From positions 16,040,467 through 16,104,466 of the forward strand of contig CM026423.1 of the NCBI GenBank assembly GCA_014871385.1: 64,000 bases of DNA, in the 5' to 3' direction. Position numbers and translations under genes: made by a program. The DNA comes from Ceratodon purpureus (Eukaryota; Streptophyta; Bryopsida; Pseudoditrichales; Ditrichaceae). A model generated the notes under the pieces. It saw only the letters and a program-made list of their open reading frames with translations. It ran no database searches and was not told the origin of the DNA. Below are positions 1 to 64,000 of this stretch, piece after piece. Position 1 is the stretch's first letter. Each line of letters opens with the position of its first letter.

Positions 1-1284
1 GCAATTTTATCACAACAACAAATCAAATGCTGAATTTGTCACCACATGTTATTCATGTGTACTTTTTCTATATATTTTCTACTTTTTCTATATATTTTAA
101 ATTTAATGTTTTTTTTCATTTCATGAATTTTCAAATATTTAGCTCTTTCAAGTATTTAGCTCAATGGCCCAATAAAGGCTTCAATTTGTATAATTCAATA
201 TATTTCTCACCCCAAGACTTCAGATTCTCACCTTAAAGCTGAAATTTAGAAATTTTGACGGTCCACCTCTCGAGTCTCAACTCGGTCATGGTGTGAAGCG
301 GCCCTTCGTTGCCATAGTTCGGCAACTAACAAATCATTTGATCGTTTCCTGCCCCCTTTTGCTGCACTGCACTGTGACTGTTCCAGCTAGTCAAAACTAT
401 ATACAAAAACCTAACTGAGTTATCCTTTCCAGTTCAAAGGATGTAGTGTCCGACTCAAGACGCGTCTATATACTGATTCTCGTGAGGTCCAGTTTGTGAC
501 CGTCCTTTCCTTACACAGCCAAAAACGTAAGATATGAAAAATGACCCAAGGACATGGACCAGCCTTTATATTTTAGGCGAATTTTCGCCTAGATCTTACC
601 CGTGTACCCTGCTGGCGATTGGTACACGGGTTTTAAAAGGGGTATCGGGCGGGTGGGGAGCCTGATCGGGTATCGGGCGGGTGGGGTGGGGCCAGCTGAA
701 CGAGCTCCCCGTCACATCGGGTGCCGTTTTCCCCACCTCCACCTTCCCCATCAGCGCCACCCCAACCAGTCACCCACGACGTCTGTCGCCTCCTTCTCCC
801 TCGTTTTGCCCACGATCGCCAGCACTTATTCTCATTCTCGCACCTTCATCTCATCTTCGTCGCCTGCATTTGGCACTTCCCTGGAATTGTGGATCGCCAT
901 TGTGTGAGAGTCTATTGTGAGGGGGGGCCAGTTTCTCGTTGCGCAGCTTGGAAGCTTGGAGTGTTGTGAATGTGGGAAGATGTGTAGCGTTTGCATTGGG
1001 GTGTCAGGGTTTTCGATTGAGCTTTTCCTTTGTTGGGTAATTTGCCGAGGCATTGCTGGATCTCGCAGTCTCAATGACGGCTGGGGGGGGGGGGGAAATT
1101 GGCCGATGCCGTTGTGCACAGACTTGGGCGATAAAAGGAGCTCGCGGCAGGGAAGTCACAGCATCAATTGTGTCTGCATTTGATTAGTTTGCAATTGGCT
1201 TTGTGCTTGGTGTTTAGGGTGTTTCGCTTTGCAACTGCTGGTTTCTTCTGTCGCTGTGTCTTTGGGTTTTGGGTTTCTGTGTCA
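1..1284. other. 5' flank of hAT copy, no gene seen
   Basis: The first 540 bases are AT-rich and show no coding signal. From about 540 the sequence becomes GC-rich. It has two adjacent small inverted repeats: TAGGCGAA/TTCGCCTA at 574-591 with a 2-base loop, and CCCGTGTACC/GGTACACGGG at 599-630 with a 12-base loop. A direct repeat of about 19 bp (GGGTATCGGGCGGGTGGGG) follows at about 640-687. These may be subterminal structures of the hAT element, but no matching terminal inverted repeat was found downstream. Short open frames here lack domain features. Confidence 0.5.
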
Positions 1285-3789
1285 ATGGGTCCGGTGAAGA
1301 GCATGGCGATTCAAGCGCCCTTGCGTAGATATCTCTACGAGGGCCGCTTCAAATCACATGGCAATGACTCAATTTCTGTTTCGCAATTGTCTGACGAGTT
1401 GTCATTGTCTGCGCAATTGGCATCGCAGGTGAAATTGGAGCCGGATACCTCGGTGGCGGACCTCGGAGCGGCGGTTTCTGACTCCGATTGCTCTGTTCTA
1501 GAGGCACTCTCGACTCCTTCGAAGCCGCGGGATATCTCTGGGCGAGGTGATTGTGTTGTGTTAGGAGAGGTGACTGCTGTTCAGAAGGAGGAGTCGAGGA
1601 AGCGCAAAAAGAGCTATGAGCAGCGACGGCATTTTCAAGATTCCTGGGCTGCCAAGCTGCCTTGGGCAGAGGCAGTCGTCGGCGTTGATGGTTCAATTAC
1701 GCAAGTGAGGTGCAAGGTGTGCACCGACGTGGAGGCCCGGGAGAAATTACTCGTCCCGAAAATCGATAGCCTCTACAAGCATGCGGGTCGGAGAAGAGCC
1801 ATGGCCGATATGGGGAAGGTCAGAAGGGGGGAGTACTACTACCTCGGCACGAACCAACATGTCAAGAACGAGCGAATTTTTTTTGCTAAGGGAGGGCACA
1901 CTGTGATTACGCAGGTCCTTGCTGGAGTCACCAAAGAGAGAAGGAGGAAGATTGTGCAATTTAGATGCTGCCTACACGTGTTACAACAGGGCCACCCCGT
2001 GGCAGATTACACAGCGATGGGCGAGTTGCTGACCCAACTCATGGTACCGAAGTTGCCCAAGAAGCATTGGGGACAAGTTGCTGGCTGGGAGTTTGCTTGT
2101 GCCATGGCCGCTGTTTGTGCTGATCGCCTCAAAAGAGGAATTGCCGAAGCTCCCTTCATTTCTGCCAGTGCCGATGAAGTCACATCTGTGGACAACAGTC
2201 AGTGGCTTTCGGTACATGTGTATTACTCAGTCAATTTTGTGCGTGAGGCCCATATGATTTGTATCAGGCGTGTAGATTGTGAAGCCAATGCAGAGAACCT
2301 TACTGAGATGATTGTGGACCAGCTATGCTGGCATGGAGGCTTGAGTGACGAAGACCTTGCTAAGAAGCTCATCTGCTTCGGAGCAGACGGAGCTGCTGTG
2401 TTCCAGGGGAGCCGAACCGGAGTGATCCAGCGATTGACTGCTAACCATTCCCCTTTTGTGCTTGGGGTCCACGACTTCGCACATCGTACGAATTTGGCAG
2501 TGGAGGCCTTATCAGGTTTGCCCTTCGTTCAGAAATGTGAGAGCTTGTGTAAGAGCCTGTACAGCTATTTTTCAGCTTCCCCTAAGCGTCATCTTGAGTT
2601 CATGAAACTTGCCGAAGTTGTGGAGACAGAGGGGCTCAAGATTCTGAGGCAGGTTACCACTCGGTGGATCTCTCTCCTTGAGCCTCTCAAACGTATCTGT
2701 GGCGAGTATAAGACATTAATTGTCAAATTTGCCGAGGATGCACCCAAGGAAAGTGCAGCAAAAAAAAATCTCGCCCTCCTCCTTGATGTGACTACTGTGT
2801 TTTCCCTGCCTTGCATCTTACCTCTGCTTGAGTCTGTGAACTCGTTGATCAAGTTTGCACAGGCCCATAACGTTTTTGTTGCTGACTTCATAGCTGCAGT
2901 GAAGATCTGTCAAGCCGAGATCTATGAGATGTACCTTGACTGTAGCTCGTCCTTTCAGCCCTTGCATTTTCAGCTATTCCATGATGTTGTTACAGATCAG
3001 TCCCACACCATCTCTCATGAGTGGGTGACGGATTTAAATAATGGAGTTGAATCCCTTGGGTTCAGAATCCATGGCCATACCTATCCGGCCCATGTGGTGG
3101 ATAGTGTCTCTGGGCAGGCGGTATCTGTGTCCCGGGAGGACTTGGCTCAGATTGTGAGCTCAGTTAAGGGGCAGTGCTCGGCTGCAGCAGAAATGCTAAT
3201 TGCCCAGCTTGACAGACGGTTCCCTCACTGCGATTTGATGGAGGCTCTTGGAATAGTGTTTCCCCAGTATTGGCTACAAGAAAATTGTGACGAGTTGTTT
3301 GTAAGTCACTTGGAAGTGATCAGGCAGTGGTTCTGCCAGCCTCGGTTTGTGAGCACAGCCGGGAAACAAGAGTAGTCGAGCGAAATCCAGGCCCCCTTGG
3401 ATTCACATTTGTTGAGCATGCAGCAAGTCCTTTTTAAACTCACTATGCGGTCACATGCCAAGAAGGCAATGGAGCTACCTCACGACATTAATCCGGTGAC
3501 GAAGCTATGGCAGAAGCTGGGCTGCAACGCTTTACTCCTAAACAAAATTTCGGAATATATAAAACTTGCACAGATTGCTGTGACTGCAGTTCTCGGCTCT
3601 TGTGAGGATGAGAGGACTTTTTCGACTCTCTCATTTGTGAAGAACAAGGTCAGAAACCGGTTGGCAGGAAATCTGGACACATGCATTCGAATGTTCTCTC
3701 AGTCCTGGTACTCTCTTGAAACCTTCCCTTACTGTGTTGCCTTTGATCACTGGAGGGAAGCTAAGGCGAGAATTGGGGCCGAATTGTGA
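1285..3789 (+). pseudogene. hAT-superfamily transposase with one in-frame stop
   Basis: From ATG 1285 a single frame runs to the TGA ending at 3789 (835 codons), broken only by a TAG at 3373-3375 (codon 697). The N-terminus is basic and acidic linker sequence, followed by a BED-like finger (CKVC with later K-H residues, about residues 145-175). The middle has the acidic motifs expected of the RNase-H-like hAT core (SADEV and FGADGAA). After the stop the frame continues with the hAT dimerisation signature (DERTFSTLSFVKNKVRNRL). hAT transposases excise and reinsert elements as dimers, so the stop removes the dimerisation end. No introns are evident. It could be a recently inactivated copy, a readthrough product, or a sequencing error at one base. 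No convincing 8-bp target duplication was found. Confidence 0.8.
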
Positions 3790-4511
3790 GCTCCTTTGTC
3801 TCCATAACATCTGCAAGTTTATGCTTGTGGATTTCATGAGTTTTTCTCATGCTTGTTACAATTGATACTGACTTGGTTGGGGTGGGTGGGATTAGACGCT
3901 GCAGTGGGCAGTTTAGGGGTTCAATTCCCCCGTCTAATGCATTTTTTATGTGTTTTGATTGATATCTCTATTCTGTAATTTTTACTTTACTGTTTCTTGT
4001 TTTTCAAAGTGTAGCCAGAATGTTGCACAAAATTGCACCTCGGAGCCTAAACCGAACTGCTTTCGAAGTAGAGGTAGCCAGTACTGTTACTGTAAAAAAA
4101 AAATCTATCGCCACTTGGAAATTAACATTGAAATTAACCGGTGCCACATCTGCAGGAAAAAAATTTGACAGTAGCCACATTAACTTCGCTTTGAGAAGAG
4201 GAAATTGCCACAGAGGCTTCCAGAACGTCCCTTACGGTGCGATTCGCTCCCCCTCCTGTAATTCGTAAAATAAAGGCTGACATGGACTAACTGAAATAGA
4301 CCATTACAACTAACTTATTTTAATGCCTAAACTCAAAAACAGAAATAATCGTATCATGATAACCAACTCCCTTCCTGCAAGATCAGATTCAAACCCGTTG
4401 ACGACTTTGACAAAGTGTCTACCGTTCTCTTTGATAGAGTGTAAACAAATGTAGAAAAATCTTCTGCTCTTAAAAATACAAAAAATGAAGACAAGGTTTC
4501 GCCACTTGTGG
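3790..4511. other. hAT 3' flank, no gene seen
   Basis: This is the non-coding 3' side of the hAT copy followed by the 3' flank of the acyltransferase on the other strand. It contains a tRNA-like minihelix at 3891-3938, listed separately. Short open frames at 3959-4268 have no recognisable domain. Confidence 0.5.
3891..3938 (+). other. tRNA-like acceptor/T-arm minihelix
   Basis: An 8-bp stem, ATTAGACG (3891-3898) with CGTCTAAT (3931-3938), closes a segment that holds a T-arm-like hairpin: GGGG, a TTCAATT loop, CCCC (3916-3930). The GGTTCAATTCC string fits the pol III B-box consensus. No D arm or anticodon arm fits between the stems, so this is not a functional tRNA. It may be a tRNA-derived remnant, for example of a SINE. 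Confidence 0.35.
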
Positions 4512-6891
4512 CTAGTGAACGGGAAGACCATGCTTAATCAAGGTCTCTGCAATAACCTTCCTAGACTCGTTGCAAAGCTCATCGGCATTTTTACTACGAA
4601 TAGGTGGATGTACGATCATCTTAATAACACCAGGTCTCAAGGTGTATTCTAAACCATTAGGCATGAGTTTTCCTGAGCCTATTAATGTGATTGGTACAAC
4701 TGGTACACCTGCCTTAGCTGCCACCGAGAAGGCTCCTTTCTGCATCGAAACAAAAGCAATGCACAAGTCAAGTAATAATTTAGGTTGAAAGATAAATACA
4801 TGAGGCTATGTACAAAGAGAAGCGAAATTCAGTAAATTCTTATATCTCACAACGGGGATCCACCAAAAAATTCCAGACATTTTAATCCTGTGCAAAATGA
4901 TCAGAAACGAAGTCCAGACCATTTTCCAAGATAATAAAACTGTAAGTCATGTAATAACCATGTTAAACGTTTCTGAACAGCCTCGGTAGCATAGAAAACA
5001 ATCATCAAAAACCAGAGGTACGTATCTGAAATTGCTTACTTTGAAGGCAGCCATTGCTCCATCAGTTGTCCTTGTGCCCTCGGGGAAAAACAGAACAGAC
5101 ACACCCTCTTTCACAAGCTTCATACACGTCTTAAGACATTCCTGTGACCACAAATCAAACCATATCCATGAGATACTACACAGAGTATAGAAGTTACACT
5201 GGACAGACAAGAAAAAACGATAAAGTTGACCTGCTATTACCATCCTAAACCGAAACATATTTTCATGCTACTGTTGGACAATTCCTTACAGAAAGAAAAG
5301 TAAGAACACACGTCATTTCTAATTATGATGGTCTAATATGTCACCTGCTTGAGCTCCTAGATTACAACCTGAAGTTCAAGAGTGAGTACTAAACAACTAA
5401 TTCCACACCTAGACCTTCGAGTACAATTCCAATCAACAAACGTACCAATTGGCTCCTTTTGTCCATGCGCTTCAGGGGAATATGGCCGGTCATGTACATA
5501 GACCAACCGATAATCGGAATGAGGAAGTTGCTAGTCTTGCTAATGAACTTGAACGGGCGACCCAACTGAAACAGGGTATAAATATCCAGAAAACTTTGAT
5601 GATTGGCAACATATACTGCACCCTCATCAGCTGCGGGAAGATTCTCCCAGCCTTCTATCTCAGTTTTGTAAAACAACATAGTCGATAAAGTCGCCCACAC
5701 CTGTCAAAACAAAATAACCAAATCTCCATCAACTACCGGTGCTCCGCGCACCTAAAATCATCCCATAAATACCACTTACAAACAGAGACGGAAAGGTAAA
5801 AAATAAAAATAAAAACAGACACACACCCTTAACAAGTCCTTCGTTATACTCGATTTATCTGACAGGAAACCAAAAAAACGATACTTGGTCCTCATGTGCA
5901 AACAAGTCCAAGGGTGCAAATTTGAAAGACCAAAGCTGAGAACTAACCTTATTTACGAGGTGCTGAGCTCTCCTGCGGTTCTTGTCCAATAATAATACAA
6001 ATGGCTGAATTGCCAGCATCACTACAAACAGCGGTATAGCCACAGCAAACGTCGTCAAGTAGAAGCAGATCGCACGCACCTTCTGACCCAGAGTAACATC
6101 TGTTATAAAACCAACACAAAGTCAGTGGATTCACACCCTCCACAACAGCCTCCACAACAGCCTCCAAAACAGGCTCCACAATAGAAAAACCCTATGCAAC
6201 GCCCTAAACACTAAACCCACATAATACCCACAATGCCATCTCTACCACAATCCCAAAATTCAATCCCACATACGGAGAAAGTCGAGAGAGATTCCTCACC
6301 GTCTCCAGTCTACCTGGAGCAGGCGGCACACTCGCATCAGGTCCAAACGCAGCTCCCTCCGCAGACGACGCCGCTGCAGCTTGACACCTAACTCCTCTAC
6401 ACGCCCGTCTCTCCCAAACACGCCCCACTCCAAGCAACCCCTTCTGCTCACCCCTCAACAAAGTAGAGCCTTGCAACATCCCCGAGCTACTCACCACCCT
6501 GGATTGAACTCGCAACCCTGCTCCTGCCAATTCCCCAAACCACAAACCACAAAACACAAAACACAAAACACAAAGTCATCAACCAAAACCATCACTAGCT
6601 CCATAAAATAACATGCTATCACATCCGACACATACCACATTAGGTCAAATTCCACTCCCAGCATCACCAAAACCAACTGAGCACCTCACTTGACATAAAT
6701 CCCAATTCACCATCACCAAAACCTCAAACCACCATAGTTCCCACATCATGCTCCATACCTGCAACCCTGACCCCCAGCTTCCCCTTCCGGAATCCCAACC
6801 CCACCACTCCAGGGCTCCACTTCGCCCCCACCATGGGCTTCACCGCCATCATGTTGTTGCCCAGCATCATCGCATTGCCAGCCACTTGCAT
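4512..6891 (-). CDS. Plastid 1-acyl-sn-glycerol-3-phosphate acyltransferase (LPAT1/ATS2 type)
   Basis: Six exons on the minus strand: 6891-6759, 6523-6314, 6099-5948, 5700-5446, 5141-5040 and 4739-4512. They join in consistent phase to a 359-residue protein, close to the usual size of plastid LPAT1. The enzyme acylates lysophosphatidate at sn-2 to make phosphatidate for plastid glycerolipids. The N-terminus (about 100 residues, Met/Val/Gly/Lys-rich, few acidic residues) fits a chloroplast transit peptide. A membrane segment follows the VRAICFY motif in exon 3. The acyltransferase block NHQSFLD has His199 and Asp204, FFPEGTR lies at about 268-274, and a VPITLIGSGKLMP block is in the last exon. 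The exon 2 acceptor could also be 6 bases downstream. The exon 2 donor (6313) was chosen because it yields the family-like LGQKVRAICFY junction. Confidence 0.9.
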
Positions 6892-7972
6892 CGCTGAAAC
6901 AAAAACAACTACAACTACTACTACAACAACCAGAACCCCTTCCAACACTCAGACAGACACAAGAATGCAACTTTCTTTGAAAAGTTTACACCATTGGCTA
7001 CTCCAGTGAAGAGAATCACTTTCAACTCATTGAAAACTACGCCTTGTTTGAATGAGATGGTTGGTTGAGTGCCCCAAACTTGAGTAAATCAGACCAATTG
7101 GGAAATCATAAACCCAATCCAGGGGATGGTTTCGGAGTGGGTTTTGGGAGCACGGTCATGGGCTGCAGTTGTGGGGATTAACGGAGGGATGGTTATAGGC
7201 ACGTGGTTTGGACAGTAGTAAGTTACGTGTTGTGTGGGTTGCGTTGGGGACGACGACGTTGGTTGGCCCTGTGACCGTGGGGAGGCCTTATCCGCTGGGT
7301 CGATGGTGGTCATGGGGTAATGCGTCGTGGTCCGACGGTGGTTTGGTAGTTTGTTCTCAAATTTATGGCGAAGTGGCGTAGTTGTTGGTGCATGTGCAGT
7401 AGCTCTTTGGCAGCTTGGGCAGAAAATGATTAAATCTAATGATGATATTGTATTCGGTGCATTTTTTTAATATTATTATTTTTTATTTTATTTTTTGGAA
7501 GAAGAAAAAGGTGAAAATATGACAGTTATGTGTAGCTGTTAGCAAGACATTTTAAAATATATAAAGATAGCATTCTTAGATCTGTGGTTAGAATATTTTG
7601 TCTTTTTATTTTTACTTACGTAACATTGTAAACATATTATGATGGACATAATTTTCATGAAATAAAACATCGTGATTTTGACAAATGGAACTACAAAAAT
7701 GAATGTTAAAGATACTAAGATACTAAACAATTTTACTTTTTAGCAAAAAATATAAAGTAAAAGTTCAAATATAAAAGAAAAGTAAAAAATCACTTCAACA
7801 AATGTATTTATACTCATATGTTTTCAAATATCTATATTATTGTTATCATTGTAAAGAATTTCTTGAGTCAAATTTTATCTCAATTTTGTTTCATCGCACA
7901 ACTTTGTTATTATTCTAGACAAAAAAATTTAGAAAACCAAAAAGTTATAAATATTTCATAAGTCATATATAA
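6892..7972. other. Intergenic region, LPAT promoter side
   Basis: About 6892-7440 is mixed-composition upstream sequence of the LPAT gene, with an ACA/ACT-rich stretch just before its start codon that is probably 5' UTR. From 7440 composition shifts sharply to AT-rich. No gene is supported here; short open frames on both strands lack domains. Confidence 0.5.
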
Positions 7973-8332
7973 ATGGGGGCCATTAATAGTCGTCCATCTA
8001 ATGATTCTCAGAAAAATGATAAGTGTTGCAACATATGTTTTGATGATGTTGATGACAAAAATACAATCACCAAATGCAACCATTTGTATTGCAAATCATG
8101 CATTGAAGAATGGGTTACCAAACAATATAAATTGTACAATAAGGCAACATGCCCTACATGTCGTAATCCATTAAATGAATTTTATAATGATATCATGAAA
8201 AAAAGAATTTTATGGATTAAAAGATGGTGTATTTTGCAACTTATTGCTCAATGGTGGTTTATCATGGTCTCCCATGATAATGAAGAAACATCGGTATCTC
8301 AACCTTTGATATATTGGTACCATTATCCCTAA
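7973..8332 (+). CDS. Small RING-finger protein with N-myristoylation-like start
   Basis: This is an intronless 119-residue frame. A C3HC4 RING is clear: C19-x2-C22, C35-x-H37, C40-x2-C43, C60-x2-C63. RINGs of this kind usually recruit E2 enzymes as ubiquitin ligases. The N-terminus MGAINS has Gly2 and Ser6, the pattern for N-myristoylation, so membrane attachment is plausible. The C-terminal 45 residues are Trp/hydrophobic-rich. The last codons and the TAA overlap the end of a MITE-like sequence (TTAT then CCCTAAAGGAC at 8323-8337), so the tail was probably altered by that insertion. Codon use is strongly AT-biased, unlike the neighbouring LPAT and F-box genes. It may be a transposon- or virus-derived gene; expression is unknown. 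Confidence 0.55.
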   Translation: MGAINSRPSNDSQKNDKCCNICFDDVDDKNTITKCNHLYCKSCIEEWVTKQYKLYNKATCPTCRNPLNEFYNDIMKKRILWIKRWCILQLIAQWWFIMVSHDNEETSVSQPLIYWYHYP

Positions 8333-8535
8333 AGGACTATAAGACCCAAAAGGGGTTTTTAGTGATTTTGGACATGTACTTAGGATTGCAATAAACATTT
8401 AATTTTTTTTGGGTTAAAAATAGATATTTGTAAAACCTTTCAAACAAAACAATTCTCATCAGGTTTAGATAAAAATTGAGAAAGTTATGAGGTTTTTAAG
8501 ATTTCAGTCCAAATTGGGGTGGTAAGGGTTAAAAA
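8323..8535. mobile_element. End of a TTAA/CCCCTAA-type MITE
   Basis: The sequence TTAT-CCCTAAAGGAC, followed by an ACCCAAAAGGGG hairpin-like stretch and GATTTTGG, matches the starts of the elements at 50545, 52702 and 53867. No opposite end was recognised nearby, so the right limit is arbitrary. The element end supplies the stop codon of the RING frame. Confidence 0.4.
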
Positions 8536-9030
8536 AAAAAAATTAATTATTTTATTCAAAAAAAAAATAGAATCATATTGTATAGATTTTTATGAATGTA
8601 AAAATCTTTGATTCATTGCATTCTGATAACTCAAGCAAATGATACAAAAAGTCAAATTATAAGGCCCCTTACCAAAAATAATAACAAAAACTAACTTCGA
8701 AGTCTCATCTTGAATTCAATTTCAGCAATTTTTAAATGATAAAATAAGAAAAAGATTACAATTAATTCATAAGTTACTCTTACAATTCGGATTAATATTA
8801 TTGTGTTTTACATCAATAAAGTTAGTGATTAGGTTTAACTATCATTTAATACCTCTATTCACCTTATATTTTTTTTGAAAAGCAAGTATTGAGGTTTCTT
8901 GTTTTGAACTATTCTAACTTCTCTATAGATAGAAAATAAAACACAAAATCCATTGGAATAATTTTCTAAATATTTGAAAAAAAATATAATCGGTTCAATA
9001 TGATTTTAATTTTATAATTAATCCATGCTA
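8536..9030. other. AT-rich non-coding stretch
   Basis: I see no gene, RNA or repeat structure beyond A/T runs. Confidence 0.5.
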
Positions 9031-9207
9031 CTTCTTTCGTCTCATTAAAAGACCATTGTTTGCTCAAAAAATTTGTCTCTAAATAAGATCATTGTTTCTA
9101 AATTTGGCCACTTGTATCTGATTTTGGCCAACTTGTTTTTAAATTTAGAATTTCCCTTAAATCCGATATTATTAGCAAACAATGGTCTTTTAGTGAGACC
9201 AAGGGAG
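9031..9207. mobile_element. Stowaway-like MITE
   Basis: A 177-bp element with long terminal inverted repeats. The left end begins CTTCTTTCGTCTCATTAAAA and the complement of the right end begins CTCCCTTGGTCTCACTAAAA; both continue into GACCATTGTTTGCT. It is flanked by TA on both sides (9029-9030 and 9208-9209), the target duplication of Tc1/mariner-type Stowaway elements. It has no coding capacity. Confidence 0.8.
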
Positions 9208-9620
9208 TATTATTTTTCTTGAAGTTTTTTTCACAATCTTGTAAAAGTTCTTGACAAGTTGCTTTACTACCATTAGCAATAAAATATATGGTTGTAAATA
9301 GATTGAGCAGTTATACCTTGAACCATGCTATTATTAGATCACATCTAGCCTTTAATTTATTTTTGATGAAAAGAACTTTGAAGCTTAAGAATTTCAACAT
9401 TTATAATAGACAACACTTAAATTACACTGACAAGATTTCAAATAAGGTGCATCTATAACATCTAAAAGTTTCAATAGTTGTTGCATTAGACTGCGTTTTC
9501 AACATACTAAATTTAGCAAAAGGTGGGTACTCATTTTGTTTTGTTCTTTATGTTGTTCAAAAAGAGTATGGCCTCTCTAAATTGATTGATAGTACTTGAA
9601 GTGGCTTTTTCTTATTATAA

Positions 9621-9790
9621 TCTATACTATAAAATTAGTGTTGTTCGTCCGTCAGTGAGTCATAGGACGGTTCTACCACTGAACGTAGCGGAGTGTTTGC
9701 TGGAGCTCGGACGTGGCATTGGCGAGGGAGTGGAGCGTAAATGTGAATGTCTGCTTGGGAGGCGTAGAATCATTGTCAGCATCATACATG
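9621..9790 (+). mobile_element. Possible Helitron 5' terminus
   Basis: TCTATACTATAAAATTAGTG at 9621 resembles the TC-starting 5' ends of plant Helitrons. It is followed by a GC-richer patch up to about 9790 inside otherwise AT-rich DNA. No 3' hairpin with CTRR was identified, so the extent and nature are uncertain. Confidence 0.3.
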
Positions 9791-9821
9791 TATTAGATAA
9801 TGCACTTTCGTGATCATACAC

Positions 9822-10560
9822 TGTCAAGATCATACATTGTCACGATCATATAGTTACTAGATCATACATTGTCACGATCATATAGTTACTAGATCATACA
9901 TTGTCACGATCATATAGTTACTAGATCATACATTGTCACGATCATATAGTTACTAGATCATACATTGTCACGATCATATAGTTACTAGATCATACATTGT
10001 TGTGACTATACACTGTCAAAATCATATGCTATCCAGATCATACATTGTTGGAATCATACAAGATCATATAGTTACTAGATTATATAATACCAGAAACAAT
10101 CATTGTCTGGACCCTACAGATACTGCCTGATCATACACTATCAAAATCATTCATTGTCTGGACCCTACATGTACTCAATTATACCTTGTAGGTATCATTC
10201 ATTGTCTTACACTGTTAGAAACATTGGTTGTTTGATTCCTACATTTACTTGATCATACATTGTAACTATCATTCATTGTCTAAATCATACGGTCGTCGGT
10301 TACTAGATCACATATTGTTAGAATACATTGTTACAATCATATTTTGACATTATCATACACTCACTCAATCACAAAGTGACAAGATCATATGTTGAAAGGA
10401 ACATGATATAATCATATAATGATAAGATTCTATAGCTACAAGATGAAAGAATGACAAGATCATACAATGACAAAATTAAACAATGTTTGGATCTTATAAT
10501 GACAAAATCAAAGAATGTTTGGATCTTAGAACGACAAATTCATACAATGAAAAATGAATC
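9822..10560. repeat. 32-bp tandem repeat (two 16-bp halves), decaying to one side
   Basis: About five near-identical copies of a 32-bp unit lie at roughly 9830-9995. Each unit is two related 16-mers, GATCATACATTGTCAC and GATCATATAGTTACTA. From 9995 to about 10560 the same words (ATCATACATTGT, GATCATAT, GTCTGGA) recur in degraded form, so an older array surrounds a recently homogenised core. Confidence 0.85.
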
Positions 10561-11845
10561 TATTTTTAATTTTTATGTTGCCTGATAGAGTGATATTACT
10601 ATGACACGTATTCCTTAAAAAATGAATGCAAACAAAATTTATTACAAAATGCTTTCCAAAACATGACATGAAAAAATGATTTATTAAGAAATGATACTTG
10701 AAGAGGACAAAATATTAGTAAAGTGATACAACAATCTAGCACTTGCAACAAGATATTACATACAACAAAGTATGCGTTTAAACATAATATGATAAATACT
10801 ATAATATACTATTTGAAATTGATGAAATAATCCAAGCCATTAAAATCTCTTAGAACATATATTGTTTGAACTATGAAATACTATGTAGTGTAATAAGCTT
10901 ATATGTCTTCAATACCCATGTACCACCTTGCACTATTTGTCATTTGAACATTGTTGGAGCCAGTGACTGCAATTTCTAAGCAACTACAGAGTCCACTACA
11001 TGTTTTCATCATTTAACTTTTTTCTTTTTGAGTAGTCACATAACAAAAGATAAAACTCCATTGAATTTTCTGGAGTCCAAGTTCTCTGGTTTAGTTCTGA
11101 ACCTTATCATTGAAAACACAAAAACAAATCATAAAATATTTGTAAAAATAAAATTTAAACACACGGGTACTAATATCACCCTGCAAAGAAGTAGAGGGAG
11201 ATAAGATTCAATGGAGCCTGGATTGTAACTAACACTGAGTAAAGGTAGCTTGTGGAGTTTCTGTGAGTGTACAAACAGACAGAAAAGAAGAAGGGTACTA
11301 CAGTGAAGGTGGGGACTCTGGGAGGTGAGACATCACAATCGGAGAAGACACACCATGACCAAAACACCTCACTAACTTGGACTTTGCTCTGTCTTTCATA
11401 CCACAATTAAGTTAAAGAATCTGGCCAACAACTTGTATTGGAAACATTCAAAGATGAGCACTGGGGAGGAGGTGACAAAGTGGTCCTCCTGGTAACGTTG
11501 GCATGGAAGAAGATGGGCAAGTGTTTTCTCTCCATGGCTTTTTCTCTACTCCGATGGTGATGTCTAACCTCCCACCCTGCAGAGTCCCCACCTTCACTCC
11601 ACCCCTTGAGAGAAGAGAGCATATCATCAACAATATCCCTTGACACAATGTACCTAGCAAGTTGGTGATGGCTTTGGTCATCCGCATGCACCCGCCACAA
11701 GCCAGATAAATAGATCTCTTCATCTCTTTGCCAGGCAGCAAGTATTCAGTAGTTGATCTTGTTGTTTTACTCTACTCATTTGCCATCCATATTCTGAGGC
11801 CGGCTGGATCAAGTCTCTCCCAAACACACCATTGAGGTGTTCTTC
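10561..11845. other. AT-rich region, then F-box gene upstream region
   Basis: 10561-11160 is AT-rich with no gene. 11160-11845 is of mixed composition and probably holds the F-box promoter and 5' UTR. It includes the large inverted repeat at 11303-11597, listed separately. The open frames on the minus strand at 11407-11741 overlap this inverted repeat and show no domain. Confidence 0.5.
11303..11597. repeat. Imperfect long inverted repeat (hairpin)
   Basis: The left arm 11303-11344 and right arm 11549-11597 pair. GTGAAGGTGGGGACTCTG is an exact 18-base match to its complement, and after a small indel about 24 of the next 26 bases also match. Weaker pairing continues inward for about 20-30 bases. 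The loop is about 200 bases. It could be a small-RNA hairpin precursor or an inverted duplication. Confidence 0.6.
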
Positions 11846-14183
11846 ATGGATCTCATGCGTAATCTCTTGTAAGTGCTGCTTTACGCTATCGTTGTGAGTA
11901 GCTTTGCATGAGGAAATATTTAGCTGTTGAATTTAGAGATTTTCCTAGTTTTTGTTGAGGAGGCTGATGTTGTGGTAGTTGTAGTGCACACAACTCATGT
12001 GAGTAGCATGTTGAGAGCTTCATCTCACCCTCTCCGTAATTCTTAATGTTTGACGATTTCATGGTTGAGAGTGTCAGTTTAGCATGGCTGAAGCTTCGGT
12101 TGAAGATAATCCGTTGTGTGATTAGTGGCAGAGTGTGCTTGAACTTTGTTGCTGAATTCCGATTAGCATCATTCCGATTTCTGTTGTGTTTTGTACTTTT
12201 GTTGCGGAGGGTGGTTCAGATGTTGTTGTTACCATGTGCACAATTGTGTTGAGTTGTTGAATCTTAAGCTCAACTCAAGGGAGATGTGATATTGATAATT
12301 CGGGTCTGCTACTTATTGGAAATCAGAAATTGACTCTCAAGAGTACTTAGATCTAAAATACTTTGACGTTGTTTTTCTGATTGCCAGGGGTACTCTGTAC
12401 CACCGTCGACGAGGGAGGCGAGTGCGTATAAATTTTGTCGAAGGTCTCATTCTTATGTTCCTACTCGGCATCCTTTTCATCATCATCGCACTGCTGATGC
12501 TGCTTGTTTGGCGGCAGTCATTCATCTTCGTGAACTGGTAATCACTGCTCTTCGAATCTGTCCTCTCAGCTTGCTCGCATCTTGAAAGTGGATTTTAGAC
12601 CAATTCAGGATATCAGATTAAAATTCGAAACTCTGTTTAATCAATATTGACAAATTTCTGACATATGGTTGTTAATTGTCAGGATGATTGACGATTATCT
12701 TCCAAGGAATCAGCACCTGTTTCCGCTCTTGTGCGATGTAATTGTCGCTCTTCTCGTCCTCGACCTTGCCAACTACATCCACAAGAGTGCTGTGAAGAAA
12801 TCCACTAGTGCACGTGTGATCAAAGAAGAAGCAACATTAGCCACTTTCTTGGCAACACACCCAGACATACGCTGGAAGGTATTATCATATTTACCAGTTC
12901 GTGACGTGGTTCGTTTCGGCATTGTGGAGAAGGATTGGCGATCCATACTGGAGGAACGAACAAGAGCACCCGGAGCGAACAAGGTGAAGGATTGGTATTT
13001 CCCACTCTGGTTCCACAAACTTCACCCAGACAAGGCCATAGACAAGGCCATTAGACCATTCATCGCCGATCCTCTGTTGCCCACTCGCCGAAATACCACT
13101 CTCAAGTGGCATGGCGTTCACCATGACAACACCTTTCAAACAGAGGAGCAGTCTCTTCCCTACCTAGACTTCCTCTGGGACGTCCCTGGGAACATTCCGC
13201 CTTTAGGATTCATCTTCGCAGCCACCTCAGGTGGACTCCTCCTCTTCCACAAGTTCACATACCTGCCTAAACCCTGTCTATGCGGTCGCAGCCACATGGA
13301 AGAAGCTGTTTCCGATGCCAAGATGGAAGAACTAGACGATAGCGAGATGGAAGAAAATGTACTGCTGACTGTGTGCAACCCCTTCACCAAGCAATCCCGG
13401 GACTTGCCATATCCACGCAATGACCATTACCGGGATCATACAAACACCATCCGCCGCTTCTACTGCGATGACATGCACCTTGTGGTAGATGATCCGACCT
13501 CAAACGAGTACAGAGTGCTCACGATCTCCAAACAGTTTGTGAAAGAGTGGAGCTCTGTGTCCAAACAATGGACTACCTCAAGGTTGGATATGCGCAACTT
13601 GGTTGGTTTTTCAAGCTTGTATTACCAGGGTTGTCTCTACGTACCGATGAAGAAGGACTCTATCCTGGCTGTGACTCAGCTGAAACGGAACGAATGGGGC
13701 CAGTGGGTGGTACATGGCGATGACAACGAACATTTTGCTATCATATATGAGGATGGTACCATGTTTACGGATTATTTCGGGGGGCCCATCATCGAGGTAC
13801 ACTCGAATTTGCGTCTGTTGGGATGCAATGGTTTGATTTATGCTGTTCTGGTTACTGAATACAGGTATTTGCTGCGGGAGTTGGAGTTTCATGTGTTCGA
13901 GCTTCCGGACGGATACAACAGGTTTGTGAGGGTGGCACGAATTCCTTTCAGTTATGTCACAGACACAGTGGACAGGTGCCCCTGTAACTATCAGGGCCGG
14001 AGGGAAGAAAAATTCTGCTGCACTGCGAAGGAGAAGGAGATCTGGATTGCTTGCCACGGCCACATGGTGTGTTTTGATGTTGTCGTAGGGGGATGGTATA
14101 AGGTAGAGAACAAGTGTAGCAACAGTTTTGAGGACTCGATTTCCGCAATGCCATTCGAACCTTCCTTCACTGCCATGCCTTAG
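11846..14183 (+). CDS. Membrane-anchored F-box protein
   Basis: Three exons, 11846-11868, 12388-12537 and 12683-14183, join in phase to 557 residues. The first exon encodes only seven codons plus two bases, and its donor (TT then GTAAGTG) and the next acceptor match in phase. Residues 14-21 are Arg-rich. They precede a strong transmembrane helix at about 25-49, and a second hydrophobic helix lies at about 70-90. An F-box-like helix set follows (about 116-146: HPDIRWKVLSYLPVRDVVRF). The remainder resembles the beta-propeller-like C-termini of plant F-box/kelch-type proteins. F-box proteins link substrates to SCF ubiquitin ligases. The membrane segments suggest tethering to a membrane with the F-box facing the cytosol. 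The large exon alone also has an upstream in-frame TTG, but the spliced model explains the upstream coding sequence better. Confidence 0.75.
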
Positions 14184-14579
14184 AAGTTTAACTGGATATT
14201 AAACTGTAGAAACTGTGTTGTGTGAACCTTTTGAAGACAGTGTGTATTTCAGTGCTAGAGCACTCATCATGTATTGTGTAAATATGAAACTTTAATATAT
14301 ATACACTGTGAAGTTTATTGTATAATACATAAAAATTGATGTTCTCACAAACTGGAGTCTCAACCTACCCTTTCCAGTCTATGCAAATTTGGCTACAAAA
14401 CTTCCATAGAACACTCATACTACATGCTCTATCCAAATTTATGGCTGGTCATAAGGACAAATGCAACGATACCCATGTCTCATCCGTACAAGAAAAAATC
14501 GATGCACTCAAAAACCTCATTTTCTGCAAATCTCGTACTGTATACACACCAGTTACTATATGATGCATAGGCTGTAAAT
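14184..14579. other. Convergent 3' intergenic region
   Basis: This contains the 3' UTRs of the converging F-box and lysozyme-like genes. AT-rich polyadenylation-like sequence lies near 14290-14340. No further gene is seen. Confidence 0.6.
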
Positions 14580-15580
14580 TCACGGCTTCTGATTGATGAC
14601 CTGGGTGATGACTGCTGGTTTCATTCCTCCACAGCCTTGATAGATAAGCGCCTTATTACTTACACATCTCTCCTTGTTGTCGTTGCACCAGCTAGTTTCG
14701 TTCAATTTATCACCTGCCTTCTTCCATTCTTTGGCACTCACAGCTTCAATGAAGTCCTGAAAGCCATTTCCCTCAAATGCATCTTTGCCTGCCATCAAAA
14801 GACCTCACCAAAGAACCTCGTCAGCATAATCCAATCCACCCACTACTGATTGCAAAAGAAACCCGACCAAGATTGAAGAGCAAATCAACTCAAAAGAGTG
14901 CTTCAAAATCCAATCAAGTCAGGTTACAAGTCGAGAGTAGTACTCTCAGCTACCAAGCTTACCCGAAGAGTGCTGGATGTCACCAAAGACGGCCATTACA
15001 GAACAGCATTGCTCGTCCAAAGCCTTCACACTCTTGGCAGCTCTGTCTAGAGCACGTCTCGTATCAAGAGCTAGCAATGCACTGATCTGGACAGTATTCA
15101 AGCATTGCAAACCTTTGTACACCTGCAAATGCAATCTCACAATCAGCTACCTGGAAGGAATCTACTACCACACTCGGTTGAAACTCCAAAAACACAACCA
15201 TCACCCTGATTGCAACCTAACTCGATCCGCGAGGTAGAATGGATGCTCTCAACGAATATGTATTGCTTATGATATCCCACCTTGTCGTAGTCGGCAAGAA
15301 CAGTGCTAAGCTCGGAGCGTCGAGTCTCTTTGTCGTCGTCCAGGTCATACCCCACACCAACTGCTCTATCGCCATTCTTCATACTATAAACACACTCGTG
15401 TCGGTCTTCGTGCTCCAGCAACAACGATTCCGTTCTAGGAATGCACCACGCACGGATAGCAAAGGAAATCACGTGTCCCCCTTTGCTCAGCTTCCTGGCC
15501 GCTACTGCCGGAGTGGCCATGAAGGATACCAGAACGATCCAACATAGTACCACTCCCCTGAAGCTTACCACTCTCGCCAT
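14580..15580 (-). CDS. Secreted phage/T4-type (GH24-like) lysozyme-fold protein
   Basis: Three minus-strand exons, 15580-15281, 15122-14963 and 14788-14580, join in phase to 222 residues. The N-terminus is a classic signal peptide (residues 1-28, hydrophobic core VVLCWIVLVSFMA, cleavage after AVAA). Exon 1 then has LLLEHEDRHECVY and GVGYDL (about 53-80), matching the order of the T4-lysozyme start, with Glu56 or Glu58 as possible catalytic acid. Exon 3 has the GF..F...V....W..A...L..S.WC...RC......GC pattern typical of the C-terminal lobe. At least six Cys suggest disulfides, as expected for an extracellular protein. GH24 enzymes cleave peptidoglycan, so a defence or symbiosis role is possible. 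The Thr and His of the T4 active-site region are replaced, so activity is uncertain. Confidence 0.6.
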
Positions 15581-17283
15581 GATATCGACTTAATCCTATC
15601 CTGCACTTGTCTCCACTTCAGAAGCTCACCTACCTGCGTCGATTCAAAAACCCATCAATCACACTTCAACCACTTCCACACCTGATCACACAATCCGTCT
15701 CTCAAACACACTCAATAAGCTTCTTGCACATCTCAATCTCAATCCCTCGCACACTACTCTCTGTTCAAGTAGTAAATCCAATCGCCCTTCATGAGAGCCT
15801 TAACCCTAGTACCATCAAACTCCAAAACAAGACCAAAGCATCCATCACCGGAGCTTTTACTCCACTTCCACCAATCACTGAGAAATCAAAGACTTCGTGT
15901 GCAGTAAACCAAGACCTAATCACCCCAAAAAGCCTGATAAAACGTGCAAATCATCAGCTAAACCTCCGATGAGGATGAAAGTGAACGGATTAGCAAAACC
16001 AGTAGAGTTCATGAGATGACTGCAGATCTTCGAACACGAATACCATTGTACCTCGATCAGGAGCATTCCACTTGCGAGATTGAACGATGGACAAGCTGAT
16101 GGAGGTTGCGGAAGCAGGCAGCAGGGTTTTATGACCACAATGGACTGCTCATGAATCTCCTAATAAAACCAGCACCGGCGATGTGGCAAGCCATGTGGCA
16201 AAAACTGCGGATACGAGGGAACCATTTCGAGCATATCTTGTAAGCTCCAGTAAAGCGAAGCCAGCCATAGGATGCGACGACTGGGCTGGGCCTCCAGACG
16301 GTGTCTTTTCCGTCATGTGGGGCACACTCACTTGTGCGCTTGAAATCTGGAGCCTGCCCATTTGCCCATTCGCCCACCTCATGTCCTTCGCGCAACGTGC
16401 TTTTGTGGGATGCAGTGGTCTCGATGTCAACAACATGCAAGCCAGCACCCCCTTCTCCTGTTTTTCGGGAATTGCGTCTTGAGCATGTCATGTGAATCAC
16501 CGCGCATCGCATAAGTTGGATTATTTCTTCGAGGAGTTCCACCGGTAAGTGTAACCCTAACAGTTGGGTAAAACCTGACGGTGTTGTCCAGCATTTTGTG
16601 ATCGATTCCTCCGTTTCGTGCACAGTGCTGAGTGAAAGTCCAGGTTCACTGCATGGTCTTGCCATTCCTGGCTTTCATACCACGTGGTTGGCATCAATTC
16701 CTTTTATTTCACCATCTGGGCACCACTGTTCGCTTGTAGATTAGTCTATTTCTTCCGGGAGATCCTCTCTCTCTGTTGTTTTGCCGGTTTGGGTTGAACT
16801 CCTTCGTCTTGCGTGCAGGATTATCGAAGCGGTTTAGTGAAGTGACTGGCGTTTGTGGGGTTTTCGTTTGATTCAGAGTCAATTGTACGGTGAGTTTGTT
16901 GTTCTCCAAATTCTGTCGTTGTACGATGTCGATTGTTTGCGGGTTTTGGAGAATTGGTGTGGGTTTTGGGGGTTGCTGACTTCATGAAGTGGAAGGGGTT
17001 GGTTGGAGAGGGAAGATTTGATGAGAGGTTGGGTGTGTGTGATTAGTGGATGGTCTTACAGAGCCGTGGACACGGTTCTGTTTCGTGTTCGACAGGAGAA
17101 TGTGGAGTTGCTGATGTGTAGGTATTAGAGTATCTGATGATTGTAGATTCCGTTGCTGCATTATTGAGGGGTTAGTTTGAATCGACCGTTGATCGAGGCG
17201 TTTTTGTGCTGGGGTATTGTACAGGGTTGTGCCGGATTGCGGTATGCTTATCTGTGGTGTGTTGTTTTCAGGAGAGGCCAATA
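15581..17283. other. Divergent upstream region with AAE3 5' UTR intron
   Basis: Upstream sequence of the lysozyme-like gene (minus) and of AAE3 (plus). A probable 5' UTR intron runs from the donor at about 16889 (CGGTGAGTTT) to the acceptor at 17270 (TTTTCAG), 13 bases before the AAE3 start codon. Several open frames (for example minus 16129-16665) lack domains and typical codon structure, and I do not call them genes. Confidence 0.5.
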
Positions 17284-19828
17284 ATGGGTCGAATTACGTT
17301 GATTGAGTTGCTGGACAACTCTGCTGCAGAGCATGGAGACCAGCCGGGTCTGATTTCTTCTGGGGGCGCACAATTGACGCACAAGGAGCTTCAGGTTGCT
17401 ATCGAAAAGACCGCCACTCAGCTTCGCCGCATTGGTGTGAAGCCAGGCAATTTGGTTTCGCTTGCCTTCCCCAATACTCTCGAGGTATGATCAACTCTAT
17501 AGTTGCTACTGTTATTCAGTTCGTTTTTGAGGTGACTAATTGGTAGAATTCATCTTGCTCTTTGATTTTAGTTTACGGTTTTTGTCTGCATTTATTTTAC
17601 TTGGTTTTGGGTGTGCGCCTTGTGAGCTTCCATGCTGTATTCACTCAATTTTCATTTGGATGTGCAGTTCGTGGTTGTTTTCATCGCTGTGACGAGAGTG
17701 AGGGCTATCGCTGCTCCTTTGAATTCTGCTTACACTGAGGATGAGTTCAAGTTCTATTTGGAAGACGCAAACGCAACACTGTTGCTCGTTCCGGGTGCCG
17801 AGGGGAACAAAGCAGCTGAAGCGGCTGCTACAACACTGAATTTGCCAATTGCAGGAGTGCATTGGGAAAAGGGGAGTTCAGGCAGCGGAGAGATTGGTCT
17901 GACGCCCAAGGCGAAACTTGAGTTGGCCCCAGAACCAGAGGTGAGAAATTCTACCAGACTGAACGACTGATCTTTTACATCTATTGGAAAATGTGCTCAT
18001 TGCACCATGCTTTATGCACATTTTAATTACACCTTGCCTTATCTCTGTAGGATGGAGCTGGTCCTAAGCCGGAAGAGGGTGATGAAGCCCTGTTCTTGCA
18101 CACTTCTGGCACCACTAGTCGCCCGAAAGGAGTGCCACTTACTCAGAAAAATCTTGCCTCTTCAATCAAGAACATCATTGCCACCTACGAGTTGACACCC
18201 TCGGACCGGACCTTGATCGTGATGCCCTTGTTCCATGTGCACGGTTTGATGGCAGCTCTGCTCTCCACCCTCGTCTCAGGAGGAGCAGCTGTGCTTCCTT
18301 CTGCTGGACGTTTCTCTGCATCGTCATTCTGGACCGACATCAAAGACAACAAAGTCACCTGGTATACTGCTGTGCCAACCATCCACCAGATCTTACTGAA
18401 AGTGCACAAAAGCAAGCCTGAGAGCGAGTATCCCAAATTACGGTTCATTAGAAGCTGCAGCTCCAGCCTGGCTCCACCAGTGATGGCTGATTTGGAGAAG
18501 TCCTTCAATGCGCCTGTTCTGGAAGCGTACGCTATGACGGAGGCCAGTCACCAGATGACTTCCAACCCCTTGCCCCAGCATGGAGAGCACAAGCCTGGAA
18601 GTGTGGGTAAAGCAACGGGGATTGAGCTTGCCATCTTGGATGACAACGGTGCCATATTGAAGCCTGGGGAGATCGGAGAGGTTTGCATTAAGGGGCCTAA
18701 TGTGACATCAGGGTACAGAAACAATCCTGATGCTAACAAGGCTGCGTTTGCTTTTGACTGGTTCCACACTGGTGATCGGGGCAAGCTGGACGAGGAAGGA
18801 TATCTCATCTTGACCGGTCGTATCAAGGAACTGATCAATCGCGGAGGTAAGTGTTTGGGAAATCTTCTTCTTTTATGAAGTTGTTTGTGTGGGCCACTTC
18901 TTATTCCGTTTTTTGTGGTTCCTCTCGAATCATGAAGGACCTTCCCCCAGAACAAGAATGTGCAGATTAGTGAGCCTCACATTATTAAAGTGCTCTTCTT
19001 TTAGAAGTAAATACGAATGGAGTACTTTATGTAATTATTACTATTCGTCTTATTGCTGATACTGTAGTTTATTCTGACTGATCACTTTTCAGAATTCACA
19101 AGCGAGTGAGCTGAGGTATACTGAATTATACTGTTTATTGTACTGTTTTTTCAGGAGAGAAAATTTCACCACTGGAGATCGATGCTGTTCTACTTTCCCA
19201 CCCAGCAGTCTCTGAGGCAGTCGCCTTCGCTGCTCCTGATGAGCATTTCGGTGAAGAGGTATTTATTATCATTATCATTCTTGATATCGTGAATGAATAT
19301 TGCTCCTGCTTTTTAATGTTTTGCTAAACTTTGTGTTTCACTTCCGTAGCAGTATGAATCAGTGTTTGATGGATCCTGAGTTGGACAGGAACGGGGTTAC
19401 TGGTTGATAGTGGCACTTAGTTCACACCACTTATTGAGTGTAGATCAATCTTTAATCGACCTTTAATCTTACGGTTGATGTTCTAGTCACTGTCTGCTGC
19501 TTTGTGGGGTTCATGATCATACTATTTTAAATTTCCTTTACAGTAGTGGTACTTAATGGATTTCGACTATTCTTTTGGTTTCCTCTTTACCCCTAATGCC
19601 CGATTATGTATGCTATGAATCGTGCTTGTGGTGCAGGTGAATGCTGGAATTGTGTTGAACAAAGGAGCAGAAGCCACCGAGAAAGATATAGTAGAGCATT
19701 GCAAGAAGAACTTGGCAGCATTCAAGATCCCCAAACGGGTTTTCTTCGCTGATGAACTGCCACGCACAGCAACAGGCAAGATTCAGAGGCGGATAGTGGC
19801 GGAGCACTTTTTGAAAACCGCAGCATAG
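17284..19828 (+). CDS. AAE3: Oxalate-CoA ligase (AAE3-type acyl-activating enzyme)
   Basis: Five exons, 17284-17484, 17668-17940, 18051-18846, 19155-19258 and 19637-19828, join in phase to 521 residues, about the length of plant AAE3. The protein is an ANL-superfamily adenylate-forming enzyme. The P-loop motif LFLHTSGTTSRPKG spans residues 172-185. The central AYAMTEASHQM motif, the WFHTGDRG motif and the GRIKELINRGGEKISP hinge region follow in order. The acyl-transfer lysine is K506 in TATGKIQRR. Plant AAE3 converts oxalate to oxalyl-CoA in the cytosol as the first step of CoA-dependent oxalate breakdown, and affects defence against oxalate-secreting pathogens. There is no C-terminal peroxisomal SKL, in keeping with a cytosolic place. 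A partial second copy of its last exon and 3' flank lies at 57746-58640. Confidence 0.92.
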
Positions 19829-22434
19829 ACACAAGTTGAAATCCAAGAAGCTTAGTTTCTAATGGAGTTGACGGTAAACCAGTGAGATTACTCTTTGACA
19901 GGGCAATAAATAGAGCTATTGTTTGGAATGTTCCGACTTCCTTTTGGCTCACCTGCAAAGACCGCTCGGTTATGTGTTTCAAGTTCGGATTGAAGTACCA
20001 TGAGACATCCAGTCTATGTAAGCAAAGCCGGGAATGCACTCACAGATTCACCAATAAATATGTTCAAAGCTAAATTTTCTTCCACTCGGTTTTGTGATTT
20101 TGGTTGTGGAAGTGGAGGTGTATCCATTTAGATTTTTGTATGGAAGTGTATGTGATATCAGGTGACTCCTTTGTAAAGGATGTCTAAGATGTCTGCCTAG
20201 AACACTTGTGATGGATAGATGGATCAATGTTCATAAATGGAATCAAGACTACTCGGAAACAAGAAGCATTGCAATTGCTCCTAAGCACTGTGTTATACTC
20301 CTTTATACACATCAGATGTAGCGCCATGCAACAGTTCTATTTCTAATCTCGAAGTGTTTCATTCCCAAACTACTTTGCTTCAACGAATTCAACGACTACA
20401 GACTTACAATAATTGTCTATTGGTTCGCACCATCGCTTTGAAAACTCAGAGAGAGCTCTTCTCTCTCACCATCACCAGATCATTCCCCTTCAACATTCCA
20501 AGCACTTCGTCGGAAAAACTTGCTGATCTTAATCTTCGAAACTGAAGTTGGTAGCTACCAACCATCATCAAATTGAGGACTGGCTAGAAAGATTTTGCCA
20601 TGGATCTTCATTAGTACATCTTGCCCATCCATCACGAGAAGAGGGGTGGGAGCCTGCAAACAATGCTAAGGTAGTAATACCAGAAACCAAGACCCCCATA
20701 ACCTGTGTAGTAGACTTGTGTTGATCATGAAACCGCACCAACAGGAATCATTTTTGGTACAGTTAGATAAGCGTTGAGATTTTTTGAGAAACGTTGATAT
20801 ACCTGACAAGCGTTGAGATCTTATATCGGTTTTGGATAGAGTTGCTTTTGGAATAGTGGCTATGCCAATAGCAGACTTTATGAAGTCTACAACACAAGAA
20901 ATGGGGTGGACAAACTTTTCAGCTATGTTTTCAATTTGTCTATGTACTTGCAATAATTCCCTAAGAAAATAATAGTTCAAATTGCTCAAAACTCCTTATT
21001 CTATCGGTTTATGGTATTACTACCTTAGTTGCGTAAAACACCTGGATATGCTATAGGCAAGTTGGGGTGGTGCTGTAGCTTGGGCACTGTTTTGCCTAAT
21101 AATCGATTAAAGTGCAAAAAGCGGTTAATACTTCAAAAATAATATCTCAAAGTTGGTTAGTTTTGAATTATAATTAAATGTAAGTTAGGTATTTATCTAG
21201 TTTGTAGATGTTTAGGTTACTTTCATCAGGGATGGTGGCTATTTACCTTGAACTTTACCCTAATTGTTTGTATTAGTAACTTTAAGCAAACATATTGTTG
21301 AGTGTCATGGTTTTGTCGCGTGTAAGTGGTTTTTTGTATGTAGGTTAGAGATTTTGTGAGGAAAAAAATATAGAAAAGTAGAGTGGATTTTGCATTGTGG
21401 ATTTTCCCACATGCCACTTGAATTCATGAATTTTTTAGCAGTATTTTAATTTTTTTTTAATTTTTTTCTGGCAAACAGAGTCAAAAATTTTGAGCAAATC
21501 TAAGCAAATTTGTAATTAATTATTTTTTGTCTAAGCTGCTGGTAGCGTACTGTATGTGGCATTGGGAATCGGGATGGGGCATGTAGCCAACATGGTTGGG
21601 CTCTGGATTAGGGCTCAAAGTAGGTGATTTTGGAGAGAAATGATTGAGTTGGGGCTTAAATAATGGACAAGAAGTAGTAATTGTTAATAAAGGATTGAGT
21701 TTAGAATGATGGATAGAGGTTGAGGAATAGGCCAATTCTTTTTGTTTCAAATTTCAAATTTTATGAATCATCACAAGATTAAATTAAATTAATATATATT
21801 TAAGTAGACTTTTTGAAACACATGAGTTATAGGTAGAATATAGTTATCTGAAATTTCACCTCTAGTCTACTTTTTCTCCTTTATTTCATTAAAATTTAGA
21901 ATCAAAGCACATAATTTGATACCCTAAATTTTTATTTCTCTTATCTGTATATCACTCTTAGATCATTCATCGACTTTCTAATAGTAAAATGATGAAATTA
22001 CATATAATTAAATCAATGCATTTATCATATTTTTTTAATTTATACTCAATTTCATAATTATATTAAAAAAAAATCTTTATAAACATCTTATATATAATTA
22101 AAATAAAATTTAGTACTACTATAATTATTATTTGAACATGAGTAGAATTCATTTTGTTTGATTCATCATTATTTCTTTATAAAACTATTCTACAATGTTA
22201 TACAACAAATCACATATTCAAATAACATTAAATAATGAAAATATACCAAATTGTGTCGATTGTAAAGTAGAGTTATAAAGATACACATAACTATCAAAAG
22301 ATGTATCCAGTCAGTTTCATTGACAATTGAGACAATTGATCACATTTGATTCAATAAAACATTCAGCGAGTCCTTAATAAAACATTTGATGGTATTTATT
22401 TTTAAATATTCCTATTAAGCGCTGTGTTACACTC
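19829..22434. other. AAE3 3' flank, AT-rich, paralogous to 57.7-59.1 kb
   Basis: The first about 470 bases are the AAE3 3' UTR and flank, closely matched at 58095-58565. A roughly 180-base stretch at 20310-20475 is absent from the second copy. From 21780 to 22340 the AT-rich sequence matches 58660-59100 in scattered blocks. A 30-base sequence beginning AAGCACTGTGTTA (20283) recurs with a few changes at 22419, just before the large element. No gene is supported. Confidence 0.6.
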
Positions 22435-22442
22435 CTTCACAC
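22435..22442. repeat. Candidate target-site duplication, left copy
   Basis: CTTCACAC lies directly left of the left inverted repeat and recurs at 44012-44019, directly right of the right one. Eight bases fits the 8-11 bp duplications of MULE elements. Confidence 0.5.
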
Positions 22443-22505
22443 GGGGGTAGCTTGTATGGTAGCGGCGAGCGGCGAGCGGAGATTTGGTGAGCGACGAGCA
22501 GAAAA
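22443..22505 (+). repeat. Left terminal inverted repeat
   Basis: See the complement at 43955-44011. The core is two copies of GCGGCGAGC followed by GGAGA. A further GAGCG-CGAGCAGA match appears after a six-base gap. Confidence 0.5.
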
Positions 22506-22956
22506 TAGAGGTCTAAATCTAAAAACAGTAATATTATTACTAAAAATAAAAACTATTTTTAGCAAATTCGAATATTCTCAAAATATTCTAAAAAATATTC
22601 TGAGAATATTACTATTTTTGGTAATAATTATGACCCTATAACCGTGGACTGGAATTCAGTATTTCTGATAATTTTGATTTTTCATTTGTGTTATTCCCTT
22701 CTTGGTTTTATTTTTAAATACTATTTACGGTTCGTATTAATGCATCATCTAGAAGTTGCATTTATTATCTTATATTTATTTAATTTTTAATTTATTTTAA
22801 CATTTTATCTTTTAACTCTTTATAAGCATTTATTCTTTTTATCTTTAATCGTTTTTTAATTATTTTCAACTTTCATACCTTTTATCTTTTCATTGTTTTT
22901 ATTTTCTATTATCATTAATTTTAGATTTTTTTACACTGTTTTCTTTTTTTTCTTCA

Positions 22957-22958
<2 letters not shown>

Positions 22959-23000
<42 letters not shown>
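22959..23000. repeat. (TA)n microsatellite
   Basis: About 20 uninterrupted TA dinucleotides inside AT-rich, T-rich sequence upstream of the small gene at 23362. Confidence 0.9.
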
Positions 23001-23003
<3 letters not shown>

Positions 23004-23233
23004 CATCTTTTATCTTTTTTGATTTCTAATTTTTTAATCACTTTTTTTTTTTTCATTCGTCCTCTACTTTACTATCTTCTAAGTCTTTACCTTTTCATTT
23101 TTTATCTTTTATCTTTTGAAAGACCTTCTAGTTCACTCTCCATTGATGGTTTAGGGTATTTTGTCTACAAATTAATCAAAACAGTGATGACAAACCTACT
23201 CATGCCATGGAGTGTTATAATATTTAAACCTTC

Positions 23234-23241
23234 TTATATAT
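23234..23241 (+). promoter_or_regulatory. TATA-box candidate
   Basis: TTATATAT lies about 120 bases upstream of the ATG at 23362, a spacing similar to that of the other genes of this element. Confidence 0.4.
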
Positions 23242-23361
23242 CCCACTATTCAAGGGCGCCGAGCATCTACCTCCTCAATATTTAAGTAGTGGCAGTAGAA
23301 GCTCTCATCCTCTTTGTTCGTGCTCTTCTTGAATCAAGTTCCAAGAAGAGCGTGTTGTGAT

Positions 23362-23814
23362 ATGGAAGTTGCCGGGTTAACCACTATCTCACTTGGTGAT
23401 GTCCTTGGCCCATTTCATCCGTATGAGGAGGTCGAGGGGGAGGAGGAGTTGAATGGGTGCAATGAAGGGCATTCTGAAAATGATGGCGTGGAAGCAAAAA
23501 TAGATGTGATAGGGGACACAGTGGCTGTAGATGAGCCACACGTTCTCGTAGTTCCCCAGGAGGAACCGATTGTCCCTTTGGCACCTCATGCATACTCCAA
23601 GGTCGGGAAGATTCCACCGGGGACTTATTCTAGGGAGGCATTACGTGGAAAGAGTGAAGCTATTCCATTGTTGAAACGTCCCCGCCCACGACAAGTGCCA
23701 ATTAGGGAACGAACAATGAATGTCAATGTAGCTTGTCCTGTAGTGCAGGAGGTAGTTCGTGATTGTGCTGAAAATGCGAAGGGGATTTCTAAACGCATTA
23801 AGTTCAAGGAATAA
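23362..23814 (+). CDS. Small acidic protein of the element, unknown function
   Basis: A single-exon frame of 150 residues, starting at ATG 23362 with a TATA-like sequence upstream. Residues 20-75 are strongly acidic. Residues 85-150 are basic and contain KRPRPRQ and a KRIKFKE C-terminus that could serve as nuclear localisation signals. I recognise no domain. It converges on the transposase gene, so it may be an accessory protein of the element (DNA or chromatin binding), but that is inference from position and charge only. Confidence 0.45.
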   Translation: MEVAGLTTISLGDVLGPFHPYEEVEGEEELNGCNEGHSENDGVEAKIDVIGDTVAVDEPHVLVVPQEEPIVPLAPHAYSKVGKIPPGTYSREALRGKSEAIPLLKRPRPRQVPIRERTMNVNVACPVVQEVVRDCAENAKGISKRIKFKE

Positions 23815-24073
23815 AATCTATATTTGAATGTATTCATGGAGTGAGTACAGTCCAATTGTGCGTTGATATAAATAACAAATGCCACTTGTTGAAATGAATG
23901 GTATTGTAATACAATGTAATAAGTGTGAATGACAAAACCTTTATATTGAAATAGGCAATACGAGATTTGTATTGCTGACTCAGTACAAGGAAAAATTCAA
24001 TCACCTCGGGCTAAGTATCCGCATGTACCACTGTCCACTATGCATACTTGAGACCATAATAGTAGAGTGCCTC

Positions 24074-27000
24074 CTATTTTTTGGCCAAGGGGTGTGTCAA
24101 GATTCCGCTCTCTAGGACTAGCTTGACTTCGTTGAAACTAAAGGTAGGCGCATGGATGAAAAGCTCGGCTTCCGGATTACGGTTGCAGACCTTTAAAAGG
24201 ATGTAATAAATATGTTTACAGTATGAAAACTGTATCTTACCTCGAAACTTAGTCATCGTCTTCTTGAATGCTGGACAAGTGCAACTCGGGTAAGAGGCGA
24301 TGGTGATGTTGTACTGTGTGATGTTTGGAGCAACGCCCGAATCCAGCCCGATGATGCAACCATGGCCTGGATGAGGTATCATTGTGATGGAACGGAGGCG
24401 AGCCTTGAGGGACTGAGAGGAGCCCATGGAGAGTCGCTGCGCTGGGTTAGGTCGAGTTGCTGTGCGTTTGACCATCTTCCCATCTCGTTTACCAGGGTAG
24501 CGGTCAGCCTCTGCTGGAATCGGCAACGAAGCGAGGTTTGCAGGAGGCGGAGCAGACGAGAAGAGACGTCTTGGGGAGACTGGCTTCTTCGGCGGGAGTT
24601 GGAATCCTGCAGCTTCAAGGGCAAGGATCTCATTAAGCTTCAGGTTAGTATATAGTTTTACGGGCCACACCTCTGGAATCGGCGGCACTTCGAGGTCCTT
24701 GGAGTAGTGTGCAACCCACTTGCGCCTTGTGCCTTTCACGCAGCGCTCAATATCATCGGAGCAAAAGAAAAACTCTGTCCTCTCAACCGTATTCCTGCGA
24801 TAGTTAGTCCAAACTCCGGTGTAGGTCGCTGCAGCAGTGAAGTTTGGGCCCCTGACAATTCTTTCAGTGCACTTCTTTTTTGTACCAGCTCTTTGGGCCC
24901 AGCAGCACTTTGCAGAAGCTTTGTGAAGTCTTGCAATGTGCCACTCCTTCACATCAACCTTGGTTTCTTCAACAGCATTGACATGGCGAACGCCGACCTC
25001 GTTCACAGGAGACGTTGGGGGCGAGCAAGCTTCTTGGGCGGGAGATTCTTGGGCCTCTTCTTCTTCTGAATCGTCCTCGACGATGATGGGCAGCTGGACA
25101 GGGCGAGCTCGAACGTTGCGTCCAACACCTCTAGGACGTGAGAAGTTAACCTTGTCTGGTCGGTGTGACTCCTCGTCAGCTCCGATGGGAACGTCCGCCT
25201 TACGCTTCTGTGATCCAAACACCTCTGCTCCGGCCAGGACAGGCTCACGCGTGCAGAACTCATCTGCACCAGGCATATCCAGCATGGGATCTTTAAGGAC
25301 TTTAGGATTTCCTGTTTTCTTCGCCAAGCGTTCCGCCATTCGAAGCTTGAGTTCCTTCTTTGAAGGTCCAGTTCCGCCTACATCTCCTTTCAGGAACTGG
25401 TAGTAGTTTACAACCTGCAGAAAACCCCGAACGTAATCGTCCACAGTCGCAACATAGAGGTCGCTGCCGTTGTTACCTGATGCTTGTAACCACTTATTGT
25501 GAACTGTTTCGGCGAGGTTACATGTCGGCATCTCTGTGAGTTCTTCTTCAGTAAATTTCTGCAGTTTGAGTAATTACAGTAATTAGAATAAATTATAGAA
25601 GTGATGTCAATTAAGTTTACCAAAACAGAAAACAAGTTTAGTAGAAGGGTGTAGTAGCATCATACCGCAGACATGAATCCACCCCACTGACGGTAGCGGT
25701 GGTGCCAGAATGCGAGCCAAGTCCCCAGATTCGTTAGGGCCTTCTCTCCCAGGACCCCAATAGATATCCACCATGCCTGCAACGCGTGATAAAGAGTGTC
25801 CGCCTCTGTCATAGTCGTTGCTGTCCTATACTGGTTGCACATCTTCTTGTGCTGTTCCCGGAGCTCTTCGGGGAAATACTTGTCTGTATACTGGACCATA
25901 TTCTGAGTCCAGTGGAACAAGCATGACCTCTCCCGATCCTCCATTTTGTCTTCTTTGTTGCCATTTCCGTAGAGCATACGCACCGCATTCCAATTTGCTT
26001 GTGCGTTGTCCGCCATGAATCCTTTGAAGTTTGGCGCTGCAACGCCATTCCTCTCCATTACGCTGTTTAGGTTCTTCCAGAAGACCAACTGAGCCTCGGT
26101 GTCCTCGGATTGCATGTCGCAACTTGCAATCGTCATGACGCGGCAGTAGGTGGCGTCATATACATGGCAAGCCATCGTGGACCAATCCCGTACACGCTTC
26201 ACGTGGTCAAACATAATCCAAGCATTGTCAAGATCCCCACCAGGTTGCATTCTGGTGACTAAGTCGACACCACAACCCGGCCCAACTTCTGACATCTTGA
26301 AAACGAAGACCTTCTCTCTGTCAGCTCCTTGGCCCGGGAATTTATTCTCCTGGACGAAGGCCCACAAACTGATCCCTCGGAGTTTGGTGATGGCGTCCAT
26401 CACTCCGTACCTTCCAATTCGCTTGAACGTCATCACCTTGTTCCGGATATTTGGAGAAGCCAGGTCCTTGCACCGGTCAAGTACAGGAATGAGCTCCTCC
26501 ATGCTCAGCTTCTTTGGTGGTGCGTCCTCAGGCTGTAGGAGGTAGTTCCCAATCAGAATCTTGCTGGCCTCCAGGACAACGGCGCTCTTCGTAGCCCGGG
26601 GAGTATTCTCCACCTGTTCTTCAATCAAGCTATTGATCTCCTCCTTAGTGTCTCTATAGTCTCCAACCTTCACTGGATGATTATGTGTTCCTTGATGGAT
26701 ACATGCCCTAGTCTGGTTGGATTTACCTAGAACATAATAAATCTTGGCTCCGCATGTAGCAATGCATGCCGGAGGTTCTTTACATACCTTGCAGACAAGT
26801 GTTGCATCCGCTGGGGGTGGCTGATTCACTGTAAAAGGTTGGAGGGTACTACCCTCAAACTCAGTCTCGTTTACCTCAACGATTCGAGGTCGACGGTTGA
26901 GAAATTCACAGTCTTTGTTGACGCAGCGCAGCCAACCAACGCAGCTGGAATAGCGGAACGACAGGCCGAACTCGTTAGTGATGTTGGTAGTGATTGTCTT

Positions 27001-27786
27001 CGTCCAAATGTGGCCGTCGTACCGCTTGTCCATCCCCTTCATAGCCTTCGCTTGTGTCTTGGAAGCCCCGTCACCAACTGGAGGGAGCTCAAATATCACA
27101 TTATTGTTGAAGACTGCAGGTAAGTACTCCACCTTCTCCTGACGAACTGTGGAGAAATCTATTCTCTTCAGAATATTTTTCCTCCCAGGTCTCTCTGCAA
27201 GTGTCCTAATGAGTGGCAGTACATTGACAGTCTCCTCCTTTGATGTCTGTGAGGTACTGGCACATTTCTCTGGTACTGTAGCTGGAGTGCTAGATACTAC
27301 AGTCTCTCTAGGCAAAGCAGGTGATGCCTTGACAGGACTAGTCTCCTCATCTGACGAGAGGAAGATGACTGGTGTTACATCAGGAGTGTCCAAGCCAGGC
27401 TCTACTTTAACCTTCACATCACGAGGTAGAGGAGTCTGAACAGTAGATGATCTACGAGGAGTTAGAATCTCAGTAGACGCCTGCATCTGGGACTCTGTAA
27501 GACCATAAACTCTGTATCTACCAGGATAAAGGTTCCAGAACCTGTTATCATCATCATCTTTTTCAGAAACCTGATCTAGCGTATGTGTAATCTCATTTGT
27601 CTCATCATCATAAATCTCTTCCTCTAAACAGATAGTCTCCTCTCTGAAGTGAAATCTGAGGCTAAGGCGTTGTGCCGTGACAAGGGCCAAGCCATCCTCA
27701 TCTACACGTACAGTAAGTGGAATACCAACACCCTGTGCTCTGAGCACGGCCATGCCTAACACTCTATCTGCAGGGAGATGAGCCAT
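24074..27786 (-). CDS. MULE transposase with WRKY-GCM1-like and SWIM zinc fingers
   Basis: Two minus-strand exons, 27786-25666 and 25558-24074, join in phase 0 to about 1,201 residues. The N-terminal 200 residues are acidic/low complexity and include VIFLSSDEE, a SUMO-interaction-type motif. A WRKY-GCM1-like finger follows (WLRCVNKDC, CKVC, then GTHNH). A MULE core comes next, with candidate acidic residues in CHVYDATY and FKGFMADNAQANWN. Near the C-terminus is a SWIM finger (CTC then YCKH). MULE transposases cut and paste elements with long inverted repeats and 8-11 bp target duplications. The frame is long and unbroken across both exons, so the gene may be active. The alternative start at 27840 is a TTG. 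Confidence 0.8.
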
Positions 27787-28371
27787 GCTAAGATGTGTGC
27801 TGATAAAATGAGTTGGTGCTAAAGGAATTTGTGAACACAAATTGAGAGGAATAGGACATAGTGATCACTCTATTTATTCTAAGTGGAATTTTACATTCAT
27901 TTTAGTGAATTCTATATACCTCATATTCGTAGATGAAAAGGACTATGAGAGAATAGAATGAATCAATTATGGAGCCGTCGTTTGGTGTGCAGACGTGTCA
28001 TTCCAAAGTATTTTTAAAATTTGAATCATGGTCCACTTTTTATTCGTCAAATGTTTGCACATTATTAGGCATAGCCGTCTTTGAAATAAATTATAGTTGG
28101 ATCTGGTACTCGAATTGTTATTTCTAGTTGAAAATAGAAAATCCCTTAAATTTCGGCTTAGCATGATTTGAAAGACTGCAGATTCAGCTGAAGTCACTCA
28201 AATTTCAAGTTGTAGAGGAAAGATATCGTTCATCCAAGTCTGGTTCGTTATCATTAGAGGACTCTATATAACAACTGACTGAAGCTCTTGTCATCTATTT
28301 TCTTGGGCATTTTGCTGTCATGAGTGTAACCTATCATTTTGCTGCTTGCCTCTTGATGCTTTGAGTGTGCT
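27787..28371. promoter_or_regulatory. Divergent promoter region
   Basis: This lies between the transposase (minus) and the ParB-methyltransferase gene (plus). TATATA at 28265-28270 is about 100 bases before the plus-strand ATG. On the minus strand AATAAATAGAG (complement, about 27868-27880) sits about 90 bases before the transposase ATG. The two genes may share regulation. Confidence 0.5.
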
Positions 28372-31300
28372 ATGCTGGCTTTACCTAAGAAGCGGCGAAA
28401 GAAAGTGTCGACACATTTTAGTAGCGCTAAGGACCTTAGACGTAGTAAGATGGCTAGAGCTAGAAAAGAGGCTGAAAGATTTCAGAAGGATGGCATAACT
28501 AGAGCATTAGACTTTGAGAAGACAGACGGAGACTCAGCATTAGGGGGCATTGAAGAAGATAGCACATTGCGTTACGAAAGACGTCTGAAGCATTCGAACC
28601 CAAAAGTCGTGGAATCTGATTCAAGTCGAAGCGCTGGAAATAAGGTATGTTACATCTGCAATTATGTTTTCTTTGAAAATGGCCTACTGAATTTTACCCA
28701 TGAGTGTTACCATTACCAACCTTTGACACGACAGTTAACATCGCCGGGTAGCTTATTTTAGGTTCCCCAAATAATTAAGACCTCGTTCAGACCGCCCTTC
28801 CTCTACCTCCTCCCTTTCTGCCATCGACTTATTTTCATTATGGTGCGTGTTCTAATCTTCTTTGGCTTCCTTTAGGGTTAATCGTTGACACCTTTCTTAT
28901 TGCTGGAGCTTCGTTATCGTGATCCCTGTGAGAGAATCGGGTTAGCTCATCTACTTCCTCTGCGATACAAGTCAATCTGGTTAGGTGATTGAGGGTGTTG
29001 AGAGCTTTTGCAGATTTGGATTAGACTGATTGTTGTCAACGTGTTTGCTGTATCAGATGATGGGTACGCAGCAGGAGTCATCGGAGCAATCCGAAGAAGA
29101 AGTGACGCAGGACAAGGCTTTACGAACGCCACACTCTGATGGGCCCACGGAGATTATCGGTCCCGGCAATGAAGATGAGAACATGGGTGATGTTGATGGC
29201 CATGGCGGTGACGATGCCCATTGCGGTGACGATGGCCTAGATGCTGGGGATGGCAACGACAATGAGGACGAAGAAGACGACGACGCCGATAACGACCCAA
29301 GGCCGGAGCAGTCTGAAGGTAATTTACATTGCTCCTTTGTGGGTTTTGTAGTGTTTGGTTGCACTCGAAATACTTCTACAGACAGGTCAACCTTGAACAT
29401 CTAACCTAGAACTCGCATGAATCGTCTGAGTTAGAATGTCCTCCACATGGGTTTCGTATATTTCATCGATCCGTATGCTCTGCCTTAATAACTCGTCGAT
29501 AGTACTGCCGTTAACGGCAGTACAAAATCAGTCAATACTGTTAACAAAAATTCGCGGCTTTAAGTTTTGAATTGATGTTGAAGTGCATTCCTCTCCCTTC
29601 GTTTATTGGTTAGCTCTTGGTCTGTGATGGACGTCTTGATCCCAGATTAGCTTTTGATTTATGTGTCTTGAATAGAACTGTAGTACCTGCGCATCCAACT
29701 GCAGTTGTATTTGTACTGCTTTGCCAAAGTACTACTATTCCCATAACAATTTCACCCTCGTGGCTTCTAGTTCATAAGCCTAAGATTAATTTGTTGAGGA
29801 CTTGCATTGTACTGCCGTTAACGGCAGTACAATTCTTGCCTTTTAAGCTTTATCGTATCAACACCATTGTTTCCCGTGATTGCCCTTCAGGACTTTATTT
29901 CTTACTTCATGGAGCCAGATTGACAACATCCACAATAGCTTTTGACTTAGATAATATTTACTTATGGGATTGGTTAAATCGCAAATTGCTCACTTTCAGA
30001 TAAGCAAAAGGCCTTCTAGTAGTACTGCCGTTAACGGCAGTACAATTATTGGTTTATTTTTGCTTGCAAATTTATGTGAAATTGTACTGCCGGTAACGAC
30101 ATTTCCCAGGCCGCTCAGTTTGATTCTGTGCTTAAGTCTTAGAAGGTTCATTTATTATAAGCCCTTAGTATGTTATGTATAATTAAATTTAACACACATA
30201 TTCTTTTTAGTACGATTATATTTACCTTATTGTATAAAGCTTCTCAAATCGCTTCCAATTATTGTTACTTGAAAAATACCAAAGGGTACTGCCGTTAACG
30301 GCAGTACCCTAGGGCACGGGTTTCAACCCCAGGGCACGGGCAAGGGTTGCACTAAATATGAAGGGCAGCTTATATGTAGTGAGTTATACGAAGGCCCCAA
30401 AGGTACTGCCGTTAACGGCAGTACCAAAGGAGCAGTCATTGTTCATTCGCATTTACAACAGAACTTGTAGTGCCGTTAACGGCAGTTGTTTTGATCAGCG
30501 TTTTCCGACCCTCGTTGAACCCATATAATCACCAGATTTTTTGGAGCATTCGAATTTGAGTATCTAATAATGGTATCTTATCAATACCGCAGTACAATGT
30601 AGTAGGCATTTTAATCCAATTTACGATGCTTATAATCGATTCAGTAATTATTAGTAAAATGTAGTGTGAATTTTCGATTGATTGTGGACAATAGCAGGCT
30701 ATTCTTCCAATATGTAATGCTGTGCTTCTGTACTGCCGTTAACGGCAGTACATTTTTGTGCCATTTGTTTGACATCTTGATAGACCGAAAATGTACTGCC
30801 GTTAACGGCAGTACAAAAGCACTGCTTTATTTTCATATCATGCATTCGTTACTAGTGTATTCTGATATATTTGAGTGTGGACATTCTTCCAATATTTAAT
30901 GCTGTGCTTTTGTACTGCCGTTAACGGCAGTACATTTTTGTGCCATTTGTTTGACATCTTGACAGACCGAAAATGTACTGCCGTTAACGGCAGTACATTT
31001 TTGTGCCATTGGCTTCACATCTTTACAGACCAAAAATGTACTGCCGTTAACGGCAGTACAAAAGCATGGCTATATTTTCATATCATGCATTCGTTACATC
31101 TGGGACTCTGATAGATTTGAATGCAACTCAAGTCTTTAAATAGTTTTTATTTAAGCTTCAAGTTGGTTCTCACTGTACTGCCGTTAACGGCAGTTGGTTT
31201 TGCGTGGTACTTGGATGTCTGTCGAAATGACTCTTCGAGCACTTATATCGTGCATTCTGAAATCCGTTTCAGTACTGCCGTCAACGGCAGTTGTTCTAAT

Positions 31301-34300
31301 CCAAGTAATGTGTCTCTTTTTAAACTCTCTTGAAAGCATGCGATGTTCACGGTTCTAGATATTCTATCAAATAAAATAAAGGGTTAGGCATATGACTTAC
31401 TGTTTCGAGATCTTTATTTTGCAGATGCTATCTCCTTAACAGAGAGCGAGGTTAAAGCAAAACTCCACGATTTAGTTGAGAGAGAGCTTCCAAATACTGC
31501 ATCACGTTTGGGTGATTTAAAGTGGGAGCCAAAAGCTAAGGGTAGGTTGTTTATTCCACTATGTCGAATGCAGTCTCTTCCAGTCGTGAGGCCATACTTG
31601 AAGACCGATGTTTCGCAGCTAGCGTCGTTCTTTGTGAAGACAGGATACCTGGAAGGGAATGGGTTTTTTTATGTTTCTATCCAGGATAATCATGGCCATA
31701 CTGTTGATGTCACTCCGGCTATTACGAACAGTTGGAGCCCGGAATGGCGTCAGGTGAATGAAGATTTTGAGAAGACGCTGTTGGTGGATGAGGATCTGAA
31801 GGTCTTTTCAAATAAAATGTTTATGGTATGGGATGGTAATCATCGGCTGCAAGCATGGTATCCTATCATAAATGAGTATCATTCCCGGGACATAAACTGG
31901 CATTACAAAGTTGAGAGCATTATACTGGACCCGAAAGGCGATGTTCCAGCAGTCATTGCGGCCTTACACGAAGTAAATTGGTAAGCATTTTCTCTATACT
32001 TGTTCTTATGATATCCTTTTTGATAATGGTTCACTAAATAAGGAGTTGATCTAAAATTGTGCAGGAGAAATCAGAAGTCTCATGTCACCACGAATATGGT
32101 CCACAAACTGTTTAGGATACAGAGTGTTGCACCGCAACCCTTCAGCTACTTCGAAGGCCTTGTTCCACCTGCGGCAATTGAGAGTGCCAAGAAAAAGCAG
32201 GCTGGTGCGAAGCGGACTTGGTATACTCTCACAGTAGAGTCCCTCAATTCATTTTTATACCAGGTAATTCGAAACTGACCTTCAATTTCTGCGGTTTTCT
32301 TTAAATAATTTTCGATAAATTCTTATATTTTTACTTGATGTTTTCTCAGCAAGAGATAGGTGAAGCGGCTTCAAGCGCGGAGCAGCGATACTATGAAATG
32401 TATCCTGAAAAGCACATGTGGACGAACAAGTCTGTAGATGAATGGGTTAGATTGGCAGTTGAAAAAGTAGTTGCCACGCAACAAGGGGAACTCAGGAAGT
32501 TGCTACCTATTGCGGATCCGAAGCATACACCGGCTTTTCTTGAGCAAGTCAAACTTCATTATGAGAAGTTCCCATCCCCAGAAATGCAACAGGAGAAACT
32601 CAACATGTTCGCAACTTCTGCCATCCCAACTAAGATGAAAATCAAGTGGTTGGAACGATGGAACTCCCCTGAGTCAATCCGAAAGTCTCACCGGTTTCCC
32701 AAGCCTACTTTCGCCGACATAGTATTTCCTCCATGGCTTCACAAAGCCACATGGTGGGCACAGGTAACTAATTCTCAAAGTTATATTTTAAGTGTTTTAG
32801 ATTTGCATCGCATTAAACTGAAATGTTATGGTATGATGTATCGGTACTGCCGTTGACGGCAGTACATTTTAATGCTCCTCGAGATCCTCCCAGTTAGCCT
32901 CCAAATGTACTGCCGTTAACGGCAGTTCATTGTAATGTACTTGGTGTCTGACCTTGGCAGCCTCCACATGTAGTGCCGTTAACGGCAGTTCATTTTACTG
33001 CAATTGTTGTCTGTCCTTCGTAGCCTCCACATGTACTGCCGTTAACGGCAGTACATTTATATACTCTTAATTTTTCTCCCTAGTTGCTTCCACATCTACT
33101 CCCGTTAACGGTTGTACTAATTCAAGAATTAATTTTATCTTCAAACGTTAACCTTAGTTGAAACAGTAAGATTAAAGGGCTTTCCTTAGTTTTGCATTCG
33201 GTCACATGTATGCATAAATAATTCAGAATTGGACTGATTTTCAAGGGCTTTTTCTAGTTATTTGAGACTTCTTATGCGTTGCTCTGATTGTCCTGTTACC
33301 GGCAACACATTTTAGAGCTTTGTTTGTAGTGCCGCGACGGACTCCAAATGTACTGCCGTTAACGGCAGTACCAGGGGCTTCATTTTATTTTTATGTTATA
33401 TGGCACTGATTGCAAAGCTTCATTTCACTTTATGTTATATAGCACTAATCGACTTTACATGCCTCACTAATTTGGGGCTGCAGCTAAGTGAAGCTGGTTC
33501 TCCTTTAAGTAAAATATCCTAGCTTCAGTTGTAGTACCTTGTCTTTCATTAGGTTTCGTTTCAGCAAATGTTATATATAATTTAAATTGTTATCCTAATG
33601 TTTTAAGTGTTTTCAATGCTTGAGATATATTTGCTTATAATCTCCTTGAATGTTCAGTTAGCAATAGAAGCTGATGAAGCAGTAGAAACAGTAGTTACCT
33701 GTTTTGCATTAAAATTCATATGCGCATTTTCGGTACTGCCGTTAACGGCAGTACATTGCAGGGCTTTTTTGGTTCTGCCGGTAGAGACTTTCAATGTACT
33801 GCCGTTAACGGCAGTACCAGAGTCATCCTTCTTCTTTCGATTGATTGGCACTGATTGCCAGGCCGTGTTTGCATGATACTGTGTTTTAGTGCACCAGTTG
33901 ACAGCAGTTACTTTTTATGCGTATTAATTCATTTTACCATTTTACAATTAAGCATGTGTAATTTAGGATTGGAATGTCACTGTTGTTGATGCTTGTTTCT
34001 TAGAGTTCTAATTTGCTAATAACCTCTTTGATTGTTCAGCTGGCAGTAGAAGCTGAGGAGCTATTTGAGGCGGTTGTCACCGACCTAGGGGTGACCATTA
34101 ATTACTGCCCTGATGGAGAGAATCCTATTGAGAAAATATTTGATTATGTGGAGGCCATGCGTTGCTCCCTTTGGGACAATGCGTTTTTCAGAGAATTCAT
34201 GGGGGCTGATCAGGCACACAAGAATAAAACTAAGGACCAACAGCCTAATTTTCAGCCAGCTTTGAGAAGAATTCTTTACCGATATTTCAAATACATATTG

Positions 34301-36387
34301 CTTCCTCGGAAAGCAGTGACGCGGGTACCTGCCTTTTTTCCCACTTATCTTGACGTCACCAGTCCCGAGTGCATGTATACAAGTGCTATCTTGAAGGCAT
34401 GGGACAACTGCCACTATGATCGTTGCGGTTGGTATCTTGACTGCCCGGTGAAGAAACCACCTCCGTTCGATATCCAGCTGCGAGACTCCCTTCAGCCAAC
34501 ACTTGCAAACATTGCCCCTGCTCCAGCTAAAGCGAATGTGTCACCTGTAGCAACAAAGAAGTCCAGAAGGGCAGCTGGGGCAAGCAAAACTCGGGGTGCA
34601 AAACGCAAAGCAACTGATCTGATAGAAGAGAATCAAGATGAAGACATTCCTGCAACAACCGCTGCGAGCGGGGAGTTAGTTGAGAAAGAAGCCCCCCCTG
34701 TGATATCACCAAATTGCACCAAGTCACCTTCACCAACGCAGCAGGTTCATAAGAAGCCGCATGTCGAAGATTTTGAGACTGCTTCAGGTACCCCACTTAT
34801 CCCCCCATCGCTAAAATCCTTGGTTATATCCCAGCCATCGTCAAGCTCAGCACATTCCTGTGAGGTGTTGGTCCTCAACGACACCTTTCCAAAGATGATG
34901 GAGTACAAGAACAAGGAGAAGAAATTTCCAAAAACCTTCGACAACATGATATCATTTCTCCTTAAGGTATTCTTAATATCCACTCATTATGTAGCATGTT
35001 TTAATGTTTTATTTTGAATTCATCATTTAATTTACTGCCTTTCATGTCATTCCAGACTGGTGCGAATCGGGAATTCCACTTTGGAGGAAAACTATTGTCA
35101 AAGCCTGGAGTTGACCTTGTTATAGCAGATCTTCCTGACGGCCTCCCGGTTCCTGGAGTGTCAGACCCACCCTCCCAAGTACCTGCCTGGAACCAGCAAA
35201 TCAAATTCTTTTTGAAGTTTGTCATTGGATTTTGCGGTGGCTATTTGCATGACGATGGAGCGTTGTTGATCTTTGCTCCGGATAGTTCACACTTTAAGAA
35301 AGAGTTGACTTCCTTTCTCAACAAAAACGACCTGAAGGAGTTGAAGGAGTGGTCGATAATCAATGCTCTCCACTTGTCACATCCCTCAGACCCCGACAGT
35401 TATGTGAGTTACATTATTATTTTTGTTTTATATTATTTTGTCTCATGAATATTACTTGTAAGATGCTTCTTCTGATGTTTGCTTTGTCTTTATGATCAGA
35501 CTTTAAAGTTTAAAGCGTACCTGCTTGTGAGATCCTTTGGTGCCAGCGTAGCCACGCAACCGAAGCCTCTTCTCCTCCCCTCCAGCCAGGGCGTGGGAAT
35601 GACTAACCTTGCTAAAGACGACGTGTTGTTTAACTGGGTCACTTTGGAGGATTGTCTAAAAAAGACAGATGGGAGGCCCTGGAGAGGCCCGAAAGAAAAA
35701 TCTCTTGCCCTGCTCCAATCCCTTATTTCTGGAATTTGTCCGATAAATGGTACCATCATCGACCTCACTGCCGGAACAGGTCTCTCTTGAACTCTTTTAA
35801 TTTTTTGTTTATACTACGATATTGCCTATCAGTTGATCATGCTTACTTGCTAATGACCATGTAAAATACTTCTATGTACAGGTGCCTCAATCCGTGCTGC
35901 AATAGCAACCAATAGAAACATAGTTGGACTTGAAGGGGACCAAGACATTTATAGGGAGGTACTGCTATCACTTCAAGTGCCTCTCATTAGCACAACGGGA
36001 AAAGAGCAGCCCGAAGTTCAAGAGCTTTCTGATGAAGAAACTCCATATCCTGAAGAGGATAAAATAGATTTATGTGAGTAAGTCTTTTGCTCACGCTGTA
36101 TTTAATTTCTGCTATTATGAATATTTTTTATGATTGAATTCCTGAATGCTGATTTTTGAGATCTGTCATACAGTCGCATGAGTGGTACTTCACCTTCCAC
36201 CGAGTCAAGCAACGATTGGGAACATACATGGAGTCTCCCATGCTATGCCGAGGCAAGAGCGCAGGTCCTCGCTGAAGAGTCTGAGCACAGTTCCAGTGCA
36301 TCATCTTCACCACGTAGCTATGATCCAAGAGTTGTCAAATTTATTGATCACAGTGCAATTGAAAGTGACGATTTGTTTTCTCCCTAG
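28372..36387 (+). CDS. ParB-like domain / amino-methyltransferase fusion protein
   Basis: Ten exons join with every phase consistent: 28372-28644, 29057-29318, 31425-31980, 32065-32263, 32350-32763, 34040-34966, 35056-35403, 35500-35779, 35882-36077 and 36174-36387. The product is 1,222 residues. Exon 1 has a PKKRRKK nuclear signal and exon 2 is acidic. Exon 3 contains a ParB-like motif, FMVWDGNHRLQAW (DGNHR at about 315-319). Exon 6 ends in a low-complexity basic linker. Exons 7-9 look like an N4-cytosine/N6-adenine methyltransferase in permuted order: motif IV position VDLVIADLPDG (about 901-905), a motif X-like RPWRGPKEKS, then the SAM-binding IIDLTAGTGAS (about 1079-1089). The catalytic DPPY-type motif is changed to DLPD, so activity is doubtful. 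ParB plus methylase fusions are typical of phages and bacteria; here introns show a eukaryotic gene. Introns 2 and 5 carry the palindrome arrays. Joining exon 1 to exon 2 is the least certain step. Confidence 0.65.
29502..31293. repeat. Palindrome array 1 (intron 2)
   Basis: Fourteen sites built on TACTGCCGTTAACGGCAGTA with a G/C pair outside, making a 22-bp palindrome. Starts are 29502, 29809, 30022, 30084 (degenerate), 30286, 30403, 30467 (variant), 30730, 30793, 30912, 30975, 31038, 31175 (variant) and 31272 (variant). Ten are perfect. Spacing is exactly 63 bp for 30730-30793, 30912-30975 and 30975-31038. All lie in intron 2 of the ParB-methyltransferase gene. Confidence 0.95.
32844..33817. 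repeat. Palindrome array 2 (intron 5)
   Basis: Eight sites of the same palindrome start at 32844, 32907, 32970, 33033, 33096, 33350, 33733 and 33796. Four are perfect (33033, 33350, 33733, 33796) and the others differ at one to several positions. The first five are spaced exactly 63 bp apart, as are the last two. Further weak relatives lie near 33292 and 33326. All are in intron 5 of the same gene; none occurs in an exon. Confidence 0.95.
33600..33710 (+). repeat. Duplicate of intron 5 end and exon 6 start
   Basis: The stretch ending in TTCAG-TTAGCAATAGAAGCTG repeats, with divergence, the authentic acceptor and exon start at about 33970-34080 (TTCAG-CTGGCAGTAGAAGCTG). The first copy soon loses its frame relation to the rest, so the downstream acceptor at 34039 is used in the model. 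It could act as a decoy splice site. Confidence 0.6.
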
Positions 36388-37446
36388 CTGTCTTATTTAT
36401 TCATGATGTTTCTTCATTTAGGATCTCAGTCTTATTGCATTGACATGCAAGTTTACATTTCGAAGAGGACACTGTGAATTCCTCCGTTTTGTTCATCTCT
36501 GTTGTTAGATGTCTGAACAATGGGTGCTTTTATTTGTTTAAAAGAAACACAGTAGATTTACAGACCTCGAAAGAGTATCCACTTCAGCTTGTGGAGTTGC
36601 TTTATACTTAGCAACCTGAATTTCAATTGGCCACATACGACGCTGAAATTAATTGTTAAAAGTTAATTGGACACATACATTCTTAATTGATTGTTTCCTA
36701 TGAAATCCTCCGCCATAAATTAAGCGCAGAAAACCACGCAATCAGAACTGATAAATGAATGAACAATACATTCATCCTGGCAATATTAGATGAACATTTT
36801 TGGAATCCAAATGCAAATTTCATTGAACTTCGAATAAGAATCTTTGCAAATTAGATTTGCTTAAGGGTAACGAAATGTACATCTTTCAAAGGAAACTAGT
36901 ACCTTACAGAAGGTCACAGAGTCAAATGGATAAAATAAGATTAAGAATTTGAAGCAAAATCAGCAGGAGATGGTGATATATACGACCTCGTAATCAAGCT
37001 TATTCTTTGTGTCACCTTCCAAAAATTAACTCATTCCCTTTCAGTTGGTCAGTTAAAACTTAACGCTTCAAAAATTGGTAGATTAATACTAATACAAAGT
37101 TAGTGTAGTTAAATCAGTCAGCTTGCGCCCTGGCTCAATGGAATATTTATGTCATTACCCGAATGAAGAAAGAAATACATTTGAAAATTCATTATTCTTC
37201 ATATAGAGAAAATTTATGATCCAATATATTGACGTTGAAATACATGCTCAAACCATATTCTTTATAAAAAGTGTTCAACTTATGAACAACTTTACCGAAG
37301 AGTCAAATTTAAAAACTATACAACTTGCAATTGGACGAATACATTGTTTTTTCTTCATATTTTTTTAATTTAATAAATTTCTTTCTGCAAGATTTTAAAT
37401 CTAATTAAACTAAAAGAATTATGTAAAAATTGCCATTGGAATCTAC
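36388..37446. other. AT-rich stretch without a gene
   Basis: 3' flank of the ParB-methyltransferase gene. No open frame or repeat of note. Confidence 0.6.
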
Positions 37447-38546
37447 ATGATCCCGTCTTCCTTCCCATCCCATCCCCATCCCCTTCCCCTCCCCATCCCC
37501 TTCTCCTCCCCCCTTCCCTCCCCTCTCCTTCCCCTCCCCATCCCCTTCCCCTCCCCCCTTCCCTCCCCTCCCCTTCCCCTTCCCCTCCCCCCTTCCCTCC
37601 CCTCCCCTTCCCCTCCCCATCCCCTTCCCCTTCCCCTCCCCCCTTCCCTCCCCTCCCCTTCCCCTCCCCATCCCCTTCCCCTCCCCATCCCCTTCCCCTC
37701 CCCCCTCCCCATCCCCTTCCCCTTCCCCTCCCCCCTTCCCTCCCCTCCCCTTCCCCTCCCCATCCCCTTCCCCTCCCCCCTTCCCTCCCCCCTCCCCATC
37801 CCCTTCCCCTTCCCCTCCCCCCTTCCCTCCCCTCCCCTTCCCCTCCCCCTCCCCCCTTCCCTCCCCTCCCCTTCCCCTCCCCATCCCCTTCCCCTCCCCC
37901 CTTCCCTCCCCTCTCCTTCCCCTCCCCATCCCCTTCCCCTCCCCCCTCCCCATCCCCTTCCCCTTCCCCTCCCCCCTTCCCTCCCCTCCCCTTCCCCTCC
38001 CCATCCCCTTCTCCTCCCCCCTTCCCTCCCCCCTCCCCATCCCCTTCCCCTTCCCCTCCCCCCTTCCCTCCCCTCCCCTTCCCCTCCCCCTCCCCCCTTC
38101 CCTCCCCTCCCCTTCCCCTCCCCATCCCCTTCCCCTCCCCCCTTCCCTCCCCTCCCCTTCCCCTTCCCCTCCCCCCTTCCCTCCCCTCCCCTTCCCCTCC
38201 CCATCCCCTTCCCCTTCCCCTCCCCCCCTTCCCTCCCCTCCCCTTCCCCTCCCCATCCCCTTCCCCTCCCCATCCCCTTCCCCTCCCCCCTCCCCATCCC
38301 CTTCCCCTTCCCCTCCCCCCTTCCCTCCCCTCCCCTTCCCCTCCCCATCCCCTTCCCCTCCCCCCTTCCCTCCCCCCTCCCCATCCCCTTCCCCTTCCCC
38401 TCCCCCCTTCCCTCCCCTCCCCTTCCCCTCCCCCTCCCCCCTTCCCTCCCCTCCCCTTCCCTCCCCTCCCCATCCCCTTCCCTCCCCCTTCCCTCCCCTC
38501 TCCTTCCCCTCCCCATCCCCTTCCCCTCCCCCCTTCCCTCCCCTTA
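37447..38546 (+). repeat. 1.1-kb polypyrimidine (C/T) tract
   Basis: The plus strand is almost wholly C and T, with a lone A in recurring CCCCATCCCC words. Irregular units of CCCCTTCCCCTCCCC and CCCCCCTTCCCTCCCC recur throughout. The complement is G-rich purine, able to form triplex or G-quadruplex structures. The long Gly/Arg/Glu-type frames on either strand are a result of the repeat and are not called genes. Confidence 0.95.
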
Positions 38547-39320
38547 AGTCAATGGAGAAAAAGTATTTGACTTTAATCCATGAAGTGACAGTTCATGCTC
38601 ATTTAAAAACTATTTTAAAAAATACTTGGTTTTGCTAATTTTTTATATTGGAATCTCCCTGTGTTCCGTTTGTTTTATCAAGTTAATAAACTCATGTACT
38701 TGATTTGCACCAACAGTTTTGCAAAAATTACATCGGCACGCAATTAAAAAAATAAATGTTTTTTATTCAAACACCAACAACTCCATTATACTAAGGTATT
38801 ATTTTCTATCATCTAATACTCTAAATATTCCATGTTATAAGATATATGGTTATATTATCATTTACTTAACTATAACATCCCACAGTAATTCTACAAAGTA
38901 GTAATTCCATCTGTTGATTAGGGAATCTGTATAACACAATAACATTTTGGAATTAAAATAAGAATTGATGAACCCCTAAAATCAGATTGTATCAGTACTG
39001 TGACTGTACAGTTAATTATTAGCTGAAACAATATTACAGTTTCTCTTTTTATATTCCGCGTAGAAAATCAACAATAGAATGTTAACATTGAATCTACATT
39101 CTATAAGTTAACATGATTGTGAGAAATTGGAATGTTCATTTAATGGGAGAAAAGGTCAAATAGTTCATATCCAAAATAGTACTATAAAACAAGGTGCATA
39201 TAACCTGAAGTATTATAAGAAGCAAATAAGTTTCTAGGAATTGAATAACAAACACCAACCAAATACAGTTGTCAGCAAAAACTATTGTCTCTTTCAATTC
39301 AAACATTCTCTAACTGTTTT
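38547..39320. other. AT-rich stretch without a gene
   Basis: 3' flank of the minus-strand gene that ends at 39321. Nothing recognisable. Confidence 0.6.
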
Positions 39321-41529
39321 CTATCCCTTGGCTCCATGTGCACTAGCTCCAGATTTCAGGTTCTGCTCTTTTACTATCTGAAGGACGTCAGAAAATCCCG
39401 AACATTCAGTTCGCTGTTGCTGGTCCAATTCTCCACCAAACTGAGCAACCCATTGTCCTGTGAAATGTAAGGGCGATGATGCAAGTAGCCGGTCCTTACA
39501 CTTTCTGCACTTGTAGTTTTGACTAGCAACCAATTCTGCAACGCAAGATGGATGCAAGAAGCACCCACAGGAACATAGAACCGCGGCTTTCCAAACAAAT
39601 CCTAAGCCACAATAAGAACATGTATCCTGCCCCAAAATACCCAAAGGAGGTATTGACTCATGCGGATAATCAAAAACTCTTGGAGTCTTCATGGTGAGCA
39701 TTTTTCCTCTAACCTTCTCCACATTAGCCTTAGCGCTCTCCCATGCCAAAGTGGATGAATTCAGTGAGAATTTGTGTTTATTTACCTCGGACCTGAGTTC
39801 CAATACTCGATTTTGTAGTTGTGAATCAGAATCTCGTAGCTTTGAAACCTGACCTGAAATGAACTCCATCTCAGTTGTCAATGCCTTGTATTCCTGCGCT
39901 GCTCCCCCTTCAATTAAGATGCGCCTTGACTTCTTCTGTAATTCTGAATACTTTGAGTTCAGAGCCTCCTCCGCGACTTCTGCAGCCTCGGTAGTCATCT
40001 TCTCCAAGGCTGCATCGTATCTCTTTACAGAATCCTCAAAGACAGATTTGGCAGAAATCATCTCATTATTACGCACCTGCTCTTTCTCCTGGGCAGCTAA
40101 GAGCTCTTGCACATTTGTGGAATCTTCCATAGACTTCCATGACAACTCTTGTATAATTCTGCATAGACCCTGGACTTGACATCGAGTAGCAATAGGTCCC
40201 AACTTGGCAGGATTTCTCCTTGCATTCTTCAATCGAGCACTGTGCCGGTCAAGGGCCTCAGCGCACCAATTCACGGGCTTGTTATGAACAAAGGTTGCAT
40301 AACAAGCCTTCAGAAAACGTAACGGAAAGTAGGTGTTGTCTGGCTTGTTCCCATATACCTTAAAGAAATGATGCCGAAACTTCTTCAGCAGCTCCGGATC
40401 TTCACACCTAGCGAGTTCGTATCGCCCCTTTGTTGCTCCTTCCTTCCATACTGCGCTGATCTCCTCGTCCCTTATAAAGCTGTAAACTTTCGCTACATTT
40501 CTGATTAGAGGTCCGTGATCACATAAGCCTACAACGTCTGTAAAAAACTCTTTGCCATACTCAGCATACCGACCCATCAACATTGGAGCTGCTACGATCA
40601 TCTTCTCGCGGATATCACCTTGAATATCCCCTAGGTCAAATGGTTGATCAAATTCCTCTGCACAGTACCATTGGTCGGTGGAGCTCTCTTCTATATTTTT
40701 CTGTATCAATTCCTCACCAATCTCAGCAACTTCGCTTGGACCAGAGTTCTGGGTCCGCTGCTGTCGAGAACCTCTACTCCTTTTCGATGTCATGACCCTC
40801 AGAAGGAATTTAGGATTGAATGTCTTCCAAGTTGAAACTGTCCCAATAGCTGAGAAAATAGTCCAGGCAACTGAATCATCCATCATGTGAAATAAAATTA
40901 GTTGCAAAAAGAATGTGAACTTAACATTACCAATGTAGGTAAGACGTTGTTACTGAATGTGGTAAACTCACCTGTCGAGGTGGCGGCTGCCCTGTACGAT
41001 TCACAACCAACGAATTGGCAACGAAATTGGAGGCGGTAGCCCCACAAGAATCCAACCTCGGTGCAAATTAAATTGATCGCTAAAGTCTGTCAGAAAATGG
41101 CACCCCACATTAGTCCACAGCAGGCAGCAACTCACATTAAAATTATACAATACATAATAGGAGAAGTGTACAAATATCTTCTGTATTTTCAAAACCACTC
41201 GATCTGGCTTTTAAATTTGTTGCCAGTAAAAGTGCTTACCAGCGCTTGATGCTTTGTCTGATAGTCTGCAGTGAGGTCATCCTTGTACTCTGGCACCTCC
41301 TTCTCAAGGGCTGCAAACAAATCACAACAATCAGGTGTACTGTTCGAGAGCTTCTCATCAAGCTACTATCTCGAGATAACATCAGACATTATTTCCAGAC
41401 ATATTTCAAGGCAGTTTGAACAATAAAGATATTCTTGGTGACGATATTCTAAGGTACATCCAACTTACAGTTGACGGAGTCCTGGAAGATGTTCACAATA
41501 GAGGGACCCAACTTTCGCTTGTAGAAGTC
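39321..41529 (-). CDS. Coiled-coil protein with C-terminal RING/PHD-like zinc motif (5' end not found)
   Basis: At least four minus-strand exons join in consistent phase: 41529-41469, 41310-41240, 41086-40972 and 40849-39321 (591 residues). A first exon with the start codon was not identified; alternatively translation starts at ATG 40793 within the last exon (490 residues, MTSKRSRG start). The last exon encodes a globular part, a long coiled coil (about 200 residues rich in E, K, S, L) and a Cys-rich end. That end is CSYCGLGF, then CSCGCFLHPSC, then CRKC, which fits a RING- or PHD-like zinc fold. I do not recognise the family. The position inside the element suggests an accessory protein. 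Confidence 0.6.
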
Positions 41530-41921
41530 CTAGTTGATGTTGGTAGGTTTCTGTGCGTCAGAAGCCGAAAAAATTAATTAATATTCAGCATCTTGATCCA
41601 TCCAAAGCATGAAAATATGTACCAAACAGAAGAGGAGGCAGTGAATGGCAACGACACTTAGAAAACTATTTAGTTCTCAAATGTATACAATGAGAGCCAA
41701 TAGTAATTAGCTTCAGTGCGTTCTTCCATAACCTACCACGTTACAGCTTTAAGTCTCTCACACACAATCAAACACGGGCATTTCAATACCATGCATTGGA
41801 CACAGAGATGTAAGTTGATGTACTAAAGACACAGTTGTAAGGCAGAGTCGACAACATGAGCTGGAGAATTCAAGACTATCACTACTGTTTGTGTTCCGTT
41901 GTATTTAGAGATAGGTCTTAC

Positions 41922-42023
41922 AATGACAATCTGCGGTTCGTAGATGAATTCCAATCCTTGCAGCCGCAATTTCTCAAGCATGTCGTGCTCCAGAGCTCTC
42001 ACCTCGTCCAAAATGTACACCAC
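41922..42023 (-). pseudogene. Sucrose synthase exon fragment
   Basis: A 34-codon piece bounded by an AG acceptor and a GT donor reads VVYILDEVRALEHDMLEKLR and continues LQGLEFIYEPQIVI. This is the conserved start of the glucosyltransferase half of plant sucrose synthase (family form VVYILDQVRALE, then QGL and IVTRL). No adjoining sucrose synthase exons are present, so it is a captured fragment. Its phase would allow splicing to the exon at 41529. Confidence 0.7.
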
Positions 42024-42871
42024 CTGTGCTACACATAAAAAGAGTCTGAGTCCCCCAATGTTCACGAGTCCTCCGATGTTCACGAGATCAGCAACCAAGA
42101 GCGAAAATCCAGGAAGAAGGTATAAAGGAACTAGGTCTAGGCGTAAATTCTTCAAAGTACCTTAGACAGAGACATGGTATCGTTTGGCTTCATTAAATGT
42201 GCCAATGCCATTTACTGCTGAACCGTAACATGTCACCCATAAATCATTCAACTTAACTTTCTAGACAGGATGATAGTGATCCAAATAAGAGAAGATGATA
42301 AATATGAAAGGAAAACCTAAATCAAACTAGACGTAGTTGATGATAAAGAGATGTAATAATAAGGATAAGTCAACAATAAATATAAGGTCTGAAACTACTA
42401 AAAATTACTAGTAATTATAAAAAGACAGAAATTACTAAAAAGATTGATATTAAGAAAAAAAGGGATGAAAAAAGTATGTTCTAAAACATAAGCAGTACAT
42501 AAAGGTGAATTAAATTTAAAATGATTCAGGAATGCAAGAATGATAAAATTAAAGAATTAAATGCAAATTTTCAGAGAATATTTAGAAGTCTCTTGATTAT
42601 GCGTGATACAAGTATATGTTAAAAATAAAACAAAGAAAAAAAAAATACAGAGAAAACTATTATAGAGTTATAGAAATATTATTAAATCGTATTGAATAAA
42701 CATGTAGCAACACGATGGAATATACTTAATTAAGCATCTTGAATATTGTATGATTTTATGAATACAATGATTCTTCCAAAACCAGGCTAGACATATCTGT
42801 TTTTCGAACTAACGACATTTTATTACCGTGTGCAAAAATGTTGAATCCATTTATTCATAGACATACCTATC
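42024..42871. other. AT-rich stretch without a gene
   Basis: A short direct repeat of about 18 bp (CCAATGTTCACGAGTCCTCC-like, 42054-42085) is the only structure seen; the rest is A/T-rich. Confidence 0.5.
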
Positions 42872-43384
42872 TCATCTATGTTTAGGTGAGACCCAAATAC
42901 CATCACCTGGAATAAGTTTCTCTCCAGGTTCAAGCCACAGAGATTGGTTACCATCTCTACTCAACAATGTCCTCAACTGATCTAACTCATTACAACTAAG
43001 TTTCCCAAGTGACGCTGTCTCTAGCCTGTCATTTCCAATTGGATTTGCTAATGACCAAGAATTCTTAAAAATGTTCCAGTTCACATTGAAGCGAACCGCT
43101 TGAAACTCATCCCTGGAAGTCCAGTGCCCTCCCGTGTATGAATCATAATCCCACTTGGCAAGTCGAAGGCAAGCGTATTCTGTACTGCTGTCAATCTCCC
43201 GTCTCCAAAGCTTCGAAACAGCACGAGCATTCTCAACATCTTGAAATGTAATTACTGGTGGAGGAAACCAAGACTGTCCTATGCATGATCCCACTGACTC
43301 CCAAGGGTTAGGTCCATCTGCCATCCTTTGTAGCAAATCCTGAAGAATTGTTTCACAAGCTATGACTTCAAGGGAATTGCTCAT
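42872..43384 (-). CDS. Small F-box-like protein
   Basis: A single-exon frame of 170 residues. The N-terminal half (ETILQDLLQRM, then PPPVITFQDVENARAVSKLWRREI) resembles an F-box helix arrangement, and the following CLRLAKWDYD is like the start of the downstream region in divergent bryophyte F-box proteins. It is much shorter than a complete F-box/kelch protein, so it may be truncated. A TATAAA (complement, 43474-43479) lies about 90 bases upstream of the ATG. It lies near the right end of the candidate element and could be cargo. Confidence 0.4.
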   Translation of the reverse strand: MSNSLEVIACETILQDLLQRMADGPNPWESVGSCIGQSWFPPPVITFQDVENARAVSKLWRREIDSSTEYACLRLAKWDYDSYTGGHWTSRDEFQAVRFNVNWNIFKNSWSLANPIGNDRLETASLGKLSCNELDQLRTLLSRDGNQSLWLEPGEKLIPGDGIWVSPKHR

Positions 43385-43733
43385 ACTCTCAAAACTATGT
43401 CTACCATAAGCAACACTATGTCTACCATAGAACTGACCGCTGATTGAATTAAAGTGAACTCAACCCACCTAGGTTTATATGGTTTAATACTTAACTTAAA
43501 AAGGTACACTAGATCCTATCCGAAGACAAAGAAATTGTCAATAATTTCAGGCATTTCTTGAAGGTATATCAGTTTGGACTCATTATTCGCATTATTGTAC
43601 ACCTATTCTGAAAAATCCAAAGAAGTTTTCAAAGGTACATTATTTGTTTTGCAAGATTCCTTTCACTGTACCAGAAGCCAAGAAGACCTGGACCTCATTT
43701 AACTCTAAATATTCTCACTTAATAGCTATGAAG

Positions 43734-43754
43734 ATGACGTCATCACGACGTCAG
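43734..43754. promoter_or_regulatory. bZIP-type palindrome
   Basis: GATGACGTCATC (43734-43745) is a perfect palindrome with the TGACGTCA core bound by plant TGA/CREB-like bZIP factors. A second GACGTCA follows at 43748-43754. The F-box-like gene starts about 350 bases away on the minus strand. Confidence 0.4.
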
Positions 43755-43954
43755 CCCTAATTTTCTTTCTCTATATAATTGTCATTTATAAGTGAATGAG
43801 AAATAAAGTAGTTTCAAATAATAATACCACGGAATTAAATATCTTTTTATATCAGATTACTAAAAATAGAACACTAATTATAGTACTTCTCCACGGCTAT
43901 AGGGTGCATTTCTTTTTCCAAAAACTTGGTAAAATGTCAGATCTCGGCTCTCCC

Positions 43955-44011
43955 ATCTCTGCTCGCCGCTCTCCGCTCGCCGCTCGCCGCACGCATACGA
44001 ACTTTCCCCTG
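43955..44011 (-). repeat. Right terminal inverted repeat
   Basis: The complement matches the left repeat at 22443-22505 through the GCGGCGAGCGGCGAGCGGAG core. The flank CTTCACAC at 44012-44019 repeats the left flank. Confidence 0.5.
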
Positions 44012-44019
44012 CTTCACAC

Positions 44020-45110
44020 ATACACAGATCATTCCCCTTCACTCCGGCGAAAGCTGCTCATCGGGGTCTTCGAATCCGGGGGTTCGTGGTGACCGGAGAG
44101 ACCCTGGCACTGTTCATCGCCCTCCGACTGAGTCGAGCCGACCGTAGCGTTGTCGGTTCATAGTCAAATTGACACTCGTCTGCTCTTCATTACTTCGTGT
44201 CACGAGCGCTTCACTGAGCTCCCATCGTGTCCATTTTGTTTCCGGGAGTTTCTGATACCACCCACATGCTGTCCTGATCTGAATTCCGAATTCTGTGTCG
44301 CTCCTCTAGGGTTCGGGTGGGAGTTTGGAGTTATCGTCACGGGGAGCTTGTCGGTGAGAATTTTTCGGAATCACGCGATCGTGAGCTTACTCTGGAGTTT
44401 TGGCGGTGGTGGCTGCTGTGGCTTGTGTAGGGTTGTTTTGTTGGATTATGGTGGAGTTGGGATGTATTGGATGGTCGTTCTTTGATGCAAAGTGTGTGAT
44501 CTAGTGTACCTTGATGTGGGGTTTGCTGTCATGTATTTTTTTATTTGCTTGACAGACTAGATTTGTGGGATAACTTGTAAACGATGCGTCGATCTCCTTG
44601 TTGTGTCGCTTTTGGTTCGAAGTTGTTCGTCTTCTTGACATATATGGCTTGCAGTCTCTTCACATACTAGTTCACGGATTGAGCCTATCTTGCCATGATG
44701 CCGTGTGTACGTTTTGAAGAGATTGTTGAGTATGTGAAGGAGTGCATTACTTTCTAGGATGAAGTGTTCTTTATCTGATCTACAGTACGTCAGATTATTT
44801 TCTGACGGACCACAGTGTGCGTTACAGACACAGTGATCAGGGCCTGCAACTTTGGTTTTCCTCCATCTTGCAACTCGAGAGTTCAGAGAAGGAGTAGAGT
44901 GACAACACCTGTAAGTGCGAGGATCTTGTGCATGTCTTTATCGTTTATCATGTGTATATTGCTGAAACATGTTGCGGAGAATCTGAATGCTGATGAGATT
45001 GAATGAGTGCAACGAGAGTAGGTAAGTAGGGGCGGGCTACTGTAACATTTCTGTGGAGAATCGGAATCTCATAATCGTTGGTTTGCAGCAGCGGCAGTGT
45101 GACAGAAGCT
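44020..45110 (+). promoter_or_regulatory. TNL1 upstream region, duplicated before TNL2
   Basis: From about 44050 this matches 59665-60866 closely, with small indels and one 93-base insertion in the second copy. It probably contains the promoter and a spliced 5' UTR (GTAAG-type donors near 44908-45022, acceptor at about 45090). No separate gene is supported. Confidence 0.5.
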
Positions 45111-48100
45111 ATGGCGAGCGATGTAAGGCCTCTCAAGAGGCTGCGTGTGGCGGAAGGTATAGAGAATCCCACCTAGAGTGACCAACTTTCTTCCTTAATC
45201 GTCTTCCAAGTAGAATTATTTGTGTATAATTTATGGACGTTTCAATCGGATGGTGTATGTTAGTTGGTGTACTTGTGTGCCCTTCTTTGTTAAATGATTC
45301 AATTACCTCTTGTTGTGCAGATGAGTTTGAAACATATGATGTTTTCTTGAGTCATCGTGGCCCTGATACAAAGACAGGATTCGTGAGCTATCTGTACAAT
45401 GCCTTGAAAGATGCTGGGTTGCGACCATTTCTCGATTGTAAATCCATTGATAAAGGACAACCCTCTTGGAATTGCATTGAGCATGCCATCAGGACAGCAC
45501 CAGTAGCCCTAGTCATCTTTTCAGAGAGCTTTGCTCAGTCGGAGTGGTGTCTGAAGGAATTACATGTGATGTTGGAGAGTCAGCCTTCCGTCAAGGTGCT
45601 GCCAATATTCTATAAAGTTCGACCCTGGGAAGTGCGTCGTCCTGAGAGTGGTCAACTGAAAGATGGTTTTCGAAAGTTGGAAACAAGATGTAGCGAAGCA
45701 GACGTTGAACAATGGAGAGTAGATCTGAGAAACGCTTCGGAACTAATGGGCTGGGAGCAATCAGTTGCAGATAGAAGGTAAACTTCTATGTATTTAGGCA
45801 TGCTGTGAGGTGTTTTGTGATTGAAAATCAGCATCTAGATTGGAAATTAATGAAGTTGTGTCGTTTTCGTTGCAGGTTGGAAGGGGACTTGGTGTCCGAA
45901 GTTGTTGGCAAGGTATTTGAAGTGGCAAACAAATCACTTCCTCTGGATGTAGGTGATTATGTTGTTGGTGTCAAGGAAGTTGCAGAGGGAATCATTCGCA
46001 CATTGGAGGACAAGAAGAACATTCTGATACTGGGATTGTGGGGAATGGGAGGAATTGGAAAGTCGACGCTAGCAAGAGAGTTGTACAACCAACTGAGCAA
46101 AAGGTTTTCAGCAAGTTGTTATGTCGAAGATGTGAGAGACAAGGTGATCCGAAGTGGTGAGGAGAAAGTTCAAGGTTGTATTTTGAAGGATTTGTGCACC
46201 GATGAATCAACGAAGATAAAAAACAAATCACAGGGGAAGATTGTTCTTGAGGAAAGATTGTGCAAAAACCAAATTCTTTTGGTCTTGGACGATATTTTTT
46301 ATGGGATGGAGGTGAACTATATGATATCTCGAAAAATGCTTGCGAAAGGGAGCATGTGCATACTGACATCGCGGGACAAGGCTGTGTTTGAAGAGCTAAA
46401 TTCATTTGATTACAATCATGAGATATATATTCATGATGTTCAAGTATTGAGTTACAAAGATTCCAAACAAGTATTCACATCTTATGCATTTGGAGGTGAG
46501 TGCAAAATCAGACAAGGACTTGAAAGTTTGGTTGAACTGATTAGTACAGCATGTGGTGGGGTTCCATTAGTGTTGAAAATTTGTGGAGCGCTTTTGAAAG
46601 AGAAAGAGAATATGGACTATTGGGAAGAAGTAATGCTGAAGTTGAAATGTGGTGATATCATGGGAGAAAATGATGAGATCTTTAGACGTCTTCGGATAAG
46701 CTATGATGCTCTTTCATTGGAACATCAAGAGATGTTTTTGGATATAGCTTGTTGTTTACTTGGACAATCACAAGATATGGCTAAGCGGGTTTGGAAATCT
46801 CAAGGATGGTTTCCGTTATTGGCAATTCGTAATCTTGTAAATAAAGCATTGATAACTGTGGACAATGAAGGACACTTTGCTATGCATGACCACTTGAGGG
46901 ACATGGGACGCAAAATTGCAAAAGAAGGTCCTTGCAAGCGTCTATGGATGCCCAAGTCTTTATCAATATTAAAGCACAATGAGGTAAGGTGTTGATTTTT
47001 GTATACAATTTTGTGATTACTGTTCATATCAAATTCCAATACACTATTAACAATAGTAGAGATTATAATGGCAATTCACTATGGAAATTGCTAGCAATGA
47101 AATCTTGATGGGGATAAGCTTAACAATTTTTAAATGTATACATAATTTTGATTTTATAGCAATGATTTTACTTGATTTCAATTTGCATACCAATAAACTA
47201 CAAAGTTATTGATAATGTACTAGATGGTGAACCTATATGAAACCTCCAAGTTAGTTTGTTTTAACTCATTTATGAATTGTATGTGCAGCCATTGCCAAAT
47301 ACTCTTCAAACTTTAATCATCTCCAACAATCGTAATTTTTTGTATCCAAACCTTCATCTTTCATACTTGAAAGAGCTTCGTATATTGATTTGTGAAAATA
47401 CTATAGATGTAATGTCACTTCCAAAAAATCTACTTTGGTTTAGTTGGCAAGAACAAGATATATTTGAAGATGAAGATGATGATATACTTGAAGATGAAGA
47501 TGATGATATACTTGAAGATGGATCAACATGTCGAAATGTAGATATTTTATCTATAATATCCAAGAGTAATAAGTTGGTGGTTTTGGACATTATTTTTCCA
47601 AGTGTTATTGAAATTGAAAAGGTAGGCTTGTTCAACTTCTTATTTTTTACAATTATTTTCCCCCACTGTTATGAGATTCAATATCTAGAAGACTAGATTG
47701 CTTTCCTTGTATTTTTATTAACTTCAGCTTACATGTGATTAATGTTAATCTTCATTGATGCTAGAGATCCATAGATGACATGAGTAGTGTGAATTTGTAT
47801 CTTCAGAAGACTTGTACAAAGAGTCTATCATTCAAGTTTTTGATCTAACTTAGTTCCAGTGAATAGTTCACTGTCTGAAAAATTCTTTCTCAATTTTGAA
47901 ATTGATAATTGGTGCGTTTCTTTATTTGCCAAACAACACCACTGAACTTCATGCTGTAGCTTCTGAAATACCTGTGAATGAAATTTCTAACTATGTTTCT
48001 CTTTCCATACATGTATATTTAAAATATCTACAGACATTGCACTACCGAAACTGTCGTCATCCACAAATGTTACTAGGCGATGATTTCTTACAATTCAAGG

Positions 48101-49038
48101 GCTTACAAGTTTTGAACCTATACTGTTACAACCTTCATATGTTGCCAGAATCATTTGGTGCACTCCGCAACTTGGAAGAGTTGGATTTGGGGGGATGTGA
48201 GAAGCTCAACAGCCTACCAGAGTCGATTGGGAGGCTCCAAAAGCTGCAAAAGCTCGATTTGGAAGGCTCTAGCATTGGAAGCTTGCCGGAGTCATTCGGT
48301 GAGCTGTGCAACTTGGAAGAGTTGGATTTGAGGGGATGTGAGAAGCTCAATACCTTACCAGAGTCGATTGGGAGGCTCCAAAAGCTGCGGAAGTTGAATA
48401 TGGCATGGTCTGGCATTGGAAGCTTGCCGGAGTCATTCGGTGAGCTGTGCAACTTGGAAGAGTTGGATTTGAGGGAATGTGAGAAGCTCAATACCTTACC
48501 AGATTCGATTGGGAGGCTCCAAAAGCTGCGGATGGTGCATTTGTTTAGCTCCGGCATTGGAAGCTTGCCGGAGTCATTCGATGAGCTGTGCAACTTGGAA
48601 GAGTTGGATTTGAGGGGATGTGAGAAGCTCAATACCTTACCAGAGTCGATTGGGAGGCTCCAAAAGCTGCAAAAGCTCGATTTGACGCGGTCTGGCATTG
48701 GAAGCTTGCCGGAGTCATTCGGTGAGCTGTGCAACTTGGATGAGTTGGATTTGTGGGAATGTGCGAAGCTCAATACCTTACCAGAGTCGATTGGGAGGCT
48801 CCAAAAGCTGCGGAAGTTGAATATGGCATGGTCTGGTTTTGGAAGCTTGCCGGAGTCATTCGGTGAGCTGTGCAACTTGGAAGAGTTGAATTTGAGGGGA
48901 TGTGAGAAGCTCAATACCTTACCAGAGTCGATTGCGAAGCTCCCAAAGCTGCGGAAGTTGGATTTGGAAGGCTCTGGCATTGGAAGCTTACCGGCGTCAC
49001 TGCGTCAGTTAGCGAGCTCTGCAAATTGGAACCCCTGA
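45111..49038 (+). CDS. TIR-NBS-LRR resistance protein (TNL1), C-terminus frameshifted
   Basis: Five exons, 45111-45156, 45321-45777, 45876-46983, 47289-47621 and 48034-49038, join in phase to 982 residues. The TIR domain is at about 16-168 and keeps the WCLKEL glutamate needed for NADase activity. The NBS contains P-loop GMGGIGKST (224-232), kinase-2 ILLVLDDI, CILTSRD, CGGVPLVL and MHD at about 504. An acidic DEDDD repeat lies in exon 4. The LRR exon holds six 47-residue double repeats. TNLs are intracellular immune receptors that oligomerise and make NAD-derived signals. Near 49010 the frame changes: a two-base excess (or one-base loss) would restore a further 40 or so residues ending at 49139, so the present stop at 49036-49038 looks like a recent frameshift. 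The exon 4 to 5 join is less certain than the others. Confidence 0.85.
48148..48993 (+). repeat. 141-bp tandem LRR units
   Basis: Six units of 141 bp (47 residues, two LRRs each) start near 48148, 48289, 48430, 48571, 48712 and 48853. They are nearly identical in words such as GAGCTGTGCAACTTGGA and vary mainly after AGCTGCGG, where the predicted variable surface residues fall. Confidence 0.9.
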
Positions 49039-50544
49039 ATTTAGTGGACTGTCAGATGCTCAAATTCCCGATCGGAGCAAGAAGCTTGGAGGTTTCAGAA
49101 GTTGTGGGGTGTGAATTTGATCGGATGAGTGGAGTGTGAATTCGGATTTGTGGTTGCCAGTCGTAGCGTTTCGGGCTCTGTCAAAGCTTTGGAATATGGA
49201 TTTGGCAAGTTCTGTCGTTGGTTATTCTCCTGAAGGGTTCGGAGGGTTCAGAATCTTGGAAATGTTCAATACTTGGATGCAACTTTAGGAGATGTTCGAA
49301 CTTGTTACTTTCCGTCCCAGAGTCACTTTAACTGGAAGAGATCTCTCTGCAGATTCAGAATCTGCAGCTCAAGAGTCGCATGATATTTATTGACACATTC
49401 AAGGTATGTGTTTAGCTACAACCTTCTTGTTTTGAAGAGATTCTTACCTTTGGTATGTTTTCATTTCTTCCCTCATCGATAATACGGGTCGAGACTTTCT
49501 GTTTGTAACCACTTTTACAAGTAACATACCTGTTTTGTACAGTTATTTGCAGTGGAACCACACTTTACACAGAGAAAGTGGAACATTGGAAGGACTTGGC
49601 AACGTTCAAGATCTTCAAACAAACTTCCAACCGCAGCGACGGGATAGATTCACAGGTTGATAGTACACATATTTTATAATGACTGCAGCGTTACTGGATA
49701 GATTCTTGAACTTTGAAACTTGATGTCTTTCAGTTTTTTCAGAAACTCTCATATTCAAATCGTTCAGTCCACCTGTGAATTCAGCAATTGGGCATAATTG
49801 AGCAATTTCGGACACTTATGGCCTTGATCTTCAAATCCTGAGTGGATATGGTCAAGCTCTAAAACTCATCGCCCGGTACAACTGTACAGTACCAGAAGTC
49901 ATCCAGGTTACAAATATGTGATATCTCACCAGCTTACAGACGTTCAGATACTCTTTTTTAGGTTCAAAAGAATTTATTTGGTCGGTTTCTGAGTGGCAAT
50001 TTACCAGTGCATGTGAGGAACCGAAAGATACTGACGCTTCGAGAATCCTAATATGACTTGACTAAAATAATTTGGGGATCATTTTCTTGCACAGAAATCT
50101 TCCTTGAACCTTTGAGGAGTGACATAAACCGAATTCTCAACTTGTAGTGAAATTTACTCTTGTAAGCACCTTCAGGGATCAACAGTATCAACATCTAAAG
50201 GATCTTACCGTTATCCGAATTTATACAATTGCAAAGATTCATCACAAAATATAAATGGATGGAAAAATCACAAGTTGATGTTGAAATTGAAGATGTTTAT
50301 TGTGAAAGTTAGATTACATCGATACAATTAAATCCATGCATACTATCACTAGTTGTTACTTTTTGTATGATTTTGAAAACCAAATTCAAAATTTCATTTG
50401 AATTCTATGACAAAGGGGTATTTGTACGAGGATTGAGTTGGAGGTTTTAGACATTGTTATACATAATTTTGAAAGTGTCACTGAAATGTTAAGCTTATTC
50501 AACTACTTTTCTATGGCTTTTTTATTAAAAAATTGAAAATGCAA
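49039..50544. other. TNL1 3' region, no clear gene
   Basis: The first 100 bases are the out-of-frame remainder of the LRR gene. Exon-like pieces with good splice signals occur to about 49660 (GTATGTG at about 49403, GCAG at about 49550), suggesting a spliced 3' UTR or decayed coding exons. The rest shows nothing. Confidence 0.4.
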
Positions 50545-51480
50545 TTAACCCCTAACTATCCTTAAAACCCAAAATGGGTTTTTGCAATTTCGGGCAGTCT
50601 AGATGGGGTGGTTAAAAGTAAATTTTTTTTTCAAGATTTTTACTGGATGCTCCCTATACGGTAAAGTCTATGTAGTAAAACATTTGAAGCCAAATTCCAA
50701 TTTTAGAACCTTCATCTAGAAAATTTAGGTTTCAAGTCCAAAACGGGCAGTCTAAAATTAAGTCTTTTTAAAAAAACAAAAATTGAAATATGTTCATAAT
50801 CAAATCACTACTCAAATTCCATAGTGACCGAAGTCAAAAGAAATACCAGTTTTACAAGGGCAGCCTCCAAAAGTAACAAAGACAAGCTTCAAAAAATTTA
50901 GTAACTTTTCAATTTTTCCTTATAAAATTTGTCTAAATTTGAGATTTTTGTTTTTTTTAATATTGTTTTTTTGAAAACCACAAATTTATAAAGGTACCTA
51001 CTCACTGTTCACTTTTACTTTAGCTCACAAATTGTTTTTGTAATGCATGTTTTACTATTTTGTCAATTTTATAGCTTCTTATAGAAAGTAATTTGCATGA
51101 AGGTCTAAAATGCGTTTTGATTTCCCTAAAATTTTGCATGAGCATAGCTGACCTAGTTTGCTACATGGAAAAAAATCTGACCAAAATGTTTGAAATAATA
51201 ATCATCAAGTCTCCCTTTGGCCCATTTGCACCATGCATCTGGACTAAGGCCCAAAAAAATATTTGCTGAAACTTTGAACACTACGATCTCATTAATGAAA
51301 AACATCCAACGACTGAAATTTGGATCAGTTCTTCCAAGTAGGGTTAGGTACAAGATCTTACGGTTGAAATTCCAAAAACATTTAACGAATTTGTTCCATA
51401 TCCTCGGCAGGGCATAGTGGTTATAAATCGAAGTTTTGACGATTCAAGCTCTTAAAAACAAAAGGAAATTTAGGGGTTAA
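50545..51480. mobile_element. TTAA-flanked MITE, copy A
   Basis: TTAA-CCCCTAA at the left and TTAGGGG-TTAA at the right bound 936 bp. TTAA duplication plus CCC-starting ends fits piggyBac-type elements. The interior is closely related to the copy at 52702 (shared stretches around GCCAAATTCCAATTTTA and CAAGTCCAAAACGGGCAG). It has no transposase. Confidence 0.65.
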
Positions 51481-52701
51481 TTCCAATTTTTGTCATTGTT
51501 AGAGATCCATCAATTTATCATAGTTGGCATGAATTCATAATGTGGGTTTTAACCAAACTCAAGGCGTGAGCAAGGAGATTAGTTTTAATAGCATGTCAAC
51601 TATTCAATCTTTGATCTAAATTAGATGCTTTGAACACTTAATATTGTGAAAAACTATTTCTTAAGACTTGAATTTGAAAAATTATTACCTTCATATCTCA
51701 GCCAAACAATATGAGGAACTAATATAAGTACAGTGTCAAACTTAGCACAATGCGCGGGGAGAAGTGACAGCTAGTTACAGATCATCGTACTGAAATTGAT
51801 ATTTAGCCGGTAAAACTTGAATGTTTTAGGATATTTTCCGGTTGAAAAATCTAAAATGTATCCATGTATCACATAAGTATCACATGGGTATCACCCAAAT
51901 ATTGTCCAATTATCATCCAGATATCATCTACTTCAATCGAATAAGTTCAGAGAAGAAAGGATATTAGCTAGGTTGAGTCCAAAATCTCCCTAATAGGTGG
52001 CTTAGCACCAAATTCTTTGTCTTTCCACAATGATGGGAGTGTACTTACTCTGCACGGTACTGCCATCGAAGTTTTTATCGCATAGGCTTTTGACTAATTG
52101 ACTACATTGATAGAATGGTCGTATGCGCAAAGGGGCTATGATCAAGGTATTATGGTCATTTTTATTTTGCAGTTACTTGTAGACGCTTTGACAAAGAGAA
52201 TGTGAACATTGAGGAGTACATAGGGTGGAATAGCACTTTCAAAGTGTAGCCAAGTGAAGAGACCAACTATCAAGAATCCAGATTGAAGTAAGTTGAGAGT
52301 CTATACTTTGGCCGACTATAGTGTGAAGCTTTGGGGCCAAGTCTAAGGCCAAGACTTATGAGCCAAATATTTGAAAATTTATAGAAAACTGAAAAAACAA
52401 AGTTGAAAAAACAAATGAAAATAATTCAGAAAATCACTCATTATTACGACAAAGTTATGACTAATTGAAATTCAACTTATTTTTTATTATTATAGATGTA
52501 GTGCCATTGATTATCAACGGATTAATAAATAGAGCATGAGATGGCTTGTAGAGCATGACTAGCCTTTGAAAGTCTAAAAGTCTTGTCGATTTGTACATAT
52601 TTCATTTTAGAAAATTCCAATGTTTTTTGACAAAAGTTTGGATCGTGGAAAAATGGGAATCTAAGTTTTAATCAATAAATCAATAGGACAATGCTTTGGT
52701 G
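51481..52701. other. Spacer between MITEs
   Basis: AT-rich, no gene. Around 52170-52260 short sequence resembles the decayed exon-like piece at 49540-49620 downstream of TNL1, so this may hold TNL debris. Confidence 0.35.
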
Positions 52702-53638
52702 TTAACCCCTAAGTGTCCAGGAAAGCCGAAATGGCTTTTTGCTGTTTTGGTTAGTCTAGATAAAGGGGTTAAAATTGATATTTTTGCCTAAGATCTGTAC
52801 TAGATGCTCCTTGTACTGCAAAGTGTATGTGGTAAAATTTGCAAAGCCAAATTCCAATTTTAAGACCTTCATCTAGAAATTTTAGGTTTCAAGTCCAAAA
52901 CGGGCAGCTTAAAATTAGGCTTTTTTTTAAAAACAATTCTTGAAGTATGTTTATAACCAAACCACCATTCAAATTCCAAAGAGACCCAAGTCAAAAAATA
53001 TACCAATTTTACAAGGGCAGCCTCTAAAGATTACAAAGACAAGCTTCAATATTTTCAATAATTTTTGAATTACTTCTTTCGAAATTCGTCAAAATTTGAG
53101 ATTTTAGAATTTTTCAAAAATAATTTCGCTTAAAAATCAAAAACTTATAAAGGCACCTATCCAATGTTCAGATTTTCCTACAACCAAATTTACGTGACGT
53201 CATGCATGTTTTACTATATCAACGTTTTCAAGCGTGCTATTAGAGAACAATTTTTATGAGAGCCAAAAAAAGGAATGAGTCTCTCAAATTTTCCAAGGAG
53301 GTACTCAACTTGATTACCTTCATGGAAAAAAATATGGGCAAAATTTTTGGGGTAACAATCTTCAACTCATCCTTTGCACCATTTCGACTAGGTCATTCAG
53401 CCAATGCCCAAAAAAAGTTTTGCTGCAGCTTTGAATATTATAATCTCTACGATGGTAAATATCCAACGGCTAAAAATGTTATCAGTATTTCTAAAGATGG
53501 TTTAGTACAAGATCTTACGGCTGGATGTCTAAAAAAAGCAAATTTGTTGGATTCTAATTGTCGTTTCTACAAGGTGGTCAAAAATCACTGTTTTGGAGGT
53601 TTTGAGACCCAGAACATGCTTGGGCACTTAGGGGATAA
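52702..53638. mobile_element. TTAA-flanked MITE, copy B
   Basis: The left end is TTAA-CCCCTAAGTGTCC and the right end, read on the complement, is TTAT-CCCCTAAGTGCCC. It is homologous to copy A over most of its length. An open frame at 53256-53699 extends past the right end and shows no domain, so it is not called a gene. Confidence 0.65.
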
Positions 53639-53866
53639 AACTTCCAAAAAGTGTTGCCATGTAGGTTCTTTCAGAGGCGGCGCCCTTTGGACTTTTTAAT
53701 TTATTGAGAAGGCTAAGATAACGGACTTTAGATGTTTTTTTAGCAATCTGATTCGTGTAAACAAATGGCGTCTATACCTTTGGTCATAGTCTGAAGTGTT
53801 CTAACTCTAAGAGCAAGGTCAATGTTCTCTCATCAATAGCTTTTAGTATAGGGGCTTGACAAGACC

Positions 53867-54686
53867 TTAACCCCTAAAGGACAAAGCAACCACTTTTGGG
53901 TTGCGCCAAAAATAGAAAACCCAATAAAATGCCCTAGAAGGATCGGATTTGAGTGTTTTTTGTTTCTAACTTCTTTAGAATCAAGTTGTCAACAAGGATA
54001 CGCTAAAAATTATAGTGAAAAATTGAAACCCCAATTTTAGAAAAAAGAAACAACATAGGTCCGTGAAGTGTTTCTATAGTGAAGTTAGTGTATCTTCAAT
54101 TATAGTGTTTCAACCAAACTTTGAGCACATTGAAAACTGAAATGAAGATCTCTCCTTATGGATTAATTTTTAGCATTTTTTTTAGATGGTTATATGACCA
54201 CTCTGTTATGGCTTCACCATTTTGGATTTATCATAACCCTTTTGAATTTTCCAAAAAGTGCCATGTTGGAAAAAATAAAATTCATAGTGACACTTATGTC
54301 AAACCCATTTTCTCCAAATTGGTAACTCGGAAAAACCTTAAATTTATTGTGCATGTTTCTAACATACTAGAGAAGAGAATTAGCTTTAGTTGCCAAGTTT
54401 TTATATATTTTTGAATTAACAATTTTTAGTTAAACTCGGAAATTCACTGTAAGTATTTCAGAAATTCACCAATCTTCCAAACTTCACATGTTATTATCTT
54501 CTGATCCGTTGCTTTTCTAAACCCAAAATTTGAGTTTAGATTTTGGTAGCTCACTACTTTCAAAGATCTTACGGTTAAATTGCTTAAGGTGATTCTCAAA
54601 TTTGTCTCACTTTGGAAAATGCAAGAATGGCACTGTAGGTACTGAAAAACTGTGGAAATACTACTCCTCCATCCTTTAGGGGTTAA
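53867..54686. mobile_element. TTAA-flanked MITE, copy C
   Basis: The left end is TTAA-CCCCTAAAGGAC and the right end, on the complement, is TTAA-CCCCTAAAGGAT; length 820 bp. Terminal sequence is shared with copies A and B, but the interior differs. An in-frame stretch at 54121-54414 has no domain. Confidence 0.7.
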
Positions 54687-54937
54687 GATAATTTTAAGAT
54701 GATATATTCAATACGAAGTTGAACGACTTTTTAGTAAGAGATTGCAAATTCAAATCCAAATATAACTGTAGTAATTAAAACTAAAGACATGTTGGCTAAG
54801 TCTGATTACATGTGTGCTGACCATGTTGCACCAGAATCTGAATTTGACACTGACTTTATATATACCGTGAGGGAAAGTCTCTCTATAAATGGAGAAAATT
54901 GGGCGTGACCTAGAGCTCAATAGCATGACCCAATTCG

Positions 54938-55300
54938 TTAATCCCTAAAGCATCAACTCAACAGTTTTGGTATGATTTTGGGTCCGGTCAGGCTCCCTAT
55001 GAGTCAAATTTTATACGATGTGGCTATAACTTTGGCACAAGATGGGAAATTGTCATATCTTTCTAACAAGACCAAATTTTACTTTCATCGGGCCTGGAGT
55101 TAAGAAATAATTTGTGTTTAAAGATCAAAATTCAATTCAGGGCACCTCGGGCAGGTTTGAAGTGGTGTACCAAATCTGTGATACTCTACAGTGACTCCAA
55201 ATGATCCTTTCTGAAATTGTTTCACAATTTTTTTTATACCTTGATTTTGAAAAACCCAACCGTGGGATCTTGTTTGGAGCCATCCATTTAATCTATGTAC
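54938..55300. mobile_element. Possible left end of a fourth TTAA MITE
   Basis: TTAA-TCCCTAAAGCATC resembles the other ends by one or two changes. No right end was found; the right limit given is only the start of the tandem repeat. Confidence 0.3.
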
Positions 55301-55480
55301 CAAGTTTTGTAAAGTTTGACCATACGGATCTTGAGATATATCCGGTCAAAGTTCCAAGTTTTGTAAAGTTTGACCATACGGATCTTGAGATATATCCGGT
55401 CAAAGTTCCAAGTTTTGTAAAGTTTGACCATACGGAACTTGAGATATATCCGGTCAAAGTTCCAAGTTTTATAAAAACTT
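55301..55480. repeat. 54-bp tandem repeat, about 3.4 copies
   Basis: Units start at 55301, 55355 and 55409, each carrying GACCATACGGATCTTGAGAT with one change in the third copy (GAACTT). The copies are almost identical, so the array is young. Confidence 0.95.
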
Positions 55481-57745
55481 TCAAACAGCTTCGTCACCTA
55501 TTTTTCCTTCACCATTTTCTCCTCCTGAACCACAGTATATGCTGTAAAATTCATATCTATTTTGGATTTATTTATTTTTTGGTTTTTTTTTCTTTGAATT
55601 TTTTTTCCATACAAATGCATGTATACACCGTTCAGATTTCAAAAAATAGATGATCTTCTTAGGCATTTGTAGTGTGGAAAAAGAGCCAGTGTATATGCAT
55701 TTCATTTGACTCCCGTCATTTCAAATATGGTTTTCCAATGCTTTTGTGTATTGTATTGTCTTCAATTTATTTGACCATACTCCCACCTCACTTTAGAATC
55801 CAATTTTTTTGCCTTTTAGCCGTAATCTTTCTTCTTACATTTGGAGTCTAATTATTTCAATATCACAAACTATCATTGAACAACCTCATCCTAATCATCA
55901 ATGATCTAGATGAGGTCTTTGATCATTATTTTATATTCAAGCCTCATTGATTTTGAGTGCATTACATTGCACCTCACTACTCCTTGAGATTCTAATTGGA
56001 GGCTTTGCCATAGTTTGTACAGAACAAATTACAATCCAGCTAAGTACGTATGCAAGCAAGCTACATTCTGCCTTCTAGTAATTTTTATAAAGTGAAGTGG
56101 CAAGTCCTGATGTGAAGGACAACCAAACTAGAAAATATATAGGACAATTACAAACAAGACCATATATTAGTTTATCTTTTCTTAATAAAAAATCACAGTC
56201 TAAGACAGTTTCTAGAATTCAATTTCATTTATGAAATAGATGTTTTTTTTAACAATTTTTTTTTGAAAATTGAATTACTTTCTACCTTTAACATACTTAT
56301 TTGACTCAAATTGTCAAAGTAAAAAGTTATCAATATAATTTACACTATAATACCATACCATGAAAAAATATGAAATAAATTTGATATTTGCAGTAACATT
56401 TCAAAATCTATTTTCAAACAATAAATGAAACTTTTCAAAGTGAAAAGTTGTGCAAATCAAGTTTGTTTTAAAAAATTATTACCAAAAGTCTAAGGACATG
56501 GTAGAAAATCCTTGAATACATAATCAATATGCATTGTTTAGATTTATCTTAAAAAATATGACTTTTAGGAATATCAAACAGAGATTTAGGATATACACTT
56601 ACAATCAACACCTCACAGATGGCGAGGCCAAATTTCAAGAATAAATCATAAATTGCCTAAGTTTTGAGTAATTTGGCTATAACATAATTAAAATTTCAAG
56701 GATTAACTTAAACCGGGAGTCTTTCATGTGAAACAGCACTACTCTGGTCATCTTTAATCCTAATTGAACGCTTTCTCTCCATCTCTCATGACTCTCTTCC
56801 AACGAGATGCCCAATCGAGCTCTTTAACCTATAAATGGAGTACCTCCGTTGTCTTGCTCCAAACTTCCCCAAAAGACTATTTTACCATTACTACACTAAA
56901 ATTACGTCATTGTATCCAGAATTGAACTAAATATTACCGCATGGTAAACACTGTTATTACTGAGCCTCTCACTGGTTGAACGCAACGATGATGACAATAA
57001 ATATCATCTCGGTTTCATCCAGGAAAGAGACTCTGCACCTCGAAAATCACAATACCAACATTATCTGTAGAAATTACATATCTACAACTCCAAATCTAGG
57101 AACTATGTAAATTTCATTGGCTCTGGGTGCAGTAACGGGTTTAGGTCGTCGCCTCAATCCGGCGATGAAGAAGCTTTGGCACAAGAGCAACAGGCGAGGA
57201 ACAGACGCGAGGTGACAGTCCAAACAATCTCACAACAGCAGCAAGCTCGCAGCCAGTGTCGGAGTTTCTCTAGATTGCGCTCGCCAATTCAATGCCGCAA
57301 GCGCCTCTCGGGCTCGGGGAGCGAATTTGAGCTCATAGAATCTTCTCTCATCTTCTGCCATGGCGTATCAACGAAGTTCACTTCTGCTGCTTAGGGTTTG
57401 GTTGAGAGAATTCGGGGAGGCATGAGAGGAGGAGGTTTAGTCGTATCTGTGTAGTGTAGTGTTGTTGTTGCTGGTACGGGTGTTCTTCTCGTGGTGTGAG
57501 GTTGATTGGGAGATTGCTTGGAATTTGGCTGGTGTGGATTGTGTGAAGGTTTTAGTAGGTTGTCGTTTGGAATGAAGGTGTGACGACGCGGGGGAGGAGG
57601 AGTAGGGAGTGGAGGTGCTTAGGTTTTTGTGGAGAGAGGTTGGAGGAGCATGGTTGTTGTAGTGTTCGCAATTTGGCGTTTATTTTTCTAGGGGTGGAAT
57701 TCCTTTCGGATTTTTGTTTCGGTTTGGACGAGAGCGAGGGAGAGT
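55481..57745. other. Non-coding region, AT-rich then GC-richer
   Basis: 55481-57100 is AT-rich without genes. 57100-57745 is GC-richer, resembling a promoter/5' UTR (ATG at 57166 opens a 16-codon frame only). It abuts the AAE3-derived copy and has no counterpart upstream of the AAE3 last exon, so it marks the duplication breakpoint. It may drive transcription into the copy. Confidence 0.4.
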
Positions 57746-58640
57746 TCTTTAATCGATCTTTAATCTTACGGTTGATGTTGTAGTCATTGTCTGCTGCTTT
57801 GTGGGGTTCATGGTCATTTAATTTTAAACTTCCTCTACAGTAGTGGTACTTCATGGATTTCGACTATTCTATTGGTTTCCTCTTTTCCCCTAATGTCCGA
57901 TTAAGTATGTTATGAATCTTGCTTCGTGGTGCAGGTGAATGCTGGAATTGTGTTGAACAAAGGAGCAGAAGCCACCGAGAAAGATATAGTAGAGCATTGC
58001 AAGAAGAACTTGGCAGCATTCAAGATCCCCAAACGGATTTTCTTCGCTGATGAACTGCCACGCACAGCAACAGGCAAGATTCAGGCAGCATAGACACAAG
58101 TTGAAATCCAAGAGGCTTAATTTCTAATGGAGTTGACGGTAAACCAGTGAGATTACTCTTTGACAGGGCAATAAATAGAGTTATTGTTAGGAATGTTCCG
58201 ACTTCCTTTTGGCTCACCTGCAAAGACCGCTCGGTTATGTGTTTCAAGTTCGGATTGAAGTACCGCGAGACATCCAGTCTATGTAAGCAAAACCGGGAAT
58301 GCACTCACAGATTCACCAATAAATATGTTCAAAGCTAAATTTTCTTCCACTCAGTTCTGTGATTTTGGCTGTGAAAGTGGAGGTGTATCCAGTGGAGGCT
58401 GTGAGTAGATTTTTGTATGCAAGTGTATGTGATATCAGGCGCCTGCTTTGTAAAGAATGTCTAAGATGTCTGCTTAGAACACCTGTGATGGAAAGATGGA
58501 TCAATATTCATGAATGGAATCAAGACTACTCAGAAACAAGAAGCATTGCAATTGCTCCTAAGCACTGTGTTACCATTACCAAATCAATTCCATTTGACAT
58601 TCCAAACAATTCTTTGGCAAAATACTGCAGATTGCAGTAC
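57746..58640 (+). pseudogene. Partial AAE3 duplicate (last exon and 3' flank)
   Basis: This matches 19449 onward of the AAE3 locus, including the end of intron 4, the last exon (about 57935-58093) and the 3' flank. Exons 1-4 are absent. A 33-base in-frame deletion removes 11 codons after GKIQ, so the frame ends GKIQAA. Without the adenylation core it cannot encode an active enzyme. One substitution changes KRV to KRI. Confidence 0.85.
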
Positions 58641-59664
58641 GGTAGTAGAATAATTTGAAAATACACCTCCAATTTTACCTTCTTCTTTGTTTCATCATAC
58701 TTAGGATAAAAGCACATACTTCAATGCTATTATATATGATTCACTTGTCTTTATATCACTCATCTACTTTCTAACACAAAAATGATGAGTTTGGAGATGA
58801 ATTCAATATATTTATAATATTTTACATTCATAATCAATTTCATTATTATATTCAAATCATTCTTTTAAAAATTTATCTTATATATGATTAAGATAAAATT
58901 CAAAAAATCATCTTTATTTTATTAGATATTAAACTAATATTGTTATAATTATTATGATTTTTTATAAAACTATTCAATAATATCTTGTAGATTGTAAAGT
59001 AATACTATCATACATTACAATTATTAGAAAACTATATTAAAGTATCAAAAAATGTATCTATTTAGTTCCATCAATATTTGAGACAATTAGTCACATATTA
59101 TTAATTTTACTGTAATCATCGATAAAATGACTTCATAATGCCAAGATTACATAATTCATTTTCAGATTCAATGAATCTAGAATAAAAATTTGAGAGTAAT
59201 TTCATTTAAATTCTTTCCAACCGTAAAAATAAAAAAATAAAAAAAATATTCTTAAAGTAGTTATTTAAAAAAAATATTATGTTGTTTGTAGAACATTTCA
59301 AACTTATTCAAATTAAAAAATACTTGGAATATTTTGCTTTCTTATTACCATAGCAGGTTCGTTCCTTGTCGAACCGAATGAAAATTAATTTTTTTTGAAA
59401 AAATAAAGTTCATTCTTCTTAAATTGATTTTTTAAATTTAATTTTTTTTGCAAAAAATCACTAAAAATAACCTCAAATAGCTTAAATATAACAAAATATC
59501 ACAAAAAAAAATTTACTCTTTTTTCGTCCTTTTGTCTCCATAATTTTCTAACTTTTTCCGTTTTTTTTGGCAATTATTTATGAACTAACCTGCTACGGTG
59601 TTACAGTACTTGAATTGCATGAATAAACTAAAAGACTCCAAGCAGTTATTCGCCGAAAGCCTCT
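58641..59664. other. AT-rich flank paralogous to 21.8-22.3 kb
   Basis: Blocks at about 58690-58990 and 59040-59100 match the sequence just left of the 21.6-kb element. There is no counterpart of the element here. No gene is seen. Confidence 0.55.
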
Positions 59665-60866
59665 GATCGCAGTTTCGGAGGCCGGTGACCGGAGACTACA
59701 TGCGGGCACCGGAGACCATGGCACACTTTGCATGCAAAGAACGACCATTCAATACATCCCCCAATCTAACACTGTTCATCACTGTTAAGTCGGGCAGGCA
59801 TGTTCATCACTGTTAAGGCCTGTTCGACATCACTGTTAAGTCGGGCCGGCCTTAGCATGGTCGATTCATAGCCATTTCCAAACTCGTCTGCTCTTCACTA
59901 CTTCCTGTTACGAGCGCTTCACTGAGCTCTCATCATGTCGATTTTGTTTCCGGGAGTTTCTCATACCTCCCACATGCTGTCCTGATCTGAATTCTGAATA
60001 TGAGTATGTCGCTCCACTAGGGTTCGGGTGGGAGTTTTCGTTGCGAGGAGATTGTCGGTGAGAATTTTTCGAAATCACGCGATCGTGAGCTTGTGTTGGG
60101 TTGTTTTGTTGGATTGTGGTAGATTAGGGACACAAACTGTATCGGGAACCCCCGGCCATGGCTGTTAAAACCAAGTATATATGAGGCGACTCATATGTTC
60201 CCGATACAGCAGGTGTCCCGATGTATTGGATGGTTGTTCTTTGATGCAAAGTGTGTGATCTAGTGTACCTTGATGTGGGGTTTGCTATCATGGATTTTTT
60301 TATTTGCTTGGCAGACAAGATTTGTGGGATAATTAGTAAACGATGTGTCGATCTCCTTGTGTCGCTTTTGGTTCAAAATTGTTCGTCTTCTTGACATATA
60401 TGGCTTGCAGTCTGTTCACATACTAGTTCACGGATTGAGCCTATCTTGCCATGATGCCGTGTGTACGTTTTGAAGAGATTGTTGAGTATGTGAAGGAGTG
60501 CATTACTTTCTAGGGTGAAGTGTTCTTAATCTGATTTACAGTACAGCAGATGATCATCTGATGGACCACAGTGTGCGTTACAGACACAGTGATCAGGGCC
60601 TGGAAGTTTGGTTTTCCGCCATCTCGCAACTCGAGAGTTCAGAGGAGGAGTAGAGTAACAACACCTGTAAGTGCGAGGACCTTGTGCATGTCTTTATCGT
60701 TTATCATGTGTATATTGCTGAAACATGTTGCGGAGAATCTGAATGCTGATGAGACAGAATGTGTGCAACGAGAGTAGGTAAGTAGGGGCGGGCTACTGTA
60801 ACATTTCTGTGGAGAATCGGAATCTCATAATCGTTGGTTTGCAGCAGCGGCAGTGTGACAGAAGCT
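59665..60866 (+). promoter_or_regulatory. TNL2 upstream region
   Basis: A paralogue of 44050-45110 with small indels. It contains extra copies of a CTGTTCATCACTGTTAAG phrase at about 59768-59840 and the 93-base insertion at 60127-60219. Confidence 0.5.
60127..60219. mobile_element. 93-bp palindromic MITE
   Basis: The ends GGGACAC and GTGTCCC, and the inner pair CTGTATCGGGAAC/GTTCCCGATACAG, form a near-complete hairpin. The paralogous site before TNL1 (about 44458) lacks it, so it inserted after the duplication. Confidence 0.75.
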
Positions 60867-63800
60867 ATGGCGAGCGATGTTAGGCCTCTCAAGAGGCTGC
60901 GTGTGGCGGAAGGTATAGAGAATCCCATCTAGAGTGACCAATTTTCTTCCTTAATCGTCTTCCAAGTAGCATTATTTGTGTATAATTTATGGACGTTTCA
61001 ATCGGATGGTGTCTGTTAGTTGGTGTACTTGTGTGCCCTTCTTTGTTAAATGATTCAATTACCTCTTGTTGTGCAGATGAGTTTGAAACATATGATGTTT
61101 TCTTGAGTCATCGTGGCCCTGATACAAAGACAGGATTCGTGAGCTATCTGTACAATGCCTTGAAAGATGCTGGGTTGCGACCATTTCTCGATTGTAAATC
61201 CATTGATAAAGGACAACCCTCTTGGAATTGCATTGAGCATGCCATCAGGACAGCACCAGTAGCCCTAGTCATCTTTTCAGAGAGCTTTGCTCAGTCGGAG
61301 TGGTGTCTGAAGGAATTACATGTGATGTTGGAGAGTCCTTCCGTCAAGGTGCTGCCAATATTCTATAAAGTTCGACCCTGGGAAGTGCGTCGTCCTGAGA
61401 GTGGTCAACTGAAAGATGGTTTTCGAAAGTTGGAAACAAGATGTAGCGAAGCAGACGTTGAACAATGGAGAGTAGATCTGAGAAACGCTTCGGAACTAAT
61501 GGGCTGGGAGCAATCAGTTGCAGATAGAAGGTAAACTTCTATGTATTTAGGCATGCTGTGAGGTGTTTTGTGATTGAAAATCAGCATCTAGATTGGAAAT
61601 TAATGAAGTTGTGTCGTTTTCGTTGCAGGTTGGAAGGGGACTTGGTGTCCGAAGTTGTTGGCAAGGTATTTGAAGTGGCAAACAAATCACTTCCTCTGGA
61701 TGTAGGTCATTATGTTGTTGGTGTCAAGGAAGTTGCAGAGGGAATTATTCACACATTGGAGGACAAGAAGAACGTTTTGATATTGGGATTGTGGGGAGTG
61801 GGAGGAATTGGAAAGTCGACACTAGCAAGAGAGTTGTACAATCAACAAAGCAAAAGGTTTTCAGCAAGTTGTTATGTCGAAAATGTGAGAGACAAGGTGA
61901 TCCGAAGCGGTGAGGAGAAAGTTCAAGATTGTATTTTGAAGGACTTGTGCACCAATGAATCGACGAAGATTAAAAACAAATCAAAGGGGAAGACTATTCT
62001 TGAGGAAAGATTGTGCAAAAAACAAATTCTTTTGGTCTTGGACGATATATTTGATGGGATGGAGGTGAACTATATGGTCTCTCGAAGAATGCTTGCAAAA
62101 GGGAGCATGTGCATACTGACATCGCGGGACAAGGTTGTGTTTGAAGAGCTAAATTCATTTGATTACAATCATGAGATATATATTCATGATGTTCAAGTAT
62201 TGAGTTACAAAGATTCCAAACAAGTATTCACATCTTATGCATTTGGAGGTGAGTGCAAAATCAGACAAGGACTTGAAAGTTTGGTTGAACTGATCAGTAC
62301 AGCATGTGGTGGGGTTCCATTAGTGTTGAAAATTTGTGGAGCGCTTTTGAAAGAGAAAGAGAATATGGACTATTGGGAAGAAGTAATGCTGAAGTTAAAA
62401 TGTGGTGATATCATGGGAGAAAATGATGAGATCTTTAGACGTCTTCGGATAAGCTATGATGCTCTTTCATTGGAACATCAAGAGATGTTTTTGGATATAG
62501 CTTGTTGTTTACTTGGACAATCACAAGATATGGCTAAGCGGGTTTGGAAATCTCAAGGATGGTTTCCGTTATTGGCAATTCGTAATCTTGTAAATAAAGC
62601 ATTGATAACTGTGGACAATGAAGGACACTTTGCTATGCATGACCACTTGAGGGACATGGGACGCAAAATTGCAAAAGAAGGTCCTTGCAAGCGTCTATGG
62701 ATGCCCAAGTCTTTATCAATATTAAAGCACAATGAGGTAAGTTGTTGATTTTTGTATACGATATTGTGATTATTGTTCATACCAAATCCCAATATAGTAT
62801 TAACAAAAGTAGAGATTGTAATGGCAATTCACTTTGGAAATTGATAGCAATGAAATCTTGATGGGGATAAGCTTAACAATTTTTAAATGTATACATAATT
62901 TTGATTTCATAGCAATGATTTTACATGATTTCAACCTGCATACCAATAAACTACAAATTTATTGATAATGTACTAGATGGTGAATCTACATGAAACCTCC
63001 AAGTTAGTTTGTTTTAACTCATTTATTAATTGTATGTGCAGCCATTGCCAACTACTCTTCAAACTTTAATCATCTCCAACAATCGTAATTTTTTGTATCC
63101 AAACCTTCATCTTTCATACTTGAAAGAGCTTCGTGTATTGATTTGTGACAATACTATAAATGTAATGTCACTTCCAAAAAATCTAATTTGGTTTAGTTGG
63201 CGAAAACAAGATATATTTGAAGATGAAGATGATGATATACTTGAAGATGAAGATGATGATATACTTGAAGATAGATCAACATGTCGAAATGTAGATATTT
63301 TATCTATAATATCCAAGAATAATAAGTTGATGGTTTTGGACATTGATTCTATGTTTCTTAATTTTTCAAGTGTTGGTGAAAGGGTAAGCATGTTCAACTT
63401 CTTATTCTTTTACAATTATTTTCCCCACCGTTATGAGATTCAATACCTAGAAGACTAGATTGCTTTCCTTGTATTTTTATTAACTTCAGCTTACATGTAA
63501 TTAATGTTAATATCCAAGAATAATAAGTTGATGGTTTTGGACATTGATTCTATGTTTCTTAATTTTTCAAGTGTTGGTGAAAGGGTAAGCATGTTCAACT
63601 TCTTATTCTTTTACAATTATTTTCCCCACCGTTATGAGATTCAATACCTAGAAGACTAGATTGCTTTCCTTGTATTTTTATTAACTTCAGCTTACATGTA
63701 ATTAATGTTAATCTTCATTGATGCTAGAGATCCATAGATGACATGAGTAGTATGAATTTGTATCAACAGAAGACTTGTACAGAGAGGTTATCATTCAAGT

Positions 63801-64000
63801 TTTCGATGTAACTTAGTTACAGTGAATTGTTAGCTGTGTGAAAAATTCTTTCTCAATTTTGAAATTGATAATTGGTGCGTTTCTTTATTTGCCAAACAAC
63901 ACAACTGAACCTATATGATGTAGCTTTTCAAAAATACCTGTGAATGGAAGTTCTAACCATGTTTCACTTTCCATACAGGTATATTTAAAATATCTACAGA
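60867..64000 (+). CDS. TIR-NBS-LRR resistance protein (TNL2), cut by window end
   Basis: Exons 60867-60912, 61077-61530, 61629-62736 and 63042-63383 join in phase to 650 residues; the LRR exon would begin at the last base of the window. Protein and introns are almost identical to TNL1. Differences include loss of one Gln in the TIR domain (ESPSVK versus ESQPSVK), P-loop GVGGIGKST and a cluster of changes in the first third of the NBS. The last third of the NBS is nearly invariant. The MHD and acidic DEDDD repeat are kept. A 201-bp tandem duplication follows exon 4. Function as an immune receptor depends on the LRR part outside the window. Confidence 0.85.
63309..63710 (+). repeat. 201-bp tandem duplication at the exon 4 / intron 4 border of TNL2
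   Basis: 63309-63509 is repeated almost exactly as 63510-63710. The unit holds the last 75 bases of exon 4 with its GTAAGC donor and the start of the intron. TNL1 has one copy, so the event is specific to TNL2. It creates a second donor site. Confidence 0.9.

What the first reader, a model, noticed from the sequence alone, without database searches (positions are those of the whole stretch)
29502..33817. Twenty-two copies of a 22-bp palindrome confined to two introns of a ParB-like gene
The sequence shows 14 perfect and 8 variant copies of the palindrome TACTGCCGTTAACGGCAGTA plus one more base pair on each side. All are in introns 2 and 5 of the gene whose product carries a ParB-like domain; none was noticed elsewhere in the window. 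Bacterial ParB binds clustered palindromes (parS) near its own gene. The inference is that this plant gene, probably carried by a transposon, encodes a protein that binds these sites, for self-regulation or chromatin loading on the element. In RNA the same sites could form 9-bp hairpins.
Basis: partly seen in the sequence, partly recalled or inferred. Interest (0 to 1): 0.93.

Follow-up and report, generated by a model that had tools for sequence, protein, structure and literature searches.

The report
Helix-phased palindrome arrays in transposon introns
A family of large moss transposons carries, inside introns of a methyltransferase-like gene, rows of long palindromes spaced at whole turns of the DNA helix, which points to docking sites for a protein and to a possible self-recognition code that differs between subfamilies.

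Summary
In detail: 14 perfect and 7 variant copies (<=3 mismatches) of TACTGCCGTTAACGGCAGTA, all in introns 2 and 5 of one gene. The gene lies in a ~21.5-kb DNA transposon. The host genome (362 Mb, probably the moss Ceratodon purpureus) holds 1295 such sites (<=2 mismatches; reversed control 0); 49 of the 50 exact sites listed lie beside copies or parts of this gene. In 46 stretches none of 654 sites overlaps a coding match.
Two unexpected results. (1) Site spacings are multiples of about 10.57 bp, the B-DNA helical repeat, in class A and in classes C, D and F with other motifs; B and E are unclear. This points to binding on one helix face and against RNA hairpins. (2) More diverged copies carry different palindromes in a like architecture.
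Best reading: docking arrays for a dimeric, probably transposon-encoded protein used for self-recognition (autoregulation or anti-silencing), like Arabidopsis VANC/VANDAL. The "ParB-like" label failed the profile tests. Binding is untested.

The parts
22443..44011 (.). ~21.5-kb DNA transposon: ~40-bp terminal inverted repeats, flanked on both sides by CTTCACAC (8 bp)
   Evidence: left end (GGGG..GGTAGCTTGTATG) seen with different flanks in L005, L009, L015
22435..22442 (.). left target-site duplication CTTCACAC
44012..44019 (.). right target-site duplication CTTCACAC
24074..27840 (-). putative transposase (two long ORFs; SWIM-like finger, Pfam E 0.049, below cut-off)
   Evidence: 96-98% identical in four other copies
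28372..28644 (+). exon 1 of the methyltransferase-like gene, basic N terminus (predicted)
   Evidence: splice sites read by eye, in frame with 29057
29057..29318 (+). exon 2 (acidic)
29319..31424 (+). intron 2 with palindrome array (13 sites <=3 mismatches, 29503-31292)
31425..31980 (+). exon 3, WDGNHRLQAW domain (ParB-like by eye only)
32065..32263 (+). exon 4
32350..32763 (+). exon 5
32764..34039 (+). intron 5 with palindrome array (8 sites <=3 mismatches, 32845-33816)
34040..34966 (+). exon 6
35056..36080 (+). exons 7-9, N6/N4 methylase-like domain (35056-35403, 35500-35779, 35882 to about 36080); a further exon to 36387 is possible
   Evidence: PF01555 E 7.5e-5; phrog_3008 E 1.3e-7
39321..40907 (-). 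coiled-coil and Cys/His-rich (RING-like by eye) protein gene of the element
23314..23814 (+). small ORF conserved among element copies
42872..43384 (-). small ORF conserved among element copies

Best explanation
The palindromes are binding sites for a dimeric DNA-binding protein that docks along one face of the helix in introns of a transposon gene. Each site is two inverted half-sites (ACTGCCG in class A) around a class-specific 4-bp centre, and successive sites are whole helical turns apart, so bound dimers line up and can act cooperatively. It lets an element recognise its own kind, for autoregulation or to keep its gene open against host silencing (VANC-like). Shown: sites, phasing, confinement to non-coding parts of and around the gene, different codes in different subfamilies. 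Inferred: that a protein binds, which protein, and the anti-silencing or regulatory outcome.
For: Spacings: 478 adjacent pairs cluster at 42, 63, 75, 86, 97, 106, 117, 138, 149, 158.... With class-specific site rules and no hand editing, the best period over 5-30 bp is 10.55 in class A (443 spacings), 10.60 in C (14), 10.50 in D (9), 10.65 in F (35). 128 class-wise distinct spacings: R 0.52 at an a priori 10.5 bp, p 6e-16; without class A, 51 spacings, R 0.61, p 7e-9. Period fit 10.57 (bootstrap 10.54-10.60), no in-phase signal at 10.2 or 11.0. 14 of 16 representative loci have phase component above 0.3, 11 of 16 with p < 0.05 on distinct spacings. Coherence reaches ~640 bp. 0 of 654 sites overlap a coding match. 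The same exact 20-mer occurs in L007, whose array introns gave no alignment to the window's (E <= 1e-10) and whose gene is 49-69% identical. Other codes with a like grammar. As for VANC, the transposase is far more conserved (96-98%) than the partner gene (PMC5735166, passages).
Against: No binding data. No DNA-binding fold was identified in the gene product. Copies are related, so spacings are not independent. Class E peaks at 11.45 bp (21 spacings) and class B at 24.55 (one spacing dominates). Not significant alone: L006+7 (p 0.06, one intron out of phase), L047, L048, L050 (V 0.02), L052. Phase at 10.56 bp is gone beyond 640 bp. L052 has an array only in intron 2; class D has its arrays at other non-coding places. 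Some class B palindromes extend to 106 bp, more than a dimer needs.
Confidence: 0.5

Rival explanations
1. RNA hairpins: in the intron transcript each palindrome folds into an 8-9-bp stem with a 4-nt loop, acting in splicing or as small-RNA source.
For: Symmetrical co-changes at +-8 (21 of 25 double changes symmetrical) and +-10 (27 of 29); class-constant 4-nt centres that are not always palindromic (TTGC, GTGC) would suit tetraloops.
Against: ~10.57-bp phasing in linear DNA distance has no obvious meaning in single-stranded RNA; asymmetric centres occur in both orientations (GCAA 14 and TTGC 8 of 23 sites in L056); Rfam finds nothing in window 22000-44500.
Confidence: 0.12
2. By-product of mutation: tandem duplication and hairpin-templated copying create and homogenise palindromes, without function.
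For: 63-bp and ~107-bp tandem units; perfect palindromes up to 106 bp in L046 look like template-switch products.
Against: Different classes use different unit lengths (about 63, 75, 86, 95, 107, 117, 158) that are near helical multiples; no site overlaps a coding match; the exact 20-mer outlives the rest of the introns; positions 7-11, not used to pick sites, are 80-96% symmetrical against 23-27% in controls.
Confidence: 0.13
3. Enhancer sites for a host transcription factor (e.g. MYB-type, core CCGTTA/TAACGG, recalled) hijacked by the transposon.
For: CCGTTAACGG contains two inverted MYB-like cores (recalled, not tested); helical phasing would suit cooperative factor arrays.
Against: Other classes replace the core (CCGGTACCGG, CTCGGATCCGAG) with a like architecture, which a conserved host factor would not follow.
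Confidence: 0.12
4. parS-like sites for a true ParB clamp that loads on the element and helps its segregation or compaction.
Against: ParB membership failed the profile tests.
Confidence: 0.08

Closest known systems
VANC anti-silencing proteins and their motif arrays in Arabidopsis VANDAL transposons (PMC5735166, passages read; PMC10398659, abstract and outline)
   Same: Transposon-borne motif arrays in non-coding parts, including introns of the element's genes (VANC21 and VANB21 there); motifs differ between related elements; transposase much more conserved than the accessory protein.
   Different: VANC21 motif is a 9-base YAGTATTAY arrayed in one orientation; the words palindrom, spacing, helical and periodic do not occur in that paper's held main text. 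VANC proteins carry DUF1985; here a methylase-like protein with no DUF1985 hit. Binding and loss of methylation are shown there, not here.
Bacterial parS/ParB
   Same: Clustered palindromes near the gene of their supposed reader.
   Different: No ParB homology detectable by profile; about 5 to 23 sites per gene copy fetched, helically phased, inside introns.
DNA-methyltransferase genes carried by eukaryotic transposons (PMC5890265: cytosine methyltransferases in retrotransposons; title and start of abstract seen)
   Same: A DNA-methylase type of gene captured by transposons.
   Different: Here an N6/N4-type methylase-like domain with altered motif IV, in a DNA transposon, with target-like arrays in its introns.
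Iterons of plasmids and viruses (recalled)
   Same: Multiple sites, helical spacing, bound by an element-encoded protein.
   Different: These lie in introns of a chromosomal transposon gene and are long palindromes.

Membership tests
VANC/VANDAL-type self-recognition | Motif arrays in non-coding regions and introns of the element | tested here: met
   (29 of 29 nearest other loci have sites on both sides of exon 3)
VANC/VANDAL-type self-recognition | Motifs differ between related elements while the transposase is conserved | tested here: met
   transposase 96-98% among class A copies and 94-96% in a class C element (L055); lower in class E L048 (91%, part) and class B L050 (81%)
VANC/VANDAL-type self-recognition | Accessory protein with DUF1985 | tested here: not met
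   only N6_N4_Mtase listed at E <= 1 for the spliced product (without exon 1)
VANC/VANDAL-type self-recognition | Protein binds the motif and causes loss of DNA methylation | not testable with these tools
   needs DAP-seq or ChIP and bisulfite data
ParB (PF02195) | ParB N-terminal domain by profile | tested here: not met
   0 matches in the whole genome; rings in 10 of 14 controls; hhalign probability 0.2%, thin profiles
N6/N4 DNA methylase (PF01555) | Profile match | tested here: inconclusive
   E 7.5e-5, 23.2 bits, below cut-off 26.7; phrog_3008 DNA methyltransferase E 1.3e-7
N6/N4 DNA methylase (PF01555) | Catalytic motif IV [DNS]PP[YFW] (recalled) | tested here: not met
   [DE][LYV]P[DE] in 8 of 8 sequences
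DNA transposon with terminal inverted repeats | TIRs and target-site duplication | tested here: met
   (both ends seen in the window only; left end in three other copies)
Mutator-like superfamily | Pfam transposase domain | tested here: inconclusive
   only SWIM E 0.049

The most novel reading that the evidence does not exclude
A captured DNA-methylase-like enzyme family in moss transposons has become a set of sequence-specific address readers. Each subfamily reads its own long palindrome, displayed as a helically phased array inside the introns of its own gene, so gene and address code travel and diversify together. The result is a private self-recognition code by which elements tell their own copies from others and escape or regulate silencing.
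Probability: 0.3. Interest if true: 0.92.

Novelty: new variant of a known kind. Interest (0 to 1): 0.8.

Why it matters
It would be a second, apparently unrelated case of transposons carrying a private DNA address inside their own genes, with six motif classes seen in one genome. The helical phasing gives a sharp, testable physical prediction, and the natural panel of codes and proteins would allow DNA recognition and transposon escape from silencing to be mapped by swapping parts.

Tried and rejected
Rejected or left open: (1) ParB homology: Pfam, whole-genome PF02195 search, PDB profile search and hhalign all negative. (2) Motif class following the transposase: not supported, 94-96% identical in L055 (class C), against 96-98% among class A copies; but class E L048 is 91% (part) and class B L050 81%. 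(3) Motif class following exons 3-6 of the gene: no signature, 2 private columns shared by A1 and A2 against up to 17 for other pairs. (4) Relatives in viral contigs: 2 weak methylase hits, none for exon 3, none for the 22-mer. (5) Rfam: nothing. (6) First protein search with residues 80-480: nothing; the methylase part found 22 metagenome proteins of 1986 candidates. (7) Global intron alignment of window and L012: palindromes 0.80 against 0.60 identity in intron 2, but only 0.92 against 0.90 in intron 5, so little use. (8) CpG outside sites in the introns is mildly depleted, 0.55-0.76. (9) Genome-wide counts of the other codes could not be had.

Selection effects and edits: and 48 sites were picked with <=1 mismatch to the central 12 bases, so conservation there is partly by construction; positions 7-11 were not used. 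One search used a generic core and so holds some false sites (one in exon 2 of the window); it gave L006+L007 R 0.21 and L052 R 0.29. In one search the spacing lists were typed by hand, with hits dropped or merged for L006/L007, L052, L054 and L056 (15 of 16 loci in phase); one search repeats the test by script without editing (14 of 16) and is the one relied on. One search counted L053 with class C and found 6.2 bp for the 7 spacings of L005. In one search (0 of 495 sites in coding, 38 loci) matches running across an intron were left out of the mask; one search uses all matches. Loci overlap in part (L024 with L012, L045 with L008/L009) and some copies are near-identical, so site counts include repeats.
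Full report
OBSERVATION. The palindrome TACTGCCGTTAACGGCAGTA occurs 21 times with up to 3 mismatches in the window, 14 of them perfect, all at 29503-33816; 100 shuffles gave none. Thirteen lie in an intron at 29319-31424 and eight in an intron at 32764-34039 of a predicted gene. Apart from a TA run, no other perfect palindrome of 18 bp or more lies outside 29400-33900 in the window.

THE ELEMENT. Inverted ends at 22443 and 44009-44011 (about 40 bp, 83% complementary) are flanked on both sides by CTTCACAC. Three other copies show the same left end next to different flanks. So the gene lies in a ~21.5-kb DNA transposon that also carries a putative transposase (24074-27840, minus), a coiled-coil Cys/His-rich protein (39321-40907, minus) and small conserved ORFs. 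Four other copies share 96-98% of the transposase protein but differ in the palindrome-bearing gene (from about 95% down to about 50% identity), and the Cys/His-rich protein varies too (63-90% in five copies), in a mosaic way.

THE GENE PRODUCT. Its last exons match DNA methylases of the N6/N4 type: PF01555 E 7.5e-5, below the curated cut-off, and phrog_3008 E 1.3e-7. The usual motif IV (recalled) is replaced by [DE][LYV]P[DE] in all 8 sequences aligned, so activity is doubtful. Exon 3 has a conserved WDGNHRLQAW motif that resembles ParB/Srx proteins by eye, but ParB was not found by Pfam on the spliced product or on 6 members (sub-threshold there: DUF5531 in 3 members, best E 0.005, and DndB in 1, E 0.2), by a PDB profile search, by PF02195 over the whole genome (0 matches; rings in 10 of 14 control genomes), or by hhalign against three ParB structures.

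GENOME. The window's genome has 362 Mb and one 110.5-Mb contig. A review passage gives U and V sex chromosomes above 100 Mb each and a 360-Mb genome for the moss Ceratodon purpureus (PMC8000587, passages), so this is probably that species (inference). The palindrome has 1295 places with up to 2 mismatches, none for the reversed control. Only 50 exact places were listed. They fall into six clusters: four contain exon 3 of the gene family, one contains its 3' exons (L010), and one (a single listed exact site, L005) lies in a decayed element with a transposase remnant but no detectable gene. All 29 closest other loci (L017-L045) have sites on both sides of exon 3. Over 46 stretches of the family, 0 of 654 sites overlap a coding match (overlapping and near-identical copies included).

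OTHER CODES. Exon 3 searches scored 150 of 1847 and 150 of 1862 candidate copies. From the more diverged ones (exon 3 about 62-76% identical), ten were fetched, and all ten carry other palindromes: class B GCAGTGCCG-TTAA-CGGCACTGC and ACCGCCG-TTAA-CGGCGGT (L046, L047; L050 rearranged); class C GCCG-GTAC-CGGC (L049, L052); class E ACTGCCG-GTGC-CGGCAGT (L048, L051, most of L053); class F GTACTGCCG-TTGC-CGGCAGTAC (L056, L057). They lie on both sides of exon 3 in nine of the ten; L052 has them only in intron 2, and in L050 some lie between exons 6 and 7. A distant paralogue next to L047 (class D, exon 3 about 40% identical) has GTCTCTCG-GATC-CGAGAGAC and GTGTCTCG-GATC-CGAGACAC: one site before exon 3, six in an intron at about residue 408, five downstream of the gene. 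Common grammar: inverted half-sites ending in CG around a class-specific 4-bp centre. Asymmetric centres occur in both orientations.

PHASING. Centre-to-centre spacings cluster at 42, 63, 75, 86, 97, 106, 117, 126, 138, 149, 157, 192, 212, 221 bp. With class-specific rules and no editing, the best period between 5 and 30 bp is 10.55 in class A (443 spacings), 10.60 in C (14), 10.50 in D (9) and 10.65 in F (35); class E peaks at 11.45 (21), and class B at 24.55 (30, nearly one spacing, 105-108). Counting each distinct spacing once per class, 128 spacings give R 0.52 at an a priori 10.5 bp, p 6e-16; without class A, 51 give R 0.61, p 7e-9. Over 96 distinct spacings (classes A-D) the fit is 10.57 bp (bootstrap 10.54-10.60), with no in-phase signal at 10.2 (nucleosomal, recalled) or 11.0 (RNA-like, recalled). 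Of 16 representative loci, 14 have a phase component above 0.3 and 11 reach p < 0.05 on distinct spacings; L050 (0.02) and L048 (0.29) do not pass the first mark, and one intron of L006/L007 is out of phase. In 13 class A sequences coherence extends over pairs up to about 640 bp; beyond that it is 0.01 at 10.56 bp and the best fit is 10.72. Copies are related, so these p-values are guides, but four motif classes peak within 0.15 bp of each other.

SITE CONSERVATION. Among 380 non-redundant sites (of 562), positions 7-11 from the centre, which were not used to pick sites, are symmetrical in 80-96% against 23-27% in controls; symmetry fades beyond 13. Double changes at positions 8 and 10 are symmetrical in 21 of 25 and 27 of 29, probably in large part inherited class differences. 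The exact 20-mer is shared with L007, whose array introns gave no alignment to the window's (E <= 1e-10, longer than 60 bp) and whose gene is 49-69% identical.

INTERPRETATION. Helical phasing, two-turn palindromes and absence from coding sequence point to a protein that docks as a dimer on one face of the DNA. The diversity of codes inside one element family points to an element-encoded reader rather than a host factor. The nearest precedent is VANC/VANDAL: motif arrays in introns of the element's genes, motifs differing between related elements, a much more conserved transposase, and shown anti-silencing (PMC5735166, passages). By analogy the arrays may keep the gene open or regulate it; this step is inference.

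PRIOR ART. Searches of the library listed no paper on ParB- or N6/N4-methylase-like transposons of mosses or on helically phased palindrome arrays in introns. Only the best-ranked listings and abstract openings were seen, except for the papers named above.

Noticed in passing
window 45233-49038 and 60989-63458: Two near-identical TIR-NBS-LRR-like resistance genes (domain names by eye from the ORF list), an apparent duplication about 15.8 kb apart.
   Followed up: no
L046:3454-3559: A 106-bp perfect palindrome centred on GTTAAC; several others of 44-60 bp in L046 and L047. Arms are extended far beyond the shared motif, suggesting hairpin-templated copying.
   Followed up: partly
window 22443-44011 and L006-L015: Mosaic divergence: transposase 96-98% identical between copies while the methylase-like gene and the Cys/His-rich gene vary independently (L012/L013: gene 92-98%, other gene 66-79%; L010: gene about 77%, other gene 90%). 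Suggests module exchange between elements.
   Followed up: partly
L005:4907-6220: Array of palindrome variants (some GTGCCGTTAACGGCAC) in a decayed element without a detectable methylase-like gene.
   Followed up: partly
window 37460-38545: About 1.1 kb of C/T-rich simple repeat (unit CCCTTC/CCTCCCCTTCCCCTCC) inside the element.
   Followed up: no
window 1168-3789: Long ORFs resembling a hAT-type transposase by eye; no Pfam match for the longer ORF.
   Followed up: no
P0001-P0022: Relatives of the methylase-like domain in metagenome proteins without any precomputed Pfam domain, 33-63% identical; the family is not confined to this genome assembly.
   Followed up: partly
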